Positions 1-64,000 of a DNA stretch of 64,000 nucleotides are shown here, piece by piece. Source of the stretch: an uncultured Opitutaceae bacterium (GTDB lineage: Bacteria; Verrucomicrobiota; Verrucomicrobiia; Opitutales; Opitutaceae); assembly GCA_903891325.1 (NCBI GenBank), contig CAITEC010000036.1, forward strand, positions 1 through 64,000, given 5' to 3'. A program made the position numbers and the translations under genes. Numbering within the stretch: position 1 is the first letter of the stretch; each line of letters starts with the position of its first letter. The notes under the pieces were generated by a model. The model saw only the letters and a program-made list of their open reading frames with translations, did not search any database and was not told where the DNA came from.

Positions 1-20
1 CTTGACTCAGTTGCCGGACA

Positions 21-54
21 AGCGCGCTCGGAGATCGCGCTCCACCCTCAAACC
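21..54. repeat. Dispersed palindromic repeat, copy A (cut by window edge)
   Basis: Positions 21-54 are an exact reverse-complement match, over 34 bases, to positions 26442-26475. The other copy is a complete element with imperfect 25-bp inverted ends, so this one is probably the end of an element that begins before the window. It lies just downstream of the ruvA stop codon, as expected for an intergenic repeat placed after a transcription unit. Confidence 0.8.
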
Positions 55-64
55 ACTGCGTGGG

Positions 65-664
65 CTAACTTAACGCCTTCTTGATCAGGCTCTCGGTCGT
101 TGCGCCGGGGCCGAGCACCAGCGCCGCCTTGCGGACGGATTGGTCGGCGTCCGCGGCGCGGTAACCCAGGGCGACCAGGGCTGAGACGGCGTCCCTGTGG
201 GGGTTCTCCCCGGCCGGCGCCCCGCCTGCAATTCCTGCGGTGGCGCCATCGCCCGCCCCTCCCTGCACGCGCGCCTTCAGCTCGACGACGAGCCGCTCGG
301 CCGTCTTCCGGCCGATCCCCTGGCACTTGGCCAGCGTGTCGATGTCGCCGGACCGGATCGCCCCCTCGAGGAGGGGCAGCGACAACCGGCTCATGATGCT
401 CAGGGCCACCTTCGGCCCCACGCCGGTGACGTTCTCGATCATCAGGCGGAAAAAATCGCGCTCCGGGGCGGTCGCGAAGCCGTAGAGGGTCTGCGAGTCC
501 TCCCGGTAGATCACGAGCGTATGCAGCCTGACCGGCGCTCCCGCCGGCGGCAGCCGCTCGGCGGTTGTCACCGGGACATTCACCTCGTACCCAAAGCCGC
601 CGACCTCGATCACCGCGCGCAGGGGCCCCGCGGAGGCCAGCGTGCCTTCGATCGAGGTGATCAT
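65..664 (-). CDS. ruvA: Holliday junction branch migration protein RuvA
   Basis: 199 residues, the usual RuvA length. RuvA binds four-way DNA junctions as a tetramer and loads the RuvB motor during recombinational repair. The N-terminus has the OB-fold start MITSIEGTL and the conserved segment YREDSQTLYGF. Two helix-hairpin-helix motifs follow (NVTGVGPKVALSI and CQGIGRKTAERLVVEL), then a flexible Ala/Gly linker and the C-terminal RuvB-binding domain ending ESLIKKALS. The ATG at 664 was chosen over an upstream in-frame ATG because the family begins MI. It overlaps the dapB stop by four bases (ATGA), so translation is probably coupled. ruvB and ruvC are not in this window. Confidence 0.96.
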   Translation of the reverse strand: MITSIEGTLASAGPLRAVIEVGGFGYEVNVPVTTAERLPPAGAPVRLHTLVIYREDSQTLYGFATAPERDFFRLMIENVTGVGPKVALSIMSRLSLPLLEGAIRSGDIDTLAKCQGIGRKTAERLVVELKARVQGGAGDGATAGIAGGAPAGENPHRDAVSALVALGYRAADADQSVRKAALVLGPGATTESLIKKALS

Positions 665-1392
665 GCCAGCCCGAGGACGTCCTGCATGTCGTAGACCCCG
701 GCCGGCCGGCCGGCGACCCACTGCGCCGCGCGCAGGGCGCCGCGCGCGAAGATCGCGCGGTCCGACGCCTTGTGGGACAGCTCAAGCCGCTCGCCCAGTG
801 CCGCGAAGATCACCGTGTGGTCTCCGACGACGTCGCCGCCGCGCAGCGAGTGGATTCCAACCTCGCCGTCGGGACGCTCGCCGGTGATCCCGTGCCGGCC
901 GTGGCGCAGGGCCCCGCTGCCCTGCCTGCGCTCCTCAAGGATGATCTCAAGGAGGCGGGCCGCGGTCCCGCTCGGCGCGTCCTTCTTGAAGCGGTGGTGC
1001 ATCTCGACGACCTCGGCGTCGTAGTCCGGGCCGAGCACCCGCGCGGCGCGCCGGGTGAGCGCATAAAGCAGGTTAACCCCCACCGAGTAGTTTCCCGCCC
1101 AGACGCAGGGGACCCGGGCGGCCAGCGCGATCAGCCGGGCCTTTTCGGTCGCGCTGTGCCCGGTGGTCCCGATCACCACCGCCTTGTGCCGGGCGGCCGC
1201 CAGCTCAAGCACGCCGTGGGTCGCGGACGGGGAGCTGAAGTCGACGATCACGTCGCAGGACGCAGCCTGGGCGCCCAGGTCGTCGCCCACGTCGGCGGCG
1301 CCGGCGACCGTGACGCCCAGGGCGGGCGCCTCAGCGGCGATCACGCGGCCCATGCGCCCCTTCGCGCCGTTGATGAGGATGGTGATTGGCAT
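661..1392 (-). CDS. dapB: 4-hydroxy-tetrahydrodipicolinate reductase DapB
   Basis: 243 residues. It reduces the dapA product with NAD(P)H in lysine and diaminopimelate synthesis, supplying peptidoglycan precursor. The N-terminal dinucleotide-binding motif is NGAKGRMGR (residues 8-16), and GTTG lies at 75-78. The catalytic/substrate segment MHHRFKKDAPSGTA spans 131-144, with His132/His133 and Lys137 as expected for the family. GDHTVIF and SHKASDR in the C-terminal half are also typical. It lies 12 bases downstream of dapA and overlaps ruvA by four bases, so dapA-dapB-ruvA is probably one transcript. The length is slightly below the E. coli enzyme (273), as in many shorter bacterial forms. Confidence 0.96.
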   Translation of the reverse strand: MPITILINGAKGRMGRVIAAEAPALGVTVAGAADVGDDLGAQAASCDVIVDFSSPSATHGVLELAAARHKAVVIGTTGHSATEKARLIALAARVPCVWAGNYSVGVNLLYALTRRAARVLGPDYDAEVVEMHHRFKKDAPSGTAARLLEIILEERRQGSGALRHGRHGITGERPDGEVGIHSLRGGDVVGDHTVIFAALGERLELSHKASDRAIFARGALRAAQWVAGRPAGVYDMQDVLGLA

Positions 1393-1404
1393 GGCTGGGG
1401 CGGC

Positions 1405-2295
1405 TCAGCGGCGAAGGGCCGCGATCACGGAGTTGAGCAGCGCGCGGTTGCCCGCGGCCATTTCGCAGAGGGGAAGCCGGACCTCCGGGGAGGAGATCAC
1501 GCCGGCGCGCGCCAGCGCGGCCTTGATCGGGACCGGGTTGGGCTCGACGAAGATCGCGCGGAACATCGGGTAGAGCCGACGGTGCTGCCGCAGCGCGGAT
1601 GCGTAGTCGCCGGCCAGCGCCGAGCGAACCATCCCGGAGACCTCCCTGACAAAGAGGTTGGAGGCCACGCTGATCACGCCCTCCGCCCCGACCGCCATGA
1701 AGGGCAGCGTCAGGGAATCCTCGCCGCTCAGGACGGTGATGTCCCGCCCGAGGGCCTGCTTGATCTGGTCCACCCGGTCGACGTTGCCGCCGGACTCCTT
1801 GATCCAGGCCACATGCGGGAAGCGGGCCCGGAGCCGCTCGATGACCGGCACGCCGATCTCGATCACGCACCGGCCCGGGATCGAGTAGAGGATGATGGGG
1901 CGGTCCGTGCACTCGGCCACGGCCGCGAAATGGCGGAACAGGCCCTCCTGGCTCGGCTTGTTGTAGTAGGGCGCGACCAGGAGCATCGCGTCCGCGCCGG
2001 CCTCGTGGGCGAGCCGGGTGAGCTCGACGGCCTCGTGCGTCGCGTTGGAACCGGTCCCGGCGACCACCGGCACGCGCCCGCGCGCGGCGGCGACCACGGT
2101 CCCGATGACCGCGATGTGCTCCTCGTGGGTGAGCGTGGGCGACTCCCCGGTCGTCCCGACGGGGACTAGCCCGTCGATTCCGCCCCGGATCTGGAACTCG
2201 ACAAGCCGGGCCAGTTCGTCATGGGCGACCTTGCCGCGCCGGAACGGCGTGACCATGGCGGTTAGGGTGCCGGTGAGCTTTCTTTTCGGGGGCAT
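1405..2295 (-). CDS. dapA: 4-hydroxy-tetrahydrodipicolinate synthase DapA
   Basis: 296 residues from the ATG at 2295 (MPPKRKLTGT). It condenses pyruvate with aspartate semialdehyde, the first committed step to lysine/DAP. Family signatures are all present: PVGTTGESPTL (about 45-55) with the substrate-binding Thr pair, the tyrosine in ILYSIPGR (about Tyr137), and the Schiff-base lysine in HVAWIKESGG (about Lys166). An upstream in-frame ATG at 2325 would add ten residues. The internal start fits the family N-terminus better, although neither has a clear ribosome binding site. It is divergent from fabD across 164 bases that must hold both promoters. Confidence 0.95.
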   Translation of the reverse strand: MPPKRKLTGTLTAMVTPFRRGKVAHDELARLVEFQIRGGIDGLVPVGTTGESPTLTHEEHIAVIGTVVAAARGRVPVVAGTGSNATHEAVELTRLAHEAGADAMLLVAPYYNKPSQEGLFRHFAAVAECTDRPIILYSIPGRCVIEIGVPVIERLRARFPHVAWIKESGGNVDRVDQIKQALGRDITVLSGEDSLTLPFMAVGAEGVISVASNLFVREVSGMVRSALAGDYASALRQHRRLYPMFRAIFVEPNPVPIKAALARAGVISSPEVRLPLCEMAAGNRALLNSVIAALRR

Positions 2296-2459
2296 GGGAG
2301 GTCGGGCCTTTGCCCCCATCCTCATCGAATCGGCGGGGATCTGGCAATGCCTATTGGATTGCGCGCATAATAATGCTTGGATTCCGGGGTCCCGGACGGT
2401 TGTCTGTCAGGTTCACGGAATTTTCACGCTGCCACGCACCACCTTCAGCAACGCCAAAA

Positions 2460-3368
2460 ATGCTCGCCATCATGTTCGCAGGCCAGGGGGCCCAGAAAGT
2501 CGGCATGGGAAAGTCGCTGCACGACGCCCTTCCCGCCGTTCGCGACCTGTATGCGGAGGCCGGCCGCATCCTCGGATGGGACCTGGCCGCGGTCAGCTTC
2601 GATGGGCCCGAGGCGGCCCTGACCGAGACGCGGGTCTGCCAGCCGGCGCTCTACGTGCACGGGATGGCGCTCTTCGCGGCGCTCCGCGCGGCGCGCGGGG
2701 CGGCGGCCGAGCCGGCGATCACGCTGGGGCTCAGCCTTGGGGAGATCACCGCGATCGCCGCCGCGGGCGCGTGCGACTTTGCGACGGGCCTGCGCGTGGT
2801 GGCCGAGCGCGGGCGCCTGATGCAGGAGGCCTGCGAGCGGAGCACCGGGGGCATGGCCGCCATCGTGGGCGAGGAGCGGGCGGCCGTGGCCGCCCTCTGC
2901 GCGGAATTCGGGATCGAGGCGGCGAACTTCAACGCCCCGGGGCAGATCATCGTCTCCGGCGAGAAGGCGCGGGTCGAGGCGGCGGTCGCCGCCGCGAAGT
3001 CGCGCGGCATCAAGAAGGTGATCCCGCTCAACGTGGCGGGCGCCTACCACAGCCGCCTCATGGAGCCGGCCCGCGCGGCGTTTGAGGCCTTCCTGAAGAC
3101 CGTCCCCTTCGCCGCGCCTCGCTGCGCGGTGTTTTCAAACACGACCGGGCGCACGCTCGGCGATCCCGACGCGATCCGCGCGGCGCTGGCCCGGCAGGTC
3201 GTCTCCCCGGTCCTCTGGGAGGACTGCATGAGGGCCGCGGCGGCCGCCGGCGCGACGGAATTCTGGGAACTCGGTCCCGGGGGCGTGCTGGCGGGGCTCG
3301 CCCGCCGGATCGACCGGGCGTGGAGCGTGAAGTCCTTCAGCGAGAATTCCGACCTCGCGGCCACCTAG
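2460..3368 (+). CDS. fabD: Malonyl-CoA:ACP transacylase FabD
   Basis: 302 residues. It moves malonyl from CoA to acyl carrier protein to start fatty-acid elongation. The N-terminus MLAIMFAGQGAQ is the classic AT-domain start and decides the ATG at 2460 among several upstream in-frame candidates. The nucleophile elbow GLSLGE carries Ser92, and the partner histidine is His197 in AYHSRLM. The substrate-positioning QPALY segment (61-65) and the C-terminal ELGPGGVLAGL are conserved. The stop codon at 3366 lies 12 bases before the proposed lepA start. The pairing of fabD with lepA is not a standard operon and probably only reflects shared transcription. Confidence 0.95.
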   Translation: MLAIMFAGQGAQKVGMGKSLHDALPAVRDLYAEAGRILGWDLAAVSFDGPEAALTETRVCQPALYVHGMALFAALRAARGAAAEPAITLGLSLGEITAIAAAGACDFATGLRVVAERGRLMQEACERSTGGMAAIVGEERAAVAALCAEFGIEAANFNAPGQIIVSGEKARVEAAVAAAKSRGIKKVIPLNVAGAYHSRLMEPARAAFEAFLKTVPFAAPRCAVFSNTTGRTLGDPDAIRAALARQVVSPVLWEDCMRAAAAAGATEFWELGPGGVLAGLARRIDRAWSVKSFSENSDLAAT

Positions 3369-3379
3369 ACACCCTTCCC

Positions 3380-5176
3380 TTGGACGCGCCCCTCACACGC
3401 AATTTCTGCATCATCGCGCACGTCGACCACGGCAAGACCACGCTCTCCGACCGGCTGCTGGAGTACACGAACACCGTGTCGCGGCGCGTCATGACCGCCC
3501 AGCACCTCGACTCGATGGACCTGGAGAAGGAGCGCGGCATCACGATCAAGTCGCACCCGGTTACGATGCACTACCCGGCGAAGGACGGGCGCATCTACAA
3601 GCTGAACCTCATGGACACCCCCGGGCACGTGGACTTCTCCTACGAGGTCTCGCGCAGCCTGGCGGCCTGCGAGGGGGCGCTGCTGCTCATCGACGCCGGG
3701 CAGGGCGTGGAGGCGCAGACCGTCGCCAACGCCCACCTGGCCTTCGCCCAGAAGCTCAAGGTGATCCCCGTCATCAACAAGATCGACCTTCCCGCGGCCA
3801 ACCTGGAGCTTTGCACGAAGCAGCTCGAGGACATCCTGGCGATCTCGGGCGACGAGGCGATCCTGGCCAGCGGCAAGTCCGGGATCGGGATCGAGGACAT
3901 CCTCGAGGCGATCGTCGCGCGGATCCCGCCGCCGCAGGGGACCGCCTACCCGCAGACCCGCGCCCTGGTCTTTGATTCGCTCTTCGACTCCTACCGGGGG
4001 GTCATCGCCTACCTGCGCATCTTCTCCGGCACGCTGCGGGCCGGCGACGTGATGATGCTCATGAGCTCGGGCCAGAAGTCCGAGGTGAAGGAGGTCGGCA
4101 TCTTCACCCCGAAGATGGAGAAGATCGCCTCGCTGGGGGCGGGCGACGTGGGCTACGTTGTCTCGAACATCAAGGATCCGGCCGACATCAAGACCGGCGA
4201 CACGATCACGCTCGGCAGCAAGCCGGCCACCGGGATGCTTCCCGGCTACAAGGAGGTCCGGCCGATGGTCTACTGCGGGCTCTACCCGATCGAGGCCTCG
4301 GACTACGAGAAGCTCAAGGCCGCGCTGGGGCGCCTGCGCCTGAACGACTCGGCCTTCGTCTACTCGCAGGAGACCTCGATCGCCCTGGGCTTCGGCTTCC
4401 GCTGCGGCTTCCTCGGGCTCCTGCACATGGAGATCATCCAGGAGCGGATCCTGCGCGAGCACGGCGTCCAGATCATCTCCACGTACCCGAGCGTCATCTA
4501 CCGGGTGATCAAGCAGGGCGGCGGGGAAATCGAGGTCGACAACCCGGTGAACCTCCCGGATCCGGGCACCATCACGGAAATCAGGGAACCAACGATCCGG
4601 GCGTCGATCCACATACCCAATGACTCGATGGGAGACCTCCTGGCCATGATCATGGAAAAGCGCGGCATCGTGGAGCACACGGAGACGCTCGACGCCACGC
4701 GCGTCATGCTCACCGCCGTGCTGCCGCTCAACGAGATTCTCGTTGATTTCAACGACCGGCTCAAGAGCATCACCCACGGCTATGGCTCGATGGACTATGA
4801 ACTGGGCGACTATCGCCCCGCCGACCTCGTGAAGATGGAGATCCTGGTCAACGGCGACCCGGTGGACGCCTTCGCGAGCATCGTGCACCGGAACAACGCC
4901 GAGAAGCGGGGCCGGGAGCTCTGCGAGAAGCTCGCCGCGATCATTCCCCCGCAGATGTTCAAGGTGGCGATCCAGGCGGCGATCGGCGGCAAGGTGATCG
5001 CCCGCGAGAGCGTCAGGGAAATGCGCAAGGACGTCACCGCCAAGTGCTATGGCGGCGACATCAGCCGCAAGCGAAAGCTCCTGGACAAGCAGAAGGAGGG
5101 GAAGAAGAAGATGAAGCAGTTCGGCAAGGTCTCCATCCCCCCCGACGCCTTCATCCAGGTGCTGCGGAACCGCTGA
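3380..5176 (+). CDS. lepA: Elongation factor 4 (LepA) GTPase
   Basis: 598 residues from a proposed TTG start at 3380 (MDAPLTRNFCIIAHVDHGKT), which gives the standard LepA length. The open frame extends upstream inside fabD, but that extension has no family similarity. LepA is a ribosome-binding translational GTPase. G1 is AHVDHGKT (about 13-20), G3 is DTPGH and G4 is NKIDLP. Domains II, III and V follow, and the LepA-specific C-terminal domain contains AKCYGGDISRKRKLLDKQKEG and KKKMKQFG. No good Shine-Dalgarno precedes the TTG, so the start is the least certain part. lepB starts two bases after its stop, the usual lepA-lepB pairing. Confidence 0.95.
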   Translation: MDAPLTRNFCIIAHVDHGKTTLSDRLLEYTNTVSRRVMTAQHLDSMDLEKERGITIKSHPVTMHYPAKDGRIYKLNLMDTPGHVDFSYEVSRSLAACEGALLLIDAGQGVEAQTVANAHLAFAQKLKVIPVINKIDLPAANLELCTKQLEDILAISGDEAILASGKSGIGIEDILEAIVARIPPPQGTAYPQTRALVFDSLFDSYRGVIAYLRIFSGTLRAGDVMMLMSSGQKSEVKEVGIFTPKMEKIASLGAGDVGYVVSNIKDPADIKTGDTITLGSKPATGMLPGYKEVRPMVYCGLYPIEASDYEKLKAALGRLRLNDSAFVYSQETSIALGFGFRCGFLGLLHMEIIQERILREHGVQIISTYPSVIYRVIKQGGGEIEVDNPVNLPDPGTITEIREPTIRASIHIPNDSMGDLLAMIMEKRGIVEHTETLDATRVMLTAVLPLNEILVDFNDRLKSITHGYGSMDYELGDYRPADLVKMEILVNGDPVDAFASIVHRNNAEKRGRELCEKLAAIIPPQMFKVAIQAAIGGKVIARESVREMRKDVTAKCYGGDISRKRKLLDKQKEGKKKMKQFGKVSIPPDAFIQVLRNR

Positions 5177-5178
5177 CC

Positions 5179-6477
5179 ATGCTTCCCTTCCTCACCTCCC
5201 AGGAGTCCCGGATGCGGCGCAACGCGGCCAACTGGCTGGACCTGGCCGCCAAGGTCTGGAACTTCCGGCGGGACCTGCTCGGCGAAGCCGAGGCCGCGGA
5301 ACTGACGGCGCGCCGCGATGACCTGCAGAACCGCCTTCGGGACCGGGCGGACGCGGGGAAGCTCAAGCTCGGGATCGAGGCGCTGGAGGGCGTCCTGCGC
5401 CGGACCGGCGGATCGGTCTACCCGAAGACCTCGCTGGGCGAGAACGTCGAGTTTTTTCTGGTCGCGGCCCTCGTCATCCTCGCGATCCGCACCTATTTCG
5501 TCCAGCCCTTCAAGATCCCGACCAACTCGATGTGGCCGACCTACTACGGGATGACGGCCGAGAACCTGCCTCCCGGGGCGGCGGTCCCCGGGAAGCTCGG
5601 GCAGGCCTTCCGCCTTCTCGCGTTCGGCGCCCAGCGCAAGCTGGTGACGGCCCCGAAGTCCGGCGAGGTCTCCGCCCAGTTTTTCCAGAACGGGGCGCTG
5701 GCCTGCACGGTGAAAAGCGCCCGCTCCTGGCTGGTTTTTCCCACCCAGGTCCGCGAGTACACCTTCCTCGTGGACGGGGCGCCGGCGGTCGTCCAGGTGC
5801 CGCTCGACTTTGACGAGTTCGACAAGGTTTTCCGCGAGACCTACTTCGGCGGGGACGAGGGCTTCTACCGCTTCCTGGAGCAGCAGGCCCACGAGGGGCG
5901 CATGGAGGGCTCGTGGATCCGGGCGAGCGACGCGTCCGGCGACATGGTGCACACCGTCACCCTCCGGCTGAGCCGGACCGTCAGGCAGGGGGACCCGATT
6001 CTTCGCTTCGACCTGATGACCGGGGACCAGCTCTTTGTCGACCGCCTGAGCTTTCACTTCATGCGGCCGGTCGTCGGGCAGGCCTTCGTGTTCCGCACCG
6101 ACCACATTCCCGGGATCGGGAAGGAGGATTACTACATCAAGCGGCTGGTCGGCGTCCCCGGCGACGTGATGGAGGTGCGCTCGCCGGCCCTCTACCGGAA
6201 TGGAAGGCCGATCACCGGCGCGCGGGCCTTCGAGCTCGAGGCCTCGCGGACACCGCCATACCCCGGCTACACGTACGGGGACACGCTGCCCAACGGCATC
6301 TACCTGGCGAGGGGAAGCACGCTCACCGTTCCCCCGCATTCCTATTTTGCGATGGGTGACAATTCCCCCCTGAGCGCCGACGGGCGCGTCTGGGGATTTG
6401 TGCCGGCGAAGGACGCCGTGGGCCGCCCCCTTTTCATCTACTACCCCTTCACCCGTCGCTGGGGACCGGCGAGATGA
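5179..6477 (+). CDS. lepB: Signal peptidase I with large internal insertion
   Basis: 432 residues against about 320 in E. coli. It cleaves signal peptides at the outer face of the cytoplasmic membrane. A hydrophobic segment at about 92-105 precedes box B (PTNSMWPT), with nucleophile Ser117. The general base is Lys321 in YYIKRLVGVPGD. Box E is MGDNSPLSADGRVWGF near the C-terminus. Ser and Lys are about 204 residues apart, against roughly 55 in E. coli, so about 150 residues are inserted between boxes B and D. The insert has no recognised domain. The first ~80 residues are charged and helical. The gene overlaps the next one by ATGA at 6474-6477. Confidence 0.94.
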   Translation: MLPFLTSQESRMRRNAANWLDLAAKVWNFRRDLLGEAEAAELTARRDDLQNRLRDRADAGKLKLGIEALEGVLRRTGGSVYPKTSLGENVEFFLVAALVILAIRTYFVQPFKIPTNSMWPTYYGMTAENLPPGAAVPGKLGQAFRLLAFGAQRKLVTAPKSGEVSAQFFQNGALACTVKSARSWLVFPTQVREYTFLVDGAPAVVQVPLDFDEFDKVFRETYFGGDEGFYRFLEQQAHEGRMEGSWIRASDASGDMVHTVTLRLSRTVRQGDPILRFDLMTGDQLFVDRLSFHFMRPVVGQAFVFRTDHIPGIGKEDYYIKRLVGVPGDVMEVRSPALYRNGRPITGARAFELEASRTPPYPGYTYGDTLPNGIYLARGSTLTVPPHSYFAMGDNSPLSADGRVWGFVPAKDAVGRPLFIYYPFTRRWGPAR

Positions 6478-7688
6478 TCGCCTACATCTTCACCACGTTT
6501 CCGAAGCCGACGGAGACGTTTCTTCAGCGCGAGGTCATTGCGCTGCGGGCCCAGGGGGCCGACCTTCGGCTCTACTCGCTCTGGGGCGGCGAGGCGTCCT
6601 TCCGCGGGATGCCGGTGGAGCGGTTCAACAAGTGGCGGCTGCTCACGCTGGCCTGGGTGCTCCCCCGCGAGGCGTGGCGCCGACCCCGCGTCCTGGGGCG
6701 GCTTGTCCGGGGCCTGGCGACCCGCCGGCCCCCCTCGTGGATCAATTTCTGGGAGAACATGCTCGGGGCGGGGTTCGCCTGCATCCACGCGCGCTCCTTC
6801 CGGCGCAATCCGCCGGCGCACATCCACGCGGTGTGGGGCGGCGCGCCGGCGACCGCGGCGTGGATCCTGGCCGCGCTGGACGGGCACCGCTACAGCGCCG
6901 GAGCCCACGCCTACGACATCTACGAGCACGGGGGCGACTGGTGGCTGCGCGAGAAGCTCGAGCCGGCCGCGTTCATCCACACCTCCACGGAGATGGCCCG
7001 CCTGACCCTCGTCGAGCGGGGGCTTCCCGGGGGGAAGGTTGTCTGCATCCGCCGCGGGCTGGACCGGCTTCCGGACATGAAGCCCCTGAGGCACTCGCGC
7101 TCGCCGCTGCGGCTGATCTGCGTCGCCCGGCTGGTCGAAAAGAAGGGGCTGGACCGGCAGTTGCACGTTTACGCGGCCCTCCGCGCTGCCGGTGTCGCCT
7201 ACTCGGCGCGGATAGTCGGCGAGGGCCCCCTGGGTCCCGAGCTAGAACGGCTCGCCGGCCGGCTGGGCGTCGCCGCGGACGTCACCTTTACGGGGCATCT
7301 GCCCAACCACGAGGTGTGGGGAGAACTCCTGGAGGCGGACGTCCTCCTGCACACCGGCGTGATCGCGCCCAGCGGCGACCGCGACGGGCTCCCGAACGTC
7401 ATCCCCGAGGCGATGGCGATCGGGGTGCTCGTCCTGACCTCGCCGACCGCCGGCACGACGGAGGCCGTCGAGGACGGCCGCACCGGCCTGGTGGCCCCCG
7501 TGGATGCGCCCGAGCTCTGGGTTGCCGCCCTCCGGCGCCTGTCGACGGACGACGGGCTTGCCGAGGGCTTGCGCGCGGCCGCGCGGAAATGGGTGGAGGG
7601 CAATTTTGACGCCCGCCGGAATGCCGGGCGGCTTCAGGAGCGGTTTGCCGCGGCGATCGCCGCCCCGCAAGACAATGATCTTCCTTGA
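6474..7688 (+). CDS. GT4-family glycosyltransferase
   Basis: 404 residues with a GT-B fold. The N-terminal half starts MIAYIFTTFPKPTETFLQRE, a pattern typical of colanic-acid/amylovoran-type transferases. The C-terminal half has LICVARLVEKKGLDRQL and GEGPLGPELERLA. The acidic nucleotide-sugar motif region is DRDGLPNVIPEAMAIG followed by SPTAGTTEAVEDG. It is a retaining sugar transferase, cytoplasmic or membrane-associated, but donor and acceptor cannot be told from sequence. It overlaps lepB by four bases and the next glycosyltransferase by 14, so lepB and both transferases may share a transcript. Confidence 0.88.
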   Translation: MIAYIFTTFPKPTETFLQREVIALRAQGADLRLYSLWGGEASFRGMPVERFNKWRLLTLAWVLPREAWRRPRVLGRLVRGLATRRPPSWINFWENMLGAGFACIHARSFRRNPPAHIHAVWGGAPATAAWILAALDGHRYSAGAHAYDIYEHGGDWWLREKLEPAAFIHTSTEMARLTLVERGLPGGKVVCIRRGLDRLPDMKPLRHSRSPLRLICVARLVEKKGLDRQLHVYAALRAAGVAYSARIVGEGPLGPELERLAGRLGVAADVTFTGHLPNHEVWGELLEADVLLHTGVIAPSGDRDGLPNVIPEAMAIGVLVLTSPTAGTTEAVEDGRTGLVAPVDAPELWVAALRRLSTDDGLAEGLRAAARKWVEGNFDARRNAGRLQERFAAAIAAPQDNDLP

Positions 7689-8895
7689 TGCGACGAATGC
7701 CGCGGGCGCCCGCCCCCGCTCCGGACTGGTCCGGGCAGCCAGTCGGCTGCGGGACGCGCTCGGGACGGCGGCCGTCCCCGTTGACTGGCGCCGCTGGGAC
7801 CGCGCCGTGTCGCGCTCCGACTGGTTCCTGGCCGCCGAGCTGTTCTCGGAGGGGGAGCGCCCGGGGATCACCGGCTTTGTCAGGGGCCGAACCTGCCGCA
7901 GCGCCGCGATCTTCTATGACGCGATACCGCTGAAACACCCGCACATCACCTGGCCGCGGAGCGTCGCGCGGCACCCCGGCTACCTGGGCCTGCTCGCGGA
8001 CTTTGACCGGGTATTCGCGATTTCCGCGGCAAGCAGGGACGAGCTGCTGGGGTTCTGGAAGTGGCGCGGCGTCCCGAATCCGCCGCCCGTGGACGTGCTG
8101 CAGCTCGGGGCGGATTTTGACGGGGGGCCCGACTTCGCTCCGCGGAGCGGAGCTCCGACGGGCGATTGCTTAGGGCCCTCCTACGCTCCGCTGCGCGGAG
8201 CTCCGGCGGGCGATTGCCTGGGGCCCTCCTTCGCTCCGCCTCGCGGAGCTTCGGCGGGCGATTGCTTAGGGTCCGACTCCGCTCCGCATTGCGGAGCTTC
8301 GCCGGACGATTGCCTGGGGCCCTCCTTCGCTCCGCCTCGCGGAGCTTCGGCGGGCGATTATTCCAACGCACTGTTGTGCGTTGGAATAATCGAGCCTCGA
8401 AAGAACCAATCGTTCCTGCTGGATGTCTGCACGGAGCTCTGGGATTCGGGGCTGAAGTTCGACCTTCATATCGCGGGGCGGGTGAACCCGCACTTTGGTG
8501 CGCCGATTGCGGCGCGGATCCGGGCGCTTCGCCGGAAATATCGCGGGCTGCGTCATCACGCTGCGGCGGATGACGCGGAGCTTTCGCGGCTTTTCAGGGG
8601 CGCGCGGGCGACGGTCTTTCCCACGATCGCGGAGGGAAGCGGGCTGCCGCTCCTCGAGTCGCTCTGGCGGGGCGTACCGGTGGTGGGAAGCGATATTCCG
8701 CCCCTGAGGGAGAATGCCGCCGGCGGGGGATGCCTGCTGGTGCCACCCGGAGACCGCGCCGGCTGGGCGCAGGCCCTGAGGGGGATTCTCACCGATGACG
8801 CCCTCCATGCGAGGCTGGCCCGGGAGGCCCAAACCCGCCCGCTTCCGACCTGGGCGGATGCGGCGAGGACGCTGCTGGAAAAGCTCGGGGCCTGA
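7675..8895 (+). CDS. GT4-family glycosyltransferase carrying an in-frame repeat insertion
   Basis: 406 residues; the start MIFLDATNAAGARPR overlaps the previous gene by 14 bases. The N-terminal half resembles the transferase at 11410 (shared FYDAIPLKHP/FYDAVALKRP and ISAASRDELL/ISADARDALL). The C-terminal half has LLCVGIIEPRKN and FPTIAEGSGLPLLES, the catalytic Glu region, followed by GVPVVGSDIPPLRE. Between the two halves, at residues ~151-228, are five copies of a 16-residue repeat (type GPSFAPPRGASAGDCL). The sister protein at 11410 has only a short linker there. The insertion sits in the interdomain linker, so the enzyme may remain active. Cysteines in the repeats are otherwise unusual for this family. 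Confidence 0.85.
   Translation: MIFLDATNAAGARPRSGLVRAASRLRDALGTAAVPVDWRRWDRAVSRSDWFLAAELFSEGERPGITGFVRGRTCRSAAIFYDAIPLKHPHITWPRSVARHPGYLGLLADFDRVFAISAASRDELLGFWKWRGVPNPPPVDVLQLGADFDGGPDFAPRSGAPTGDCLGPSYAPLRGAPAGDCLGPSFAPPRGASAGDCLGSDSAPHCGASPDDCLGPSFAPPRGASAGDYSNALLCVGIIEPRKNQSFLLDVCTELWDSGLKFDLHIAGRVNPHFGAPIAARIRALRRKYRGLRHHAAADDAELSRLFRGARATVFPTIAEGSGLPLLESLWRGVPVVGSDIPPLRENAAGGGCLLVPPGDRAGWAQALRGILTDDALHARLAREAQTRPLPTWADAARTLLEKLGA
8125..8358 (+). repeat. Tandem 48-bp palindromic repeat, five copies, inside a coding region
   Basis: Units begin at 8125, 8173, 8221, 8269 and 8317; the last is incomplete. Each starts with a GGGCCC or GGGTCC block, contains a hairpin of the form GCTCCGC-nnn-GCGGAGC in most copies, and ends GGCGATTGC. 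The unit of 48 bases is 16 codons, so the reading frame is kept. Copies differ at several positions, so the array is not a recent assembly duplication. Confidence 0.92.
8355..8392. repeat. Perfect 17-bp inverted repeat at the insertion junction
   Basis: The arm at 8355-8371 is the exact reverse complement of 8376-8392, with a 4-base loop TGTT. The right arm encodes the conserved start of the C-terminal domain (CVGII), so the left arm looks like an inverted copy of native gene sequence. The array ends exactly here. It could form a very stable hairpin in the mRNA. Confidence 0.9.
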
Positions 8896-8919
8896 TCCAA
8901 GCTAATACTCCGTGTAGCC

Positions 8920-8983
8920 GGGATCGGTTCTATCTGGGATCGATTGTATCTGGGATCGATTGTAGCCGGGATCGATTGTAGCC
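8920..8983. repeat. Four tandem copies of a 16-bp unit
   Basis: Units start at 8920, 8936, 8952 and 8968 (type GGGATCGATTGTATCT, the last two ending in AGCC). The array lies 24 bases after a glycosyltransferase stop and abuts the double-hairpin repeat at 8977-9048, whose first bases overlap the last unit. GATCGAT is itself nearly palindromic. No function is evident. Confidence 0.8.
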
Positions 8984-9048
8984 GGGGTCCCAGACCCCGG
9001 TGCATTGGAGATCGGCTCCGCCGTCCGGGGTCTGGGACCCCGGCTACA
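8977..9048. repeat. Double-hairpin intergenic repeat (TGTAGCC family), copy 1
   Basis: Arms 8977-9000 and 9025-9048 are perfect 24-bp inverted repeats with a 24-base centre. Each arm is itself a hairpin (CCGGGGTC-nnn-GACCCCGG). The same architecture, TGTAGCC ... two hairpins ... GGCTACA, recurs at 42619-42667. It lies between convergent genes (stops at 8895 and 9066) and may act as a bidirectional terminator, but there is no T-run. Confidence 0.85.
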
Positions 9049-9065
9049 TCTGAATGCCCCCCGTC

Positions 9066-10265
9066 CTACAATTTCTTCACCGCGTACGCCATCGCCTCGG
9101 CGATCTTCTCGAGCTGCTCGTCGGTGTGCATCGCGGAAATCGCAGTTCGGACCAGGTCCTTGCCCACCGGAACCCCGGGCGCAATCGAGAGAACCGTGAA
9201 GACGCCCTTCTCCAGGAGCGCTCGCCAGAACGGGTACGCCCTCTCCTTGGAGCCCAGGACGATCGGCACGGCCGGGGTCTCGCTGTTCCAGATGTCCAGG
9301 CCCAGGTCCTTGAGGATCGCCTTGTATTTCCGGGTGTTCCTCCACAGGCGCTCGAGGTGCTCCGGTTCGGTCTGGATCACCTCGAGGGACGCCTGGGCGC
9401 TTGCGGCCTGGCTCGGGCTGATGGCCGCGCTGAAGATCGTCTGGCGGGAATGGGTGCGGAGGTACTCGATCACCTCGCGGGATCCGGCAATAAATCCGCC
9501 GGTGCTCGCGAGCGACTTGGAAAGGCTGCCGCAGGTCACGTCGATCTTGTCGTTCAGCCCGAAATGGACGGCGGTCCCCCGGCCCCCGGGCCCGAGCACG
9601 CCGAGGCCGTGGGCGTCGTCGAGCACCGTGAAGCAGCCGTGCTCCTCGGCGACCTCGACGAGCTCGGGAAGCCGGGCGATGTGGCCCTCCATCGAGTAGA
9701 CACCCTCGACGACGAGCAGCTTGGCGGCGTGCTCGTGGTTTGTCGTTGCGATCACCTCCCGGAGATTCTCGGGGCTGTTGTGCGAGAAGCGCTCGACGGT
9801 GGCCATCGAGAGCCGGATGCCGTCCCAGAGGCAGGAATGGATGTTCTTGTCGGCGTAGATCATGTCCCCGCGCTGGGCAAAGGAGGCGATCGCCGCCATG
9901 CATGAGAGGTAACCGGCGGCGTGGACGTGGCAGGCCTCGCGCCCGAGGAAGGCCGCGAGCTTTTCCTCGAGCTCGATGTGGAAGCGCCGCGATCCGTTCG
10001 AGGGCCGGGCCCCGTTGGTGCTTGTGCCCCATTTTACCGTGGCGGCGGCCGACGCCTCGACGACCTTGGGATGAAAGGCCAGGCCAAGGTAGTCGTTGCT
10101 CGCCAGCATGATCATGTCCCGGCCGTCGAGGCGGACCGTCGTTCCCTGCTGCGAGTCGATTGCGTGGTACCAGGGCGAGTACCGGTGCCTCATGGCCGTG
10201 GCGTGGTCCTCCCGGCAGCGGGCCAGGACCACGTTTTTATTCCTTGAGAACAGCGAGATCGCCAT
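9066..10265 (-). CDS. Alpha-oxoamine synthase family PLP enzyme
   Basis: 399 residues. This family (8-amino-7-oxononanoate synthase, 2-amino-3-ketobutyrate CoA ligase, serine palmitoyltransferase) condenses an acyl-CoA with an amino acid, losing CO2. The PLP lysine is Lys250 in CGSLSKSLASTGG. DDAHGLGVLG (216-225), the glycine-rich NGARPSNGSRRFH (84-96) and the cofactor-stacking histidine near NIHSC (His143) are all present. Length and motifs fit any of the three activities. No biotin, threonine or sphingolipid genes are nearby to decide between them. It is convergent with the preceding glycosyltransferase. The start MAISLFSRNKN at 10265 is the first good ATG. Confidence 0.88.
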   Translation of the reverse strand: MAISLFSRNKNVVLARCREDHATAMRHRYSPWYHAIDSQQGTTVRLDGRDMIMLASNDYLGLAFHPKVVEASAAATVKWGTSTNGARPSNGSRRFHIELEEKLAAFLGREACHVHAAGYLSCMAAIASFAQRGDMIYADKNIHSCLWDGIRLSMATVERFSHNSPENLREVIATTNHEHAAKLLVVEGVYSMEGHIARLPELVEVAEEHGCFTVLDDAHGLGVLGPGGRGTAVHFGLNDKIDVTCGSLSKSLASTGGFIAGSREVIEYLRTHSRQTIFSAAISPSQAASAQASLEVIQTEPEHLERLWRNTRKYKAILKDLGLDIWNSETPAVPIVLGSKERAYPFWRALLEKGVFTVLSIAPGVPVGKDLVRTAISAMHTDEQLEKIAEAMAYAVKKL

Positions 10266-10343
10266 GTTTAGCGGTCCAACCTACGGCTTCGCTTCGGCCG
10301 AGGCAAACGGAAATAGCGCGTGGACGAACCCGAACTCCAATCC

Positions 10344-10503
10344 ATTTGAACAGGAAGGCCGGTGTGACCGGTAAGGCCGGAATGGAAGGGCCCAAATTCA
10401 AACATTGGAACCAACTGTGGTCGGCGAATCCAGAAATGGCTCCGGAGGTAGTTGGGTTGTGACGGATCGACCTTCTCGGTCTTCCCGACCTTCCTGTTCA
10501 AAT
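10344..10503. repeat. 160-bp intergenic element with perfect 15-bp inverted ends
   Basis: The left end 10344-10358 (ATTTGAACAGGAAGG) is the exact reverse complement of 10489-10503. The right-hand segment, CTTCCCGACCTTCCTGTTCAAAT, is repeated at 21932-21954, where a shorter relative is bounded by similar ends. It contains no open reading frame of note. It occupies most of the 287-base gap between the alpha-oxoamine synthase and the methyltransferase, whose promoters must therefore be inside or beside it. It looks like a MITE-like dispersed repeat. Confidence 0.75.
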
Positions 10504-10552
10504 TGCTCTTCGGTGTTTGAGTGAATGCGGAAAATCGTTTTCGCTTTGCCGG

Positions 10553-11305
10553 ATGTCCGACGATCCGAAAGCAGGCGAAAAGGCGTACTACGCGCGGCTC
10601 GGCGAGGAGGGGCGTCGCCACGCCCTGGAGAAGCCGTTCTCGGACCCGAACTGCGGCAAATACCTGTGCAACCTTGGTTCGCTCCTCCTCATGCTCGAGC
10701 CGGCGCCGCGGTCGGTGCTCGATTTCGGCTGCGGCACCGGTTGGACGACGCTTTTTCTCGCCCGGGCGGGCTACGACGTGCTGGGTGTGGACATTGCCGA
10801 GGACGCGATAGCGATGGCGCGCGCGCACGCCGCGGAAACCGGGGTGTCCGGGGCCGCGTTTGAGGCGGCCGACTACGAGGGTTTCCAGACCGATCGGCTC
10901 TTCGACTACGTGCTTTTCTACGACTCGCTGCACCACGCTGAGGACGAGGCCGCAGCGCTCGCGGCGGCCCATCGGGCGTTGAAGCCCGGAGGGGTCCTCT
11001 TCGCCTTCGAACCGGGGCGCGGGCACAGCCGCAGCGCCCGGGCCCGGCATGCGGTCTCCGAGTTTGGCGTCCACGAGAAGGACATGCCGCCGTCCCACAT
11101 CTGGCGCCTGGGGAAGCGGATCGGTTTCAGCAGGGCGCTCTTCCTGCCGCTCCCCCACGAGGCCGCGCGGGGCCTGTACCGGCGCGACTACCTGCGCGCC
11201 CGCGGCCCGCTCATGCTCCAGCTCGAGAGGCTCTGGGGATTCTACCGGGCCGCATCACAGTTCCTGCGCCTGCGGCGCCTGGGGCTGGTGGTGATGTGGA
11301 AGTAG
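10553..11305 (+). CDS. Class I SAM-dependent methyltransferase
   Basis: 250 residues from the ATG at 10553 (MSDDPKAGEKAYYARL). An upstream ATG would add twelve residues encoded in the repeat-flanking DNA. The SAM-binding motif I is VLDFGCGTGWTTLFLA, followed by an acidic residue at the end of beta2 (VLGVDIAEDAI). Motif III/IV FDYVLFYDSLHHAEDE and the post-motif ALKPGGVLFAFEP are typical of small-molecule methyltransferases. The C-terminal ~60 residues are basic and partly hydrophobic. The substrate is unknown. The setting among glycosyltransferases suggests methylation of a sugar or lipid, an inference only. Confidence 0.85.
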   Translation: MSDDPKAGEKAYYARLGEEGRRHALEKPFSDPNCGKYLCNLGSLLLMLEPAPRSVLDFGCGTGWTTLFLARAGYDVLGVDIAEDAIAMARAHAAETGVSGAAFEAADYEGFQTDRLFDYVLFYDSLHHAEDEAAALAAAHRALKPGGVLFAFEPGRGHSRSARARHAVSEFGVHEKDMPPSHIWRLGKRIGFSRALFLPLPHEAARGLYRRDYLRARGPLMLQLERLWGFYRAASQFLRLRRLGLVVMWK

Positions 11306-11313
11306 GGAACTTG

Positions 11314-11420
11314 CAGAAACCTGAGACCTGAAACCTGAAACCGAACCAAGGCACCAAGACCGCCGATCCTAAGGTTTGAAGGATCGACTCAGGTTTCAGG
11401 TCTCAGGTTTCAGGTTTCTG
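11314..11420. terminator. Long inverted repeat between convergent genes
   Basis: Arms 11314-11342 and 11392-11420 pair at 27 of 29 positions across a 49-base loop. The arms are built from a short CCTGAAA repeat. The right arm includes the last codons and the TGA of the minus-strand glycosyltransferase. Position between convergent stops suggests a bidirectional terminator. The lack of a T-run makes this moderate, and it may be another dispersed palindrome. Confidence 0.5.
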
Positions 11421-12585
11421 TAACGTTGCCCCTTCGGGGCAACGTGCCCATCCAATCCCGAATCTCCCGCGCGTAATCCGCAGGCGTCTTGAACGTTCGC
11501 CCCCGCGCCTCGGCTTCCAGGCGCGCCAGGAGGACCCGGTCCCCGATCAGGCTCCCGATCGCGCCGGCCAGGCTCGCGGCGTCCACGGAGTCGAGTGCCA
11601 GGCAGCCGCCGCCCCGGGCCGACTCCCCGAGGGCGCCGCGGCCGGAGCACACGCAGGCCCGGCTGCGAAGCAAGCTCTCCGCGACGGGAAGCCCGAAACC
11701 CTCCATGAGCGAAGGATAGACGGTGAACGCGCACCCGGCGTAGGCGGCCTCGAGCGCGGCGTCGTCCACGACGCCGTCGTGGCGCACTGGGCGGCCCCGG
11801 GCGCGAAGCGCCGCGATTCGTTCCAGGGCCGCGCGGCCCGTCTCCGGCCGGGCCGCGCCAATCAGCCTGAGATCAAAGAGGGCGCCCCGGTCCCAGAGCG
11901 CGGCGCAGGCGTCGAGAAGCGCGGCGTGGTTCTTCCTGCCCTCGATTGTCCCGACCGAGAGGACGACGGTCGCCCGCCTTTCCAGGTTCGGGATCACCGG
12001 CGGACGGCCGACTCCAAGCGTGATCGCGGCAACCGGGGGGTGATTTCGCACCCCGAGCCACTCCCAGTACTCGAGGAGCGCATCGCGGGCGTCCGCGGAG
12101 ATTGCGGCTATGCCGTCGAAGGCCTCCAACTCGCGAAGATAGGCGGGATAGCGGGCGACGGTTCCCGCCGGGGTCAGCTCGGGGCGCTTCAGGGCCACGG
12201 CGTCGTAGAACACCGCGGCGCGCGGACCCGGGACTGCCGCGAAGAGGGCGGGCAGGGCGGCCGCCGCCCCGGGCGAGAAAATCTCCGGCGCGAGGAGACC
12301 GTCCGGACCCCCGCGGACAAGGCAGCGGGTGGATCCGGAAAAAATGCGGCCGGCGATTCCCGCCAGCCGGGTCCGGAGGGGCCAGACGGCGCGGCGCTTT
12401 CCACCCGCGGGAGCCGCGGCCAGGTTGGCGCGCTCGGTCGCCGTCAGCGCCCGCCAGGCCTGGGCGTAAGGATCGAAGCAGACCGGCTCCGCCGCGGCCC
12501 CCAGTTCCGCCCACAGCCCCCGGGCGACCCTCTGGATTCCGGTCAGCGCCCGGGTGTGGCTGGTGTGGGTGAGGTCGAGGAGCAT
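11410..12585 (-). CDS. GT4-family glycosyltransferase
   Basis: 391 residues, start MLLDLTHTSHTRALTGIQR at 12585. The opening (LDxT-----TGIQRVARGL) is a hallmark of GT4 enzymes that often sit in O-antigen clusters. The C-terminal domain has VVLSVGTIEGRKNHAALLDA and VYPSLMEGFGLPVAESLLRSR with the catalytic Glu pair. It is a homologue of the enzyme at 7675 and shows how that protein would look without the repeat insertion. The last three codons lie in an inverted repeat. It starts 20 bases after the stop of the upstream GT-C-like gene, so the two are probably co-transcribed. Donor and acceptor are unknown. Confidence 0.87.
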   Translation of the reverse strand: MLLDLTHTSHTRALTGIQRVARGLWAELGAAAEPVCFDPYAQAWRALTATERANLAAAPAGGKRRAVWPLRTRLAGIAGRIFSGSTRCLVRGGPDGLLAPEIFSPGAAAALPALFAAVPGPRAAVFYDAVALKRPELTPAGTVARYPAYLRELEAFDGIAAISADARDALLEYWEWLGVRNHPPVAAITLGVGRPPVIPNLERRATVVLSVGTIEGRKNHAALLDACAALWDRGALFDLRLIGAARPETGRAALERIAALRARGRPVRHDGVVDDAALEAAYAGCAFTVYPSLMEGFGLPVAESLLRSRACVCSGRGALGESARGGGCLALDSVDAASLAGAIGSLIGDRVLLARLEAEARGRTFKTPADYAREIRDWMGTLPRRGNVTET

Positions 12586-12605
12586 GGGCCAAACGCGGAC
12601 CCCGA

Positions 12606-14168
12606 CTATCGAATGCCGCCGGCCATTGTCGAACCGTCAATCATCCGCACGGCCGCGGGTCCGGGGCTCCATTTCCACAGGGTGACGATTCCGGCGGTGC
12701 CGACCTGCGTCCAGTTGCCGCGCATGTTCACGGTCAGGGCCGCGCCGCGCTCCTTGGGAAAGAGCGCGGCGTAGACCGGCCGGCCCGCCCGCTGCGCCGC
12801 GGCGGTGATCACCCCGAAGCTCCGCGCGTCCAGGTTTTCCCAGCGGAAAAAGGCGAAGGGGGTGTAGTAGAAGAGCGCGCCGCTGGTCTGCCAGGCGGCG
12901 ACCAGCGCGTTGGGCGGCAGGTGCGCGCCCATCCAGTCCATGGCCGCCGGGTAGGTGCGGTCGTGCGCCCGGGTGTTCAGCACGCCCAGGTGCCGGGTCA
13001 ACAGGGCGCCGTTGGCAAGGACGAGGGCGAGGGCGGCCGCGAACGCGGTCCCTCCGCAGCGGCGGCCGACCGCGCCGTGGATGACGAGCAGTCCGCCGGC
13101 GACCAGCGCGGGCGCCGCGGGCAGCAGGAAGCGCAGGTACCACCAGGTCTCGTGCGAGGGGGCATAGCAGGAGTAGAACGCCAGGTAGACGAGTATCCAA
13201 ACAGCAATTACAACCCGGGCCCGCACCGGGCCGGACCGGGACCAGGGCAGGCCCGCCGCGGCCAGGACGGCGGGCGTGAAGAGCACCGGCAGCCAGAGCG
13301 CGAAGTGGGCCAGGGTGGGCGGCGCCCACGCCGCCGAGAAGAGGTAGCTGCTGTCCCCGTAGCCGGTGGCCAGTGGGCTCCCGTAGGCGGCCCGGGCGTG
13401 CAGGCAGAAGAAGGCGGCGCAGGGCAGGCCGCCCAGGACCAGGGGAGGCCAGCGCCGGGCCCGCGGGCCGAGCGCCGCGGCGATCGGGGCGAGGGCGATG
13501 ATGCTGTTGGGCCGGATCAGGACGGCCACTGAGAGCGCGGCCCCCGAGGCCAGGGCCCAGCGCCAGCCCGGCCCGGCCCCGGGCCCGTCGGGGTCACCGG
13601 CCCGCCAGGCGGCGAGCAGCGCGGCGGCGACCCATGCAAGCGACGGAACGTCGCTCATCACCTGCACGGAATAGAGGACGTAGAGCGGGCTGGCCGCCAC
13701 CATGACCGCCCCGGTGGCGGCCCAGGCCCGGGGGAGGCCGAATGCGCGGCCCAGCGCATAGACCAGCAGGATTCCGATGACGGCGTGTGCGACGGCGACC
13801 AGCGCGGCGGCTCCGACCCAGCCGACGGCCCGGGCGGCCGCCGCCAGAAGCAGGGGCAGCCCGGAGGGATAGGTCGGCACGAGGCCGTTTCCGTCCGGCG
13901 CCGGCTTCAGGCCGAGCGGGGTATAGACATCGTAGGGCGCCTTCTCCGGGGGCAGGCCCTCCAGGGCGCGAAACGGTATGTGCACGCGGCCGGAGTAGAG
14001 CAGCCGGGCGTGGTTGAGGTAGCCGGAGGTGTCCGAGCCGCCCGCGTATGGATCCATAAAGAGCAGCAGCAGGACCGCGTACGCGGCGAGCGCCGCCGCC
14101 GCAAGAAGCGCTCCGGGCCGCCGGCGGCCCGGGGGATTCGCTGGCGGGACAGTCGAGGGGAATTCCAT
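12606..14168 (-). CDS. GT-C type membrane glycosyltransferase (PMT/ArnT-like)
   Basis: 520 residues from the ATG at 14168 (MEFPSTVPPA), preceded by an AAGGCAAG ribosome-binding-like stretch. The first transmembrane helix (about 20-40) is followed by an acidic loop with MDPYAGGSDTSGY, as in GT-C enzymes that use polyprenyl-phosphate sugars. About ten further hydrophobic segments follow, then a soluble C-terminal region of ~110 residues. Such enzymes transfer a sugar on the periplasmic side. The family assignment rests on topology and the first-loop aspartate, not on a full motif match. It is divergent from the next gene, with starts only a few bases apart. Confidence 0.72.
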   Translation of the reverse strand: MEFPSTVPPANPPGRRRPGALLAAAALAAYAVLLLLFMDPYAGGSDTSGYLNHARLLYSGRVHIPFRALEGLPPEKAPYDVYTPLGLKPAPDGNGLVPTYPSGLPLLLAAAARAVGWVGAAALVAVAHAVIGILLVYALGRAFGLPRAWAATGAVMVAASPLYVLYSVQVMSDVPSLAWVAAALLAAWRAGDPDGPGAGPGWRWALASGAALSVAVLIRPNSIIALAPIAAALGPRARRWPPLVLGGLPCAAFFCLHARAAYGSPLATGYGDSSYLFSAAWAPPTLAHFALWLPVLFTPAVLAAAGLPWSRSGPVRARVVIAVWILVYLAFYSCYAPSHETWWYLRFLLPAAPALVAGGLLVIHGAVGRRCGGTAFAAALALVLANGALLTRHLGVLNTRAHDRTYPAAMDWMGAHLPPNALVAAWQTSGALFYYTPFAFFRWENLDARSFGVITAAAQRAGRPVYAALFPKERGAALTVNMRGNWTQVGTAGIVTLWKWSPGPAAVRMIDGSTMAGGIR

Positions 14169-14209
14169 TCTTGCCTTATCGTGGGGGGAGGGATGATTTC
14201 TCAACTTTT

Positions 14210-15817
14210 GTGCGACAGCTCAATTTCTTTTTCGGCGGTCGCGGTCGTCCGGCGTTGTGCGCCGCCTACGGAGCGACGATCGCGGCCTTTCTCTGGATTT
14301 GCGGCAATTTTTACCTTCCGAACCGTGGATTCACCTACCTGGTCGAATTCGGGTCGAAGGGTGAGGCCCGGTATATTCCCGAGCTTCGGTCGATTCCGCA
14401 CTACGACCAGCCGGACTCTTACGGATACGACGGCCAATACTACGCACAGATCGCCATGCGGCCGCAGCTCGGCAGCCCGGACCTCCTCCGGGCCGTGGAC
14501 AACCTTCCCTACCGGGCCCGGCGGATCCTCTTCTGCTGGACCGCCTGGGCGCTCGCCGGCGGCGATCCCGGGAGGGCGCTCGCGATATTCTCCGTGGAAA
14601 ACCTCGCGGCCTGGCTTCTCCTGGCGGCACTGCTGCTGCGCTGGTTCCCCCCCCTGAACTGGGGCAACTGGGCGCGCTGGGCCGGTGTGCTCGCCTCGAT
14701 CGGCCTCTGTGTCAGCCTGCGCAGCGCGCTGATGGACGGCCCAAGCCTGCTCGTGATCGCCGCCGGCATGGCCTTCCTGGAGACCGGCAGGCCCTGGCTG
14801 GCCGCCGCCGTGTTCGGCGTCTCCGGGCTTGGCAGGGAAACCAACCTGCTGGCGGGCGCCGCGCTTGTCCCCGGCGGGGGCAAGCGCGGCCTTTCCTGGC
14901 TGCGCGCGCTGGGCCAGTGGGCCCTGGTCCTTATTCCCCTCGCCGCGTGGATCGCGTTCGTGACCGCCCGGCTCGGGGGCGGCGGCGTGGCGGGGGCCCG
15001 CAATTTCGCGCCCCCCTTCGCCGGCTACTGGGGCAAGTGCCTGGAAATCGCGCGGTTCTTCTCGGCGGGACCCGCGCGCCTGGCGGTGGGAATGGCCCTC
15101 GTCCAGGTGGCGCTCACCACGCAGTTGCTTTTCCTCGTCCTTCGCCCGCGCTGGTCCGACCCCTGGTGGCGGCTCGGTGCGGCGTACGCCGCGCTGCTCG
15201 CGGTCCTCGGGAGCGCGGTCTGGGAGGGTTATCCCGGGGCCGTTTCGCGCGTCGTGCTGCCGATGCTGCTCGCCTTCAACATCCTTGTCCCGCGCGGGCG
15301 CCGCTGGTGGATCGTGCTCCTGCTTGGCAACCTCTCCTTTATCGCGTCGCCGACGGTGCTGAGCCCGCCCCCGGGCGAGAGCTTCCTGTGCACGGTGCCC
15401 GCAGTGCTTCGGGCGGAGGTCGGCACCGAGCCGGTCGGGGTGGCATTCGGCGCCGCCTGGTATCCGGAGGAGAGGTCGTGGCTGGAGTGGTGGCGATGGA
15501 CCGGGGGCGACGCGGCGCTTGTCCTGCGGAACTCGCGCCCGCAGGCCCTGGGCGTATCGGTTGGCTTTGGCCTCCGTTCAAAGGATCGGCGGACGGTCGA
15601 GATCTGCGACGCGGCGGGGCGCATTGTCTGGGAGGGAATCCTCCAGCCGGGGATCCTGCGGAGCGTGGCGATCCCCTCCGTGAACCTTCCGCCCGGTGAC
15701 ACGCCCTGGCGTTTCGTCACCGATCAGCCGCCGATCCGGCAGAGCCCCCAGGATCCGCGCAGCGTGGCCTTCAGCCTGCGCAACCTGCGGATCGACGTTA
15801 ATGGAGTCAGGCCCTGA
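14210..15817 (+). CDS. Multi-pass membrane protein, unknown function
   Basis: 535 residues if it begins at the GTG at 14210, which has GGGGGGAGGG about 18 bases upstream. A TTG at 14171 would add 13 residues but lies two bases from the divergent gene's start. The N-terminal helix ends at GNFYLPN. A periplasmic-type loop with YDGQYYAQIAMRP follows, resembling the conserved DG(Q/E)xY motif of bacterial polyprenyl-linked mannosyl- or arabinosyl-transferase-like membrane proteins. About nine hydrophobic segments come next, then a ~130-residue soluble tail. It overlaps the next methyltransferase by 17 bases. A GT-C role is possible but not proven. Confidence 0.72.
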   Translation: MRQLNFFFGGRGRPALCAAYGATIAAFLWICGNFYLPNRGFTYLVEFGSKGEARYIPELRSIPHYDQPDSYGYDGQYYAQIAMRPQLGSPDLLRAVDNLPYRARRILFCWTAWALAGGDPGRALAIFSVENLAAWLLLAALLLRWFPPLNWGNWARWAGVLASIGLCVSLRSALMDGPSLLVIAAGMAFLETGRPWLAAAVFGVSGLGRETNLLAGAALVPGGGKRGLSWLRALGQWALVLIPLAAWIAFVTARLGGGGVAGARNFAPPFAGYWGKCLEIARFFSAGPARLAVGMALVQVALTTQLLFLVLRPRWSDPWWRLGAAYAALLAVLGSAVWEGYPGAVSRVVLPMLLAFNILVPRGRRWWIVLLLGNLSFIASPTVLSPPPGESFLCTVPAVLRAEVGTEPVGVAFGAAWYPEERSWLEWWRWTGGDAALVLRNSRPQALGVSVGFGLRSKDRRTVEICDAAGRIVWEGILQPGILRSVAIPSVNLPPGDTPWRFVTDQPPIRQSPQDPRSVAFSLRNLRIDVNGVRP

Positions 15818-16589
15818 CAGTTCGAACCTCAACCCATTGGAGCGGTTTTCAGACCGCGTGGACGACTATGTCCGCTATCGTCCGGGCTACCCGGCGGAAC
15901 TCATTCAATTCCTTGTCGCGAAGGCGGGGCTGTCGGCGGGAAGCGTCGTGGCGGACGTGGGTGCCGGCACGGGCATTTTCACCCGATTGCTCCTTGAGAC
16001 GGGCGCCAAGGTGTTCGCAGTGGAGCCCAACGACGCCATGCGGATGGCGGCGGAGGATTGGCTCCGCCCCTGCGCGAACTTTGAAAGCGCGCCGGGCACC
16101 GCGGAGGCAACGGGGCTGCCGGACGGCGCGGTTTCGCTGATCACCTGCGCCCAGGCATTTCACTGGTTTGATCTCCCCGGGGCCCGCAGGGAATTCCGGC
16201 GGATATTGCGGCGGGACGGCTGGTGCGCCGTCATCTGGAATACGACCGTTGTCGACGCATCGGAATTCGCAATCGGGTACGAGCGGATCAAGGAGGAGTT
16301 TGGAACGGACTTTCGGAGCGTCCGGCACGAACACATCGCGAAGGCCGGGAAATTCGACCTGTTCTTCGGTGCCGGGAATTGGGAAAGACGGGAATTCGAA
16401 AACTTCCAGAGCCTGGACCTCGCGGGGCTGAAGGGACGGCTTCTCTCATCGTCGTATGCGCCGAAGGAGGGACAGCCCGGGCATGAGGCGATGATTGCGT
16501 CCCTTGAAGGACTGTTCGACCGCTGCCGGAAGAACAACGCCGTTCGGATGGAATACAAAACGGAGGTATTCTTCGGGCAGTTCGCATGA
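15801..16589 (+). CDS. Class I SAM-dependent methyltransferase (Methyltransf_11 type)
   Basis: 262 residues. The start MESGPDSSNLNPLERFS at 15801 lies inside the previous gene's last codons. The opening ERFSDRVDDYVRYRPGYP is the usual start of the trans-aconitate-like/Methyltransf_11 subgroup. SAM motif I is VVADVGAGTGIFTRLLLE, the beta2 acidic residue is in FAVEPNDAM, and the motif around SLITCAQAFHWF is very characteristic of this subgroup. Translation is probably coupled to the upstream membrane protein. The subgroup acts on small molecules; the substrate here is unknown. Confidence 0.86.
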   Translation: MESGPDSSNLNPLERFSDRVDDYVRYRPGYPAELIQFLVAKAGLSAGSVVADVGAGTGIFTRLLLETGAKVFAVEPNDAMRMAAEDWLRPCANFESAPGTAEATGLPDGAVSLITCAQAFHWFDLPGARREFRRILRRDGWCAVIWNTTVVDASEFAIGYERIKEEFGTDFRSVRHEHIAKAGKFDLFFGAGNWERREFENFQSLDLAGLKGRLLSSSYAPKEGQPGHEAMIASLEGLFDRCRKNNAVRMEYKTEVFFGQFA

Positions 16590-16632
16590 GGGCCGCCCGC
16601 GGCTGTCTCCATTGGGACCGATTTTCAAACGG

Positions 16633-16817
16633 AAAGGGGTCATGCCCCAACTCCTTAAATCCGACGGAACTTATTGAACTATAGAACTATACAACAGATA
16701 AATAGCCGGCCGAATTGAATGCCAGCCATTGCCGCTATAGGGAATTCCGATCTTAAGAACTCCCGTATCTCGAACGAAAGGTACCGGAAAATTAAGGAGT
16801 TGGGGCATGACCCCTTT
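16633..16817. mobile_element. MITE-like element with perfect 26-bp terminal inverted repeats
   Basis: Positions 16633-16658 are the exact reverse complement of 16792-16817 (arms containing GGGGTCATGCCCC, itself a short palindrome). The 185-bp element fills most of the 303-base gap between a methyltransferase stop (16589) and the Hsp70-like stop (16893). Its interior is clearly more AT-rich than the surroundings and encodes nothing convincing. This is the structure of a non-autonomous transposable element or REP-type BIME. No transposase is present in the window. Confidence 0.75.
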
Positions 16818-16892
16818 TCGCTGTTACCAAGGCCAGCGCTGGAACCCCTGCCGTCTGTCCAGAACACGGTGCTCCTGGGAACACAGGCTTAC

Positions 16893-18170
16893 CTAGCCAT
16901 GCAGCTCCGGGAAGAACAATGGGGCGCTCAGCGCCAGGCCGTCGCCGACACTGGTAAACTCCTCGCCGTCGCGGATCTTCCCGGCCCCGAAGCGGGCGAC
17001 AAACTCCGAGCGGAGACTCCGGATCAGAGAAGTGCCCCCGGTCAGGAAGACCGTCTCGATGCCGGCGGGGGTCAGGTGGGCATCCGCCATGAACCGGTCG
17101 AGGTACCCGGTGATGCTGGCTGTCAGATCGGCGGAGTTCCGGTCGAATTCGGCGAGGGTCAGCTGCTCATCGATCACGATGTTTGGGTGGTTGAAGCGAA
17201 GTTCAGCCGTATCGGCTGACGTCAGGGTAATCTTTGCCCCTTCGATCACCTGGAAGAGCGCAAAGCCCTGGTTGTCCTTGATCAGCGACTGGAAGCGCCG
17301 GAAGGCGGGTGGGTCGCTCGACAGCCTCTCAAGGCGCCACAGGTGATCGAGGCTGCGGGCATTGCGAAGAAACACGATCTGGTCCCACTGGCATATCTGC
17401 CGATAGAGGGCACTCGGCACCTCAAGGCGCTTTCCGCCGTCGTCATACGTAGCCAGCCGGCCAAAGTGGGGGGTGACCTTGTGCCACATCGTCGCCGAGT
17501 CGTACTTGTTGCCGGCGACCCCGAGTCCGCCCGTGGCGACGATATCCCCGGCCCTGTCCGTCCGCCCCTGCCGGGCCGGATCCAGCCGAACGACGGTGAA
17601 GTCCGAGGTGCCGCCGCCGAAGTCGCCAACCAGCACCCGCTCTGGTCCGGTTATTCGCGACTCGTAGGCGAGAGCGGCGGCGATCGGCTCAAATTGGAAG
17701 TGGATTTCCTTGAATCCAGCGAGTTGGGCCGCCCGCAGCAGCCTCTCCTGGGCGACCCGGTCCTCCTCGGGATCAGTTGAGAATACCGCGGGCCGGCCCA
17801 TGACCACGCGAGTCACGTCCATCCCCGTCACCGAATCGGCCTTCGCCTTCAGGAATCGCAGGAAGAACGCGATCAGATCCTCCAGCAGGTACTTCTCGTT
17901 GTTCACCACCGTCTCCGTGAACGTGCGGTGCGGCAGGATTGTCTTAATTGCCTGGAAGAATCTCCCCCGCATCTGGTCCCGCACATAGCGACTCTTGGCC
18001 GCGTCGCCGATGATCGGCGGATCCTTCCGCAGCGTGTACGGGAAGTACATGAACGACGACTCCACCCCGGCGATCCGCGGATCCCTTACGAGCTTCCGCT
18101 CGGTGGCATTCCATATCGTCACCGACGAATTGCTCGTGCCGAAGTCGATGCCATAGATATAGGTGCTCAC
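16893..18170 (-). CDS. Short Hsp70-family ATPase (YegD-like)
   Basis: 425 residues. It contains the actin-like ATPase fold only: phosphate-1 GIDFGTSNSSV (8-18), phosphate-2 VLVGDFGGGTSDFTV (near 190) and the adenosine motif FLTGGTSLIRSL (near 380). There is no DnaK-type peptide-binding beta-sandwich or lid after it, so it fits the YegD group of chaperone-like ATPases of uncertain role. A nonstandard insertion, DNQGFALFQVIEGAKITL, precedes the last subdomain, as in the family. It stands alone, convergent with the preceding methyltransferase and with a 157-base gap to the upstream glycosyltransferase stop, so it is probably a single-gene unit. Confidence 0.88.
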   Translation of the reverse strand: MSTYIYGIDFGTSNSSVTIWNATERKLVRDPRIAGVESSFMYFPYTLRKDPPIIGDAAKSRYVRDQMRGRFFQAIKTILPHRTFTETVVNNEKYLLEDLIAFFLRFLKAKADSVTGMDVTRVVMGRPAVFSTDPEEDRVAQERLLRAAQLAGFKEIHFQFEPIAAALAYESRITGPERVLVGDFGGGTSDFTVVRLDPARQGRTDRAGDIVATGGLGVAGNKYDSATMWHKVTPHFGRLATYDDGGKRLEVPSALYRQICQWDQIVFLRNARSLDHLWRLERLSSDPPAFRRFQSLIKDNQGFALFQVIEGAKITLTSADTAELRFNHPNIVIDEQLTLAEFDRNSADLTASITGYLDRFMADAHLTPAGIETVFLTGGTSLIRSLRSEFVARFGAGKIRDGEEFTSVGDGLALSAPLFFPELHG

Positions 18171-18327
18171 GGCGGTCGATAGGGAAGTCCAACATGCAGG
18201 GCCCGCGACGCAGGGCTGCGCGCTGCCCCATGGGTCACGGACAAAAAGGGTTGCGACGGTTTGACTGTTTCAACGATCGGTCAAGTTCGAAACGCCGAGT
18301 GCCGATCATGGCCAAAACCGGCAATTT

Positions 18328-19977
18328 TCAGAACATTGCGATGTACTCGAGGCGCCTGCGGTAGCGCTCGCCGATGACGGCGGGGGCGAAGCGGGACTCG
18401 ATCGTCGCGCGCGCGGCGGCGCCCAGCCGCGCGACCAGGGCGGGGTCCGACGGGAGCAGACGCATCCAATCCGAGGCGTTGCCGACGTCCGGCTCGGCCC
18501 AGGTGGCCCCGCGGGCGTAGGGGCCATGGTTGCGGTCGAGGGTCACGACCTCCGCCCGCACGGGACAGCCGTTTTCCGCGTTGATGAACTCGGTGGTCGC
18601 CGACCAGTCCGTGGCGATGACCGGCTTCCCCAGGTACATGCACTCCGCCAGCGCCAGCCCGAAGCCCTCGGCCCGGTGCAGGGAGACGAAGCAGTCGCAG
18701 GCGGCCTCCAGCGCGTAGATGTCGGCGCGGGAGAGCGTTCCGGCGATGAGGACGGAGCCGGGGATGTCCCGAAGCGAGGCCTGGAGCGCCGCGAACTCCA
18801 CGGGGTTCGCCGCCTCGTTCTGGACCTTGACGACCAGGGCCGCCTTCGGCGGGCGCAGGCCCGACTGGCGGAAGGCCTGCACGGCGGCCTGCGGATTCTT
18901 GCGGGCGGCGTAGGAGTTGAGGTCGAACAGGGACAGGAAAAGAAAGGGTTCCTGCGGCAGGCCGAAGCGCGCTCGCAGGGCCGCGCGGTCCCCGGTCGGC
19001 CGGGGGAAGGCGATCGCGTGGGGCATTGTGAGGACGGGCAGCGGCGACTTCGCCGCAACCGCAGCCCGGGCAAAGTCGCTCGGGCACCATATCTCGTCGA
19101 ATAGGTCGAAACTGGGAAGCCAGGCGTCCGGGAACTCGGGCTGCTCCCAGGCGAAATACCCGATGTTGTACTTGCCCGCGCGGAAGCCGGGCCCGTGGTG
19201 GTGGTCGATGTCGCGGGCGGCCGGCGGATCGATGTGGACGACGTTCACCCCGTGGGGATTGTCCTCCTGCAGGCGCGAGGCGAGGGTCTCGTCGCCGAGC
19301 CGGTTGCGGCAGTGCAGCTTGAGCGGCACCAGGGCCGTGGGAATCCCCGCGGCGTCCGCCGCCCGGGCCATGCACCGGGCCGATTCGCCCACGCCGAGGT
19401 CCGCGGTCAGGAAGCCCACGATATTCATCCCGATCCGGGCGTGCCGGCGGGCGAATTCGGGCAGGAGAGGCGCGTGCCTGCGCGAAAAATCGAGGATGAT
19501 CTCGCCGCTCTCCGTGCCGACCGACGCCAGGCGGAGCTGGCGGTTCCTGTTCTGCGGGCGGAAACGCTGGAGGGCCGGGAGCCCGGTCACGCGGCCGAGC
19601 CAGGCGAGCGCGTTGGTGAGGCCGACGCCGGACAGGCTCAGAGCGAGGAGCGTGCCTCCCGGCCCGGCCGATTCCGGGAGCGCGACCCGCAGCTCCCAGG
19701 GTCCGGGCTTGAGCCCGGCGAGCGCAGCCGCGCGCCTCCCGTTCACCCGGACGTCCAGTCGCGGTGCGCCGGACTCGATTCCCCGGACACCGGGGTGCGG
19801 CCGGTATTCCCCGCGGATGACGATCGCGTCGACGCCTTCCAGCGGGGGCAGGCGGACCCGGCCCTCGTCGCGGAGCCAGGCGGAATCCTCGGCGAAGTCG
19901 TCGTAGAAGATTCCGCTGTACTGCGTGAAGCGCCGGGAGAGGGCGCCGCCCTGCGGGGCCTTGGAGTGTCGCGTCAC
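18328..19977 (-). CDS. GT4 glycosyltransferase with N-terminal beta-rich domain
   Basis: 549 residues from a GTG at 19977, seven bases after the upstream GT2 stop. Residues 1-135 (with VIRGEYRPHP and PWELRVALP) look like an all-beta accessory domain. The GT4 part begins near GMNIVGFLTADLGVGESARC, a common start in this subgroup. It continues through NIGYFAWEQPEFPDAW and FLSLFDLNSYAARKNPQAAV to CFVSLHRAEGFGLALAECMYLGK, with the catalytic Glu motif. It retains all expected catalytic landmarks. Last gene of the minus-strand rmlA-GT2-GT4 set; the sugar and acceptor are unknown. Confidence 0.87.
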   Translation of the reverse strand: MTRHSKAPQGGALSRRFTQYSGIFYDDFAEDSAWLRDEGRVRLPPLEGVDAIVIRGEYRPHPGVRGIESGAPRLDVRVNGRRAAALAGLKPGPWELRVALPESAGPGGTLLALSLSGVGLTNALAWLGRVTGLPALQRFRPQNRNRQLRLASVGTESGEIILDFSRRHAPLLPEFARRHARIGMNIVGFLTADLGVGESARCMARAADAAGIPTALVPLKLHCRNRLGDETLASRLQEDNPHGVNVVHIDPPAARDIDHHHGPGFRAGKYNIGYFAWEQPEFPDAWLPSFDLFDEIWCPSDFARAAVAAKSPLPVLTMPHAIAFPRPTGDRAALRARFGLPQEPFLFLSLFDLNSYAARKNPQAAVQAFRQSGLRPPKAALVVKVQNEAANPVEFAALQASLRDIPGSVLIAGTLSRADIYALEAACDCFVSLHRAEGFGLALAECMYLGKPVIATDWSATTEFINAENGCPVRAEVVTLDRNHGPYARGATWAEPDVGNASDWMRLLPSDPALVARLGAAARATIESRFAPAVIGERYRRRLEYIAMF

Positions 19978-19984
19978 GGGCGTC

Positions 19985-20944
19985 TCAGGGGTTGGGCAGC
20001 TCCCCGAGCATTTCGCGCCAGCGGCCGATCTCGACGTCGATTGCGCCGCCCATGCCCGGGTACGCGCCTGCGGGGGGCATCCGGCGCAATCGCAGCAGAT
20101 AGAGGACGACCTGCCGGGCCAGGGAAGGGTCGGGAAAATCCCGTGGCTCCGGGAGGTGGGTCTCGAAGTGGTGCCGGCACCACCGCCTGATCCCGAGCGA
20201 AACCAGCGCGTCGCGCCAGCGCAGCGTCAGCCGATAGGTGTTGGCCTCGTCGAGCCGCTTGCGTCCCGGCGACGGGCTGACGTGGTGCCGGACCACGCTT
20301 CCCAGGGCCACGAGGTTGCGCTGTCCCCCGACGGCGGCGCGCAGGCAAAGGTCGACGTCCTCGCACCCGTTCACGAAGGACTCGTCGTAGCCGTGAAGCT
20401 CGCGCCAGAGGTCGTGCAGCACCAGCACGCAGGCCCCCGTGACGGCGGGCACCCGGCGGAAGGGCTTGTAGTGGTTCGCGAGCTTGATCCGCCACAGCGG
20501 CGTGCGGATATGCTCGGGCTTTCCCTTGTGGTTGATGAGGATTCCCGCGTGGTCCAGCGCGCCGGTCTGGGCGCTGAGCTGGACATTCCCGATGATTCCC
20601 GCGCGGCTCCTCAGGCACTCGTGCGCCTCGAGCATGGGTTCAAGCCAGCCGGGCAGGAGGATAAGGTCGCTGTTCAGCAGGCAGAGGTATTCGCCCCAGG
20701 CGATCGCCGCGCCCCGGTTGGTTGCGGCCCCGTAGCCGAGGTTTCGCTCGTTCAGGACGATCCGGTGCGGGTGGGACAGGGTGGAGAGCCATTGCCGGGT
20801 GCCGTCCGTGCTGCCGTCGTCGACCAGGATGACCTCGTAGTCCAGGTCCTCCGGAAGCGTCGCCCGCAGGCTCGCCAGCATCGCCTTGGTGAGAGGCAGG
20901 CAGTTGTAGAGCGGGACGATGAAACTGACGCTGGGATGGGACAT
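19985..20944 (-). CDS. GT2-family glycosyltransferase
   Basis: 319 residues, start MSHPSVSFIVPLYNCLP at 20944, four bases after the rmlA stop; an in-frame upstream ATG (20962) would overlap rmlA. The GT-A nucleotide-binding region VILVDDGSTDGTRQWL is present, and the DxD-equivalent is in EYLCLLNSDLILLPGWL. The acceptor-side ED motif is DESFVNGCEDVDLCLRA, typical of rhamnosyltransferase-like GT2 enzymes. Immediate linkage to rmlA makes a rhamnose donor plausible. That is an inference from position. The C-terminal ~70 residues are outside the catalytic core. Confidence 0.9.
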   Translation of the reverse strand: MSHPSVSFIVPLYNCLPLTKAMLASLRATLPEDLDYEVILVDDGSTDGTRQWLSTLSHPHRIVLNERNLGYGAATNRGAAIAWGEYLCLLNSDLILLPGWLEPMLEAHECLRSRAGIIGNVQLSAQTGALDHAGILINHKGKPEHIRTPLWRIKLANHYKPFRRVPAVTGACVLVLHDLWRELHGYDESFVNGCEDVDLCLRAAVGGQRNLVALGSVVRHHVSPSPGRKRLDEANTYRLTLRWRDALVSLGIRRWCRHHFETHLPEPRDFPDPSLARQVVLYLLRLRRMPPAGAYPGMGGAIDVEIGRWREMLGELPNP

Positions 20945-20948
20945 TGCC

Positions 20949-21824
20949 TCAGGCGCCCGCAAGAAGCCCCTGCAGGTAGGCCGCGTAGGCGGACTTGCCG
21001 AGCTTCGCTATGTTCGCCTCCATCCGCCCGGTGTCGATCCAGCCCTGCCGCCACGCGATTTCCTCAAGGCAGGCGATCTTCAGGCCCTGGCGGTGCTCGA
21101 TCACCTGGACAAACTGGGCGGCCTGGAGCAGCGAGTCGTGGGTCCCGGTGTCCAGCCAGGCGGTCCCCCGGCCGAGGATCTCGACGTGGAGCCGCCCCGC
21201 CTCAAGGTACAGGCGGTTCAAGTCGGTGATCTCGAGCTCGCCGCGCCGGGACGGCTTGAGCCGGCGGGCGAAGGGGGACGCGTCGCCGTCGTAGAAATAG
21301 AGGCCGGGGATGGCGAAATTCGACTTCGGAGAGGCGGGCTTCTCCTCAAGCGAGATCACGCGCCCGTCCTTCGCAAATTCGACGACGCCGTAGGACTTCG
21401 GGTCGGCGACCCGGTAGCCGAATATGGTCGCGCCCGAGGGCCTGGCCGCCGCGTCGCGCAGGGACTTTTCCAGGTCCTGGCCGTAGAAGAGATTGTCGCC
21501 GAGGATGAGGGCGGAGGGGGCGCCGGCCAGGAAGTCCTCCCCGATGATGAAGGCCTGCGCGAGCCCGTCGGGGCTGGGCTGCTCGGCGTAGCTGAAGCTG
21601 ACCCCGAATTCCGAACCGTCCCCCAGGAGCCGGCGGAAAAGCGGCAGGTCCTGCGGGGTGGAGATGATGAGGATATCGCGGATGCCCGAGGCCATCAGCA
21701 CGGACAGCGGGTAGTAGATCATCGGCTTGTCGTAGACGGGCATGAGCTGCTTGCTCACCGCGATGGTCAGCGGGTAGAGCCGGGTGCCGGACCCGCCGGC
21801 GAGGACGATTCCTTTTCGTTTCAT
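20949..21824 (-). CDS. rmlA: Glucose-1-phosphate thymidylyltransferase RmlA
   Basis: 291 residues, the standard length. It joins glucose-1-phosphate and dTTP to give dTDP-glucose. The N-terminal pyrophosphorylase signature [11 protein letters not shown] is followed by [17 protein letters not shown]. The sugar-binding segment [12 protein letters not shown], the [20 protein letters not shown] block and the C-terminal [13 protein letters not shown] are conserved. Its upstream neighbour across a 129-base repeat-bearing gap is rmlB, so it may be transcribed separately from rmlB or by read-through. No rmlC is present in the window. Confidence 0.97.
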
Positions 21825-21872
21825 CAGGGAATGGGTTAGACAGGAACGCGGGGGGAGTCGATTCGGAACCTG

Positions 21873-21954
21873 ATTTTGAACAAGATCGGGAAGAACGGAA
21901 AGGGGGCCCGATGGATTGATCCCTTCACGATCTTCCCGACCTTCCTGTTCAAAT
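21873..21954. repeat. Intergenic repeat related to the 10344-10503 element
   Basis: Left end near 21874 (TTTTGAACAAGATCGGGAAGA) is imperfectly inverted relative to 21932-21954 (TCTTCCCGACCTTCCTGTTCAAAT, split here for length: TCTTCCCGACC then TTCCTGTTCAAAT). The right-hand 23 bases match 10481-10503. It lies between the rmlA start and the rmlB stop, and begins at the rmlB stop codon itself. It is shorter (~82 bp) than its relative. Confidence 0.75.
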
Positions 21955-23021
21955 CAGCCCCTGCTGCCCAGCCGCTCGCGGGCGTACTTTTTCGAGGTGA
22001 TGTCGTCGCACCACGCCCGGTTGGAAAGGTACCAGTCCACGGTCTTTGCGAGGCCCGTCTCGAAGGTCTCCCGGGGGGCCCAGCCGAGCTCGCCCTGGAG
22101 CCGCGTGCAGTCGATCGCATAGCGCCGGTCGTGGCCGGGCCGGTCCGGCACGTGGGTGATCTGCGCGGCATGCGGCCGCCCGTCGGCGTGCGGCGCCTTT
22201 GCGTCCAGCAGCGAGCAGATCCGGGTGACGACATCGATGTTGGCGCGCTCGTTGAGCCCGCCCACGTTGTAGGTCTCGCCGCTGCGCCCCCGGAGCAGGA
22301 CCAGCCAGATCGCCGCGCAGTGATCCTCGACGTACAGCCAGTCCCGCACCTGGCGGCCGTCGCCGTAGACGGGCAGCGGCCTGCCCTCCAGCGCGTTCAG
22401 GATCACCAGCGGAATGAGCTTCTCGGGGAAATGGTAGGGCCCGTAGTTGTTCGAGCAATTGGTCGTCAGCACCGGCAGCCCGTAGGTGTGGTGGAAGGCA
22501 CGGACCATGTGGTCGCTCGCCGCCTTTGACGCGGAATAGGGGCTGTTCGGGGCAAAGGGCGTGCGCTCCGTGAATGCCGGATCGTCGGGCCCGAGGGTCC
22601 CGTAGACCTCGTCGGTCGACACGTGAAGGAAGCGGAAGGAATCCTTCCGCCCCCCGGGCAGGCCGGCCCAGTGCCGGCGGACGGCGTTCAGCAGCCGGAG
22701 GGTGCCCACGACATTGGTCTTCACGAAGGGCTCGGGGGAGTCGATCGACCGGTCCACATGGGACTCGGCGGCAAAATTGACGACCGCGTCGATGTTGTGC
22801 TCGGCAAGCAGGCGCGCCACGAGGGCCTCGTCGCCGATGTCGCCCCGCGTGAAGCGGTAGCGGGGATCGCCCGCGATGTCAGCGAGGTTCGCCGGGTTTC
22901 CCGCGTAGGTCAGCAGGTCGAGGTTCACGAGCCTGCCCAGCGGGGAGTCCTTTTCCCCCAGGCGCTGCCGGATGAAATTGCTGCCGATGAAGCCGCAGCC
23001 GCCGGTTACCAGGACGTTCAT
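21954..23021 (-). CDS. rmlB: dTDP-glucose 4,6-dehydratase RmlB
   Basis: 355 residues from the ATG at 23021, which overlaps the upstream stop as ATGA; the longer open frame upstream is not part of the protein. It converts dTDP-glucose to the 4-keto-6-deoxy sugar. The Rossmann motif is TGGCGFIGSNFI (6-17). The diagnostic NFAAESHVDRSI, the catalytic FLHVSTDEVYG with the YSASKAASD pair, and NCSNNYGPYHFPEKLIP are all complete. The stop codon sits at the edge of an intergenic repeat. Translationally coupled to the rhamnose epimerase/reductase-like gene upstream. Confidence 0.97.
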   Translation of the reverse strand: MNVLVTGGCGFIGSNFIRQRLGEKDSPLGRLVNLDLLTYAGNPANLADIAGDPRYRFTRGDIGDEALVARLLAEHNIDAVVNFAAESHVDRSIDSPEPFVKTNVVGTLRLLNAVRRHWAGLPGGRKDSFRFLHVSTDEVYGTLGPDDPAFTERTPFAPNSPYSASKAASDHMVRAFHHTYGLPVLTTNCSNNYGPYHFPEKLIPLVILNALEGRPLPVYGDGRQVRDWLYVEDHCAAIWLVLLRGRSGETYNVGGLNERANIDVVTRICSLLDAKAPHADGRPHAAQITHVPDRPGHDRRYAIDCTRLQGELGWAPRETFETGLAKTVDWYLSNRAWCDDITSKKYARERLGSRG

Positions 23022-23887
23022 TGGCTCCTCCATTCCCGCAGGGCCTTCGCGACGGCCTCGTGCACCTCGGCCATCCGGATGCCGGCGCGAGCGAGCTTCC
23101 CGGAGTCGACGACGCAGTTGGATCGGGGGGTCTTGGCGGCGACGCGCATGAACTCGGCCTCGTCGCCGAAAAACGAGTATTCCTTCCGGCACACGCCGCT
23201 GCTGCGGATCAGGTCGACCACCTCGTGCGTCGTCACCCGGCCCGGGTTGGTGACGTTGTAGATTCCCGCCGGAATGCGGCGCTCCCAGCAGGCAAAGGTC
23301 GCCGCCGCGAATTCGTCGAGCTGCGAGATGGAATTGGTGGCCTCCAGGAGCCGGGGATAGCGCATGAGCTTGGTCAGGTAGTTCCGCGGGTTCTCGACGT
23401 TGTCGAAGGGGATCCTCAGGCGCCAGATGTAGATGCCCGGCTTGCCCGCAAGCACCTCCTCGCCGAGAGCCTTCGTCCCGCTGTAGAAGGAGCAGGGGCC
23501 GGCGCGGAAGGTGAAGTTCGGCGCATCCTCCTCGGTGAACGCCGCGCCGTCGGGCCGGGAGCCGTTGTAGATGCAGCCCGAAGAAATGTGGCCCCAGGGC
23601 ACGCCGGCCGCGGCACAGGCGGCGGCAATTCGCCCCGGGAGGACGGCGTTGCCGAAGAGGCACTCCTCCTTGTGCAGCTCGCAGGCATCGACGTTCGGCT
23701 TGCCCGTGTAGCCCGCGGCATTGATGAGGAATTCCGGCCGGTCCCGCTCAAGGGCCCCCCGCAGGATCGCGGGATCGGTGTAGTCCAGTTCCGCGCGCCT
23801 GACGCTGCGGAAAGGCACGCCCTTTCGCGTGAGCAGGGCCTGGTAGGCCTGCCCGACATAGCCCGAACCGCCAAGTAGGTAGATCAT
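23018..23887 (-). CDS. NRS/ER-like nucleotide-rhamnose 3,5-epimerase/4-reductase
   Basis: 289 residues of the RmlD-type SDR family. The Rossmann start is LLGGSGYVGQAY, and the catalytic pair is in CSFYSGTKALGEE. Several segments match the bifunctional plant NRS/ER (UER1) enzymes rather than bacterial RmlD: AGYTGKPNVDACE, SSGCIYN, FTEEDAPNF, NPRNYLTKLMRYPRL and GIYNVTNPGRV. In plants this protein performs both 3,5-epimerisation and 4-reduction of the 4-keto-6-deoxy intermediate. That would explain the absence of rmlC beside rmlA and rmlB. Overlaps both neighbours by ATGA. An ordinary dTDP-4-dehydrorhamnose reductase is the alternative. Confidence 0.85.
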   Translation of the reverse strand: MIYLLGGSGYVGQAYQALLTRKGVPFRSVRRAELDYTDPAILRGALERDRPEFLINAAGYTGKPNVDACELHKEECLFGNAVLPGRIAAACAAAGVPWGHISSGCIYNGSRPDGAAFTEEDAPNFTFRAGPCSFYSGTKALGEEVLAGKPGIYIWRLRIPFDNVENPRNYLTKLMRYPRLLEATNSISQLDEFAAATFACWERRIPAGIYNVTNPGRVTTHEVVDLIRSSGVCRKEYSFFGDEAEFMRVAAKTPRSNCVVDSGKLARAGIRMAEVHEAVAKALREWRSQ

Positions 23888-24657
23888 TGTGTGGCTTTCC
23901 CGGGATTGTCCCGGCTCTTCCTGTAGTCGCCGCGGCTGAAGTACTTTTCAAGCCACACGTACATGCAAATGAAGAAATAGCGGCTTCCCATCTCCTTGAT
24001 CTTCAGCTTGGCGGCGCCGTGCCTGCGGTTGTGCCACGAGATCGGCGTCGTCGTCCACGAGTAGCCCCGCACGATCGCCTTGAGCGGTATCTCGACGGTC
24101 AGGTTGAAATGGGGAGAGAGGAAGGGCCGGCAGCCCTGGATCGTGGAGGCGCGGTACGCCTTGAACGCGTTTGTCGTGTCGTTGAGCCGGATGTTGAACA
24201 GGACGCGGATGAAGAGGTTCGCCATGCGGTTCACCAGGAGCTTCACGCGGGGATAGTCGACCACCTTGCCGCCCTTCATGAACCGGCTCCCGAACACGCA
24301 GTCGTAGCCCTCGTTGAGAAGCCGCCAGTACCTGACCGCGTCGGCGGACGAGTCGGACGCGTCGGCCATCATGATCACGACGGCGTCCCCGCGGATCCTG
24401 TCCAGCCCGTGGATGATGGCGTTGCCAAAGCCGTGGGGCCCGGGATTGCGCGTGGGTCGAAGGGTCGGAAACGCGGCTTTCAGCCGCTCCAGCGCGTCCC
24501 AGGTGCCGTCCGAGCTGCCATCGTCGACAACCACGATCTCGTGGGGAATCCCCTCCGCCGCGAACGCCTGGTGGATGTCCGCGATCGTTCCCGGCAGCGA
24601 GTCCACCTCGTCGCGGGCCGGCATGACCACTGAAAAGAGATTGAGAGGCTGCGTCAC
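23884..24657 (-). CDS. GT2-family glycosyltransferase (DPM1-like)
   Basis: 257 residues from a GTG start at 24657 overlapping the upstream epimerase stop as GTGA. The far longer open frame upstream is not coding. The GT-A core shows FSVVMPARDEVDSLP, IVVVDDGSSDGTWD and the acidic MMADASDSSADAV. FGSRFMKGGKVVDYP and NDTTNAFKAYRAS are typical of dolichol/polyprenyl-phosphate mannose synthase-like enzymes that attach a sugar to a lipid carrier. There is no C-terminal membrane domain. Last bases overlap the NRS/ER-like gene (ATGA), so four genes in a row are joined stop-to-start. Confidence 0.88.
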   Translation of the reverse strand: MTQPLNLFSVVMPARDEVDSLPGTIADIHQAFAAEGIPHEIVVVDDGSSDGTWDALERLKAAFPTLRPTRNPGPHGFGNAIIHGLDRIRGDAVVIMMADASDSSADAVRYWRLLNEGYDCVFGSRFMKGGKVVDYPRVKLLVNRMANLFIRVLFNIRLNDTTNAFKAYRASTIQGCRPFLSPHFNLTVEIPLKAIVRGYSWTTTPISWHNRRHGAAKLKIKEMGSRYFFICMYVWLEKYFSRGDYRKSRDNPGKATQ

Positions 24658-25739
24658 CGGGAGAAATCGGCGGACAGGTCCAGCCAGTCCGGATGCTCCG
24701 CTGCGTGCGCGGCGATCTCGTCGAGGATCGACAGGAGCGGCGTCTGCGGGCTCCAGCTCCAGAGGTGCGCCGCCTTGGCGCAATCCAGGACAAGCCAGGG
24801 GATGTCGAAGGGCCGCGGCGCAGGATCGGCGGCGACGCTGCGCGCGCCGAACCGGCCGGCGCACCAGTTGCTCAGCTGGAGCAGCGAAATGGCCCCGGCG
24901 TTTCCCCCGGCGAGGTTCACGATCCGGTCGTCGGTCCCAAGCGCGGGCGCCGCGAACTGGCGGGAGAGCAGGGGAAGCAGGTCGCGGGGATGCAGGCAGT
25001 CCCGGACCTGGTGGCCCTGGCCGCCGAAGCCGATGTAGCGCAGCGGCCGATTCCTGATCCAGCAGTTGATCCAATAGGCAAAGATCCCCTGGTCGGCCCG
25101 GCCGAACTGGCCCGCCCCGGCGAGGACCCCGCAGCGGTTGACGAAGACGGGGATGCCGAACGCCTCGCCATATTCCAGCGCCAGGGCCTCGCTGGCCAGC
25201 TTTGTGGCCCCGTAAAGCGACAGGGGCGCCAGGGTCGAGAAGTCCTCCGTCACGCCCGCCGGACCCGCTCCGTCCATTTCCGCCCGACCCGTGACGGCCG
25301 CTGAAAGCCTGAATGCGCCCTTCTCGACGGCGACGGGGAGCAGGGCGAGCCGGGCCGCGCTGTACACCCGGCTGGTGCTCAGCAGGATCAGGCCCGCGCG
25401 GTGCCGCTTGCAGTACTCCAGCGTGTTGAGCGTCCCGACCAGGTTGTGCTCGACGAGCTGTCGGGAGCTGGTTTGCCCGTCCACGCCCGCCAGGACGCTC
25501 GGGTTCGCCGCCGCGTCGATCACCCAGTCGCAGGCAGGCAGGGCATCGACGTCGCTGGCCGCCCTCAGGTCGCCATGGAGAACCCGGACACCCAGCTTCT
25601 TCAGCCCGACGCGCGAGGTCTCGCTGCCCGGCCGGATGAAGTTGTCGAAACCGACGAGCTCGTGGCCTCCGGATTGGGCGAGAGCCCGGGCCAGCGTGCT
25701 TCCAACAAAGCCGCAGACGCCGGATATCAGGATTCGCAT
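24654..25739 (-). CDS. NAD-dependent epimerase/dehydratase (CDP-paratose 2-epimerase-like)
   Basis: 361 residues. An extended SDR with Rossmann motif SGVCGFVGSTLARAL (6-20) and catalytic YGATKLASEAL. RCGVLAGAGQFGRADQGIFAYWI is the pattern seen in CDP-paratose/tyvelose 2-epimerases (RfbE), here with GF in place of the usual TGGAGFIG. A ~25-residue stretch with AEMDGAGPAG is inserted before the active-site tyrosine. It probably acts on an NDP-sugar, but the substrate cannot be read from sequence. First gene of a translationally coupled set running to rmlB. A 40-base gap separates it from the secreted protein gene. Confidence 0.85.
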   Translation of the reverse strand: MRILISGVCGFVGSTLARALAQSGGHELVGFDNFIRPGSETSRVGLKKLGVRVLHGDLRAASDVDALPACDWVIDAAANPSVLAGVDGQTSSRQLVEHNLVGTLNTLEYCKRHRAGLILLSTSRVYSAARLALLPVAVEKGAFRLSAAVTGRAEMDGAGPAGVTEDFSTLAPLSLYGATKLASEALALEYGEAFGIPVFVNRCGVLAGAGQFGRADQGIFAYWINCWIRNRPLRYIGFGGQGHQVRDCLHPRDLLPLLSRQFAAPALGTDDRIVNLAGGNAGAISLLQLSNWCAGRFGARSVAADPAPRPFDIPWLVLDCAKAAHLWSWSPQTPLLSILDEIAAHAAEHPDWLDLSADFSR

Positions 25740-25779
25740 CCCGCCACAGTTGGGAAAAACCCCGGGGGGGTAAACACGA

Positions 25780-26391
25780 TTATTGCCCGCCGGCGGCGGC
25801 CTTCAGGGCGGCCTGGCGCTTCGCTTCGGCATAGGCTTTGCGTTGCTCCATCCCGATTTGCATCAGGTCGCTGATCAGCATCCGCGCCTCCCGCTCCTGG
25901 ATCTTCTGCTCCCGGGAGCTTGTCCCCACGGGCTGGGGTCCGACCGGCTGGGGAGCGGCCGCGGCGAGGTTCTCGCCCGGGGGCGCCGGTGCGTACACCG
26001 GCGGTGTGAAAACGGGGACGGGGGCGGCGGTCACCACTGCCTTGCGGAGGGAAAGGGTCTTCCGCTGCCCGTGCAGGCTCACGACCGCCTGGTCGCGGTC
26101 CGGATCGAAGCTGACAACCTCGACGCCGTCGCGGGACGACCCCACGGCAATCCAGGTGCTGCGTTTCGTCTGGCTGTTGAAAATGCAAACCTCCGTGCCC
26201 TGGCCGGTCGCGCTGGCGCCGGCGAGCTCGAACAGCTCCTCCGGGGCGGCCGCGGACCCGGCTGCGCCGGGAAGGGGCGCAAAGGGCGAGTCATTGGCCG
26301 CGGCGGCCGGCTCATCGGCGGCCCGCACCCCGATTGCGAGGACCAGGGCGATCCCCAGGCTGGCAATTTGGGCATAGCTCTTCATCTGCAT
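25780..26391 (-). CDS. Small secreted protein of unknown function
   Basis: 203 residues. An N-terminal signal peptide is visible (basic start, hydrophobic IASLGIALVLAIG, then VRAAD giving a likely cleavage after Ala). Residues ~70-115 form a compact beta-rich segment (STWIAVGSSRDGVEVVSF, QAVVSLHGQRKTLSLRKAV), reminiscent of the periplasmic domain of PulC/GspC-like or pilus-assembly proteins. A Pro/Ala-rich linker and a charged C-terminal helix rich in Arg/Glu/Gln follow. It is not related to the sugar genes around it. A dispersed repeat lies upstream. No function is claimed. Confidence 0.75.
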   Translation of the reverse strand: MQMKSYAQIASLGIALVLAIGVRAADEPAAAANDSPFAPLPGAAGSAAAPEELFELAGASATGQGTEVCIFNSQTKRSTWIAVGSSRDGVEVVSFDPDRDQAVVSLHGQRKTLSLRKAVVTAAPVPVFTPPVYAPAPPGENLAAAAPQPVGPQPVGTSSREQKIQEREARMLISDLMQIGMEQRKAYAEAKRQAALKAAAGGQ

Positions 26392-26441
26392 TCAGACACT
26401 AGACGGCCGCCCGGGTTGCGTCAAATAGCCAGAAGTACCCG

Positions 26442-26529
26442 GGTTTGAGGGTGGAGCGCGATCTCCGAGCGCGCTGAGCGACGATAGTCCCAAACCAGCG
26501 TGCCCGGAGGTCCCGCTCCACCCTCAAAC
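26442..26529. repeat. Dispersed palindromic repeat, copy B (complete)
   Basis: Ends 26443-26467 and 26505-26529 are inverted repeats matching at 23 of 25 positions. The first 34 bases are identical, reverse-complemented, to positions 21-54. It sits in the 163-base gap between the secreted protein gene and the epimerase at 26555, where it is followed by a separate small hairpin. Confidence 0.85.
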
Positions 26530-26531
26530 TA

Positions 26532-26554
26532 ATCCACTTCCGAAGGAAGTGGAT
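26532..26554 (-). terminator. Hairpin directly after the epimerase stop
   Basis: ATCCACTTCC (26532-26541) pairs perfectly with GGAAGTGGAT (26545-26554) around a GAA loop. It abuts the TAG stop of the minus-strand gene at 26555. There is no T-run, so it may be an intrinsic terminator of weak type or only an mRNA-end stabiliser. Confidence 0.45.
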
Positions 26555-27610
26555 CTACGACCGGCTCTTCCAGGCTTCCACGATCTGCCGCAGGGTCTCC
26601 TCAAGAGACTGGGTGATGTCCCAGCCGGGAAAGTGCGCGCGCATCTTCCTCAGGTCCGAATAGTAGCAAATGTGATCCCCCTCGCGGTTCTGGTCGACGT
26701 AGGTGAAGGACTGCTTCCTGCCGGTCAGCGACTCGGTGATCGTGAAGGCCTCGAGGATGGACGTGCTGTTCGGCTTGCCCCCGCCCAGGTTGTAGACCTC
26801 GCCGCGGCGGGGAGCGCCGACAAAGGCAGCCATAAAGCGCGCGACATCGAGGGCGTGGATGTTGTCCCGCACCTGCTTGCCCTTGTAGCCGAAGACCCGG
26901 TATTCCCGGCCCTCGAGGTTGCAGCGGACCAGGTAGCTGAGGAAACCGTGGAGCTCCACCCCCGAGTGATTGGGGCCGGTCAGGCAGCCGCCGCGGAGGC
27001 AGCAGGTGGGCATCCCGAAATACCGGCCGTATTCCTGGACCATGACGTCCGAGGCCACCTTTGACGCGCCGAAGAGCGAGTGCTTGGACTGGTCGATCGA
27101 GAAGGTCTCGGGGATGCCCTCGGAAAACGCCGGATCGGCGTAGTCCCAGCGCGTCTCCAGCTCCCGCAGCGCGATCCGATTGGGCGCGTCGCCGTAGACC
27201 TTGTTGGTGCTCATGTGCACGAAGGGGGACTCCGGGCAGGCCTGGCGGGCGGCCTCCAGGAGGTTCAGGGTCCCGGTCGCATTGGTGTCGAAGTCGTCGA
27301 AGGGTATGGCGGCCGCCCGGTCATGGCTGGGCTGGGCGGCGGTGTGGATGATGGCCGACGGCTTCAGATCCCTCACCAGGGCGAGGACCCCCGCGCGGTC
27401 CCGGATATCGAGCTCGTGGTGATTGAACCCGGGAAGCTCGCGCTGGAGGCGCTGCTGGTTCCATCGGGTGTCTCCCTGGGGGCCGAAGAAGACGGCGCGC
27501 TGGTTGTTGTCCACCCCGTGGACCGAGAAGCCGAGCTCGCGCGCAAAATGGACGCAGACCTCCGAGCCGATCAGGCCGGAGGAGCCGGTGACGAGGAGGG
27601 TCTTTCCCAT
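26555..27610 (-). CDS. NAD-dependent epimerase (CDP-paratose 2-epimerase-like)
   Basis: 351 residues from the ATG at 27610 ([15 protein letters not shown]). Extended SDR with NAD motif [11 protein letters not shown] and the active-site serine/tyrosine region [15 protein letters not shown] followed later by [13 protein letters not shown]. The segment [20 protein letters not shown] is typical of the CDP-paratose/tyvelose epimerase branch. It differs clearly from the enzyme at 24654. It is divergent from the PhyH dioxygenase gene across a 97-base spacer. It may make an NDP-sugar for the cluster; the exact conversion is unknown. Confidence 0.87.
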
Positions 27611-27707
27611 GAGTGGGGGAGGGTATTGTCTCAAAGTGCAATTGGGCAAGCCCGACGCTATTTGTTCGGGATTGCGCGGGGATGGGGGTTGTGGGATATT
27701 CGGTCGC

Positions 27708-28808
27708 ATGGAAGGCAATCCGGCGGTGGTCGGCGGCGGGCGCTTTGTCGAGGAGGACTACCTCGAGATGTACGCCGATGTCCGCGCGGCGGTGAAGGCG
27801 GGGCACTTCACGTCCGGGCGGCAGCATTTTGAGCTCCTGGGCGCCGCCGAGGGGCGGCTGGGTGTCGCGCCCTACCCGGAGGGCGCGGGAAAATTCTTTG
27901 GCGAGGTCCCGGTGGCGGTTGAGTCGCTGGGCGAGCTCCACCCGCACAAGTTCCCCTACGCCGGCCCTTATCCCTGGCTCGACCGGGACGACTGGGCCGC
28001 CCGGCTCGCGGAGCGGCTCGCGAAGGGGGAAATTTCCGCGGCCGACGCGGCGCTTTGCGAGCAGTGGGCGCTTCACGGCTATGTGATCCTCAAGGGACTA
28101 CTCGACCCGGCGACCCTGGACGCCTGCTGGCGGGACTACGACGCGGGGATCCGGAACGGCTCCATCCGCCTCGACCCGGAGAACGCCGCCCCGGGCGACC
28201 CGCATCCGACCCGTTTCCAGGATCCCCACCTCAAGGTACCGGGCTTTTGCGAGGTGATGCGTCACCCGGAGATCCTGCGGCTGGTCAAGCTCTTCATGGA
28301 CCGTGAGCCGGCCCCCTTCCAGACGATCGCCTCGCACAAGGGTACCCAGCAGGGCGCCCACTCGGACACCTTCCACATGACGACCTACCCGCTCGGATAC
28401 CTCTCCGCGGCCTGGGTCGCCTTTGAGGACATCGATCCGGACAGCGGCCCGCTCGCCTATTATCCGGGCAGCCACCGCCTGCCGTATGTGTTCGGAAAGG
28501 ACGTCGGCATTCCCGAGGGCGAATTCAGCCGGACCGGCTGGAAGCTCTACCACGAGCTCTACGAGCCGTACATCATGCGCCTGCTGGAAAAGCACGGGAT
28601 GAAGCCGGTCCACTTCATCGCCGGAAAGGGCGACGCACTGCTCTGGCACGCCAACCTGGTCCACGGTGGCGCCCCGCGGCGCAATCTTCAGTTAACCCGC
28701 AAGGCCCTTGTCTGCCACTACTACGTGCACGGCGCGGTCGCCTACCATGACAGTTCCGGCGGACTGGCACGGGAGCATTCCGGGACCTGCCTGCTGCGCT
28801 CCCCTTGA
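27708..28808 (+). CDS. Phytanoyl-CoA dioxygenase (PhyH) family protein
   Basis: 366 residues from the ATG at 27708. Fe(II)/2-oxoglutarate oxygenase fold. The iron ligands are His218 and Asp220 in QGAHSDTF and probably His319 in NLVHGG; the 2-oxoglutarate arginine would follow in the KALVCHYY region. The first ~95 residues ([34 protein letters not shown]) form a short helical domain of the DUF-type seen fused to glycan-cluster proteins. PhyH proteins hydroxylate small molecules or lipids, and some in polysaccharide clusters modify sugars. The substrate here is unknown. Confidence 0.87.
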
Positions 28809-28815
28809 TGCGGGG

Positions 28816-29505
28816 CTAATCGCGCTTCCAGACGCCGAAATACTCGAAGGCGTTCTGCTCGCCGCCGGAATCGTAGACGGCGCGCGCGGGGACGCCGCAG
28901 ATTTCGACGCTGCGCCGGAGGAAATCCCGAAACGTGTCCGACGTCCAAACGTGGCTGTGCTCGCGCCGGGCCCGGACGCGGGCGATGTGGTGCGGCAGGT
29001 TCTCGGGCGGGCCGTCGAGGATCCCGGGCGCGACGCCGCGCAGGAAATCCACGTAGTGCTCGTCGGAATTCTCGGTCACGCCCGTCCGGTAGTCGGCGAG
29101 GACGTGCTCGAAGGGGGTCAGCTTGCGCGACTTGTCGAAGGTGTAGCGCATATCGGGCACGGCGATGATCGCGGTGCCTCCGGGCCGAAGGACGCGGAAA
29201 ACCTCGCCGACGACCTTGATCGGGTTGGCCAGGTGCTCAAGCACGTGGCTGATGATGACAAAGTCGAGCGATCGGTCCGGGAATCCGGCCAGCCCGTCGA
29301 CGTCCAGGTCGAGGATGCGGTCGGCCCGCGTGATCTTTGCGGCGTCGATCTCGGGAAATAGGGCGGTCGCCTGCTCCACGGTGAGCGTGTCGACGTAGGT
29401 CACGGCCACGCCCGGCGGGACCGGAAACGGCTCATGGAGGGCGCCGATTTCAATACCGGCGCCGCGGATTTCCGACAGGGCCGGCTTCCGGTGTTCTCGT
29501 ATCAT
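28816..29505 (-). CDS. Class I SAM-dependent methyltransferase
   Basis: 229 residues. The canonical glycine motif is replaced by GAGIEIGALHEPF near the N-terminus, as in glycan-cluster methyltransferases of this subgroup. The motif around SLDFVIISHVLEHLANPI and the following VLRPGGTAIIAVPDMRYTFD are well conserved. C-terminal EHSHVWTSDTFRDFL is typical. The substrate is unknown, and sugar or lipid-linked glycan methylation is inferred from position. Convergent with the dioxygenase gene (7 bases between stops), and 53 bases downstream of a GT2 stop. Confidence 0.84.
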   Translation of the reverse strand: MIREHRKPALSEIRGAGIEIGALHEPFPVPPGVAVTYVDTLTVEQATALFPEIDAAKITRADRILDLDVDGLAGFPDRSLDFVIISHVLEHLANPIKVVGEVFRVLRPGGTAIIAVPDMRYTFDKSRKLTPFEHVLADYRTGVTENSDEHYVDFLRGVAPGILDGPPENLPHHIARVRARREHSHVWTSDTFRDFLRRSVEICGVPARAVYDSGGEQNAFEYFGVWKRD

Positions 29506-29558
29506 TCGCGCCTAGACTGCCGAGCGCGGGACGGCGCGCGCAACCCTAATAAGGCCGC

Positions 29559-30353
29559 TCAAAGCGGGCCGAAGCGCGCCACGACCAGCGCCCGCATCCA
29601 CGTCAGCGGATCGCGGAAAATCCGGATCTTCTTTCCCTCCTTGAAGGAGCGGGAGGTGTAGGAGATCGGGATCTCGATCGGCCGGTGGCCGTTGCGGACG
29701 AGCTTGATGAGCAGTTCCCAGTCGAAGTCGAACCGATTGCAGGTGAATGTGATCCCCTTGATGCAGTCCCTGCGGAACACCTTGTACATCGTGAACGGGT
29801 CCCGCAGCCAGAAGCCGAGCGAGGCGTTGATCATGAGCGTGAACACCCAGTGCGCCAGGTTGAGGATGAATCCGCGGATCGGCTCGCCCGAGAATTTCCT
29901 GATCGCGAGCCCGCCCAGCCCGTGGCGGCACCCCAGGACAAAGGACTGCCGGCCCGCTGCAATCGGTTCGAGGAGGACCTCGTAGTCGGCGAGGTCGTAC
30001 TCCAGGTCCGCGTCCTGGATGAGGACCACGTCGCCGGTCGCCTGATCCAGGCCCTTCCTGACGGCCGCTCCCTTGCCCTTCGGTGCGTCCTCGAGGATGA
30101 TTTTAACCCGGGGGTGTCCCCGGTACCCGAGCACGACCTCCCGCGAGCCGTCGCGGGAGTTGCTCTCGATCATGATGATCTCAAGGTCCCATCCCGGGAT
30201 CTCCTTTGCCACGATGGCGTCGAGGGCCTGCCGGGCCGTCGCGATCTCGTTGTAGACCGGGACGATGACCGAGAGCCTTGGGGGCCTGTCTGCGCCCGGG
30301 GCGCTCGAAGTATGCATAGGGCCCATGTTTTCGGGTTGGCCGCCGCTGCTCAA
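29559..30353 (-). CDS. GT2-family glycosyltransferase (polyprenyl-phosphate sugar synthase-like)
   Basis: 264 residues, ATG at 30353 overlapping the upstream stop (ATGA). GT-A features: LSVIVPVYNEIATAR, IMIESNSRDGSRE and the metal-binding VLIQDADLEYDLADY. The block VLGCRHGLGG, then LGFWLRDPFTMYKVFRR and the C-terminal SFKEGKKIR are typical of enzymes that load glucose or mannose on a lipid carrier (DPM1/GtrB-like). No trailing membrane helices are visible. Adjacent to two giant membrane proteins that could use such a lipid-linked sugar; this partnership is inferred. Confidence 0.88.
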   Translation of the reverse strand: MSSGGQPENMGPMHTSSAPGADRPPRLSVIVPVYNEIATARQALDAIVAKEIPGWDLEIIMIESNSRDGSREVVLGYRGHPRVKIILEDAPKGKGAAVRKGLDQATGDVVLIQDADLEYDLADYEVLLEPIAAGRQSFVLGCRHGLGGLAIRKFSGEPIRGFILNLAHWVFTLMINASLGFWLRDPFTMYKVFRRDCIKGITFTCNRFDFDWELLIKLVRNGHRPIEIPISYTSRSFKEGKKIRIFRDPLTWMRALVVARFGPL

Positions 30354-33300
30354 GGCTTTCGTCGGGTCAGGGCGACGCCCAGGATCAACCCGACGATCAG
30401 GATTCCTGCGGCGGAGCCCTCCTCAAGGAGTAGGAAGTGGCGCGGACGGTAGCTCACGCTCACCGCGTGCAACCCGGGAGTCCCGATCAGGATTCCCTCA
30501 AAGGCGTGGTTGATCCGGATGACGGGGACCTTGCGGCCGTCCAAGGTCGCGTGGGGGTAGCCGGGCCACCAGGCCTCGGTGAGGACGGCCACGCCGGGAT
30601 CCGGCGCGTTGATCGTGAATGAGGTGGTGTTTTCGGTCAGCCGATAGCCGGTTGCCGGCGCGACGGTTCGGCCGGCCAGGTCGCGGGAGAGGGCGGCGAA
30701 GTCGCGATATGAGGGCAATTCGGTCTCCTGGATTGCCGCAAAGGGCCGGCCATCGCCGTGGAGGATCCTGTCCATCAGTTGGACCGCGCTCCCGTAAACA
30801 GCCAGTCGATCGGTGAAGAATGCCCTGGGCCACACCGACCGGCTTTCATAGACGTCGAGGTCTCCCGCGCGGACAAGCCGGAGCGAGGCGCCGAGAAGCG
30901 CCGGGTCGCTGCCCAGGTCGAGGTAGTGCCGCACGTTCAGGAAATCAAGAAAGGGGCGCTCGGCGGCCACCCCGTCCGATGCCACGTAAAGCCGCCAGTC
31001 CCAGAGGCGGGGGACGGGCGAGGCCAAAGTGAGCTCGCGGTAGTAGCGATTCATGAGCGGGTCGGGCCCGCTGAGCCCCTCCAGAGCGTAGATTCCCGTC
31101 CAGCCGGCGGAGAAAACGTCATGAATCCCCACGGTGCGGCTGGGGCCCTCCTTCTGGGAATCCTGGACCAGCCCGATCGCCCCCGACCGGGCGTGGAAAT
31201 CCACCCTGCCGCCCAGTCTCGCCGTGTAGGCCTCGAATCCCGCCGCGGCCGGCTGGACTCCCTGCCTCCAGAGCATCGCGTAGCCGCAGATGGCAAGCCC
31301 GGCCAGCACGAGCGCGCTGGGCCGCCCCCGTAGCATCGCGCGGCGCGCCAGCAGGCCCAGCCCGGCCAATGCGACCAGAAGGGACGCGAGATACCCCCAG
31401 ACAAAGCGGTCCACCGGGAGCGATTCGCCCGGCTTGTACAGCGAGAACGACGTTCCTGGGCCGAACACGGCGCGGTGCACGGCCTGGCCGAAGGCGACGT
31501 AGGCGAAGACCAGGCCGAAAAGGAGCAACCCGGCGACGAGCAGGTCGCCGCGCCCCTCCGGGGTTGCCAGCCGGCGGGCCGCAACCGCGAACCCGGCGCC
31601 GGCCATCACCATCCAGAGCACGATCAGGGCGCAGGAGAACGAATTGTCGATGTGGGCCACGTTCGCAAGGAACGGGGTGCGGATGATCCAGGACGGCGGG
31701 ACGAGCCCAAAGGCCATGGAAAGCGGCAGGAGGGAACTGGCGGCGATCGCCACGACCGCGCGGTTGCCGGAATGGCTTCGAAGGGTCGCCAGAAAATAGA
31801 GCAACCCGGCGAGGATGAGGAAATTGGCCGCCGGGTTGAATACGATCCGGCCGGCACCGAGCGGGCGGTAGAATGCCTCGTCGAAGGCGCCGAGCATCAC
31901 GCCGGGCTGGATCTGGTACGCGCTCGGGGCGTTGTATCCGGTGTACGCGGTGCGCAGGGCGTCGAGAAAGGGAAAGGTGATCGGGGCCGACACGAGCAGG
32001 AACAGGGCGCCGGTGGCGGCCGCACCGGCGAACTTGGCGATGCGGACCCGGCGGGATTCCGCGGCCGAGAGGAGAACGCAGGCCCCCGAGAAATTCAGGC
32101 TGAGGATCATCATGTACGCCTCCTTCACGGTCCCGGTGTTCATCAGCGCGAAGTTGGCCGCCAGGAGGCCCGCGCACCAGGCGATCGCGGAGCGGGGCCG
32201 GCCCGCCTGGGCCAGGCCGATCCAGCAGAGCAGGGGCCAGGGCGCGTAGCAGAAGCTGAAAAACGCCGGGTGGTTGATCCGGTAGACAAAGAAACCGGCA
32301 AAGGGGGCGGCCAGGCTGATGATCGCCGCCGAATGCGCATGCTTGGTTGCCGCCAGGACGAGCAGGCCGGCGCCGAACGCGAGCAGCGCCTTGGCAATCA
32401 GGTAGCGCAGGTCCCAGGCCCAGGCGGCGCTGTTCGCAAGCACCGGCAGGAAATGGAGGGGATCCCCGAACATCGAGTAGCCCTGGGCCAGCAGCGGGGT
32501 TCCCGCGGAATTCCAGCGGTTCCATAAAGGAATCTCATGGTCGCGCAGGAGCGCGCGGTGCTGGCCTGCGGCATAGGGCACGAATCCCCAGAGGGTCGAT
32601 CCGACGTCGGATCCGTGGACGTCCAGCTTTCGGTCGTCGGCATATCCGGGCAGGGTCGGATAACTCCCATAGAGCAGCGTTGTCCCGAGGTTGGGCGACA
32701 CGTAGCTGCGGCCGAGGAAAACGACCGGGTAGGCGCTGGCGATCGCCGCAACGGCCGACACGAGCGCAAGCCCCCGGCGCGGGTGCGCGGCAAGCGCGCG
32801 GACCCAGGCGGCGGGGTCGGGCGGCAGGCGGAGAGCCCGTGCAACTCCGTAAAGGAGGATGAGGGCGGCGAAGACAACGAGGGCCCGAAGCGCCCAATCC
32901 GCCGCGATCCCCGCCGGGGTTATCCTCAGCTCCAGGGGAGTGTCGAACTGGATGATCAACTGGGGATCGTCGGCGTGCGCTTCGGTTTCGACCACCAGGC
33001 GCCCGGCCTCCCTGCGCAGGGACCCGATCTGGTGCGCCGCGCTGAAGGCTTCCAGCGGGACCGACCGCACGGTGTTTCCCCTGTCATCGACGATCCGGAC
33101 CCGCTCAATCGTCACGGTGCCGTCGCGATCGATCGGGTCGAAGCGCAGCGCGGAGAACTTTCCGCAGGGCAAATCGAGCCGGTACGGCTCCGGGACGGCG
33201 GAGCGACCGAGGGTCGCGGTGGCGGACTCGTCCTCCCGAAACAGGTTGTTCTCGTCGTGGTACACCTGGACATGCCCCTGCCGGGTCGAGGTCATCCACG

Positions 33301-33436
33301 CCTCGATGGCAAAGCCGCTCGCCCCGTCGTGGGCGATCGTGAGGAAGGGGATGACGACAACGGCGCTGAACAGGGCCGCGGCCAGGAGCGCGGCGATGGA
33401 AGAGGTCCGGGCGGGCGGCATCGGGGACCGGGTCAT
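30350..33436 (-). CDS. Very large YfhO-like membrane protein
   Basis: 1028 residues from the ATG at 33436, which overlaps the upstream stop (ATGA). One N-terminal helix is followed by a ~170-residue soluble segment, then about twelve transmembrane helices (~200-620), and a C-terminal soluble region ending in one more helix (LLLEEGSAAGILIVGLIL). LEEGSAAG and the region AWWPGYPHATLDGRKVPV with HAFEGILI match the C-terminal block of YfhO/DUF6541-like bacterial membrane proteins, some of which are multi-TM glycosyltransferases. Substrate and direction are not known. Translationally coupled to the GT2 downstream. Confidence 0.8.
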   Translation of the reverse strand: MTRSPMPPARTSSIAALLAAALFSAVVVIPFLTIAHDGASGFAIEAWMTSTRQGHVQVYHDENNLFREDESATATLGRSAVPEPYRLDLPCGKFSALRFDPIDRDGTVTIERVRIVDDRGNTVRSVPLEAFSAAHQIGSLRREAGRLVVETEAHADDPQLIIQFDTPLELRITPAGIAADWALRALVVFAALILLYGVARALRLPPDPAAWVRALAAHPRRGLALVSAVAAIASAYPVVFLGRSYVSPNLGTTLLYGSYPTLPGYADDRKLDVHGSDVGSTLWGFVPYAAGQHRALLRDHEIPLWNRWNSAGTPLLAQGYSMFGDPLHFLPVLANSAAWAWDLRYLIAKALLAFGAGLLVLAATKHAHSAAIISLAAPFAGFFVYRINHPAFFSFCYAPWPLLCWIGLAQAGRPRSAIAWCAGLLAANFALMNTGTVKEAYMMILSLNFSGACVLLSAAESRRVRIAKFAGAAATGALFLLVSAPITFPFLDALRTAYTGYNAPSAYQIQPGVMLGAFDEAFYRPLGAGRIVFNPAANFLILAGLLYFLATLRSHSGNRAVVAIAASSLLPLSMAFGLVPPSWIIRTPFLANVAHIDNSFSCALIVLWMVMAGAGFAVAARRLATPEGRGDLLVAGLLLFGLVFAYVAFGQAVHRAVFGPGTSFSLYKPGESLPVDRFVWGYLASLLVALAGLGLLARRAMLRGRPSALVLAGLAICGYAMLWRQGVQPAAAGFEAYTARLGGRVDFHARSGAIGLVQDSQKEGPSRTVGIHDVFSAGWTGIYALEGLSGPDPLMNRYYRELTLASPVPRLWDWRLYVASDGVAAERPFLDFLNVRHYLDLGSDPALLGASLRLVRAGDLDVYESRSVWPRAFFTDRLAVYGSAVQLMDRILHGDGRPFAAIQETELPSYRDFAALSRDLAGRTVAPATGYRLTENTTSFTINAPDPGVAVLTEAWWPGYPHATLDGRKVPVIRINHAFEGILIGTPGLHAVSVSYRPRHFLLLEEGSAAGILIVGLILGVALTRRKP

Positions 33437-35322
33437 GGGATGTCCGCGGCCGTCCGCCTCCGCCCGCCCGCGATCCAGAGGAAGACCGCGGCGCCCGCGG
33501 CGATTTCCGCGATCAGCGCACCGTGCCTGACGGCACACCACGCCCAGTGTGAGCCCCGGGCCATCTCGGCGGGTTCGCTGAACGCAAACCAGCGGGAGGG
33601 ATCGGCCCGGGTCGCGGCGATAACGAAGGGCCGGTCCGGGGCGCGCACGTAGGCCGGACGCCACGTTTCGCCCGGAACCCGGTCCGGTCGAACCGAGGCA
33701 AGGAGCGCATCGGTCCGCGCGTCCCTCAGCTCAAGGGCGAGCCCGGGCTCACCCAACTCGCCGGCGACGACAAACTTCAGCCACCCGGGGCGGCGAATCG
33801 ACATCGGGCGGCTTCGCCAGGTGGATGATCCCTCCCCGGGGGTGCCGAATGACCCCCAGGTCACGTAGTCGGTAAAGCGATAGGTTCCCGGGGAAAAGCC
33901 CGTCGGGCCCAGCGCGGGGTAGGATGCCGGCACGGCCTCCCTCGCCTGGCGGCCGCGGGAGTCATACCGAATGAAGGCGCCGCCGCCGGCCCCGACCACG
34001 GCGTCGGGTTCCCTCGCGCTCGCCGGAAGAATGGCCCGAAGTTCGGGAACAGCGAGGCGCACGAGGAGCGAGTCGGAGCCCGGATAGGGAATTTCCTCGT
34101 GCTGAAGGTAGGCCGGGTCCCCGGTGGCGACGTAACGCCGGACGTTCTGCTCGCAGTAGGTATGGTAGAACCTCAGGTAGGGGAGCTCCAGGGTGATGTT
34201 CTGCCAGGCGAAGCGGCCGGCCCCGGCCGCGAAGGCGGCCGTCCACCCGATACCCAGCAGCGTGAGCAGGGTGCGGCTCTCGGGCAGCTTGGCGCCGTTC
34301 GCCCACAGCCAGCCGAGCGCCAGTGCGTTTGCGACGGACCCGGCCAGGAGGGTGTCAAGGTAGCGCGATGCGGGCTCCGGCGCTCCGGCGCCCCTGGCGT
34401 AGGCGGTTGCCACGATCTGGAGGAGCGCCCACCCGCCAAATCCGGCCAATGTCATACCCCAGGCGCGGGTCGCCGGGTCGCCGCAAAGGATCACCCGCCC
34501 GGTGAGCCATGCCCAGGGCAGCCAGAGAAGGACCGCCGCCCATCCGGTCGAGACGACCGGCCACCGGAGGTTCCGGACCAGGGTCATCAGGAAATCGTGC
34601 GCGTCCTGGGCCTTGAGGAATTCGTGGTAGTCGACAAAGACCCGGGTGAACCAGCCGACGGCCACCACGATCGCGCAAAGCACCAGGGTCGGGCCCGCCT
34701 TCGCAAGCGACGACTCGCCCCTGATCCACCGGAGCGCGACCAGGCCGAGCACGACGGCCGCGGCGAAAAACCCGGACGCCAGGGTCCCGAGGGCGAGGAC
34801 GGCGCAGGCGGCGCCCAGCCACCAGGGCCCTGTTCCGGGATCGGACCGGGGCAGCAGGCCGATCGCACCGAAGGACAGGCCGATCAGGAGAAACTGCGGC
34901 GAATGAAATCCGCCCAGGACATTCTGCCAACCCAGCGGCAGCGAATAGGCAGCGGCGATGATGACAAAGGCAAACGGGTGCCACCTCCTGCCCATGTTGC
35001 CGCTGGCGAAGGCGAACAGGCCGGCGGCTATCAGGGCCGGGAAGAGGGCGTTGATCGCCGCCTCGAGCCGCTGGTCCCACTGGCCGTTGGCGAGTGTCAG
35101 CGTGAAATTGAGGGCCTGGGTGAGCACGATCCGGTGCTCGTTCTGGGGCGCGAGGAACGCGCCGGGTGCCAGGCGGTGCTGGAACCAGGGTGCCAGGAGC
35201 TTCAATCCCTCCGCGTCCCACTGGTCCCACTCCGGAACGTCCGTGGCGGCATAGTTGACCGTCGCCCAGCGCGAGCCAAGGACGATGAAGAACAGGCACG
35301 CTGCCAGGGCGAGGCGTTTCAC
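33433..35322 (-). CDS. Multi-pass membrane protein with C-terminal soluble domain
   Basis: 629 residues from a GTG at 35322 that overlaps the radical SAM stop as GTGA. Begins with a transmembrane helix and a short acidic loop (YAATDVPEWDQWDAEG), which resembles the catalytic loop of GT-C enzymes. About ten transmembrane segments follow, then a ~190-residue beta-rich region and a last helix (GALIAEIAAGAAVFLWIAG). It has the layout of a polyprenyl-linked sugar transferase, but no family is recognised with certainty. Operon: radical SAM, this gene, YfhO-like, GT2, all joined by four-base overlaps. Confidence 0.75.
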   Translation of the reverse strand: MKRLALAACLFFIVLGSRWATVNYAATDVPEWDQWDAEGLKLLAPWFQHRLAPGAFLAPQNEHRIVLTQALNFTLTLANGQWDQRLEAAINALFPALIAAGLFAFASGNMGRRWHPFAFVIIAAAYSLPLGWQNVLGGFHSPQFLLIGLSFGAIGLLPRSDPGTGPWWLGAACAVLALGTLASGFFAAAVVLGLVALRWIRGESSLAKAGPTLVLCAIVVAVGWFTRVFVDYHEFLKAQDAHDFLMTLVRNLRWPVVSTGWAAVLLWLPWAWLTGRVILCGDPATRAWGMTLAGFGGWALLQIVATAYARGAGAPEPASRYLDTLLAGSVANALALGWLWANGAKLPESRTLLTLLGIGWTAAFAAGAGRFAWQNITLELPYLRFYHTYCEQNVRRYVATGDPAYLQHEEIPYPGSDSLLVRLAVPELRAILPASAREPDAVVGAGGGAFIRYDSRGRQAREAVPASYPALGPTGFSPGTYRFTDYVTWGSFGTPGEGSSTWRSRPMSIRRPGWLKFVVAGELGEPGLALELRDARTDALLASVRPDRVPGETWRPAYVRAPDRPFVIAATRADPSRWFAFSEPAEMARGSHWAWCAVRHGALIAEIAAGAAVFLWIAGGRRRTAADIP

Positions 35323-36947
35323 GTGTTCAACGACTGGCCGGCCGGGGCGGGGCGGGCGCCGGAGCCGAGTAGCTGGGTCGGCAGCCGGTTCGCCTTGATC
35401 GGGCACTCGCTGCACCCGGGGGCGCCGCCCGGATCGAGCATGGCCCGCCGCACCGCCTGGAATTCGGGCCCGAGGAAGATCTCGTCCAGGCCGGCGCCGC
35501 CCTCAAGGATCCCCATCCTGTCCTTGTACCAGGCACACGGATACACGTCGCGCTGCTCGCGGATCATGACCTCGGTGAAGGGCCGGTCGCAGAAGCAGAA
35601 CTCGGCCTCGGCCGGACGGTCGGGCCGGCCTGCGGGCCGGCGGGCGGCCGCCGGGGCAGACCCGGCATCAGCGGGCGGGACCAGGGCATCGAACTCGCCG
35701 AGCGTGACGGCCGGGTCGCCGGAGGGATCGTGCGCGCCGGCATCCGCGATCTCCGGGGGAATGTAGATGTCCATGCCGAGCGCGGCGGCGGCGGCGACGA
35801 TCAGCCGGCGGTAGTGGTTGAATTTCCCGGGACGCCTCTCGAGCATCTCGTGGGCGATGTCGTAGGTGTCCATCGGGACCACGTGGCGAAAGTCGATGGT
35901 CTCCCCGCCGAGCCGCCGGGCCATCTCAACGAAGAGGGGAGCCTCGTGGATATTGCTGTCCATCATCACGTAGTTGAAAACGAACGCCGGCACGCCGCCG
36001 CCGGCGCGCTCGCGCGCCTCCCTGAGGCCGACGATGTTGCCGACGATGCGGCCGAAGTCCGAGCCGACCCGGATCCGGTGCAGGGTCCCGCTCGTGACCC
36101 CGTCGAAGGAGAACATGATCCGGTGGACCCGCGCGGCGACGATCGCCGCGGAGATCCGCGCGTTCATCAGCATGCCGTTTGTGCAGAAGACAATCCTCAC
36201 CGCCGGATCGCGGGTGGCCAGCTCGCGGAGGATGGCCTCGAAATGCGGCGACATGAGCGGCTCGTCGCCGCAGGAGAGGACCACCTCCCTGACCATCGGG
36301 GCGATCGGGGCGAAGAACGCCGCGAACTGCTCCGGGGTGATGCGCTGGGCGGGCCGGCCGGCGATGGCCTCGTTGGAGTAATGGCACATGACGCAGCGCA
36401 GGTTGCACTTGTTGATCAGGTCCAGGCGCAGCGTCAGTCGCCGCTCCCGGGCCATCGTCGCAAGCAGGCGATCCTCGAGCAGCGCGCCCGCCTCCGCCCC
36501 GGGAATTTCACTCAATTCGGGAGCCGGGGACAGGAGGGTATCCGGCCCGAGCGGCACGCGGACGGTCGCTCCGGGCGACGGCTCGATCGCGAAGCCGTGC
36601 CAGGCGCCATTGGCGCTTACAGTAAACGAAAGCGGCCCGGGACCGATGGCCAGGCTCGCGGGCAGCACCGCGCAGAACCCGGCGGGCGTGGCATCGCCCG
36701 TCCCGCCCTCCACATTCGCCCGGTAAAAGGGATAGGGAAGGCGCACATGGGAACCGCCGACCCGCAGGCCGATTGAGCCGATCCTCAGGCCGGCACCGGG
36801 GGCGATCCAACCGGTCAGGCAGGCGAGGGTGACCGAGCCCGGGTGCCGGTCGACGGTGTCGAGATGAAGGGAGATCGTCGGGTCTGCGGGAAGGGACGAG
36901 GTCACGAGGGTGCCGGATACGCTGGCCCGGCCCCGTGCAAGCGTCAA
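35319..36947 (-). CDS. Radical SAM/SPASM protein with N-terminal GW domain
   Basis: 542 residues from a TTG at 36947; a GTG at 36905 is an alternative. Residues ~25-125 form the beta-rich GW domain also seen at 39988, 41540 and 42672. The radical SAM cluster is Cys181, Cys185, Cys188 in NKCNLRCVMCHY. The usual GGEPL segment is SCGDEPLMS. The C-terminal SPASM-type cysteines are EFCFCDRPF, YPCAWYKDRMG and GCSECPIK. Such proteins modify peptides or sugars, or act as anaerobic sulfatase-type enzymes. The target here is unknown. First gene of a coupled operon with two membrane proteins and a GT2. The N-terminal domain is not usual for this family. Confidence 0.85.
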   Translation of the reverse strand: MTLARGRASVSGTLVTSSLPADPTISLHLDTVDRHPGSVTLACLTGWIAPGAGLRIGSIGLRVGGSHVRLPYPFYRANVEGGTGDATPAGFCAVLPASLAIGPGPLSFTVSANGAWHGFAIEPSPGATVRVPLGPDTLLSPAPELSEIPGAEAGALLEDRLLATMARERRLTLRLDLINKCNLRCVMCHYSNEAIAGRPAQRITPEQFAAFFAPIAPMVREVVLSCGDEPLMSPHFEAILRELATRDPAVRIVFCTNGMLMNARISAAIVAARVHRIMFSFDGVTSGTLHRIRVGSDFGRIVGNIVGLREARERAGGGVPAFVFNYVMMDSNIHEAPLFVEMARRLGGETIDFRHVVPMDTYDIAHEMLERRPGKFNHYRRLIVAAAAALGMDIYIPPEIADAGAHDPSGDPAVTLGEFDALVPPADAGSAPAAARRPAGRPDRPAEAEFCFCDRPFTEVMIREQRDVYPCAWYKDRMGILEGGAGLDEIFLGPEFQAVRRAMLDPGGAPGCSECPIKANRLPTQLLGSGARPAPAGQSLNT

Positions 36948-36979
36948 CGATCATGCCCGGCCTTGATTTGTTGGCCGTA

Positions 36980-38554
36980 ATGGAAAATCATGGCCGCTCG
37001 CACATGCCTACGAAACAGACAGCGGCCCGATTCCTGATGCAGGCGACCCTCGGGGCGGGATCCGGCGACATCGAAAGGGCCTGTTCGGCGGGGCTGGAGG
37101 GCTGGATTGAGGAGCAATTCCAGGTCGCGCCGAGCGTCACGCACGAGGAAGTCCACCGGCACCGGGCCGCGGGCGAGCATTACGAGATGCACCACGCCTG
37201 GTGGCGGCAGGTCCTGACGGCCGACGACCTTCTGCGGCAGCGGATCGCGGTGGCGCTGACGGAGGTGTTCGTGGTCTCGGAGATGTCCATCGAGTTCGTC
37301 CCCTGGGAGATGATGAAGTATTACGACGACCTCGGCCGGCTGGCGTTCGGGAACTGGCGGGACATCCTCCGGATGGTGTCGCTGAGCCCGCTGACAGGCT
37401 ACTACCTCAGCCACCTGCGGAATCGAAAGGCCTACCCGGCGCTCCAGCGGTACCCGGACGAGAACTACGCCCGGGAGATCATGCAGCTTTTCAGCATCGG
37501 GCTCTGGGAGCTGGAGCAGGACGGGACGCGGCGGCGGGACGCGGAGGGGCGGGAGATTCCCACCTACGGCAACGCGGACGTGATGAATTTCGCCCGGGTC
37601 TTCACGGGCCTGGCCTACGGGGGACCGCTCGCCGACACGTCCCGGCCGGCGGACTTCATGGACGCGCCGGCGGATTTCGGCAACCCGATGAAGCTCTGGG
37701 AGGAGGAGCACGACCGGGACGCGAAGCGGCTCCTGCGGGGCTTCCGGACACCGTCCTTTGCGGATGCCCCGGGCCGCCGGGGAATCGACGACATCGAGGA
37801 CGCGCTGGACAACCTTTTCTACCATCCCAACGTCGGGCCCTTCTTCGGGCGGCTCCTCATCCAGAGGCTGGTCACCTCGAATCCCTCCGCCGGTTTCGTC
37901 GGGCGGGTCGCCGCCGCCTTCGAGAACAACGGCAGGGCCGTGCGCGGCGACATGAAGGCGGTGATCAAGGCCGTCCTCCTGGACGAGGAGGCGGTCAATC
38001 CGCCGGCGGACCGCTCCCGGTCCGGCCGGCTCCACGAGCCCTACCTGCGCTACGTCCGGCTTGCGCGGACGTTCAACGCCCGGTCGGCGGACGGATCCTT
38101 CCGGGTGAGCGATCACGATACACTCGAGTCGATGAACCAGATCCTCCTCAACGCGCCGAGCGTGTTCAATTTCTTCCTTCCCGACTACCGGCCGCCCGGC
38201 GCGCTCGCCGAGGCGGGGCTGTGCGCGCCGGAATTCCAGATCATGACCTCCTCGACGGCGGTCACCTCGCTCAACCATTACGCGCGGATGGTCTCCGGCG
38301 GATTCGGGGATGATCCGGCCGGGCCGGGTGCGATGCGGCTCGACTTCAGCGAGGAGTTGGCAGTGGCCGGCGACCCGGACGCGCTGATCGGGCTGCTCGA
38401 CCTCAAGCTTGCCTGCGGGGCGCTCGGCGAGGAGACAAGGGCCGTTCTCCGGGCGGCGTACGCGGAGATGCCCGAAGGCAGCACGGCCGAGGACCGGGTG
38501 CGGGCGATGGTCCAGCTCGTCGCGATCTCGCCGGACTGCGCCGTGATGGAATGA
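36980..38554 (+). CDS. DUF1800 family protein
   Basis: 524 residues from the ATG at 36980; other in-frame ATGs lie at 36935, 36953 and 37004. The family opening AARFLMQATLGA, the helical WWRQVL-LRQRIAVALTEVFVV segment and RKAYPALQRYPDENYAREIMQLFSIGLWEL are the diagnostic DUF1800 features. No signal peptide is visible, although many members are exported. DUF1800 proteins nearly always pair with DUF1501 and are thought to act at the cell envelope. Their reaction is unknown. Divergent from the radical SAM gene, the two starts only about 33 bases apart. Confidence 0.9.
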   Translation: MENHGRSHMPTKQTAARFLMQATLGAGSGDIERACSAGLEGWIEEQFQVAPSVTHEEVHRHRAAGEHYEMHHAWWRQVLTADDLLRQRIAVALTEVFVVSEMSIEFVPWEMMKYYDDLGRLAFGNWRDILRMVSLSPLTGYYLSHLRNRKAYPALQRYPDENYAREIMQLFSIGLWELEQDGTRRRDAEGREIPTYGNADVMNFARVFTGLAYGGPLADTSRPADFMDAPADFGNPMKLWEEEHDRDAKRLLRGFRTPSFADAPGRRGIDDIEDALDNLFYHPNVGPFFGRLLIQRLVTSNPSAGFVGRVAAAFENNGRAVRGDMKAVIKAVLLDEEAVNPPADRSRSGRLHEPYLRYVRLARTFNARSADGSFRVSDHDTLESMNQILLNAPSVFNFFLPDYRPPGALAEAGLCAPEFQIMTSSTAVTSLNHYARMVSGGFGDDPAGPGAMRLDFSEELAVAGDPDALIGLLDLKLACGALGEETRAVLRAAYAEMPEGSTAEDRVRAMVQLVAISPDCAVME

Positions 38555-38567
38555 ACCGGGCAGGATC

Positions 38568-39965
38568 ATGAGCAACATCGATAAAATGGAGGGGGCCGGG
38601 AACGCCGGAGAGCAGGCGAATTGCGAGGGAGTGGGTTCGACGACGGTAAACTCGCTCCTCCTGAACCTGGCGGTGGCGGGCGGGGCCTCCGCGCCGTCGC
38701 CGGGGCGCGGCTACAAGGCGCTTGTCTGCCTCTTCCTCGACGGGGGTAACGACTCCTTCAACATGCTGGTTCCGACCGAGCCGGGGGAATTCGCCCGGTA
38801 TCGGGCGGCGCGGGGAGACCTCGCGCTGCCGCGGGAGGGACTGCTTGGGCTCCGCGGAGCCGCCGGGGCGGATGCGGCGCGCAGCTTCGGCCTGCATCCC
38901 TCCCTGCCGCGGGTGCGGGATCTCCACGACCAGGGAAGGCTGTCCTTCGTGTGCAACGTGGGCACCCTGGTCGAGCCGACCGACCTTGCGGGCCTCAACG
39001 GCGCCCGGGCCCGCCTGCCGCTCGGGCTTTATTCCCACGCCGACCAGGTCATGCACTGGCAGACCTCGATCCCCGACTCCCGCGCGAGCGTGGGCTGGGC
39101 GGGCCGTGCCGCGGAGATCCTGCAGTCGATGAACCGTGACAATGGGATTTCGATGAACGTCTCGCTCTCCGGAACGAACGTGTTCCAGTCCGGCCGCAGT
39201 CTCGTTCCCTATTCGATCACCCCGGACGGCGCCGCGCTGCTCGACGGCTACTCCGACCCGGCGCGGCCCTTCTTCGCGAAGGCGGTGGACAGCCTGCTCG
39301 GCCAGCGGTACCCGAATGTCCTCAAGCAGGCGTACGCGGGACTGACGCGCGACTCCATCAAGTCGGCCGGATATTTCCTGGACGCGTGGCGGCGCGCGCC
39401 GCGGGTCGCGACCGCGTTTCCCGGCACCCGGCTTGGAAAAAGCCTGCGGGGCGTGGCCCAGGGCATCGCCGCCCGCGACAACCTGGGCGCCCGGCGCCAG
39501 ACCTACTTTGTGAAGGCGCCCGGCTGGGACCACCACGACGAGGTCCTGGCCAGCCAGGCGGCGATGCTGGCGGACGTCGATGCGTCGGTCGCCGCCTTCT
39601 GGACGGCGATGGGCGAACTCGGCCTGCAGGACGACGTGCTGCTTTTCACCGCGTCGGATTTCGGCCGGACGCTCTCCAGCAACGGGAAGGGTTCCGACCA
39701 CGGCTGGGGGGGCAACCAGTTCATCCTCGGGGGGGCCCACCGCGGCGGCCGGCTGTACGGGAGCTATCCCGACGACCTCTCGCTGGGCAACGGGTTGGAC
39801 ACCGGTCGCGGTCGGCTGATCCCGACGCTTTCCGTGGACGCCTTTTTCTGCGAGCTGGCGCTCTGGCTCGGCGTCGGGAAAGGGGATATTCCCGCGGTTC
39901 TCCCGAACATTGGCCGCTTTCACGACCTCAACGGGGCGGCGGCCCCGCTGGGCTTCCTCAACTGA
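38568..39965 (+). CDS. DUF1501 family protein
   Basis: 465 residues, 13 bases downstream of the DUF1800 stop, with GGGCAGGA before the ATG. LVCLFLDGGNDSFNMLVP, SFGLHPSLPRVRDLHDQGRLSFVCNVGT and FTASDFGRTLSSNGKGSDHGWGGNQF are the family signatures and recall the alkaline-phosphatase/sulfatase superfamily metal sites. Most members carry a twin-arginine signal. Here the first 45 residues show no RR motif, only a weakly hydrophobic stretch (NSLLLNLAVAGGASAP), so localisation is unclear. Function unknown; forms an operon with DUF1800. Confidence 0.9.
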   Translation: MSNIDKMEGAGNAGEQANCEGVGSTTVNSLLLNLAVAGGASAPSPGRGYKALVCLFLDGGNDSFNMLVPTEPGEFARYRAARGDLALPREGLLGLRGAAGADAARSFGLHPSLPRVRDLHDQGRLSFVCNVGTLVEPTDLAGLNGARARLPLGLYSHADQVMHWQTSIPDSRASVGWAGRAAEILQSMNRDNGISMNVSLSGTNVFQSGRSLVPYSITPDGAALLDGYSDPARPFFAKAVDSLLGQRYPNVLKQAYAGLTRDSIKSAGYFLDAWRRAPRVATAFPGTRLGKSLRGVAQGIAARDNLGARRQTYFVKAPGWDHHDEVLASQAAMLADVDASVAAFWTAMGELGLQDDVLLFTASDFGRTLSSNGKGSDHGWGGNQFILGGAHRGGRLYGSYPDDLSLGNGLDTGRGRLIPTLSVDAFFCELALWLGVGKGDIPAVLPNIGRFHDLNGAAAPLGFLN

Positions 39966-39987
39966 TGATTTGTCGCCCGAGCACCCC

Positions 39988-40632
39988 ATGAGCGAATCGG
40001 AAATCGACCGTCTCCGGATTGAGGCCGGGCGCCGCGACGCCTATGTCCACCAGCTTCACCTGGCACGGCAGGACGACGAACGGAGGATCCGGGAGGCGCT
40101 TGCCGACCGGGAGGATTATTCGCGCTGGCTCGGCGCGGCCGAGGAGGAGAGGGACGCGCTGAAGGCCCGGCTGGCCGCCATCGAGGCGGCACGGCCCGTC
40201 GGATTTTTCGCCCGCCTGGGCTGGCTGCTCCGGGGCGGGCGGGTGGCGGCGCCCGCGCTCACCCGATGGGAAGCGGCTCCCGGCGCCCGCTTCGTCTACC
40301 ACCTCACGACCTCGCCCTACAGGGTCTTTCGCGAGCCCGCGTCGATGCTCGAGGGATGGGCATTTCCTTCGGACGGAAGGCCGGTCACCGCGCTCCGGGT
40401 CCGGATCGACGCGATGGTGTATGTCGGGACCTACGGCCTGGAGTCGCCCGGGGCGATCGCGCAGCACGGGCCGCAGGCGGCCAATCCGAGGCCGGGATTC
40501 CGGATTCCCATCCTGACTCCTGAGGGCCGGCATTGGCTGGGGCTTGAGGCGCGCCTGGGGGACGGCGACTGGGTCTCGATCCTGGCGACCCCGATCTGGG
40601 TGAGGTATTCGGCCGATTCGCCGGTACACTGA
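39988..40632 (+). CDS. Coiled-coil protein with C-terminal GW domain
   Basis: 214 residues from the ATG at 39988. Residues 1-70 are a highly charged helix (QLHLARQDDERRIREALADRE, interrupted for length) with heptad-like leucines, then a short basic-hydrophobic bend FFARLGWLLRGGR. The rest, ~95-210, is the GW domain (LEGWAFPSDGRPVTALRVRI, ...WVSILATPIWVR). It is a clear homologue of the protein at 41540. Following the DUF1501 gene by 22 bases and preceding a GT8 enzyme by 13, it belongs to that operon. No catalytic motif is seen, so a sugar-binding or scaffold role is possible. Confidence 0.78.
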   Translation: MSESEIDRLRIEAGRRDAYVHQLHLARQDDERRIREALADREDYSRWLGAAEEERDALKARLAAIEAARPVGFFARLGWLLRGGRVAAPALTRWEAAPGARFVYHLTTSPYRVFREPASMLEGWAFPSDGRPVTALRVRIDAMVYVGTYGLESPGAIAQHGPQAANPRPGFRIPILTPEGRHWLGLEARLGDGDWVSILATPIWVRYSADSPVH

Positions 40633-40645
40633 GGGTCGAGCGGCC

Positions 40646-41446
40646 ATGAAGTGGTTTTTAGCCATCAACGAGGGTTCGCCCTACTTCAGGCAGTACGGGG
40701 ATATGATCCGGGTGGCCGTCCTCACGGCAGCCCGGCACACCCATCTGGAACCCCACCTCCTTTACGACGGCGAACCCTGTGAGCTGACGCAATGGCTTGA
40801 GGGGCGGGGCGTGGTGATTATCAACCGCCGCTGGCGCCTGCTCGGCGAGTTCAACCGGGTGGCGCGGGAGTGCGGGCGCACGGAATTGATGGGGTACGCC
40901 GGGGGAATCTTCCTTCGGATGGAAGTCCCCCGGGTATGCGCGGAGCGTGGCTGGGCGGACGAGGAGGTGCTCTACACCGACTGCGACATCATGTTCATGG
41001 GCGATCCGCAGCCGCTCTTTCCGGACCTGCGCGGCGCGTTTTTTGGCGTCGGGCCGGAGTCTGACCCGGAGGATCCCGCCCACATGAACTCGGGTGTAAT
41101 GTTGATGCGTTTGCCGGCGCTGGCGGCCCTCGACGGCAGTTTTGAGGAATTTGTCCGGATCGCGATGGCCGATTGCGCGCGGTACACCGACCAGTTCGCC
41201 TACGACGTGTATTTCCGCCACGGATGGAGGGCGCTGCCGCCGGAACTGAACTGGAAGCCCTACTGGGGGGAGAACCCCGCCGCCCGGATTGTCCATTTCC
41301 ACGGGCCCAAGCCTTTTATCCGCGCCGCGCTCGAGGCGGGAATGGCGGGAACCCAGACCCAGCGGGACATGGCCCGCGGGGCATACGCACATTATTCCGA
41401 GGTATGGGAGTCGGTGCTGAGGACGGGGGGTGAAATTAGTAATTAG
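40646..41446 (+). CDS. GT8-like glycosyltransferase
   Basis: 266 residues. The metal-binding DxD motif is Asp112-Cys-Asp114 in YTDCDIMFMGDPQPLF. HMNSGVMLMRL and YTDQFAYDVYF are the typical acceptor-side segments of family GT8, and the C-terminal ARIVHFHGPKPF gives the last conserved histidine. It would add a hexose from a nucleotide donor in the cytoplasm; the linkage is unknown. The stop codon lies inside the left arm of an AT-rich inverted repeat. Follows the coiled-coil/GW gene by 13 bases. Confidence 0.86.
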   Translation: MKWFLAINEGSPYFRQYGDMIRVAVLTAARHTHLEPHLLYDGEPCELTQWLEGRGVVIINRRWRLLGEFNRVARECGRTELMGYAGGIFLRMEVPRVCAERGWADEEVLYTDCDIMFMGDPQPLFPDLRGAFFGVGPESDPEDPAHMNSGVMLMRLPALAALDGSFEEFVRIAMADCARYTDQFAYDVYFRHGWRALPPELNWKPYWGENPAARIVHFHGPKPFIRAALEAGMAGTQTQRDMARGAYAHYSEVWESVLRTGGEISN

Positions 41447-41528
41447 TAAGTCATGGTTGGTAGGTGCAGGAGGGCGCGAAGCGCATTCGGCAAACCATCA
41501 ATTAATAATTACTACTTACTAATTACTA
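41437..41528. terminator. AT-rich inverted repeat between convergent genes
   Basis: TAGTAATTAGTAAGT (41437-41451) and ACTTACTAATTACTA (41514-41528) are perfect 15-bp inverted repeats around a 62-base loop. The left arm includes the TAG stop of the GT8 gene. The next gene on the minus strand stops at 41540. A bidirectional terminator is possible, although the arms are AT-rich and unlike the GC-rich repeats elsewhere. Confidence 0.5.
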
Positions 41529-41539
41529 CTTTCCGTACC

Positions 41540-42214
41540 CTATATCTTTGAAACACACCAAATCGGCAGATTGAGGATCGATACCCATTCCTTCCCCTCA
41601 ATCTGGGCCTCGATCCGCAGGCGATGTTTCCCGGCCGGCGTCTCGAAATCGATCTCGAATCCTGGATTGGAATTTTGCGCCTGCGGGCCGACCTGGGCGA
41701 TCGCTTCCGGCGCCGCCAAGCCCGACCGACCTGGGAAAACCTTTTCATCCACCCGCGCCCGAACCGAGGTGACCGCCCGGCCGTCCTTGGGCACCGCCCA
41801 TCCCCTGAGCGCGAAGCGACTTGAACGGTAGATCCGGTAGGGCGGTGTCTGAAAGTGATAGGTGAACGCGGCGCCGGGCAGGTCCGGCGCACCGGCCGGC
41901 GCGCCGGCGGCCGCGCCGGCCTCCTGCAGCAGCCACGTAAAAGTCTCCAGATCGGCGTGATGCGAGTGCAGGGCCTCCTGGAGGGCGATCTTCTCGAGAT
42001 GGAGCTCGTGGACATAGCGGTCGCGATCCACCGCGGCGAGATTGAGCGCGTGGATCTTCGTATCGCGTTCGGCGATGGCTTCGACTTGGGCGCGGATCTG
42101 TTCCTCGGCGGCGAGAAGCCCCCGGGCTCCCTTCAGCCGGAATTCGCCCTCTCGCTGGATCGACTCGGCGAGTTGGTTCCTGAGCCGGCTGGTCTCTTCC
42201 GGGGGGGTGTTCAT
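41540..42214 (-). CDS. Coiled-coil protein with C-terminal GW domain
   Basis: 224 residues from the ATG at 42214, which overlaps the upstream stop (ATGA). Residues 1-95 are a long charged helix (NQLAESIQREGEFRLKGAR, then RDTKIHALNLAAVDRD), likely coiled coil. A Pro/Ala linker is followed by the GW domain at ~115-220 (FALRGWAVPKDGRAVTSVRARV, shown in two halves: FALRGWAVPKDG and RAVTSVRARV). The C-terminus EWVSILNLPIWCV aligns with WVSILATPIWVR of 39988. No enzyme motif. Convergent with the GT8 gene. Confidence 0.8.
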   Translation of the reverse strand: MNTPPEETSRLRNQLAESIQREGEFRLKGARGLLAAEEQIRAQVEAIAERDTKIHALNLAAVDRDRYVHELHLEKIALQEALHSHHADLETFTWLLQEAGAAAGAPAGAPDLPGAAFTYHFQTPPYRIYRSSRFALRGWAVPKDGRAVTSVRARVDEKVFPGRSGLAAPEAIAQVGPQAQNSNPGFEIDFETPAGKHRLRIEAQIEGKEWVSILNLPIWCVSKI

Positions 42215-42567
42215 CGGGAAAAAATGCGGCGGAGGGAACGCAGCGGGGCGGTCATCCGCCAGGAGACGCTCGATTCCATCGCCCGCTTTCGCGCCTCCGC
42301 CTCGCGCAGCGCGGCAATCGACTGGTCGCGCTCGGAGATGACGCGGGTCAGGTGGGCGCATTGGCCGTCGAGCTCCGAGATCCTCCGCTCGAGCGCATCC
42401 CGAAGCGCCTCGAGATTGTCGGCGTGCTGCCGGGTCAGCCGAAGGCCCTCGTCGGCCCAGGCGCCATGCGTGCGGGCCGCCTCCAGCGCCGTCTCGGCTG
42501 ACGCAAGCTGAGCCCGCGCCGATTCCAGCAACCGGTCGCGGAGGTCTTGGGCGTCAGGTTCTGCCAT
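42211..42567 (-). CDS. Small coiled-coil protein
   Basis: 118 residues. Nearly the whole length is a charged amphipathic helix (LESARAQLASAETALEAA, LEALRDALERRISELDG). It ends with SSVSWRMTAPLRSLRRIFSR, a motif with basic and aromatic residues also present in the large glycosyltransferase at 42672 (SSFSWRATSFLRFLRRKLL). That protein also has matching HLTR.I..RD.SI heptads. It looks like the detached coiled-coil segment of such a glycosyltransferase, perhaps a subunit that anchors GW proteins to the complex or membrane. Overlaps the GW gene by four bases. Confidence 0.72.
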   Translation of the reverse strand: MAEPDAQDLRDRLLESARAQLASAETALEAARTHGAWADEGLRLTRQHADNLEALRDALERRISELDGQCAHLTRVISERDQSIAALREAEARKRAMESSVSWRMTAPLRSLRRIFSR

Positions 42568-42618
42568 CCGGGGATTTCTAGCATGAAGGACGGCAAGATC
42601 AAGAAGTCAGGGCTCCCA

Positions 42619-42667
42619 TGTAGCCGGCCTCCAAGAGGCCGGACCGGGGTCTTGGACCCCGGCTACA
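42619..42667. repeat. Double-hairpin intergenic repeat (TGTAGCC family), copy 2
   Basis: TGTAGCC (42619-42625) and GGCTACA (42661-42667) enclose two perfect hairpins, CCGGCCTC-CAA-GAGGCCGG and CCGGGGTC-TTG-GACCCCGG. The architecture equals that at 8977-9048. It lies four bases after the stop of the minus-strand glycosyltransferase at 42672, a position suited to a terminator. Confidence 0.82.
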
Positions 42668-42671
42668 ATTT

Positions 42672-45600
42672 TCAGACCCGCGGCGGCGACGCCAGCGTGA
42701 AGTCGTTCAGTTCCAGCGTCAGGTTCGGATTATAGGCCGGATCCCCCGTCAGCAGCGGTCCCCAGCGCAGGAGCATCAGCTCCACCTCCCGGCGGAAACG
42801 CTCGGCCTTCTCGGGCGTGTCGTCGGATCCGCGGCTGGCGCTCTCGTGGTGGTAGAACTCGGCAAAGGGGGTCCACAGGTTGAGATAGCCGGCCTCGCGC
42901 ACCTTCAGGCAGAAGTCCACGTCGTTGAAGGCGACCGCCAGGTCGACCTCGTCGAGCCCGCCGACCTGCTCGAAGACCGCCTTCCTGACCACCAGGCAGG
43001 CCGCGGTGACCGCGCTGTAGTTCTGGACCAGCCGCGCCCGGTTGAACTTTCCCTCCGTCCCCCGGGGAAAGCTGAGGAAGGCGTGCCCGGCGACACCGCC
43101 CAGGCCGACGATCGACCCTGCGTGCTGGATCGTGTCGTTCGGGTAGTAGAGCATCGCCCCGACGCATCCGATCTCGGGGCGGAGCGCCTGCGACGCCATT
43201 TCGTCCAGCCAGCCTGGCGTGATCACCTCCAGGTCGTTGTTGAGCAGGGCCACGAGCTCACCGCGGGCGTCGCGGACCGCGAGGTTGTTGATCGCCGAGT
43301 AGTTGAAGGGCTTGTCGTGCCGCAGGACCGTGACGCTGCGGGCGGCGACGCCGCGGCCGCCCCATTTCCGCGCCAGTTCCGTGAGATAGTCGAGAGCCGC
43401 CGGGTCGTCGGAGCCGTTGTCGACGATGATCATCTCGAAGCGCGGGTAGGTCGTCTTTTCGAGGATGCTTCCGACGCAGCGGCGCAGCAGTTCAAGACCG
43501 TTTCGGGTCGGGATGATGATCGAGACCAGCGGGGCGGGGTCCGGCAGGGAATAGCGGACCCGCCAGTGGTCACCGGGAACGGGGACCAGGTCCACCTTGC
43601 GGCCGGTCCTCTGGAAGTGCTCCGTGAGGGCGCGGCGTGCCGCCTCGAGCGGGTAGTTTTTCTCGCTAAGCATCAGGGCGGTCGAGCCCGGGATCGCCCG
43701 CCAGTGGTAAAGCACCTTGGGGATGTGCCGGACCCGGGAGACGTCGGTGCGCTCCCAGACCCTCAGTGCCAGGTCCCAGTCCTGGCTTCCCTCGAAGCCG
43801 GCCCGAAATCCGCCGGCCTCCCTGACGAGGGAGGTGCGATAGACGGACAGGTGCGAGGTGTAGTTCTGCGCGAGGAACAGGTCGGGGAGGAAATCGGGCT
43901 TGAAGTAAGGCTCAAAGCGCCGGTCCTCCTCGTCGATCTTGTCCTCGTCGCTGTAGATGAAATCGGCCCTGGGGTCCGAGGCGGCAATGGAGGCCACCTC
44001 GAAGAGGGCACCGGGAGCGAGCGTGTCATCGTGGTCCAGGAGCGCCACAAAGTCGCCGGTTGCGAGTTCCAGGGCGGAATTTGAGGCCGCGGAGATGTGG
44101 CCGTTCTGTGGCCGGAACACGGCCTTGATCCGGGGCTCCTCGCGCAGGTAGCGCTCGAGGATCCGGCGCACGTGGGGCTCCGGCGACGCGTCGTCGGCCA
44201 CGCACAGTTCCCAGCGGGGATAGGTCTGCGCCCGGACCGATTCTATCGCCTTCACCAGGTAGACCTCGGGCGTGTTGTAGACCGGCATCACGATCGAGAT
44301 CAGGGGCTGGCGGGCCAGGAGGGACGAGGCCTCGGCCTGGCGGCGGAGCTCGTCCGGCCCGGCCTTCTCGTAGGCCCGAATCCACTCCTCGTAGGAGGTG
44401 AGGTCGGGAGGGCCGCAGTCCTCCCCGACGCGGAGCGCGGTGTGGAAGAAACGATGCCAGGCGCCATCCTCGTCGGAAACCTCCAGGTCGAGCAGCGAGT
44501 CGGCGGGCGTTAGCGGCAGGTCGATTCGCCAGCCGCAGTATTCGGCCTGGGGCCTGTCCTTTACCGAGGCGTAGACATCCAGCCGCTTCAGGCCATAGGT
44601 TCCCGAAACGACCCGGCCGGGAAGGACGGCCCGGACCCCGGTCAGCCGGGTGCCGTCCTCGGCGAAGCACCAGCCCCTCATGGACACGGTGCGGGGCCTG
44701 AAGCTCCAGCTCTGGGGATAGTCGACACTGCGCACAAAGAGCGGGTTGTCCGCCCCGTCATCGTCTGCTGCGGCCGCCGGCGCCGGGAGGATGGGATCAG
44801 CCCCGGAAACGGCCGCCGGCGCGGGAACCGCCTTTCGCGGGTCGAGGAGCTTGCGCCGCAGGAAACGAAGGAACGAGGTCGCCCGCCAGGAGAAGCTCGA
44901 CTGCAGCGCCGCGATCTTCATGTCCCGCGCGCGGATCGACTCGTCGCGGGAATGGATGGTCCGGGTTAGATGGTCGCACTGCGCATCCAGCTCGCGGACG
45001 CGCCGCGAGAGGTCCTTGCGCAGCTTCTCGAGGTTTGCCGCGTGCTGGCGGGTGAGGCGGAAACCCTCCACGCTCTTCGCGAGCCGGCCCCGGACCGCCA
45101 CCAGGTCCGCCTCTGCGGACCGGAGCTTGTCGCGGGTGAGCGCGGCGCCGGACTCCATGTCGGCCGCCAGGAGCGCGAGATCGGCGGCCAGCGCCGCCGT
45201 GTCGCCCCCCCCGGGGGCGAGCGTTGCGGCGAGGCCGGCGGCGGCAAGGGTGGTCTCGGTCGTGCCCGGCTTCTGGAGCCGCGCCCATCGCGCGTGCACC
45301 GGGCGGCCCATGGCGTCGGCGTAGGCGGCCTCCAGCCGGGCCGCCGCGTCCGCCAGGTCGAAATGCCGGCGCGCGAAGTCCCGGCCTCCCTGTGAAAGCC
45401 GGGCGGCGAGGGACGGGTCGGAGAAGACGGCGCCGCACGCGTCGGCGATGTCCTCGGGCGTTCCCGTGCCCAGGAAGAGCGCGTCCTCGCGGTCGCGCAT
45501 GTGCGCCGCGATGTTCGACCGCGGCAGGATCACCGGCTTTCCCATGGCCAGGAACTCCGGAAGCTTGGACGGGAGACGGCAATCGTTGAAGGGCCCGGGG

Positions 45601-46460
45601 CGGCCGGGCTGCACGAGGACGTCGGCCAGGGCGAGTAGTCGGGGCAGGAGCGCCTTGTCCACGAAGCCGAGGTCGACCACGCACTTTTCCCAATCGAAGC
45701 CGAGCGAGGCCTTGAATGCGGGCGAATTGAAGCCGGTCCGGACGAGCCGGGTCGGCGTGCCCCGCTCGTTGAGGAGCTTCACGGCGAGGTAGAGCTCCCG
45801 CATCTCCGGCCCGTTGGCGTAGGTGTTGCTCCCGGTGAAGACGATCACCCGCTCGCCGTCGCGAATTCCCAGCTCCCGCCGGAGCTCGGGTTCGGGGCGC
45901 AGGGGCCGGTACATCGAGAAATCAACGCCGGGCGGAAGGAGGTGAACGGGAATCCCGGGCGGTGCGAAGGGACGGAGTCCCTCGACGATGATCGTGATCC
46001 CGTCGGCGGCCCGGAGCAGGTTGTGGTAGCGGAGCGGATTCACGAGCCCGTCGGGGAGGGTCTTCGCGAGCGCGGCCTCATCGAGCCCTCGGAGCTCCGC
46101 AAGCGGCCTCCCGGCGTACGCCTTCGCCAAAAAATCCTCGTTGTCCTCGAGGTGGATCAGCAGCCGGGCCGGCGACCGGCGCTGGTGCTCGATCACGAAG
46201 CGCCGCACACCCTCCCGAGGGGTCCAGGCGTGGACAATGTCGGCGGCCGCGCCATTGGGAAAAAGCCGGGGGCGGGCGAGAACTTCCTCGTACGACGCGG
46301 CAATGAAACCGGGATCCGCGACCGCCCGGATCGTGTCCAGGCCCCCCGGCACCGCCACCACGCAGGAGTGCCCGCTCCCGGAGAGCCGGTTCGCGAACCC
46401 GCCGATATGATTGAGGCTGTTGGTCGTGAAATCGCCGTAGTTGACGAAGAGGATGTTCAC
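42672..46460 (-). CDS. Giant GT4-coiled-coil-GW-GT2 fusion glycosyltransferase
   Basis: 1262 residues from a GTG at 46460 (VNILFVNYGDFTTNSLNHIG); the open frame extends ~150 codons upstream without recognisable protein. Residues 1-~390: GT4 domain (IVFTGSNTYANG, then PGPFNDCRLPSKLPEFLAMGKP). ~500-565: coiled coil ending SSFSWRATSFLRF. ~577-675: GW domain (SMRGWCFAEDGTRLTGV). ~715-960: GT2 domain (ISIVMPVYNTPE, CVADDASPEP and VALLDHDDTLAPGAL), then a second GT2-type module (LVSIIIPTRNGLELLRRC, NNDLEVITPGWLDEM, EVDLAVAFNDVDFCLKV). It probably adds two or three sugars in sequence. Isolated transcription unit; a dispersed repeat follows its stop. Confidence 0.87.
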   Translation of the reverse strand: MNILFVNYGDFTTNSLNHIGGFANRLSGSGHSCVVAVPGGLDTIRAVADPGFIAASYEEVLARPRLFPNGAAADIVHAWTPREGVRRFVIEHQRRSPARLLIHLEDNEDFLAKAYAGRPLAELRGLDEAALAKTLPDGLVNPLRYHNLLRAADGITIIVEGLRPFAPPGIPVHLLPPGVDFSMYRPLRPEPELRRELGIRDGERVIVFTGSNTYANGPEMRELYLAVKLLNERGTPTRLVRTGFNSPAFKASLGFDWEKCVVDLGFVDKALLPRLLALADVLVQPGRPGPFNDCRLPSKLPEFLAMGKPVILPRSNIAAHMRDREDALFLGTGTPEDIADACGAVFSDPSLAARLSQGGRDFARRHFDLADAAARLEAAYADAMGRPVHARWARLQKPGTTETTLAAAGLAATLAPGGGDTAALAADLALLAADMESGAALTRDKLRSAEADLVAVRGRLAKSVEGFRLTRQHAANLEKLRKDLSRRVRELDAQCDHLTRTIHSRDESIRARDMKIAALQSSFSWRATSFLRFLRRKLLDPRKAVPAPAAVSGADPILPAPAAAADDDGADNPLFVRSVDYPQSWSFRPRTVSMRGWCFAEDGTRLTGVRAVLPGRVVSGTYGLKRLDVYASVKDRPQAEYCGWRIDLPLTPADSLLDLEVSDEDGAWHRFFHTALRVGEDCGPPDLTSYEEWIRAYEKAGPDELRRQAEASSLLARQPLISIVMPVYNTPEVYLVKAIESVRAQTYPRWELCVADDASPEPHVRRILERYLREEPRIKAVFRPQNGHISAASNSALELATGDFVALLDHDDTLAPGALFEVASIAASDPRADFIYSDEDKIDEEDRRFEPYFKPDFLPDLFLAQNYTSHLSVYRTSLVREAGGFRAGFEGSQDWDLALRVWERTDVSRVRHIPKVLYHWRAIPGSTALMLSEKNYPLEAARRALTEHFQRTGRKVDLVPVPGDHWRVRYSLPDPAPLVSIIIPTRNGLELLRRCVGSILEKTTYPRFEMIIVDNGSDDPAALDYLTELARKWGGRGVAARSVTVLRHDKPFNYSAINNLAVRDARGELVALLNNDLEVITPGWLDEMASQALRPEIGCVGAMLYYPNDTIQHAGSIVGLGGVAGHAFLSFPRGTEGKFNRARLVQNYSAVTAACLVVRKAVFEQVGGLDEVDLAVAFNDVDFCLKVREAGYLNLWTPFAEFYHHESASRGSDDTPEKAERFRREVELMLLRWGPLLTGDPAYNPNLTLELNDFTLASPPRV

Positions 46461-46929
46461 GCGGCGGTTAATTCGATTTGAGCGGAAAGATCGGGCAGGC
46501 GTCAGTTCGGTGATTAGGCATGTGCTGGCGGAAACGTCGAGCCGAAGTGCTTCTTCGAGTCCCGGAGTCCTGCAGTTGATAGGAACGATCAATTCAGACA
46601 AGGAGGTAATGGGGCCATTGCGCGAAATCCGCGGATGACGCCGGGCGGTCGGTGCCTGCGCGCATGGAGCGAGCCGCTTCGGCATAAGGCCCCGACACTT
46701 GGCCTGCCGCCGTTGCTGGAAGCAGCCAGGGGATTGCCAGATTCGGCATTGCAGTGGCTCGGATACTTCAGCCAGAGTTTCCCGATGCCCCCGGAAATGA
46801 AGGAGGACAGTGCCCGCTGCATGGCAAAGTCTCGACGCGGTCCAGGCGATGTGCCGTCGATATCCGCCGAAGGAGCCGTGTGGCAAAGCCTGAAAGGTCG
46901 CCCGGCCCAACACTTGGCCTCTTGAAGCA
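46461..46929. other. 469-base stretch without a recognisable gene
   Basis: Between divergent genes. Two small plus-strand open frames occur (46441-46638 and 46635-46925), joined by an ATGA overlap, and one minus-strand frame is the open extension of the giant glycosyltransferase. None shows a conserved motif. An AGGAGG at 46600-46605 precedes ATG at 46608, but that frame closes after nine codons. Text such as PEMKEDSARCMAKS in the second frame looks protein-like, but its family was not recognised. The stretch probably holds promoters for both flanking genes and perhaps the remains of a lost gene. Confidence 0.4.
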
Positions 46930-47955
46930 ATGAAAAACCTGGTAACCGGCGGTTAGGGTTTTCTCGGTTCGCGGATCGTGCGTCGGCTCGCTGAACGCGG
47001 CGAGGAAGTCATCTCCGTCGACCTTTGGGAAGACACGGCGCGGCCCCCGGGTGTGCGGTATTGCCGATGCGACGTGCGCGATCGAGCGACACTGGACTCG
47101 CTCATGAAAGGGGTGGATGTCGTGCATCACAACGCCGCGCTAGTCCCCCTGGCAAAATCGGGAAAGGAGTTCCGGGCGGTCAACGTTGACGGTTCGCGGA
47201 TCGCGGCGGAGGTTGCCGCGGCGAACCGGGTCAAGGCGTTCATCCACATGAGCTCCAGCGCGATCTTCGGGATCCCCAGCCAAGTCCCTATCACCGCAAG
47301 TACCCGCGCGCTTCCTGTCGAGGCATACGGGCGTTCGAAAATGGACGGCGAATCCGCGGTCAGCAATGCCTGCGCCCGAGGCGGCATTCCGCTGATCATC
47401 GTGCGGCCCAGGACAATCCTTGCAGAGGGAAGGCTCGGCATTTTTCAGATTCTCTTCGATTGGATCAGTGAAAGTCGATCAGTGTACGTGATTGGCAGCG
47501 GTGACTTTCCTTACCAGTTCGTCCATGCGGACGATCTTATGGATGCCTATCTCCTCGCACTCGACCTCGGTAAACCCGGCATATACAACGTGGGCACGGA
47601 CGACTACGGGACGTTGCGCGGCACTCTCGAGAGCATCATTTCCTTCGCGCATTCGAGGTCGAAAGTCAGAAGCCTGCCGGTCTGGCCGACGATCACAACC
47701 CTGGGGATTCTGGACCGGCTCGGCCTGATCCCGCTCGCTCCGTGGCACTATCTGACTTATCACAAGCCGTTCGCCTTCGATGTCGAGCCGCTCAAGAAGC
47801 TTGGCTGGAAGCCGCGATATTCCAATGACCGGATGTTTCAGTCCAGTTACATGTGGTTTCTGGAACATCGATCGGACGTGGTTTCAGATTGCGCTTCGCC
47901 GCACCGAAAGGCGGTTAGGGAGGGCATTCTCAGGATTCTAAGGAATCTTTCCTGA
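46930..47955 (+). pseudogene. NAD-dependent epimerase interrupted by an in-frame TAG
   Basis: From ATG 46930 the frame reads MKNLVTGG, then TAG at 46954-46956, then GFLGSRIVRRLAERGEEV. The stop therefore replaces the variable residue of the Rossmann TGGxGFLG motif, and 332 codons of intact extended-SDR sequence follow (VDVVHHNAALVPL, FIHMSSSAIFG, YGRSKMDGESAV, RPRTILAEGRLGIF, FVHADDLMDAYLLALD). A GTG at 46978 could restart translation but would lack the NAD-binding loop. TCG to TAG is a one-base change, and Ser is common at this position. Candidate roles: nucleotide-sugar epimerase or, if recoded, a full enzyme. The next gene carries a similar defect. Confidence 0.8.
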
Positions 47956-47956
47956 A

Positions 47957-48382
47957 ATGGCGATCGGCGAGATCCTCAAAAAGGCAAAGGCGGACTCGCT
48001 GCCCCTGTTTCTTCTGGGCGCGGCGGTTGTAGCCGGCCCGGCGCTTTTCTTTGGACCGTGGCTTCCGTTGCTGGACACGATCGCCTTTTCGGCGCTCAAC
48101 AGCTTCCCGGCGAAACAGTCCTACGGACCGTTCCACTATTATGTTTTCGAGTTCACCTACATGCTGCCCCTGATCCTGTGCCGTGCATGCACGGACTTCG
48201 GCATCCATGTCCGGTGGCAGGTATTGTTGTTCTACCTGACCGAGGGGCTGGTCGCCTTCTTTGTGGTATGGAGGTTGATCACGCGGCTTGTTGAAAATCC
48301 GCTGGTCCGCTGCGTCGGCTGTAGCCTGGGCGCGCTGGCCTTTTGGGATGGGCTTTTCCTTTGGGGCGGCCCGTTGGCATAG
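47957..48382 (+). CDS. N-terminal part of a membrane protein ending at an in-frame TAG
   Basis: 141 codons starting one base after the epimerase stop. Four hydrophobic segments are visible (SLPLFLLGAAVVAGPALFFG, ILCRACTDFGIHV flanks, WQVLLFYLTEGLVAFFVVW, ALAFWDGLFLWGG). The TAG at 48380 is followed in the same frame by SLAAAALALAAVLSIMEAEQ and the 477-residue downstream frame, so both pieces belong to one ~634-codon gene. The break falls within a transmembrane region. Either the gene is decaying or the stop is read through; both are inference. Confidence 0.7.
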   Translation: MAIGEILKKAKADSLPLFLLGAAVVAGPALFFGPWLPLLDTIAFSALNSFPAKQSYGPFHYYVFEFTYMLPLILCRACTDFGIHVRWQVLLFYLTEGLVAFFVVWRLITRLVENPLVRCVGCSLGALAFWDGLFLWGGPLA

Positions 48383-48427
48383 TCGCTGGCGGCAGCGGCC
48401 CTGGCACTGGCGGCGGTCCTGTCGATA

Positions 48428-49861
48428 ATGGAGGCTGAACAGGGGACGGCCGACGGGACCGGAAAGGTTGCGCTGCTGTGTGCCTTGGCGGTGGTGAGCC
48501 ACCCATTCGCCGTGCCGTTTGCCCTGATCCTCGTCGCAGTGAGGCTGGTGCTTCTGAAGCGGGGGCGCCTCAGGGGCGCCGCCCTGCTTGTGACGTTGCT
48601 CGCCTATGGGGTGCTTGTCCGCATCGACAGCCCGGAGGGCGCGGGTGGGGGCGGGCTGGGCGGACTTTTTGGCGCGGTGCCGCGGCTTTCCTGGTCCCGT
48701 GCCGTCTCATTCGCGACCTGGGATTCGGCGACTGTGCTCGACGTCCTTGGGGTGAGTACGAGAAGCATCTCCCTGCTGTTTTCCACGTTCGCGGCGGTGA
48801 GGTTGGCGGGATTCGTCGCATCCCCGGTGGCCCTGTTTGTCGCGCGGCGCTCTCGTGCGATCACGATGCTCGCCGCGATGGATGGGATCGTCGCGGTCCT
48901 CTATCTCTTTGCGAACGACACTAACTTTATTTCCTACTGGCCGCAGCGGATCCTGACCTTGAATTCAAGCATCACCTACGCCGCCGGGGTTGTGCTGCCC
49001 TACGTCGTGGTCAAATCCCTCATGGGTCGGGAACCGCTTGGCCGGCATTCGATCCCGCGTCGCACCCATCTTCTTTGCATCATCCTTCCGTTCGTCATTT
49101 CGATGGCCCTGGTCAACGTGCAGATCCCTGTAATGCGGCTGGGCCCGGCCATCAGGGTGAATTATCGCACTGCCCGCCAGGCGTTGCTTGAAATGGGATT
49201 GCACGATTCCACGGTCTACTGCGCGGGCTTCGGCAATATCCATCCAAACTATCTTCGTTGCATTCCATTCCTCCTCTTTAGCGACAGTCACGTGCTGGCC
49301 AGGAACCTTGTGCTCGTTACGGAATGGCATTCGCAGCCCAGGCACCCGTCCAGGGTCGCGGAGCGCGAGCTGGATAAGGCCGGCTTCGGAAGCGTGCGTG
49401 TCGCCTGCGGGGTGAACTTTGCAATGAAGGACGGGATGGTGATCGCGCGGCAGGGAGATTATTCCGTGGATAGGACCCTTAGAATCGATTCATGGTCGGG
49501 CCTGCCTAGGGGCGAAACGGGATGGCCGATTTTGACGACTGGGCACCCGGACGACGGCAATTTCGTCTATGCGGTGGCGGTCGGGCGCGGTTTGGCGGAG
49601 ATACGCCTTGATCGGTGGGGTTCGCTGCCGCTTCGAAGCGCGCCGTTTTCGATCGAGGGCAACGGCGGCCACTTGGTGAGGGTACGGCTGGGTGCCGAGG
49701 CCGCAGAAGTGGACTTGGACGGAGAACGCATTCTGGGATTTGCGGGTGACCTGGGCGACCTGGCTACGCCCGAATTCAAGGAGAATCACATCGGAGGGAC
49801 GGCGGCGGTCGAATACTGGAGGGGAGGCCCGGGCGGCGGGCGCCCCGATCTTGCCCCTTGA
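48428..49861 (+). CDS. C-terminal part of the same membrane protein
   Basis: 477 residues if translation restarts at ATG 48428, 45 bases after the TAG; without the stop the frame is continuous from 47957. Six or more hydrophobic segments (VALLCALAVVSHPFAVPFAL, LLFSTFAAVRLAGFVASPVALF, HLLCIILPFVISMALV and others) are followed by a soluble ~260-residue tail with GMVIARQGDYSV and FVYAVAVGRGLAEI. The layout resembles the other membrane glycan proteins here (helices, then a beta-rich C-terminal domain). Its family was not recognised. The stop is at 49859-49861. Confidence 0.68.
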   Translation: MEAEQGTADGTGKVALLCALAVVSHPFAVPFALILVAVRLVLLKRGRLRGAALLVTLLAYGVLVRIDSPEGAGGGGLGGLFGAVPRLSWSRAVSFATWDSATVLDVLGVSTRSISLLFSTFAAVRLAGFVASPVALFVARRSRAITMLAAMDGIVAVLYLFANDTNFISYWPQRILTLNSSITYAAGVVLPYVVVKSLMGREPLGRHSIPRRTHLLCIILPFVISMALVNVQIPVMRLGPAIRVNYRTARQALLEMGLHDSTVYCAGFGNIHPNYLRCIPFLLFSDSHVLARNLVLVTEWHSQPRHPSRVAERELDKAGFGSVRVACGVNFAMKDGMVIARQGDYSVDRTLRIDSWSGLPRGETGWPILTTGHPDDGNFVYAVAVGRGLAEIRLDRWGSLPLRSAPFSIEGNGGHLVRVRLGAEAAEVDLDGERILGFAGDLGDLATPEFKENHIGGTAAVEYWRGGPGGGRPDLAP

Positions 49862-49897
49862 CCGGCCCAGCCGCATCAATTTACTCCGCTCGCATCA

Positions 49898-51955
49898 ATG
49901 GAAGTCCATGGAGCACTTCCATCACCCACGCCCCCGGGAAAATCTGCGCGGCTGCGTGACGCGCTTGGGGCCGCGCTCGCCTCGGCCCTGGCGCTGGCGC
50001 ACCTCCTGCAGTGCGTGATCTTCTCGGGTTTTCGCCTCGTCCCCGGCGACATCGGGGACGGGCGCTTCAACAACCTCGTCCTTGAGCATTTTCTCCAGGC
50101 TCTCCAGGGCCGCTACCCGTTCCTGTCCCCGGGCCAGTTTTTTCCGCTCACCCACACGCTCGAGTACAGCGACAACCACTGGGGCACGGCGTGGATCTAT
50201 GCCGGATTCCGCCTCCTGGGGATCGATGTGGAGGGGGCCTTTGTGGGCTGGCTGGCGGTGATCTGCGTCCTCAATGCAACGTCCCTCTTCGTCCTGCTGC
50301 GGGAGACGGGGGTTTCGCGCTCCCTTTCCGTGCCCGTCGCCTTTTTTGGCGTGGCGTCGTGCGCCGTGCTCAGGCAGATCGACCACCCCCAGGTACTCCC
50401 TTTCTTCCCGTTCATCTGGTGCCTCTTTTTCATTTTCAGGGCGTGGCGTGACGGGGATATCCGGTATCTCGCGCCCGCCTTCCTGCTGTTTGCCTACCAG
50501 TATTACTGCTACCTCTACGAGGGCCTTTATGGGCTCGTGCTCCTGGGGCTGCTTCTCGCCTTCATACCTTTCCTGCCCTACGGGAGGCCCGAATTCGCCC
50601 GGTCGGGGCCCCGGTTCCGGACCGCGCTCCCGATCCTCGCCGCTGCCATTTTCCTCGGCACGGCCGCCCTCGTGTTCCTATTCCTCCCCTACGTTTCCCT
50701 CGTCCGGTCGCATGGCGGCGCGCATCCCATCTCGGAGCTGATCAGCATCTCTCCGCGATGGTCCTCCTGGTTCACGGCGGACCCCAACAGCCTCCTGCAC
50801 CGGAAGCAGGATTTCCTGCCGACGGAGGGGATCGCGATCGCCGAGAACGCGCTTTTCAACAGCTGGGTCCCGTGGGTGCTCGTGCCCGTGGCGGCGATCA
50901 TAATCCATTCCAACCGGCGCTCCCTTTCCGATCGCTTCGAGCTGAACCTGATTCTCGCCTGCCTCCTGGTCTGGGCTTCCACGCTCTTGCTGTTCACGTG
51001 CTGGGGCCCGCAGGTGTCATCCGTCTATGTCGCCATCTGCCGGTATGTCGCCCCGCTGCGCGGGTTTCGGGCCATCAGCCGCATCGCGTTGCTTCTTGGC
51101 GTGATCCAGGCCGTCTTTGCGGGACTCGTGCTCGAGCATCTGCGGTCCCGGCCGCGGCCGGGCGGCCTGCGCCTGCTTGCGGTCGTCGCAGCGTGGGTTC
51201 TCGCCGTCGACACGGTCTCCGTGGGCGAAATCTCCTACGACAGGGGGGCCGAGAGGGCCCGCTACCTTTCGATAGCCGCGCAGTGGCGCGAGAAGGGCCT
51301 GGGGAAGCCCCTCGTGTTCGCGCCGGGCTACACGAACCAACCCTGGTACGCGGTGCAACTCGACGCATGGTCGGCGGCGCTGGCGGTCCACGGCGCGACA
51401 TTCAACGGATACACGAGCGCCGTCCCCGACGGGTACGCTTTTCCCCCGTTCCTCGCGAACTCAACCCTCCAGAATGCGGGGGCGCTTCTCGACAGGCTGC
51501 ATTTGCCCGCGAGCGGTGCGGCCATCGTGACCGACTGGGGCCCGCGAGTCGACCAGGAGCAGGGTATCCAACGGTGGAACCTGAATGCGAGCTTTGCCCC
51601 CCGGACATCCATGAGGTCCCTCCAGCTGCGCCCGTTGGAAATCGTGACAATCCCGGTGACCCTCGATTACAGGGGCGACAGGGTTCTCGACCTCGAGGCC
51701 GACAATATCTTCATATCCTACCGGCTTCTCGACGCCGTGCACCGGCACGTCGACTCGCCCCCGAGCATGCGGACGCGCCTCGCGACCTACTCCGCGCTTC
51801 GGCCCGTGACGATCCGGATGTTCATCCAGGCCCCCGGGCAACCCGGCGACTACACGGCCCACCTCTCGATGGTCCACGAATTCGTCTCCTGGTGGGAGGA
51901 CGAGGGCTTCCCCGGCGACATCGTTTCGATGACCGTGCGCCCGCCGCTGCCCTAA
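49898..51955 (+). CDS. Multi-pass membrane protein with large soluble C-terminus
   Basis: 685 residues. Starts at ATG 49898, 36 bases after the previous stop. After a first helix (ALASALALAHLLQCVIFSG) comes VPGDIGDGRFNNLVLEH, an aspartate-rich first loop as in GT-C-like proteins. About nine transmembrane helices reach residue ~430, and the last ~250 residues are soluble with QPWYAVQLDAWSAALAVHG. Its overall plan matches the YfhO-like protein at 30350 and others. The stop (51953-51955) touches the convergent transaldolase gene, and the two overlap by four bases. Possible lipid-linked sugar transferase; not proven. Confidence 0.78.
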   Translation: MEVHGALPSPTPPGKSARLRDALGAALASALALAHLLQCVIFSGFRLVPGDIGDGRFNNLVLEHFLQALQGRYPFLSPGQFFPLTHTLEYSDNHWGTAWIYAGFRLLGIDVEGAFVGWLAVICVLNATSLFVLLRETGVSRSLSVPVAFFGVASCAVLRQIDHPQVLPFFPFIWCLFFIFRAWRDGDIRYLAPAFLLFAYQYYCYLYEGLYGLVLLGLLLAFIPFLPYGRPEFARSGPRFRTALPILAAAIFLGTAALVFLFLPYVSLVRSHGGAHPISELISISPRWSSWFTADPNSLLHRKQDFLPTEGIAIAENALFNSWVPWVLVPVAAIIIHSNRRSLSDRFELNLILACLLVWASTLLLFTCWGPQVSSVYVAICRYVAPLRGFRAISRIALLLGVIQAVFAGLVLEHLRSRPRPGGLRLLAVVAAWVLAVDTVSVGEISYDRGAERARYLSIAAQWREKGLGKPLVFAPGYTNQPWYAVQLDAWSAALAVHGATFNGYTSAVPDGYAFPPFLANSTLQNAGALLDRLHLPASGAAIVTDWGPRVDQEQGIQRWNLNASFAPRTSMRSLQLRPLEIVTIPVTLDYRGDRVLDLEADNIFISYRLLDAVHRHVDSPPSMRTRLATYSALRPVTIRMFIQAPGQPGDYTAHLSMVHEFVSWWEDEGFPGDIVSMTVRPPLP

Positions 51956-52671
51956 AGCTTGTAGCCGACCGAGATCGCGTCCTTCGAGAACATCCTGACC
52001 GTGTCGAGCGACATTTCCGTCAGGTCGATGCCGATCTGCTTGGCGGCCTTCGAGAGGATGTCATGCGGGACGGTGATGATGGCGCAGCCGCAGGCCTCGG
52101 CCTGGAAGATGTTGAGGACCTCGCGCGTGCTCGCCCAGAGGAGTTCCGCCTTGGGCTGGCCCGCGAGGAGCGGCACATAGGACCGCATGAGCGGCATCGG
52201 GTCGACCCCGGTGTCCGCAATGCGGCCGGCAAACACGGAGACGACGGACGGGACCGCCGGGTTGAGCGCCTCGGCGACCCCGCGGACCTGGCTCTCGGTG
52301 AAGAGGGCCGTGACGTTGAGCTTCACGCCCTCCTTGCCGAGTTCGCGAATCAGGGGGAGCGAGGACTCGCCGCGGGAATTGGTAATCGGGATCTTCGTGT
52401 AAACGTTCTTTGCAAAGCCCGTGATCTTGAGCGCCTGGCGCTTCATCTCGGGAAATTCGTCGGTGAAGACCTCCAGCGAGATCGGCTTGGCGGTGACTGT
52501 CTGCAGGATGTCCTTGGCGAAGGCTTCGTAATCCTGGATCCCGGCCTTCTTCATCAGGCTGGGGTTCGTCGTCAGGCCCTTGATGTAGGGCTTTGCGTAG
52601 AGCTCGAGGATTCCGGCCTTGTCGGCGCCGTCGGCGTAAAGTTGGATTTTGAGGTCGCTGAGGGATTTCAT
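51952..52671 (-). CDS. Transaldolase family protein
   Basis: 239 residues, within the shorter bacterial TalC/fructose-6-phosphate-aldolase-like branch. LYADGADKAGI (N-terminal Asp), GLTTNPSLMKKAG and the Schiff-base lysine in NVYTKIPITNSRG are all present. The C-terminal block IITVPHDILSKA is also conserved. Transaldolases form sedoheptulose-7-phosphate, the starting point for heptose nucleotides. Its place at the end of the gmhB-gmhA-hddC-hddA operon supports a role as supplier of that substrate; this link is inferred. A 25-base gap separates it from gmhB. Confidence 0.88.
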   Translation of the reverse strand: MKSLSDLKIQLYADGADKAGILELYAKPYIKGLTTNPSLMKKAGIQDYEAFAKDILQTVTAKPISLEVFTDEFPEMKRQALKITGFAKNVYTKIPITNSRGESSLPLIRELGKEGVKLNVTALFTESQVRGVAEALNPAVPSVVSVFAGRIADTGVDPMPLMRSYVPLLAGQPKAELLWASTREVLNIFQAEACGCAIITVPHDILSKAAKQIGIDLTEMSLDTVRMFSKDAISVGYKL

Positions 52672-52696
52672 GGTTAAAGGATGGGTTGGTTAAAAT

Positions 52697-53242
52697 TCAT
52701 TCAATTGACGTGTTCTGCAAGACGATAGCGACCGCCTCGACAAAGGAGCGCGCCGTGAAATCGGGGGCGACATCCAGCTTCTCGGCGTAGCCAAAGTCGA
52801 TGAAGACGGTGCGGACTCCCGCGCGGCGGCCGCAGTCCACGTCGCGCCAGCGGTCGCCGATCATCCAGGATCGGGCCAGGTCGATGTCCAGCGCGGCGGC
52901 GGCGTCCAGGAGCATTCCCGGTTCCGGCTTTCGCCGGCGGGACGGTTCGCCCAATCCGGGGTCGTAGCACACCTCAATCCGGTCGATCTCCGGGATCAGC
53001 GAGAGCAGCTCGGCGTGCATCGCCTCGACGACCGTCCGGCTGACCCGGCCGCGGCCCACGTCGGGCTGGTTGGTGGCGACAACCAGCTCGAAGCCGGCGG
53101 CCTTGATCCGGCTGCAGGCCTCGGGCACCCCGGGGAAAAGCTCGAACTCGTCCACCGTGTCCGGAGAGAAGGGCTTCCCGTCGCGGATCGCCTGGACGTT
53201 GAGTGTGCCGTCCCGATCTACAAATACCGCGCGCTTTTTCAA
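52697..53242 (-). CDS. gmhB: D-glycero-D-manno-heptose bisphosphate phosphatase GmhB
   Basis: 181 residues from a TTG at 53242 overlapping the gmhA stop as TTGA; a GTG five codons upstream is an alternative. HAD-superfamily phosphatase with the DxD motif AVFVDRDGTLNV, the threonine motif VVATNQPDVGRG, CYDPG (a zinc-type cysteine), RRRKPEPGML with the conserved lysine, and SWMIGDRWRDVDCG. It removes the 7-phosphate from heptose-1,7-bisphosphate. The context of gmhA, hddA and hddC supports the heptose reading over histidinol phosphatase, the main homologous alternative. Confidence 0.9.
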   Translation of the reverse strand: MKKRAVFVDRDGTLNVQAIRDGKPFSPDTVDEFELFPGVPEACSRIKAAGFELVVATNQPDVGRGRVSRTVVEAMHAELLSLIPEIDRIEVCYDPGLGEPSRRRKPEPGMLLDAAAALDIDLARSWMIGDRWRDVDCGRRAGVRTVFIDFGYAEKLDVAPDFTARSFVEAVAIVLQNTSIE

Positions 53243-53835
53243 CGAGTCGACTCCCACTTGGTCTGGTTCGCCTTGAGGTCGGGGTGGGAGACGAAGAGGT
53301 GCCAGATGACCGCCTGAAAGGCCTCGGAGTGGGGGGTCACGGTCTCGGGGTTCACGATCGGCACGATGACGCAGGCATCCGCAACCTTGGCGGTGTGGCC
53401 GCCGTCGCGTCCGACGATACCGATGATCCGGGCCCCGACCTGCTTGGCGAGCTGGAGCGCCGAGACGAGGTTTGGCGACACGTTCTTCTCCAGGTTTCCA
53501 CCGCCGACGGAAAGAACGAAAACGCAATCCTTGGCGTTCAGGCGGCTGCCCCTGAGCCACTCCACGAAGACGCTCGCCCATCCCTCGTCGTTGGTCCGGG
53601 CGGTCAGTTCCGAAACGTTGTCGGTCGGCGCATAGGCCTCGATCGCGGCGATCTTCCGCAGGTCGTTCACGGCATGGGACGCATTCGCCGCGCTGCCCCC
53701 GACCCCAAGGATAAAGAGCCGCCCACCGCGCTCCCGGACTGCGATGAGCTCCGCGACGCACTTCTCGCAGTCGGCCGGGTTGATGCGGGCGGTGATCTCA
53801 GCAGTTTCCTTCAGGTGCCGAACGGAATGGGACAT
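53239..53835 (-). CDS. gmhA: Sedoheptulose-7-phosphate isomerase GmhA
   Basis: 198 residues. A single SIS (sugar isomerase) domain: LFILGVGGSAANASHAVNDL, then FVLSVGGGNLEKNVSPNL and ARIIGIVGRDGG. It converts sedoheptulose-7-phosphate to D-glycero-D-manno-heptose-7-phosphate. The active-site glutamate is expected in the SEAFQAVIWHLF helix. 37 bases separate it from the hddC stop, and it overlaps gmhB. Other SIS proteins (DiaA, phosphosugar regulators) lack this operon context. Confidence 0.92.
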   Translation of the reverse strand: MSHSVRHLKETAEITARINPADCEKCVAELIAVRERGGRLFILGVGGSAANASHAVNDLRKIAAIEAYAPTDNVSELTARTNDEGWASVFVEWLRGSRLNAKDCVFVLSVGGGNLEKNVSPNLVSALQLAKQVGARIIGIVGRDGGHTAKVADACVIVPIVNPETVTPHSEAFQAVIWHLFVSHPDLKANQTKWESTR

Positions 53836-53872
53836 GATCTTGTTCTGTTTGCGGGGTTTGTTCCTTGGCGGT

Positions 53873-54595
53873 TCAGGTGATTATTTCCGGACCCCCAGCC
53901 TTGAGAAGCCGGTCGAGTTCCGCAAGCCCGGCGGGTGAGCCGATCTCATAGAAGCGCTCGCCAATCTCCAGGCCGGCGAGTTCCCCCCGGGCGACGAGGG
54001 AACCCTGCACTTCGGCCAGATCCACGACCGCATCGCGGGAAAACCCGTCGAATGCACCGGCCCGGAACACGCCCAGTCCGTAGTCGATATGATGCATCTG
54101 GGGAATCCTTGTCTTCTTGTCGTAAACCCGGATCCGCCCGTCCTCGAACCAGACGTTGCTCGAATCGTATCGGCCGCGATTCTCGTAAACGGTCATCAGC
54201 CCGAGCTTTCCGGCCTCAAGAAACCGCTCGCCCGCCGCCCGGTAATCGATCGGCAGGTAGCTGTCTCCGTAGAGAACATAGAACGCCCCGCCGAGGAGCG
54301 GAAGCGCCCGGATGAGCGCCCCGGCCGTCCCGAGCAGCTTGGGTCCGTCGAACGAGTATTCGATTCTTACCCCCCAGGCCGCACCGTTGCCGTATCTCTC
54401 GACGATCTGCTCCCCGAGGTGGCCGACGCAAAGGACGATCCGATCCAAACCGGCGCCCTTCAGCAGGCGGAGTTGATGGGAGAAGAAGGGTTCCCCAGCC
54501 ACCTCGACCAGGAGCTTGGGAATCGTGTCGGTGTGGGGACGCAGCCGCGTGGCCATTCCGCCGGCGAGGATCGCTACGGGAAGCGCTGGGGACAT
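53873..54595 (-). CDS. hddC: D-glycero-alpha-D-manno-heptose-1-phosphate guanylyltransferase HddC
   Basis: 240 residues from the ATG at 54595 (MSPALPVAILAGGMATRLRP). Nucleotidyltransferase fold: AILAGGMATRLRPHTDTIPK at 8-27, the metal-binding YVLYGDSYLPIDY, and the C-terminal GERFYEIGSPAGLAELD. The family includes ManC-like and heptose guanylyltransferases. Placement between the kinase hddA and the isomerase gmhA decides the heptose-1-phosphate/GTP role. It would make GDP-D-glycero-alpha-D-manno-heptose. Eight bases separate it from hddA. Confidence 0.88.
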   Translation of the reverse strand: MSPALPVAILAGGMATRLRPHTDTIPKLLVEVAGEPFFSHQLRLLKGAGLDRIVLCVGHLGEQIVERYGNGAAWGVRIEYSFDGPKLLGTAGALIRALPLLGGAFYVLYGDSYLPIDYRAAGERFLEAGKLGLMTVYENRGRYDSSNVWFEDGRIRVYDKKTRIPQMHHIDYGLGVFRAGAFDGFSRDAVVDLAEVQGSLVARGELAGLEIGERFYEIGSPAGLAELDRLLKAGGPEIIT

Positions 54596-54603
54596 CGACG
54601 GGG

Positions 54604-55587
54604 TCAGTTCTGCGCGACGACCTTCGTGCCCTCGAAGTCGAAGCGGAAACGCACCTCTTGGAGGCCCTGCTCGCGCATCGCATGGCGAAGCTTCTGCTTG
54701 TCGGCCGCGTAGAACATCAGGAAGCCACCGCCGCCCGCCCCGATCACCTTCCCGCCAATGGCACCGTTTTCCAACGCATGGTCGTACCACCCGTTGATCG
54801 CCGGGTTGCTCATGCCGGAACTGCGCGCCTTCTTGTGCTGCCAGTGGACATCCATCAGCCGGCCAAATTCCTCCAGGTTTCCGGACTCGAGCGCCGCGAG
54901 GGACTTGAGCCCGAGCTCCTTCGTGAAATGCAGGTTGTCCAGCATCGCCTTGTCCTGCTGCTTTGACCGGTCGTTCTGGTCCTTGAGGATCGATGAGGCG
55001 CTGCGGGAATATCCGGTAAAAAAGAGCAGCAGGTTGTCCTCAAGGTTGAAGAGAGTCTCCTCGGAGATCCTGCAGGGCCGGTATTCCACCCGCCCGTCGG
55101 GGTGAAAGGTGAAGGCGGTTATGCCTCCGACCGCCGCGATGTATTGATCCTGCTTGCCGATCGGCTCGCCGAGGCGGTTGATCTCGATGTCGCAGGCCTG
55201 TTCCGCGAGCTCGGCCGGGGAGATTGGATGCCTCCGGTACGCATGCAGCGCCTTGAGCAGGGCTGTCGTGAAGCTTCCGGACGAGCCGAGCCCCGTTCCG
55301 CCCGGAATGTCGGCCATCGAGGTGAGTTCCAGATGGGGACCGATGACCCCGGTCAGCTTGAGCGCCTCGCGAATAATCGGGTGCTGGATTTCGTCGACGG
55401 ACGCCACTCGCTCCATCTTCGAGTACTTGATGATGATCTCCTCCTGGAACGTCCGGTGCTGCGTGATGTAGACGTACTTGTCGATTGCCGCAGCGACGAG
55501 GAACCCCCCGAACTCACGGTAATAGGAGGGCAGGTCGGTGCCTCCTCCTCCCAGGGATATCCGCAGCGGTGATCGGGTGATGATCAT
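54604..55587 (-). CDS. hddA: D-glycero-D-manno-heptose 7-phosphate kinase HddA (GHMP family)
   Basis: 327 residues from ATG 55587, which overlaps the oxidoreductase stop (ATGA). GHMP kinase: RSPLRISLGGGGTDLPSYY (about 5-23) and the phosphate loop DIPGGTGLGSSGSFTTALL; the C-terminal IGGKVIGAGGGGFLMFY is motif III. It phosphorylates C1 of heptose-7-phosphate in the alpha series used for GDP-heptose. A fucokinase-like enzyme is the alternative, but the neighbours favour heptose. Confidence 0.92.
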   Translation of the reverse strand: MIITRSPLRISLGGGGTDLPSYYREFGGFLVAAAIDKYVYITQHRTFQEEIIIKYSKMERVASVDEIQHPIIREALKLTGVIGPHLELTSMADIPGGTGLGSSGSFTTALLKALHAYRRHPISPAELAEQACDIEINRLGEPIGKQDQYIAAVGGITAFTFHPDGRVEYRPCRISEETLFNLEDNLLLFFTGYSRSASSILKDQNDRSKQQDKAMLDNLHFTKELGLKSLAALESGNLEEFGRLMDVHWQHKKARSSGMSNPAINGWYDHALENGAIGGKVIGAGGGGFLMFYAADKQKLRHAMREQGLQEVRFRFDFEGTKVVAQN

Positions 55588-56585
55588 GGCTTTATGTAGC
55601 CGCTTTTCCGGTAGATTGTCTCTACAATTTCGAGGACGCGGATCCCGTTGGCCAGGGAGACACCCGATTTGCGATCCAGCCGGATGTCTTCGGCGAAGGC
55701 CTCCATTTCCAGCCTCCACGAGCCGTCGTCTCCCGGGTATTCCCAAGTCGTCGCCTCCGGTGGGCCCATCTCGGGGAGCATGCGATAAAACGTGAGGCGC
55801 TCGACGCCGTAGCTCCCCCCGAGGCCGTCGATTGCGATCTTTCCGTTCCTCCCGTAGATCTCCAGGGAGAAGAGGTTCTTCCACTCCGTGCAGCTTACGT
55901 GCAGCCAGGCTGTCTGGCCGGCGGCGGTCCGCAGGCTGAGGAACGCGTTGTCATCGACCTTCATGTCCCAGTAGCTTGTCGTCGCGTGGCCCTCGATGGT
56001 CGGAAGGTCGCCCAGGAACCAGCCGGCGAGGTCGATCAGGTGGACCCCCTGGTCGATCAATTCCCCTCCACCGGAGAGCGCGGGATCGGCGCGCCACTCA
56101 CGATCGTAGCCCTTCCGCCCGCCGTGCCCGTAGCGGGCGCGGAGAAAGAGGAGGGGGCCGAGATTCCCGGCATCGACGAGTTCGCGTGCCTTCCGGATTC
56201 CGGGATGAAGCCGGTGATTATAGCTGACATGGACCCGCACGCCCGCCTTTGCGGCCTCTGCGTCGAGGATCCGGAGCTGGCCGGCGTTCAGTCCGCCGGG
56301 TTTCTCGATCAGCACGTGCTTGCCGGCGCGGACGGCGGCGAGCGCGACCGGGGCCAGCGTCGAATTCGGTGTCGAGACGATCACGACCTGGACCCGCGGG
56401 TCGGCGAGGACCTCGCCGACCCCCGCGACGGCGATGCACCCGGGCGCCAGGGCCGCGACAGCGGCCGCCCTCGTGCGGTCGGTATCGCAGGCGTAGCGAA
56501 GAACGGAGCCGGGCAGGGTGGCCAGCGCGGCGGCGCGCTTCCGCCCGATTAGGCCGCAGCCGACCTGGGCGAAGGAAATCTGCAT
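55584..56585 (-). CDS. Gfo/Idh/MocA family oxidoreductase
   Basis: 333 residues from ATG 56585 (MQISFAQVGCGLIGRKRA); seven codons further upstream is another ATG. NAD-binding VGCGLIGRKRAAAL, cofactor-site EKPGGLNAGQL with the conserved lysine (VLIEKP), and the catalytic region GGGELIDQGVHLIDLAGWFLG are all present. Such enzymes oxidise or epimerise sugars or inositols. As first gene of the operon with hddA-hddC-gmhA-gmhB it may alter the heptose or another sugar. Its substrate is not evident. Confidence 0.87.
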   Translation of the reverse strand: MQISFAQVGCGLIGRKRAAALATLPGSVLRYACDTDRTRAAAVAALAPGCIAVAGVGEVLADPRVQVVIVSTPNSTLAPVALAAVRAGKHVLIEKPGGLNAGQLRILDAEAAKAGVRVHVSYNHRLHPGIRKARELVDAGNLGPLLFLRARYGHGGRKGYDREWRADPALSGGGELIDQGVHLIDLAGWFLGDLPTIEGHATTSYWDMKVDDNAFLSLRTAAGQTAWLHVSCTEWKNLFSLEIYGRNGKIAIDGLGGSYGVERLTFYRMLPEMGPPEATTWEYPGDDGSWRLEMEAFAEDIRLDRKSGVSLANGIRVLEIVETIYRKSGYIKP

Positions 56586-56723
56586 TGTCAGTTCAACGGC
56601 GGCCATGGTCGGGGATGGGAGAGGGAAGGCTCCCTTCGCGCGGGAAGCTGCGCAAGCCCGTTCTGGACGCGCGGCCGGGCCGGAAGTTCCCTTTCTTCGT
56701 GACCTTCAGGGGTATCCTGTCCA

Positions 56724-57149
56724 ATGAAGCTCTCGGAGAAACGCCCAATTTACATGCTGACCCAGAAAACCCGAGACCGATTTCTCAAGTTTGTCGTCGT
56801 GGGCGGCATCGGCTTCCTCGTGCAGACAGGAGGCGTGAAATTCTTCAAGGGATTCCTGCCGGCCCGGCTGGCCTTTTCCCTCGGGTTTGGGCTTTCGGTG
56901 GTCAGCCACTACACCCTGAACCGGTTCTGGGCGCTTAAAAGCACCCGTCGCGACGGGGCGAAACAACTCGTCGAATACCTCGGCACCGTCTGCGTCAGCT
57001 ACCTTGTCAGCTTCACAGCATTCAATTTTTTCTTCAGCGTCGCGAAATTGAGCGTCATGTGGTCGACGGTCCTCTCTGTCCCGCCCTCGACGCTGGTCGT
57101 CTTCCTGCTGCTCAACTACCGGGTATTCCGTCACAAGCACGAACGCTGA
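56724..57149 (+). CDS. GtrA family membrane protein
   Basis: 141 residues. Four transmembrane helices of the GtrA type: FLKFVVVGGIGFLVQTGGV, FSLGFGLSVVSHYTLNRFW (with the diagnostic SHYTLNRFWAL), GTVCVSYLVSFTAFNFFF and VPPSTLVVFLLLNYRVFR. GtrA-like proteins are thought to move a lipid-linked sugar across the membrane in O-antigen or teichoic glucosylation. A GtrB-like GT2 lies at 60702. Divergent from the oxidoreductase over 138 bases. Confidence 0.9.
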   Translation: MKLSEKRPIYMLTQKTRDRFLKFVVVGGIGFLVQTGGVKFFKGFLPARLAFSLGFGLSVVSHYTLNRFWALKSTRRDGAKQLVEYLGTVCVSYLVSFTAFNFFFSVAKLSVMWSTVLSVPPSTLVVFLLLNYRVFRHKHER

Positions 57150-57244
57150 CCGAAGGACCGGATGCATGGAAGTCGGGGTCAACCCGGCGAGGGAAATGTG
57201 CGGTTGCTATTGTATGAGAATGCACACGTTCCCGGTAGTTCACG

Positions 57245-57265
57245 AAGTTCCCAAAATGGGAACTT
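57245..57265 (+). promoter_or_regulatory. Operator-like palindrome upstream of higB
   Basis: AAGTTCCC (57245-57252) and GGGAACTT (57258-57265) are perfect 8-bp arms with the 5-base spacer AAAAT. It lies 36 bases before the higB ATG in a short AT-richer leader. Type II antitoxins of this family bind such palindromes to repress their own operon, so it is a strong candidate HigA operator. No unambiguous -35/-10 pair was identified. Confidence 0.75.
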
Positions 57266-57300
57266 TATTCTTGATTTAATGCCGGTCGGCGTTCACTTCT

Positions 57301-57594
57301 ATGCGCATCCACTCTCGCAAGACCCTCAAACTCTTCTGGGAGGCGCATGCCGATTCGGAGGGACCGCTAAAGTCGTGGTTTCATGAGGCTAAAGCGTCAC
57401 GCTGGAAGTCCTTCAATGACATCAAAAATCACTACCGTTCGGCCGATCAAATTCCCGGTAGCCGCGTTGTGTTCAACATCAAGGGCAACGACTACCGTCT
57501 CGTCGTAAAAATTCATTACAACACAGGGGTGATTTTCATCCGCTTTGTCGGCACCCATGCCGAATACGACCGAATCGACGCCGCGTCCGCCTAA
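57301..57594 (+). CDS. higB: HigB-family toxin (RelE-like mRNA interferase)
   Basis: 97 residues, typical size. RelE-fold signatures of the HigB group: WKSFNDIKNHYRSADQIP, RVVFNIKGNDYRLVVKI and the C-terminal IFIRFVGTHAEYDRIDA. The family cuts ribosome-bound mRNA when antitoxin is lost. Toxin-first order with the antitoxin seven bases downstream is the usual higBA arrangement. Base composition is less GC-rich than neighbours, consistent with a mobile module. Confidence 0.92.
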   Translation: MRIHSRKTLKLFWEAHADSEGPLKSWFHEAKASRWKSFNDIKNHYRSADQIPGSRVVFNIKGNDYRLVVKIHYNTGVIFIRFVGTHAEYDRIDAASA

Positions 57595-57601
57595 CTCCGC
57601 C

Positions 57602-57991
57602 ATGAAACCCAAAGTTATTAAATCCAGTAAGGACCATGAATCCGCACTCTCCCGAATCGCCCAGCTCATGGATGCCGCTCCCGGTTCGGCGGCGGAGGAG
57701 GAATTGGAGCTTTGGTCACTTCTGGTTGAGAAATATGAGGAGGATAATTTCCCCATCGACCTGCCGGATCCAATCGAGGCGATCCGGTTTCGCATGGAGC
57801 AGGACGGGCTTCGCCCGGTTGATTTGAAGCCATTTCTTCGGAGCAAGAGCCGGATTTCAGAGGTACTGAACCACAAGCGCCCCCTGAGCCTGGCGATGAT
57901 CCGGTCGCTTAGCGCGGGCCTGAAGATTCCCGCGGAGGTACTTGTGCGCGAAACACAGGCTGAATATGGCCGAAAAGGTGCCCGTCCATGA
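57602..57991 (+). CDS. higA: HigA-family antitoxin with C-terminal HTH
   Basis: 129 residues from ATG 57602. An acidic N-terminal half (AAEEELELWSLLVEKYEEDN) would wrap the toxin. The HTH region is DGLRPVDLKPFLRSKSRISE followed by VLNHKRPLSLAMIRSLSAGL, the Xre-type HigA pattern with the conserved K-R-P-L. It should bind the palindrome at 57245-57265 and repress the pair. Functional neighbour only to higB. Confidence 0.92.
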   Translation: MKPKVIKSSKDHESALSRIAQLMDAAPGSAAEEELELWSLLVEKYEEDNFPIDLPDPIEAIRFRMEQDGLRPVDLKPFLRSKSRISEVLNHKRPLSLAMIRSLSAGLKIPAEVLVRETQAEYGRKGARP

Positions 57992-58075
57992 TTCGGGAAG
58001 AAAAGAGCATCGAGTATCGACTGTGCCGGCACGTAACAGTGTTGCACTTTATCCTGCGCCCCTGACAGTTGCGCG

Positions 58076-58750
58076 ATGAGTCAAGGGATCAAGGACCCGG
58101 GAGAACTGCAGAACATCTACCGGCGCCGGTTCGACAGGAACACGGCCTATCGGAAGCTCCTTTGGAGGGAGCTCAACGCATCATTTTTCCAGCGCCTGAT
58201 CGCACCGGATGCGGCGGTTCTCGACCTGGGTTGCGGCTACGGGGAGTTCATCAACGACATTCGCTGCGGCAGAAAGTTTGGGATGGACCTGAATCCGTCG
58301 TCACGGGCGCACCTCGACCCCGATGTGACCCACCTCTCCCAGGACTCGTCGATGCCCTGGCCTATTCCCGAGGAATCGCTCGACGTCGTGTTCACGAGCA
58401 ATTTCTTCGAGCACCTTCCCGACAAACTGGCGATTCGGAATACCCTGACAGAGGCGCGGCGGGCCTTAAAGCCAGGGGGGCGGCTGATCGCGCTTGGGCC
58501 CAACATCAAGTATGTTCCCGGTGCCTACTGGGACTTCTGGGATCATTTCCTCTGCCTGACTGAAATGTCCCTTGGCGAGGCCTTCGAGAACAACGGGTTC
58601 AGGGTCACCGTGAGCCATGGTCGCTTCCTTCCCTACACGACGGTCAACATGCCGCAGTTTCCCGCTGCGATCATAAGGCTCTACCTGGCCATCCCGTTTC
58701 TCTGGCGAATCTTCGGAAGGCAGTTCCTGGTCGTCGCCGAGCGTGTTTGA
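58076..58750 (+). CDS. Class I SAM-dependent methyltransferase
   Basis: 224 residues. SAM motif I is VLDLGCGYGEFINDI, followed by GMDLNPSS and VVFTSNFFEHLPDKLAI. The C-terminus ends with a hydrophobic IIRLYLAIPFLWRIFG and FLVVAERV, the pattern seen in methyltransferases of glycan clusters. The substrate is unknown. It follows higA by 84 bases with no strong terminator visible, and is convergent with the epimerase at 58771 (20 bases between stops). Confidence 0.87.
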   Translation: MSQGIKDPGELQNIYRRRFDRNTAYRKLLWRELNASFFQRLIAPDAAVLDLGCGYGEFINDIRCGRKFGMDLNPSSRAHLDPDVTHLSQDSSMPWPIPEESLDVVFTSNFFEHLPDKLAIRNTLTEARRALKPGGRLIALGPNIKYVPGAYWDFWDHFLCLTEMSLGEAFENNGFRVTVSHGRFLPYTTVNMPQFPAAIIRLYLAIPFLWRIFGRQFLVVAERV

Positions 58751-58770
58751 GCGACCGGCCGGTAACCGGT

Positions 58771-59742
58771 TCAGGCCGACCGCTCGTAGACCCAGCGGTT
58801 CGCCGCGAGCCAGCGGAGGGTCTTCACGATGCCCTGCTCGATGGTCAGCTTCGGTTTCCAGCCAGTCGCCTGGATTTTTTTTGTCTCAAGGAAGATGAAT
58901 GGGTTGTCCCCGATCCAGCCGCGGTCGCCACCGGCAAAACGGAGTTCGGGACTCAAGCCTAGCGCCGCGCAGATGATTCGTATGCTGTCCTTGACCTGTA
59001 CGTACTCCGGCGTCCCTAGGTTGTAGATCTGGGTATGGTGCGGCGCTTTCGCCGCCGTGCCCAGGCCAGCGACATGGAGGATGGCGTCGATGCAGTCCTG
59101 GACGTACAGGTAACTTTTCCGCTGTGTCCCGTCGCCGAGGACCCGGAGCCAGGTCGGATGCTCCGTCAGTTGCCGATGAAAGTCGAAGATGTGGCCGTGC
59201 GTGTAACGCTCGCCCAGGATCGAGACGAAGCGGAAAATGTAGGCTTCGAAGCCGAATGCCTCGCCGTATGCCGAAATGAGCCCCTCGCAGGCGGATTTTG
59301 AGGCCCCGTACAGGGATGTCTGGACGGGAAATGGAGCGTCCTCCGGTGTGGGAATAATGGCTGCCTCCCCGTAGACTGATCCGGTGGAGGAAAACACCAG
59401 GCGCCGGATCTTGTTCGACCGCATGGCCTCAAGCACGTTGAAGGTAGCAATCGTATTCTGCTCGAGGTCTTTTCCCGTGTGTTCCGGGCCGAAACGCACA
59501 TCCGCGTTCGCCGCCAGGTGAAAGACCAGCTCGCAACCGTGCATGGCGGCGGTCAGGGCGGAAACGTCGAGATTGTCGCCGCGAGCGAGGCGGAATCCGG
59601 GATGGGTGACCGCTCCTTCGAGAAACCGTGCGTCCCCGGTCGAAAAATTATCCCAGCCAACAACCTCGGCGCCGGCGAGGAGCAGCCGGTCTACGAGGTT
59701 GGAGCCGATGAATCCGGCGGCCCCGGTCACGAAATATTTCAT
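58771..59742 (-). CDS. NAD-dependent nucleotide-sugar epimerase (UDP-glucose 4-epimerase-like)
   Basis: 323 residues from ATG 59742, overlapping the upstream methyltransferase stop (ATGA). Extended SDR: MKYFVTGAAGFIGSNLVDRL, GWDNFSTGDARFLEG, VFHLAANADVRFG, LVFSSTGSVYGE and YGASKSACEGL. The pattern is close to UDP-glucose/UDP-N-acetylglucosamine 4-epimerases. An exact substrate is not claimed. The longer open frame upstream is the methyltransferase in another frame. Confidence 0.88.
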   Translation of the reverse strand: MKYFVTGAAGFIGSNLVDRLLLAGAEVVGWDNFSTGDARFLEGAVTHPGFRLARGDNLDVSALTAAMHGCELVFHLAANADVRFGPEHTGKDLEQNTIATFNVLEAMRSNKIRRLVFSSTGSVYGEAAIIPTPEDAPFPVQTSLYGASKSACEGLISAYGEAFGFEAYIFRFVSILGERYTHGHIFDFHRQLTEHPTWLRVLGDGTQRKSYLYVQDCIDAILHVAGLGTAAKAPHHTQIYNLGTPEYVQVKDSIRIICAALGLSPELRFAGGDRGWIGDNPFIFLETKKIQATGWKPKLTIEQGIVKTLRWLAANRWVYERSA

Positions 59743-60683
59743 GGGAGCTGCCTCGTTTCCTTGCCCAGTACCAGGACGCATCGAATCCCGCAGGGGTAGG
59801 ACAGCAGAGAGCTGAAGGCGGCTTCCAGCCGCATGACCAGAGAAAAGAGCGGGCTGGCCCTGGTGTTTCGGATCTGCCGCAGCACGACCCTCGATTTTTC
59901 GTCCTCTGGGGCCGACAGCTTCCGGCGATTCCACTTCTTCACGCACCAGAAGGCGGGGTAGGGCAGGAACCCGAGATGCGTCGCCTTTTTCACCGTGAAA
60001 CCGGCCGCAATTGCAAGCGCCCTGATCTCGGAAAGGCGATAGCGGCGGTAGTGCATCAGGTGCTCGTCGTATATGTCGTGGAGGGCGGGGTTTGACGGAA
60101 CCTCGATGTGGGCGATCCCCCCGGGCTTGAGTATCCGGTGCATATGCGCAAGCGCGGAGGCGTCGTCGTCAATGTGCTCGAGGACGTTCAGGCAGGTGAT
60201 TCCGTCGACGCACGAATCGGGCAGGGGACACTTTCGGAGGTCGAATTGCAGAAGTGGAAGCCCGGGCATCTGCCCAGCCATCTTCTCAAGGGGGCCGGGA
60301 AGGTAGTCGGCGCCGATCATGTCCGCTTCCGGCAGCGCCCGGGAAAGGTCCTCGAAGATGAAACCGGAGGCGCACCCGGCGTCGAGGATCCGGAGCGGGC
60401 GGCGGGCGGCCAGCCTTAGCATGCTGCGCACGGCGAGCCGGCGGGACTCCCGGCCGATCGGGTGTTCACGGCCGGCCTCGATCTCATTCATGTCGGAAAG
60501 CCGGTCGTTCCAGTGGCTGTCCGTCGCGTCGTAGGCCAAAACGCGAACCTGCCCTGAATCCAGCTCGAACGAGCCGCCAGTCCAGCGCGGTCGCGCGGCG
60601 GATCCGGGGGGCGCCGGCCAGGGGAAGTCGTCCCCGGAAAAAAATCCCCGGCGCCGTTCGTCAACCTGCAATCCCGAAGTCAT
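59739..60683 (-). CDS. Class I SAM-dependent methyltransferase
   Basis: 314 residues. An unusual N-terminal ~65 residues with zinc-finger-free Pro/Arg-rich text precedes the fold. SAM motif I is ILDAGCASGFIFEDL, then IGADYLPGPLEKMAG, GITCLNVLEHIDDD and ILKPGGIAHIEVPSNP. The block HDIYDEHLMHYRRYRLSEI is characteristic of glycan-cluster methyltransferases that act on lipid-linked or nascent glycans. The C-terminus is hydrophobic (LFSLVMRLEAAFSSLLSYP), suggesting membrane contact. Follows the GT2 by 18 bases and overlaps the epimerase. Confidence 0.86.
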   Translation of the reverse strand: MTSGLQVDERRRGFFSGDDFPWPAPPGSAARPRWTGGSFELDSGQVRVLAYDATDSHWNDRLSDMNEIEAGREHPIGRESRRLAVRSMLRLAARRPLRILDAGCASGFIFEDLSRALPEADMIGADYLPGPLEKMAGQMPGLPLLQFDLRKCPLPDSCVDGITCLNVLEHIDDDASALAHMHRILKPGGIAHIEVPSNPALHDIYDEHLMHYRRYRLSEIRALAIAAGFTVKKATHLGFLPYPAFWCVKKWNRRKLSAPEDEKSRVVLRQIRNTRASPLFSLVMRLEAAFSSLLSYPCGIRCVLVLGKETRQLP

Positions 60684-60701
60684 CTGGCGGCGAAGGCCAT
60701 T

Positions 60702-61652
60702 TCAGGGTCCCATTGGGGGAGGCGGCTTGATCCCCTCGGCGCGCTCGACGATGAATTTCGGCCGCGCCCGTACCTCCTCATAGATCCTGCCGATGTATTC
60801 GCCCAATATCCCGACGCTGATGAGCTGAACCCCGCTCAGGAAGGCCACGAGGATGACCAGCGTTGGGTTGCCCCAGACAATCGGCCAGCTCATGACCTTG
60901 AAAAGGAAATATACGGCCATAAGTAGGAAGGAGCCTCCAGCAATCACGAATCCGGCCTTGGTGGCGAGAGTCAAAGCGTAGGTTGAAAAGCAGAATACCC
61001 CGTTGAACCCGATCCGCAGGGATCCGAAAAAACGATTATAGTTGGTGTCCCCTGAAAAACGCGCCGGACGGTCGAAGGGAAGCAGGCACTGGCGGAATCC
61101 AACCAGCGCAACCAGGCCGCGCAGAAATCCGTGGCATTCCTTGAGTTTGAGAATCTCCGTCACGACCCTCCGGGACATGAGGCGATAATCACCGGTATTC
61201 GGGGGAATCGCCACTTCCGCGACGCGATTTATGATTTTGTAGCCGGTCCCGGCCACGAGCCTCTTGATCCAGGGCTCCCCGGCACGATTACGCCGCTGGG
61301 CCAGCACCACATCGTACCCTTCTTTCCATTTGCCCATCATTCCGGCGATGAGCTCGGGCGGGTCCTGCAGGTCCACGTCCATCACTATCACGGCCTCTCC
61401 GGAGGAATATTGCATCCCTGCAATCGTGGCCATGGGCTGCCCGAAGCGGCGCGAGAATTTGAGGAGCTTGATTCTTTCATCCAGGCCGCGGTGCTCGAGA
61501 ATCACCTCCTCGGTGCGGTCGCGGGAAGGGTCGAGCGAAAAAATGACCTCGTAGTCCTCGGTTAACCCTCCCAAAATCGATTGGACGCGCCGAAGAAACT
61601 CGGCGATATTTTTCTCCTCGCAGTAAACGGGAACGACGATCGAAAGGATCAT
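60702..61652 (-). CDS. GtrB/DPM1-like polyprenyl-phosphate glycosyltransferase
   Basis: 316 residues from ATG 61652; a GTG at 61688 would add twelve residues. GT2 core: LSIVVPVYCEEKNIAEFL, IFSLDPSRDRTEE and the metal site VIVMDVDLQDPPELIAGMM. AQRRNRAGEPWIKR and NTGDYRLMSRRVV are GtrB signatures. Two transmembrane helices follow (YALTLATKAGFVIAGGSFLL and TLVILVAFLSGVQLISVGIL), then LGEYIGRIYEEVRARP. It would load a sugar onto undecaprenyl phosphate for flipping, perhaps by the GtrA protein at 56724. Confidence 0.93.
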   Translation of the reverse strand: MILSIVVPVYCEEKNIAEFLRRVQSILGGLTEDYEVIFSLDPSRDRTEEVILEHRGLDERIKLLKFSRRFGQPMATIAGMQYSSGEAVIVMDVDLQDPPELIAGMMGKWKEGYDVVLAQRRNRAGEPWIKRLVAGTGYKIINRVAEVAIPPNTGDYRLMSRRVVTEILKLKECHGFLRGLVALVGFRQCLLPFDRPARFSGDTNYNRFFGSLRIGFNGVFCFSTYALTLATKAGFVIAGGSFLLMAVYFLFKVMSWPIVWGNPTLVILVAFLSGVQLISVGILGEYIGRIYEEVRARPKFIVERAEGIKPPPPMGP

Positions 61653-61776
61653 GGACTGGGATGGGGGCGCAGTTTTCTCCGGCGACACGCCTGAATGGCG
61701 GAATGCCCGGCCTACGGCATGAGCTCATGCGGCCCATTCTCTGGCAAGTATTTATTAAAAATTAGCGCGGCCTTCA

Positions 61777-64000
61777 TCAGGGACCCTCGGTATCGGCGCG
61801 GCGAATCTCGACCTCCTGGATTCGAACCATGAGTTTGCGGGCATCGCCGGCGAGATGCACAAGCCACTGGTTCGGGCTATCGACCGCCAACCTGAAGAGA
61901 TTGGATCCGGGATTGAGAAACACTGGAAAGTCGATAAAGGCGTCGTTGTCGAAATCGCGGTGCTGCGGCCTGCCGGTTCGCTCGTCGGTCAGCGTGACTG
62001 CCCGATGGGGGGGCGGATTTGCCGGACCACTTAGGGCATGAAATAGCAGGTGGTAGCGCCCCGCGCCGGAACCGAAATCGACGATTTCAATCTGCATTTG
62101 ATCGCCTACCCAACACCAGGTCAGAATGCCGTCGCGTTCAATCCCTTGCGGGTTGCGAAGAATGAGTTCGGGGCTTGCCTCGCGATTGCCATAGAACGCG
62201 ATTCGTTCACCGGTTACGAGCCAGCTGTCAGCAATGTGGGCCGGCAGCCGTCGAAAAGCGAACTGGTCCTGCGGCACGGGCCGATCCCCTATCGCGCTGG
62301 TGTCGGCATACATGTCGGAATGACGGCCGTGGTATGCGAGCCAGGCGTTCACGATCGGATGCTGCTCCTTGATCACATAACGCCTATCGGGATGGCTATC
62401 CAATTCGCGATACACTGCCCGCGCGCCGGGCGAGTTCACCGCCGCCAGTATTTCAGCGTTGTCGAGGACCTGTTTTTCAAGGTTCCACGATCCCATCCCG
62501 GCGCTCGCGACCAGCAGGCATAGAGCAAGTGTTCCGCCGAACGCTACTCGGCGGTTCCGCCCGGCCGACGCGCTCGCGCGGACCGGGTGCGTCCAATTCC
62601 GGTGCGGCAGGAAATGCGCGGCAATCTGCATGCGCCGCAATCCCAGGGTGATCAGCAAAACTTCCAACGGAAGAAAGGTAACCAGGAGCTTGTTGAATGG
62701 ATAGGGGTGAAATATCGACCCGAAACGGAGCACGGCAAGGGCGGACACAGGCACCGCTGCAGCGCCGGCCAAAAGGCACGCCCGGCTCAAGCTCCGTGAA
62801 AACAGCCCCGCAGCCATGGGGAGGAGAAGGAGAATGCCCGAGAATTCTGCGACCATGCAAAGCGCGTTGTTCGCGAGGCCCGGTCCAAAGAAAAGTTCAG
62901 CCCATCCCGCCCATGTGCCTGAGTACGGCACAAGGCTGGTCAACTTAACAGACTCCATCCCTCCGGCGGCTCCGTACTGCCCGGCGGCAAACGCCCATGC
63001 GTAACAAATGGCGTAGGGCGCTGCTGCCAGTAGCGATCCGCCTGCGGACAGCGCCATTAGTACCACACGCCGTCGGATGCTAAGCCGAAGGGACGAGAGG
63101 CAAATGAACCCGGCGACGCCCACGCCGAGGATATAGACCTCGGTGTAGGCGCATAGGAGAAAGCCGAGGAGCAAAGCTGCGCTCACACACGCCAGCCAGA
63201 ACTGCCGGGGAGCGGAGAAAAGGGCGAGAAGCAGCGAAGGGACAACGAAAAGTGTCTCGGTTTGGGAGACAAAGCCATCCAAATGGGCCTTGGTGAAAGC
63301 GGGGAGGATTCCGGCCCAAATGGCGCCGAGGAAGGCTAGCCGGCGACCCGCTCCGAGGCGGAGGAGGAGCTCCATCATGACGACCGGAACGAGCGCCAGG
63401 AAGAAGATGGTGGTCACGCCGTAGGAGCCCTGTGAATCCGTCCCGGTTGTCACTGCGAGATACCCGTCGGGCACGGCTTGGCCGATCCTTCCCGTCTTCA
63501 AGTCGATGGGCTTGACGAGCCATGGGTGAAGCCCGACGTTTCCTAGCCCGGTGGAAAAGGGCATTTCAACCAGGAACTGGCTTAATTGCACGCTGTTGAC
63601 CTGATCCTGATGGGCGTATCCGAAGTATTCAGCAGGGCCTTTGAGAAACAGGCCGCTTGATTGAAAGGCGAATGCGACCAATCCCACAGCGACCCATCGC
63701 CGGAACCGGGAGGCGCCAGGTACTGGCCGAAATTTTCCACAACAGATTCCAAGCAGGCCGGCGAGCGCGATTGCCCACCCGATCCATGAAGACCAATGCA
63801 GCCTGACGTCGAGATAGAGAAGGCCCTGCAGAAACAGCAAGTTGGCGCACCACCCGGAAATTCCCAGGAGCAGGATATCGGACCTGACTCGCGGAGGACG
63901 CGATGGAACCAGCCTGGAAATCCAATACCCCCAACCCGCGGCCGTGAGCAGGGCGGTCGCCAACTGTGCGAGGATGGTGATTCCGTGCGAGATCAAGTTA
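61777..64000 (-). CDS. Large membrane protein, probably incomplete at its 5' end
   Basis: At least 739 residues; the first visible start is a TTG at 63996, four bases from the window end, so the true start may lie beyond. About eleven transmembrane segments are followed by a ~280-residue soluble tail with beta-rich text (YHLLFHALSGPANPPPHRAV, then SNLFRLAVDSPNQWLVHLAG). A loop after the second helix pair has GPAEYFGYAHQDQVNSVQLSQFL. It resembles the other helix-then-soluble-domain membrane proteins in the window. Its family is unrecognised. 88 bases separate its stop from the GT2 alternative start. Confidence 0.72.
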   Translation of the reverse strand, partial: NLISHGITILAQLATALLTAAGWGYWISRLVPSRPPRVRSDILLLGISGWCANLLFLQGLLYLDVRLHWSSWIGWAIALAGLLGICCGKFRPVPGASRFRRWVAVGLVAFAFQSSGLFLKGPAEYFGYAHQDQVNSVQLSQFLVEMPFSTGLGNVGLHPWLVKPIDLKTGRIGQAVPDGYLAVTTGTDSQGSYGVTTIFFLALVPVVMMELLLRLGAGRRLAFLGAIWAGILPAFTKAHLDGFVSQTETLFVVPSLLLALFSAPRQFWLACVSAALLLGFLLCAYTEVYILGVGVAGFICLSSLRLSIRRRVVLMALSAGGSLLAAAPYAICYAWAFAAGQYGAAGGMESVKLTSLVPYSGTWAGWAELFFGPGLANNALCMVAEFSGILLLLPMAAGLFSRSLSRACLLAGAAAVPVSALAVLRFGSIFHPYPFNKLLVTFLPLEVLLITLGLRRMQIAAHFLPHRNWTHPVRASASAGRNRRVAFGGTLALCLLVASAGMGSWNLEKQVLDNAEILAAVNSPGARAVYRELDSHPDRRYVIKEQHPIVNAWLAYHGRHSDMYADTSAIGDRPVPQDQFAFRRLPAHIADSWLVTGERIAFYGNREASPELILRNPQGIERDGILTWCWVGDQMQIEIVDFGSGAGRYHLLFHALSGPANPPPHRAVTLTDERTGRPQHRDFDNDAFIDFPVFLNPGSNLFRLAVDSPNQWLVHLAGDARKLMVRIQEVEIRRADTEGP

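Follow-up and report, generated by a model that had tools for sequence, protein, structure and literature searches.

In a 64,000-nucleotide stretch of the draft genome of an uncultured Opitutaceae bacterium (hereafter the window), two consecutive genes, encoding an epimerase and a membrane protein, are each interrupted by a single in-frame TAG, which raises the question of whether both genes have been inactivated or whether TAG is somehow read through in this genome (Table 1). Translation bore out the claim of an earlier note on this DNA that the damage to the reading frames goes no further: the epimerase gene (46930-47955) is open in one frame save for the TAG at 46954, and the membrane-protein gene (47957-49861) is open in one frame save for the TAG at 48380, with alignments to homologues that run through the site. 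The two genes are probably recent nonsense pseudogenes in a redundant, dispensable accessory operon for glycan synthesis.

Table 1. Positions in the window of the two interrupted genes, their in-frame stops and possible restarts, and the intact neighbouring genes.
Feature	Position	Strand	Remark
Extended-SDR NAD-dependent epimerase gene, interrupted	46930..47955	+	Predicted product of 8 residues
In-frame TAG at the variable residue of the Rossmann motif TGGxGFLG, codon 9 (site 1)	46954..46956	+	
First possible restart codon downstream in the epimerase gene, GTG	46978..46980	+	
Multi-membrane-span protein gene, interrupted	47957..49861	+	
In-frame TAG, codon 142 of 635, after conserved LAFWDGLFLWGGPLA (site 2)	48380..48382	+	
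First downstream ATG in the membrane-protein gene	48428..48430	+	
Third gene in the row, 685-aa membrane protein, intact	49898..51955	+	
Divergent multi-domain glycosyltransferase (GT1 and two GT2 domains), intact	42672..46481	-	Start near 46481 inferred

The epimerase still matches Pfam family PF01370 when its first nine codons are left out (E 1.7e-32), and has homologues in many phyla with up to 64% identity. Alignments of these homologues cross site 1 with a single sense residue there, which is serine in 53 of 58 sequences, alanine in four and asparagine in one, TCG being the most frequent codon; none of the 58 has a stop at this position. As originally proposed, the TAG occupies the variable residue of the glycine motif. 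A product restarted at the downstream GTG would be without the whole Rossmann glycine motif, which binds NAD.

The membrane protein has no match to any Pfam or NCBIfam family, and is putatively glycosyltransferase-C-like. Six homologues with 34-40% identity are encoded by other genomes in this taxonomic family, and each aligns over 447-559 residues in one stretch that spans the TAG. The residue at site 2 is phenylalanine in four of the six, histidine in one and cysteine in one, and a stop in none. Although both TAG codons are one base from TCG, as had been pointed out, serine is thus the usual residue of homologues only at site 1, and never occurs at site 2. A stretch of contig C13 of genome G018 has two homologues of the membrane protein in tandem (7377-12377 of that stretch), both with a C-terminal TPR-like extension that is absent from the membrane-protein gene of the window. 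A restart at the first downstream ATG of the window gene would leave out the conserved N-terminal membrane part.

At both sites the homologues carry a sense codon and align to either side of it, each TAG thus standing in place of exactly one residue. Ribosomes would release the epimerase after 8 residues and the membrane protein after 141 of 634 and, because restarts would yield proteins without the NAD-binding motif or the N-terminal membrane part, neither gene should give a working product.

Whether TAG is a stop in this genome was assessed in a sample of 385 kb, consisting of the window and 17 stretches of the same genome, in which 263 gene models were called with a simple codon-usage score. 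The earlier note had treated TAG as a true stop in this genome, and had suggested a count of the genes that end in it and a search for an amber-decoding tRNA. The count agrees: TGA terminates 169 of the models, TAG 69 (26%) and TAA 25, and TAG is a working terminator for which release factor RF1 (with its PVT motif) is present and open, as is RF2 (with its SPF motif). The search returned no tRNA with a CUA anticodon among 41 matches, an inventory that is incomplete in having no tRNAs for tryptophan, tyrosine or isoleucine. Two weak matches on contig C57 were rejected as amber tRNAs, being tandem truncated copies of tRNA-His (GTG); they lie 230 bases apart at the end of the contig (C57:1-400) and are perhaps an artefact of the assembly end.

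A search that read through stops found no interrupted gene in about 60 ABC-domain matches or in 20 glycosyltransferase (GT2) matches, and among 28 SDR epimerase matches only the copy in the window is interrupted, the 27 others being uninterrupted. No other gene split by an in-frame stop was seen in the sampled 385 kb. Nine pairs of same-frame neighbours, with long gaps or with the second gene uncalled, were rejected as split genes upon inspection by eye, and have the appearance of distinct neighbouring genes or of spurious antisense frames. The TAG terminators of the sample are followed by G (30), C (21), T (11) or A (6), and the G and T that follow the two in-frame TAGs are ordinary for terminators of this genome. 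The frequent use of TAG, the intact RF1 and RF2, the lack of a CUA anticodon among the 41 tRNA matches and the lack of any other in-frame TAG in the genes sampled leave recoding unsupported. Of the two explanations first offered for the locus, recent inactivation on the one hand and read-through or recoding on the other, the evidence favours inactivation, although the sequence would also allow a low level of read-through.

That both stops are TAG is unremarkable. There are 247 one-step nonsense changes possible in the two genes, and 126 of them (51%) yield TAG; given two nonsense mutations, the probability that both are TAG is about 0.26, or 1 in 4. If indels are about a tenth as frequent as substitutions (a ratio of 0.1), it would be somewhat unusual, at roughly 5%, for both lesions to be nonsense with no frameshift. 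Because no other split gene was seen in the sample, two in adjacent genes represent local clustering, as would be expected of one operon under relaxed selection.

The alternative that survives best, itself unlikely, is that the draft genome, which has 140 contigs and 94.7% completeness, is wrong at one or both sites through an error of assembly or consensus, or records a minority strain allele there. Assembly errors are known to produce false pseudogenes, and an internal stop in an assembly is frequently an artefact (Cooley and Wright 2024, PMC11017572). The two genes resemble such spurious pseudogenes in belonging to a draft assembly and in having internal stops without other decay, but the rest of the sampled genome has no general excess of internal stops, and, short of poor local coverage, two errors within 1.5 kb would be coincidental.

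It is very unlikely that a useful amount of read-through takes place at the TAGs, with expression lowered rather than abolished, in the manner of regulatory in-frame stops. The frames are intact beyond both stops, and for bacteria functional in-frame stops that remain under purifying selection have been proposed from stops common to orthologues of several species (Belinky et al. 2021, PMC7918605), which are likewise isolated and keep an open frame. In contrast to those, the stops of the window are found in no homologue at either site; the bases that follow them are ordinary for terminators, and codon 9 of the epimerase, in the NAD-binding loop, is an unlikely control point. The more specific proposal that the species keeps the two TAGs as low-level read-through switches that throttle the glycan operon is highly improbable, and if the stops were functional, such paired amber control within a single operon would be a rarity. 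That TAG is a sense codon by virtue of a suppressor tRNA or an amber-recoding element is hardly credible: both stops are TAG, and a CUA tRNA could be absent from an assembly in which no tRNAs for tryptophan, tyrosine or isoleucine were found either, but a quarter of the gene models end in TAG, RF1 is intact, and in-frame TAG occurs only in these two genes across everything sampled. The locus chiefly serves as a caution that a pair of isolated ambers should not be read as recoding.

If both genes are nonsense pseudogenes, the redundant accessory operon would have ceased to be useful, a nonsense mutation would have knocked out one gene first, and the second gene, freed from selection, would have been lost soon after. 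In an operon that is no longer selected, the adjacency of two stops is expected. Nonsense pseudogenes in accessory polysaccharide clusters of bacteria similarly have single in-frame stops in otherwise intact frames, and share the setting of a lower-GC accessory locus with functional redundancy. Nothing distinguishes the two genes of the window from these; the same stop codon in two adjacent genes is expected in about one case in four.

Redundancy is evident for the epimerase, which has an intact paralogue with serine at site 1 elsewhere in the genome (C62:28208-29230). The two are sisters (support 100/98) with 66% identity. The C62 epimerase adjoins genes for a HAD-UbiA prenyltransferase-like protein and an FAD-oxidoreductase, one or both of which are also located near most epimerase homologues in other phyla; the epimerase of the window has neither neighbour. 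Within C62:18300-38200, the intact epimerase, the HAD-UbiA gene and the FAD-oxidoreductase gene follow one another at about 6600-10920 of that stretch. This set of genes, whole or in part, is found from Cyanobacteria to Rhizobiales, and recalls the UbiA/DprE1/DprE2 route to polyprenyl-phosphate sugars.

Identity between the window and C62 epimerase genes is 0.71, 0.79 and 0.43 at the first, second and third codon positions, a pattern typical of past purifying selection. Among 106 strongly conserved columns, the window epimerase deviates from the consensus in 9 and the intact C62 copy in 14, which leaves little time for decay; judged from these comparisons, the epimerase appears to have been lost recently relative to its own history. 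The membrane-protein gene departs from its homologues at 29 of 100 invariant columns, compared with 2-18 in 73-89 columns for the others, and may either have decayed for longer or merely be the outlying sequence of a small set. The earlier impression that there is no frameshift or other decay thus holds for both frames and, by comparison with homologues, for the epimerase; for the membrane protein it may or may not hold by that comparison. What the locus apparently captures is a duplicated sugar-modifying gene at an early stage of loss, with its intact sister and the usual partners elsewhere.

Neither gene has a close match in any of the 12 other genomes of the genus. From about 46 kb the G+C content is 0.60-0.65, compared with mostly 0.65-0.71 before, and it recovers to 0.68-0.69 around 80-84 kb along the contig. 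The existence of a sister copy, the missing partner genes, the lack of close copies in the genus and the low G+C content all fit a redundant, accessory and perhaps acquired glycan locus. The third-position G+C content of the two broken genes (0.71-0.77) was rejected as a sign of long decay, since it is equally low in intact neighbours in the region (0.69-0.73). Further along the window, a row of genes on the reverse strand (53239-56606) encodes a SIS isomerase, a nucleotidyltransferase, a GHMP kinase and a GFO/IDH/MocA protein; together with a GDP-mannose dehydratase-like epimerase gene at 58771-59946, it resembles a GDP-heptose sugar pathway.
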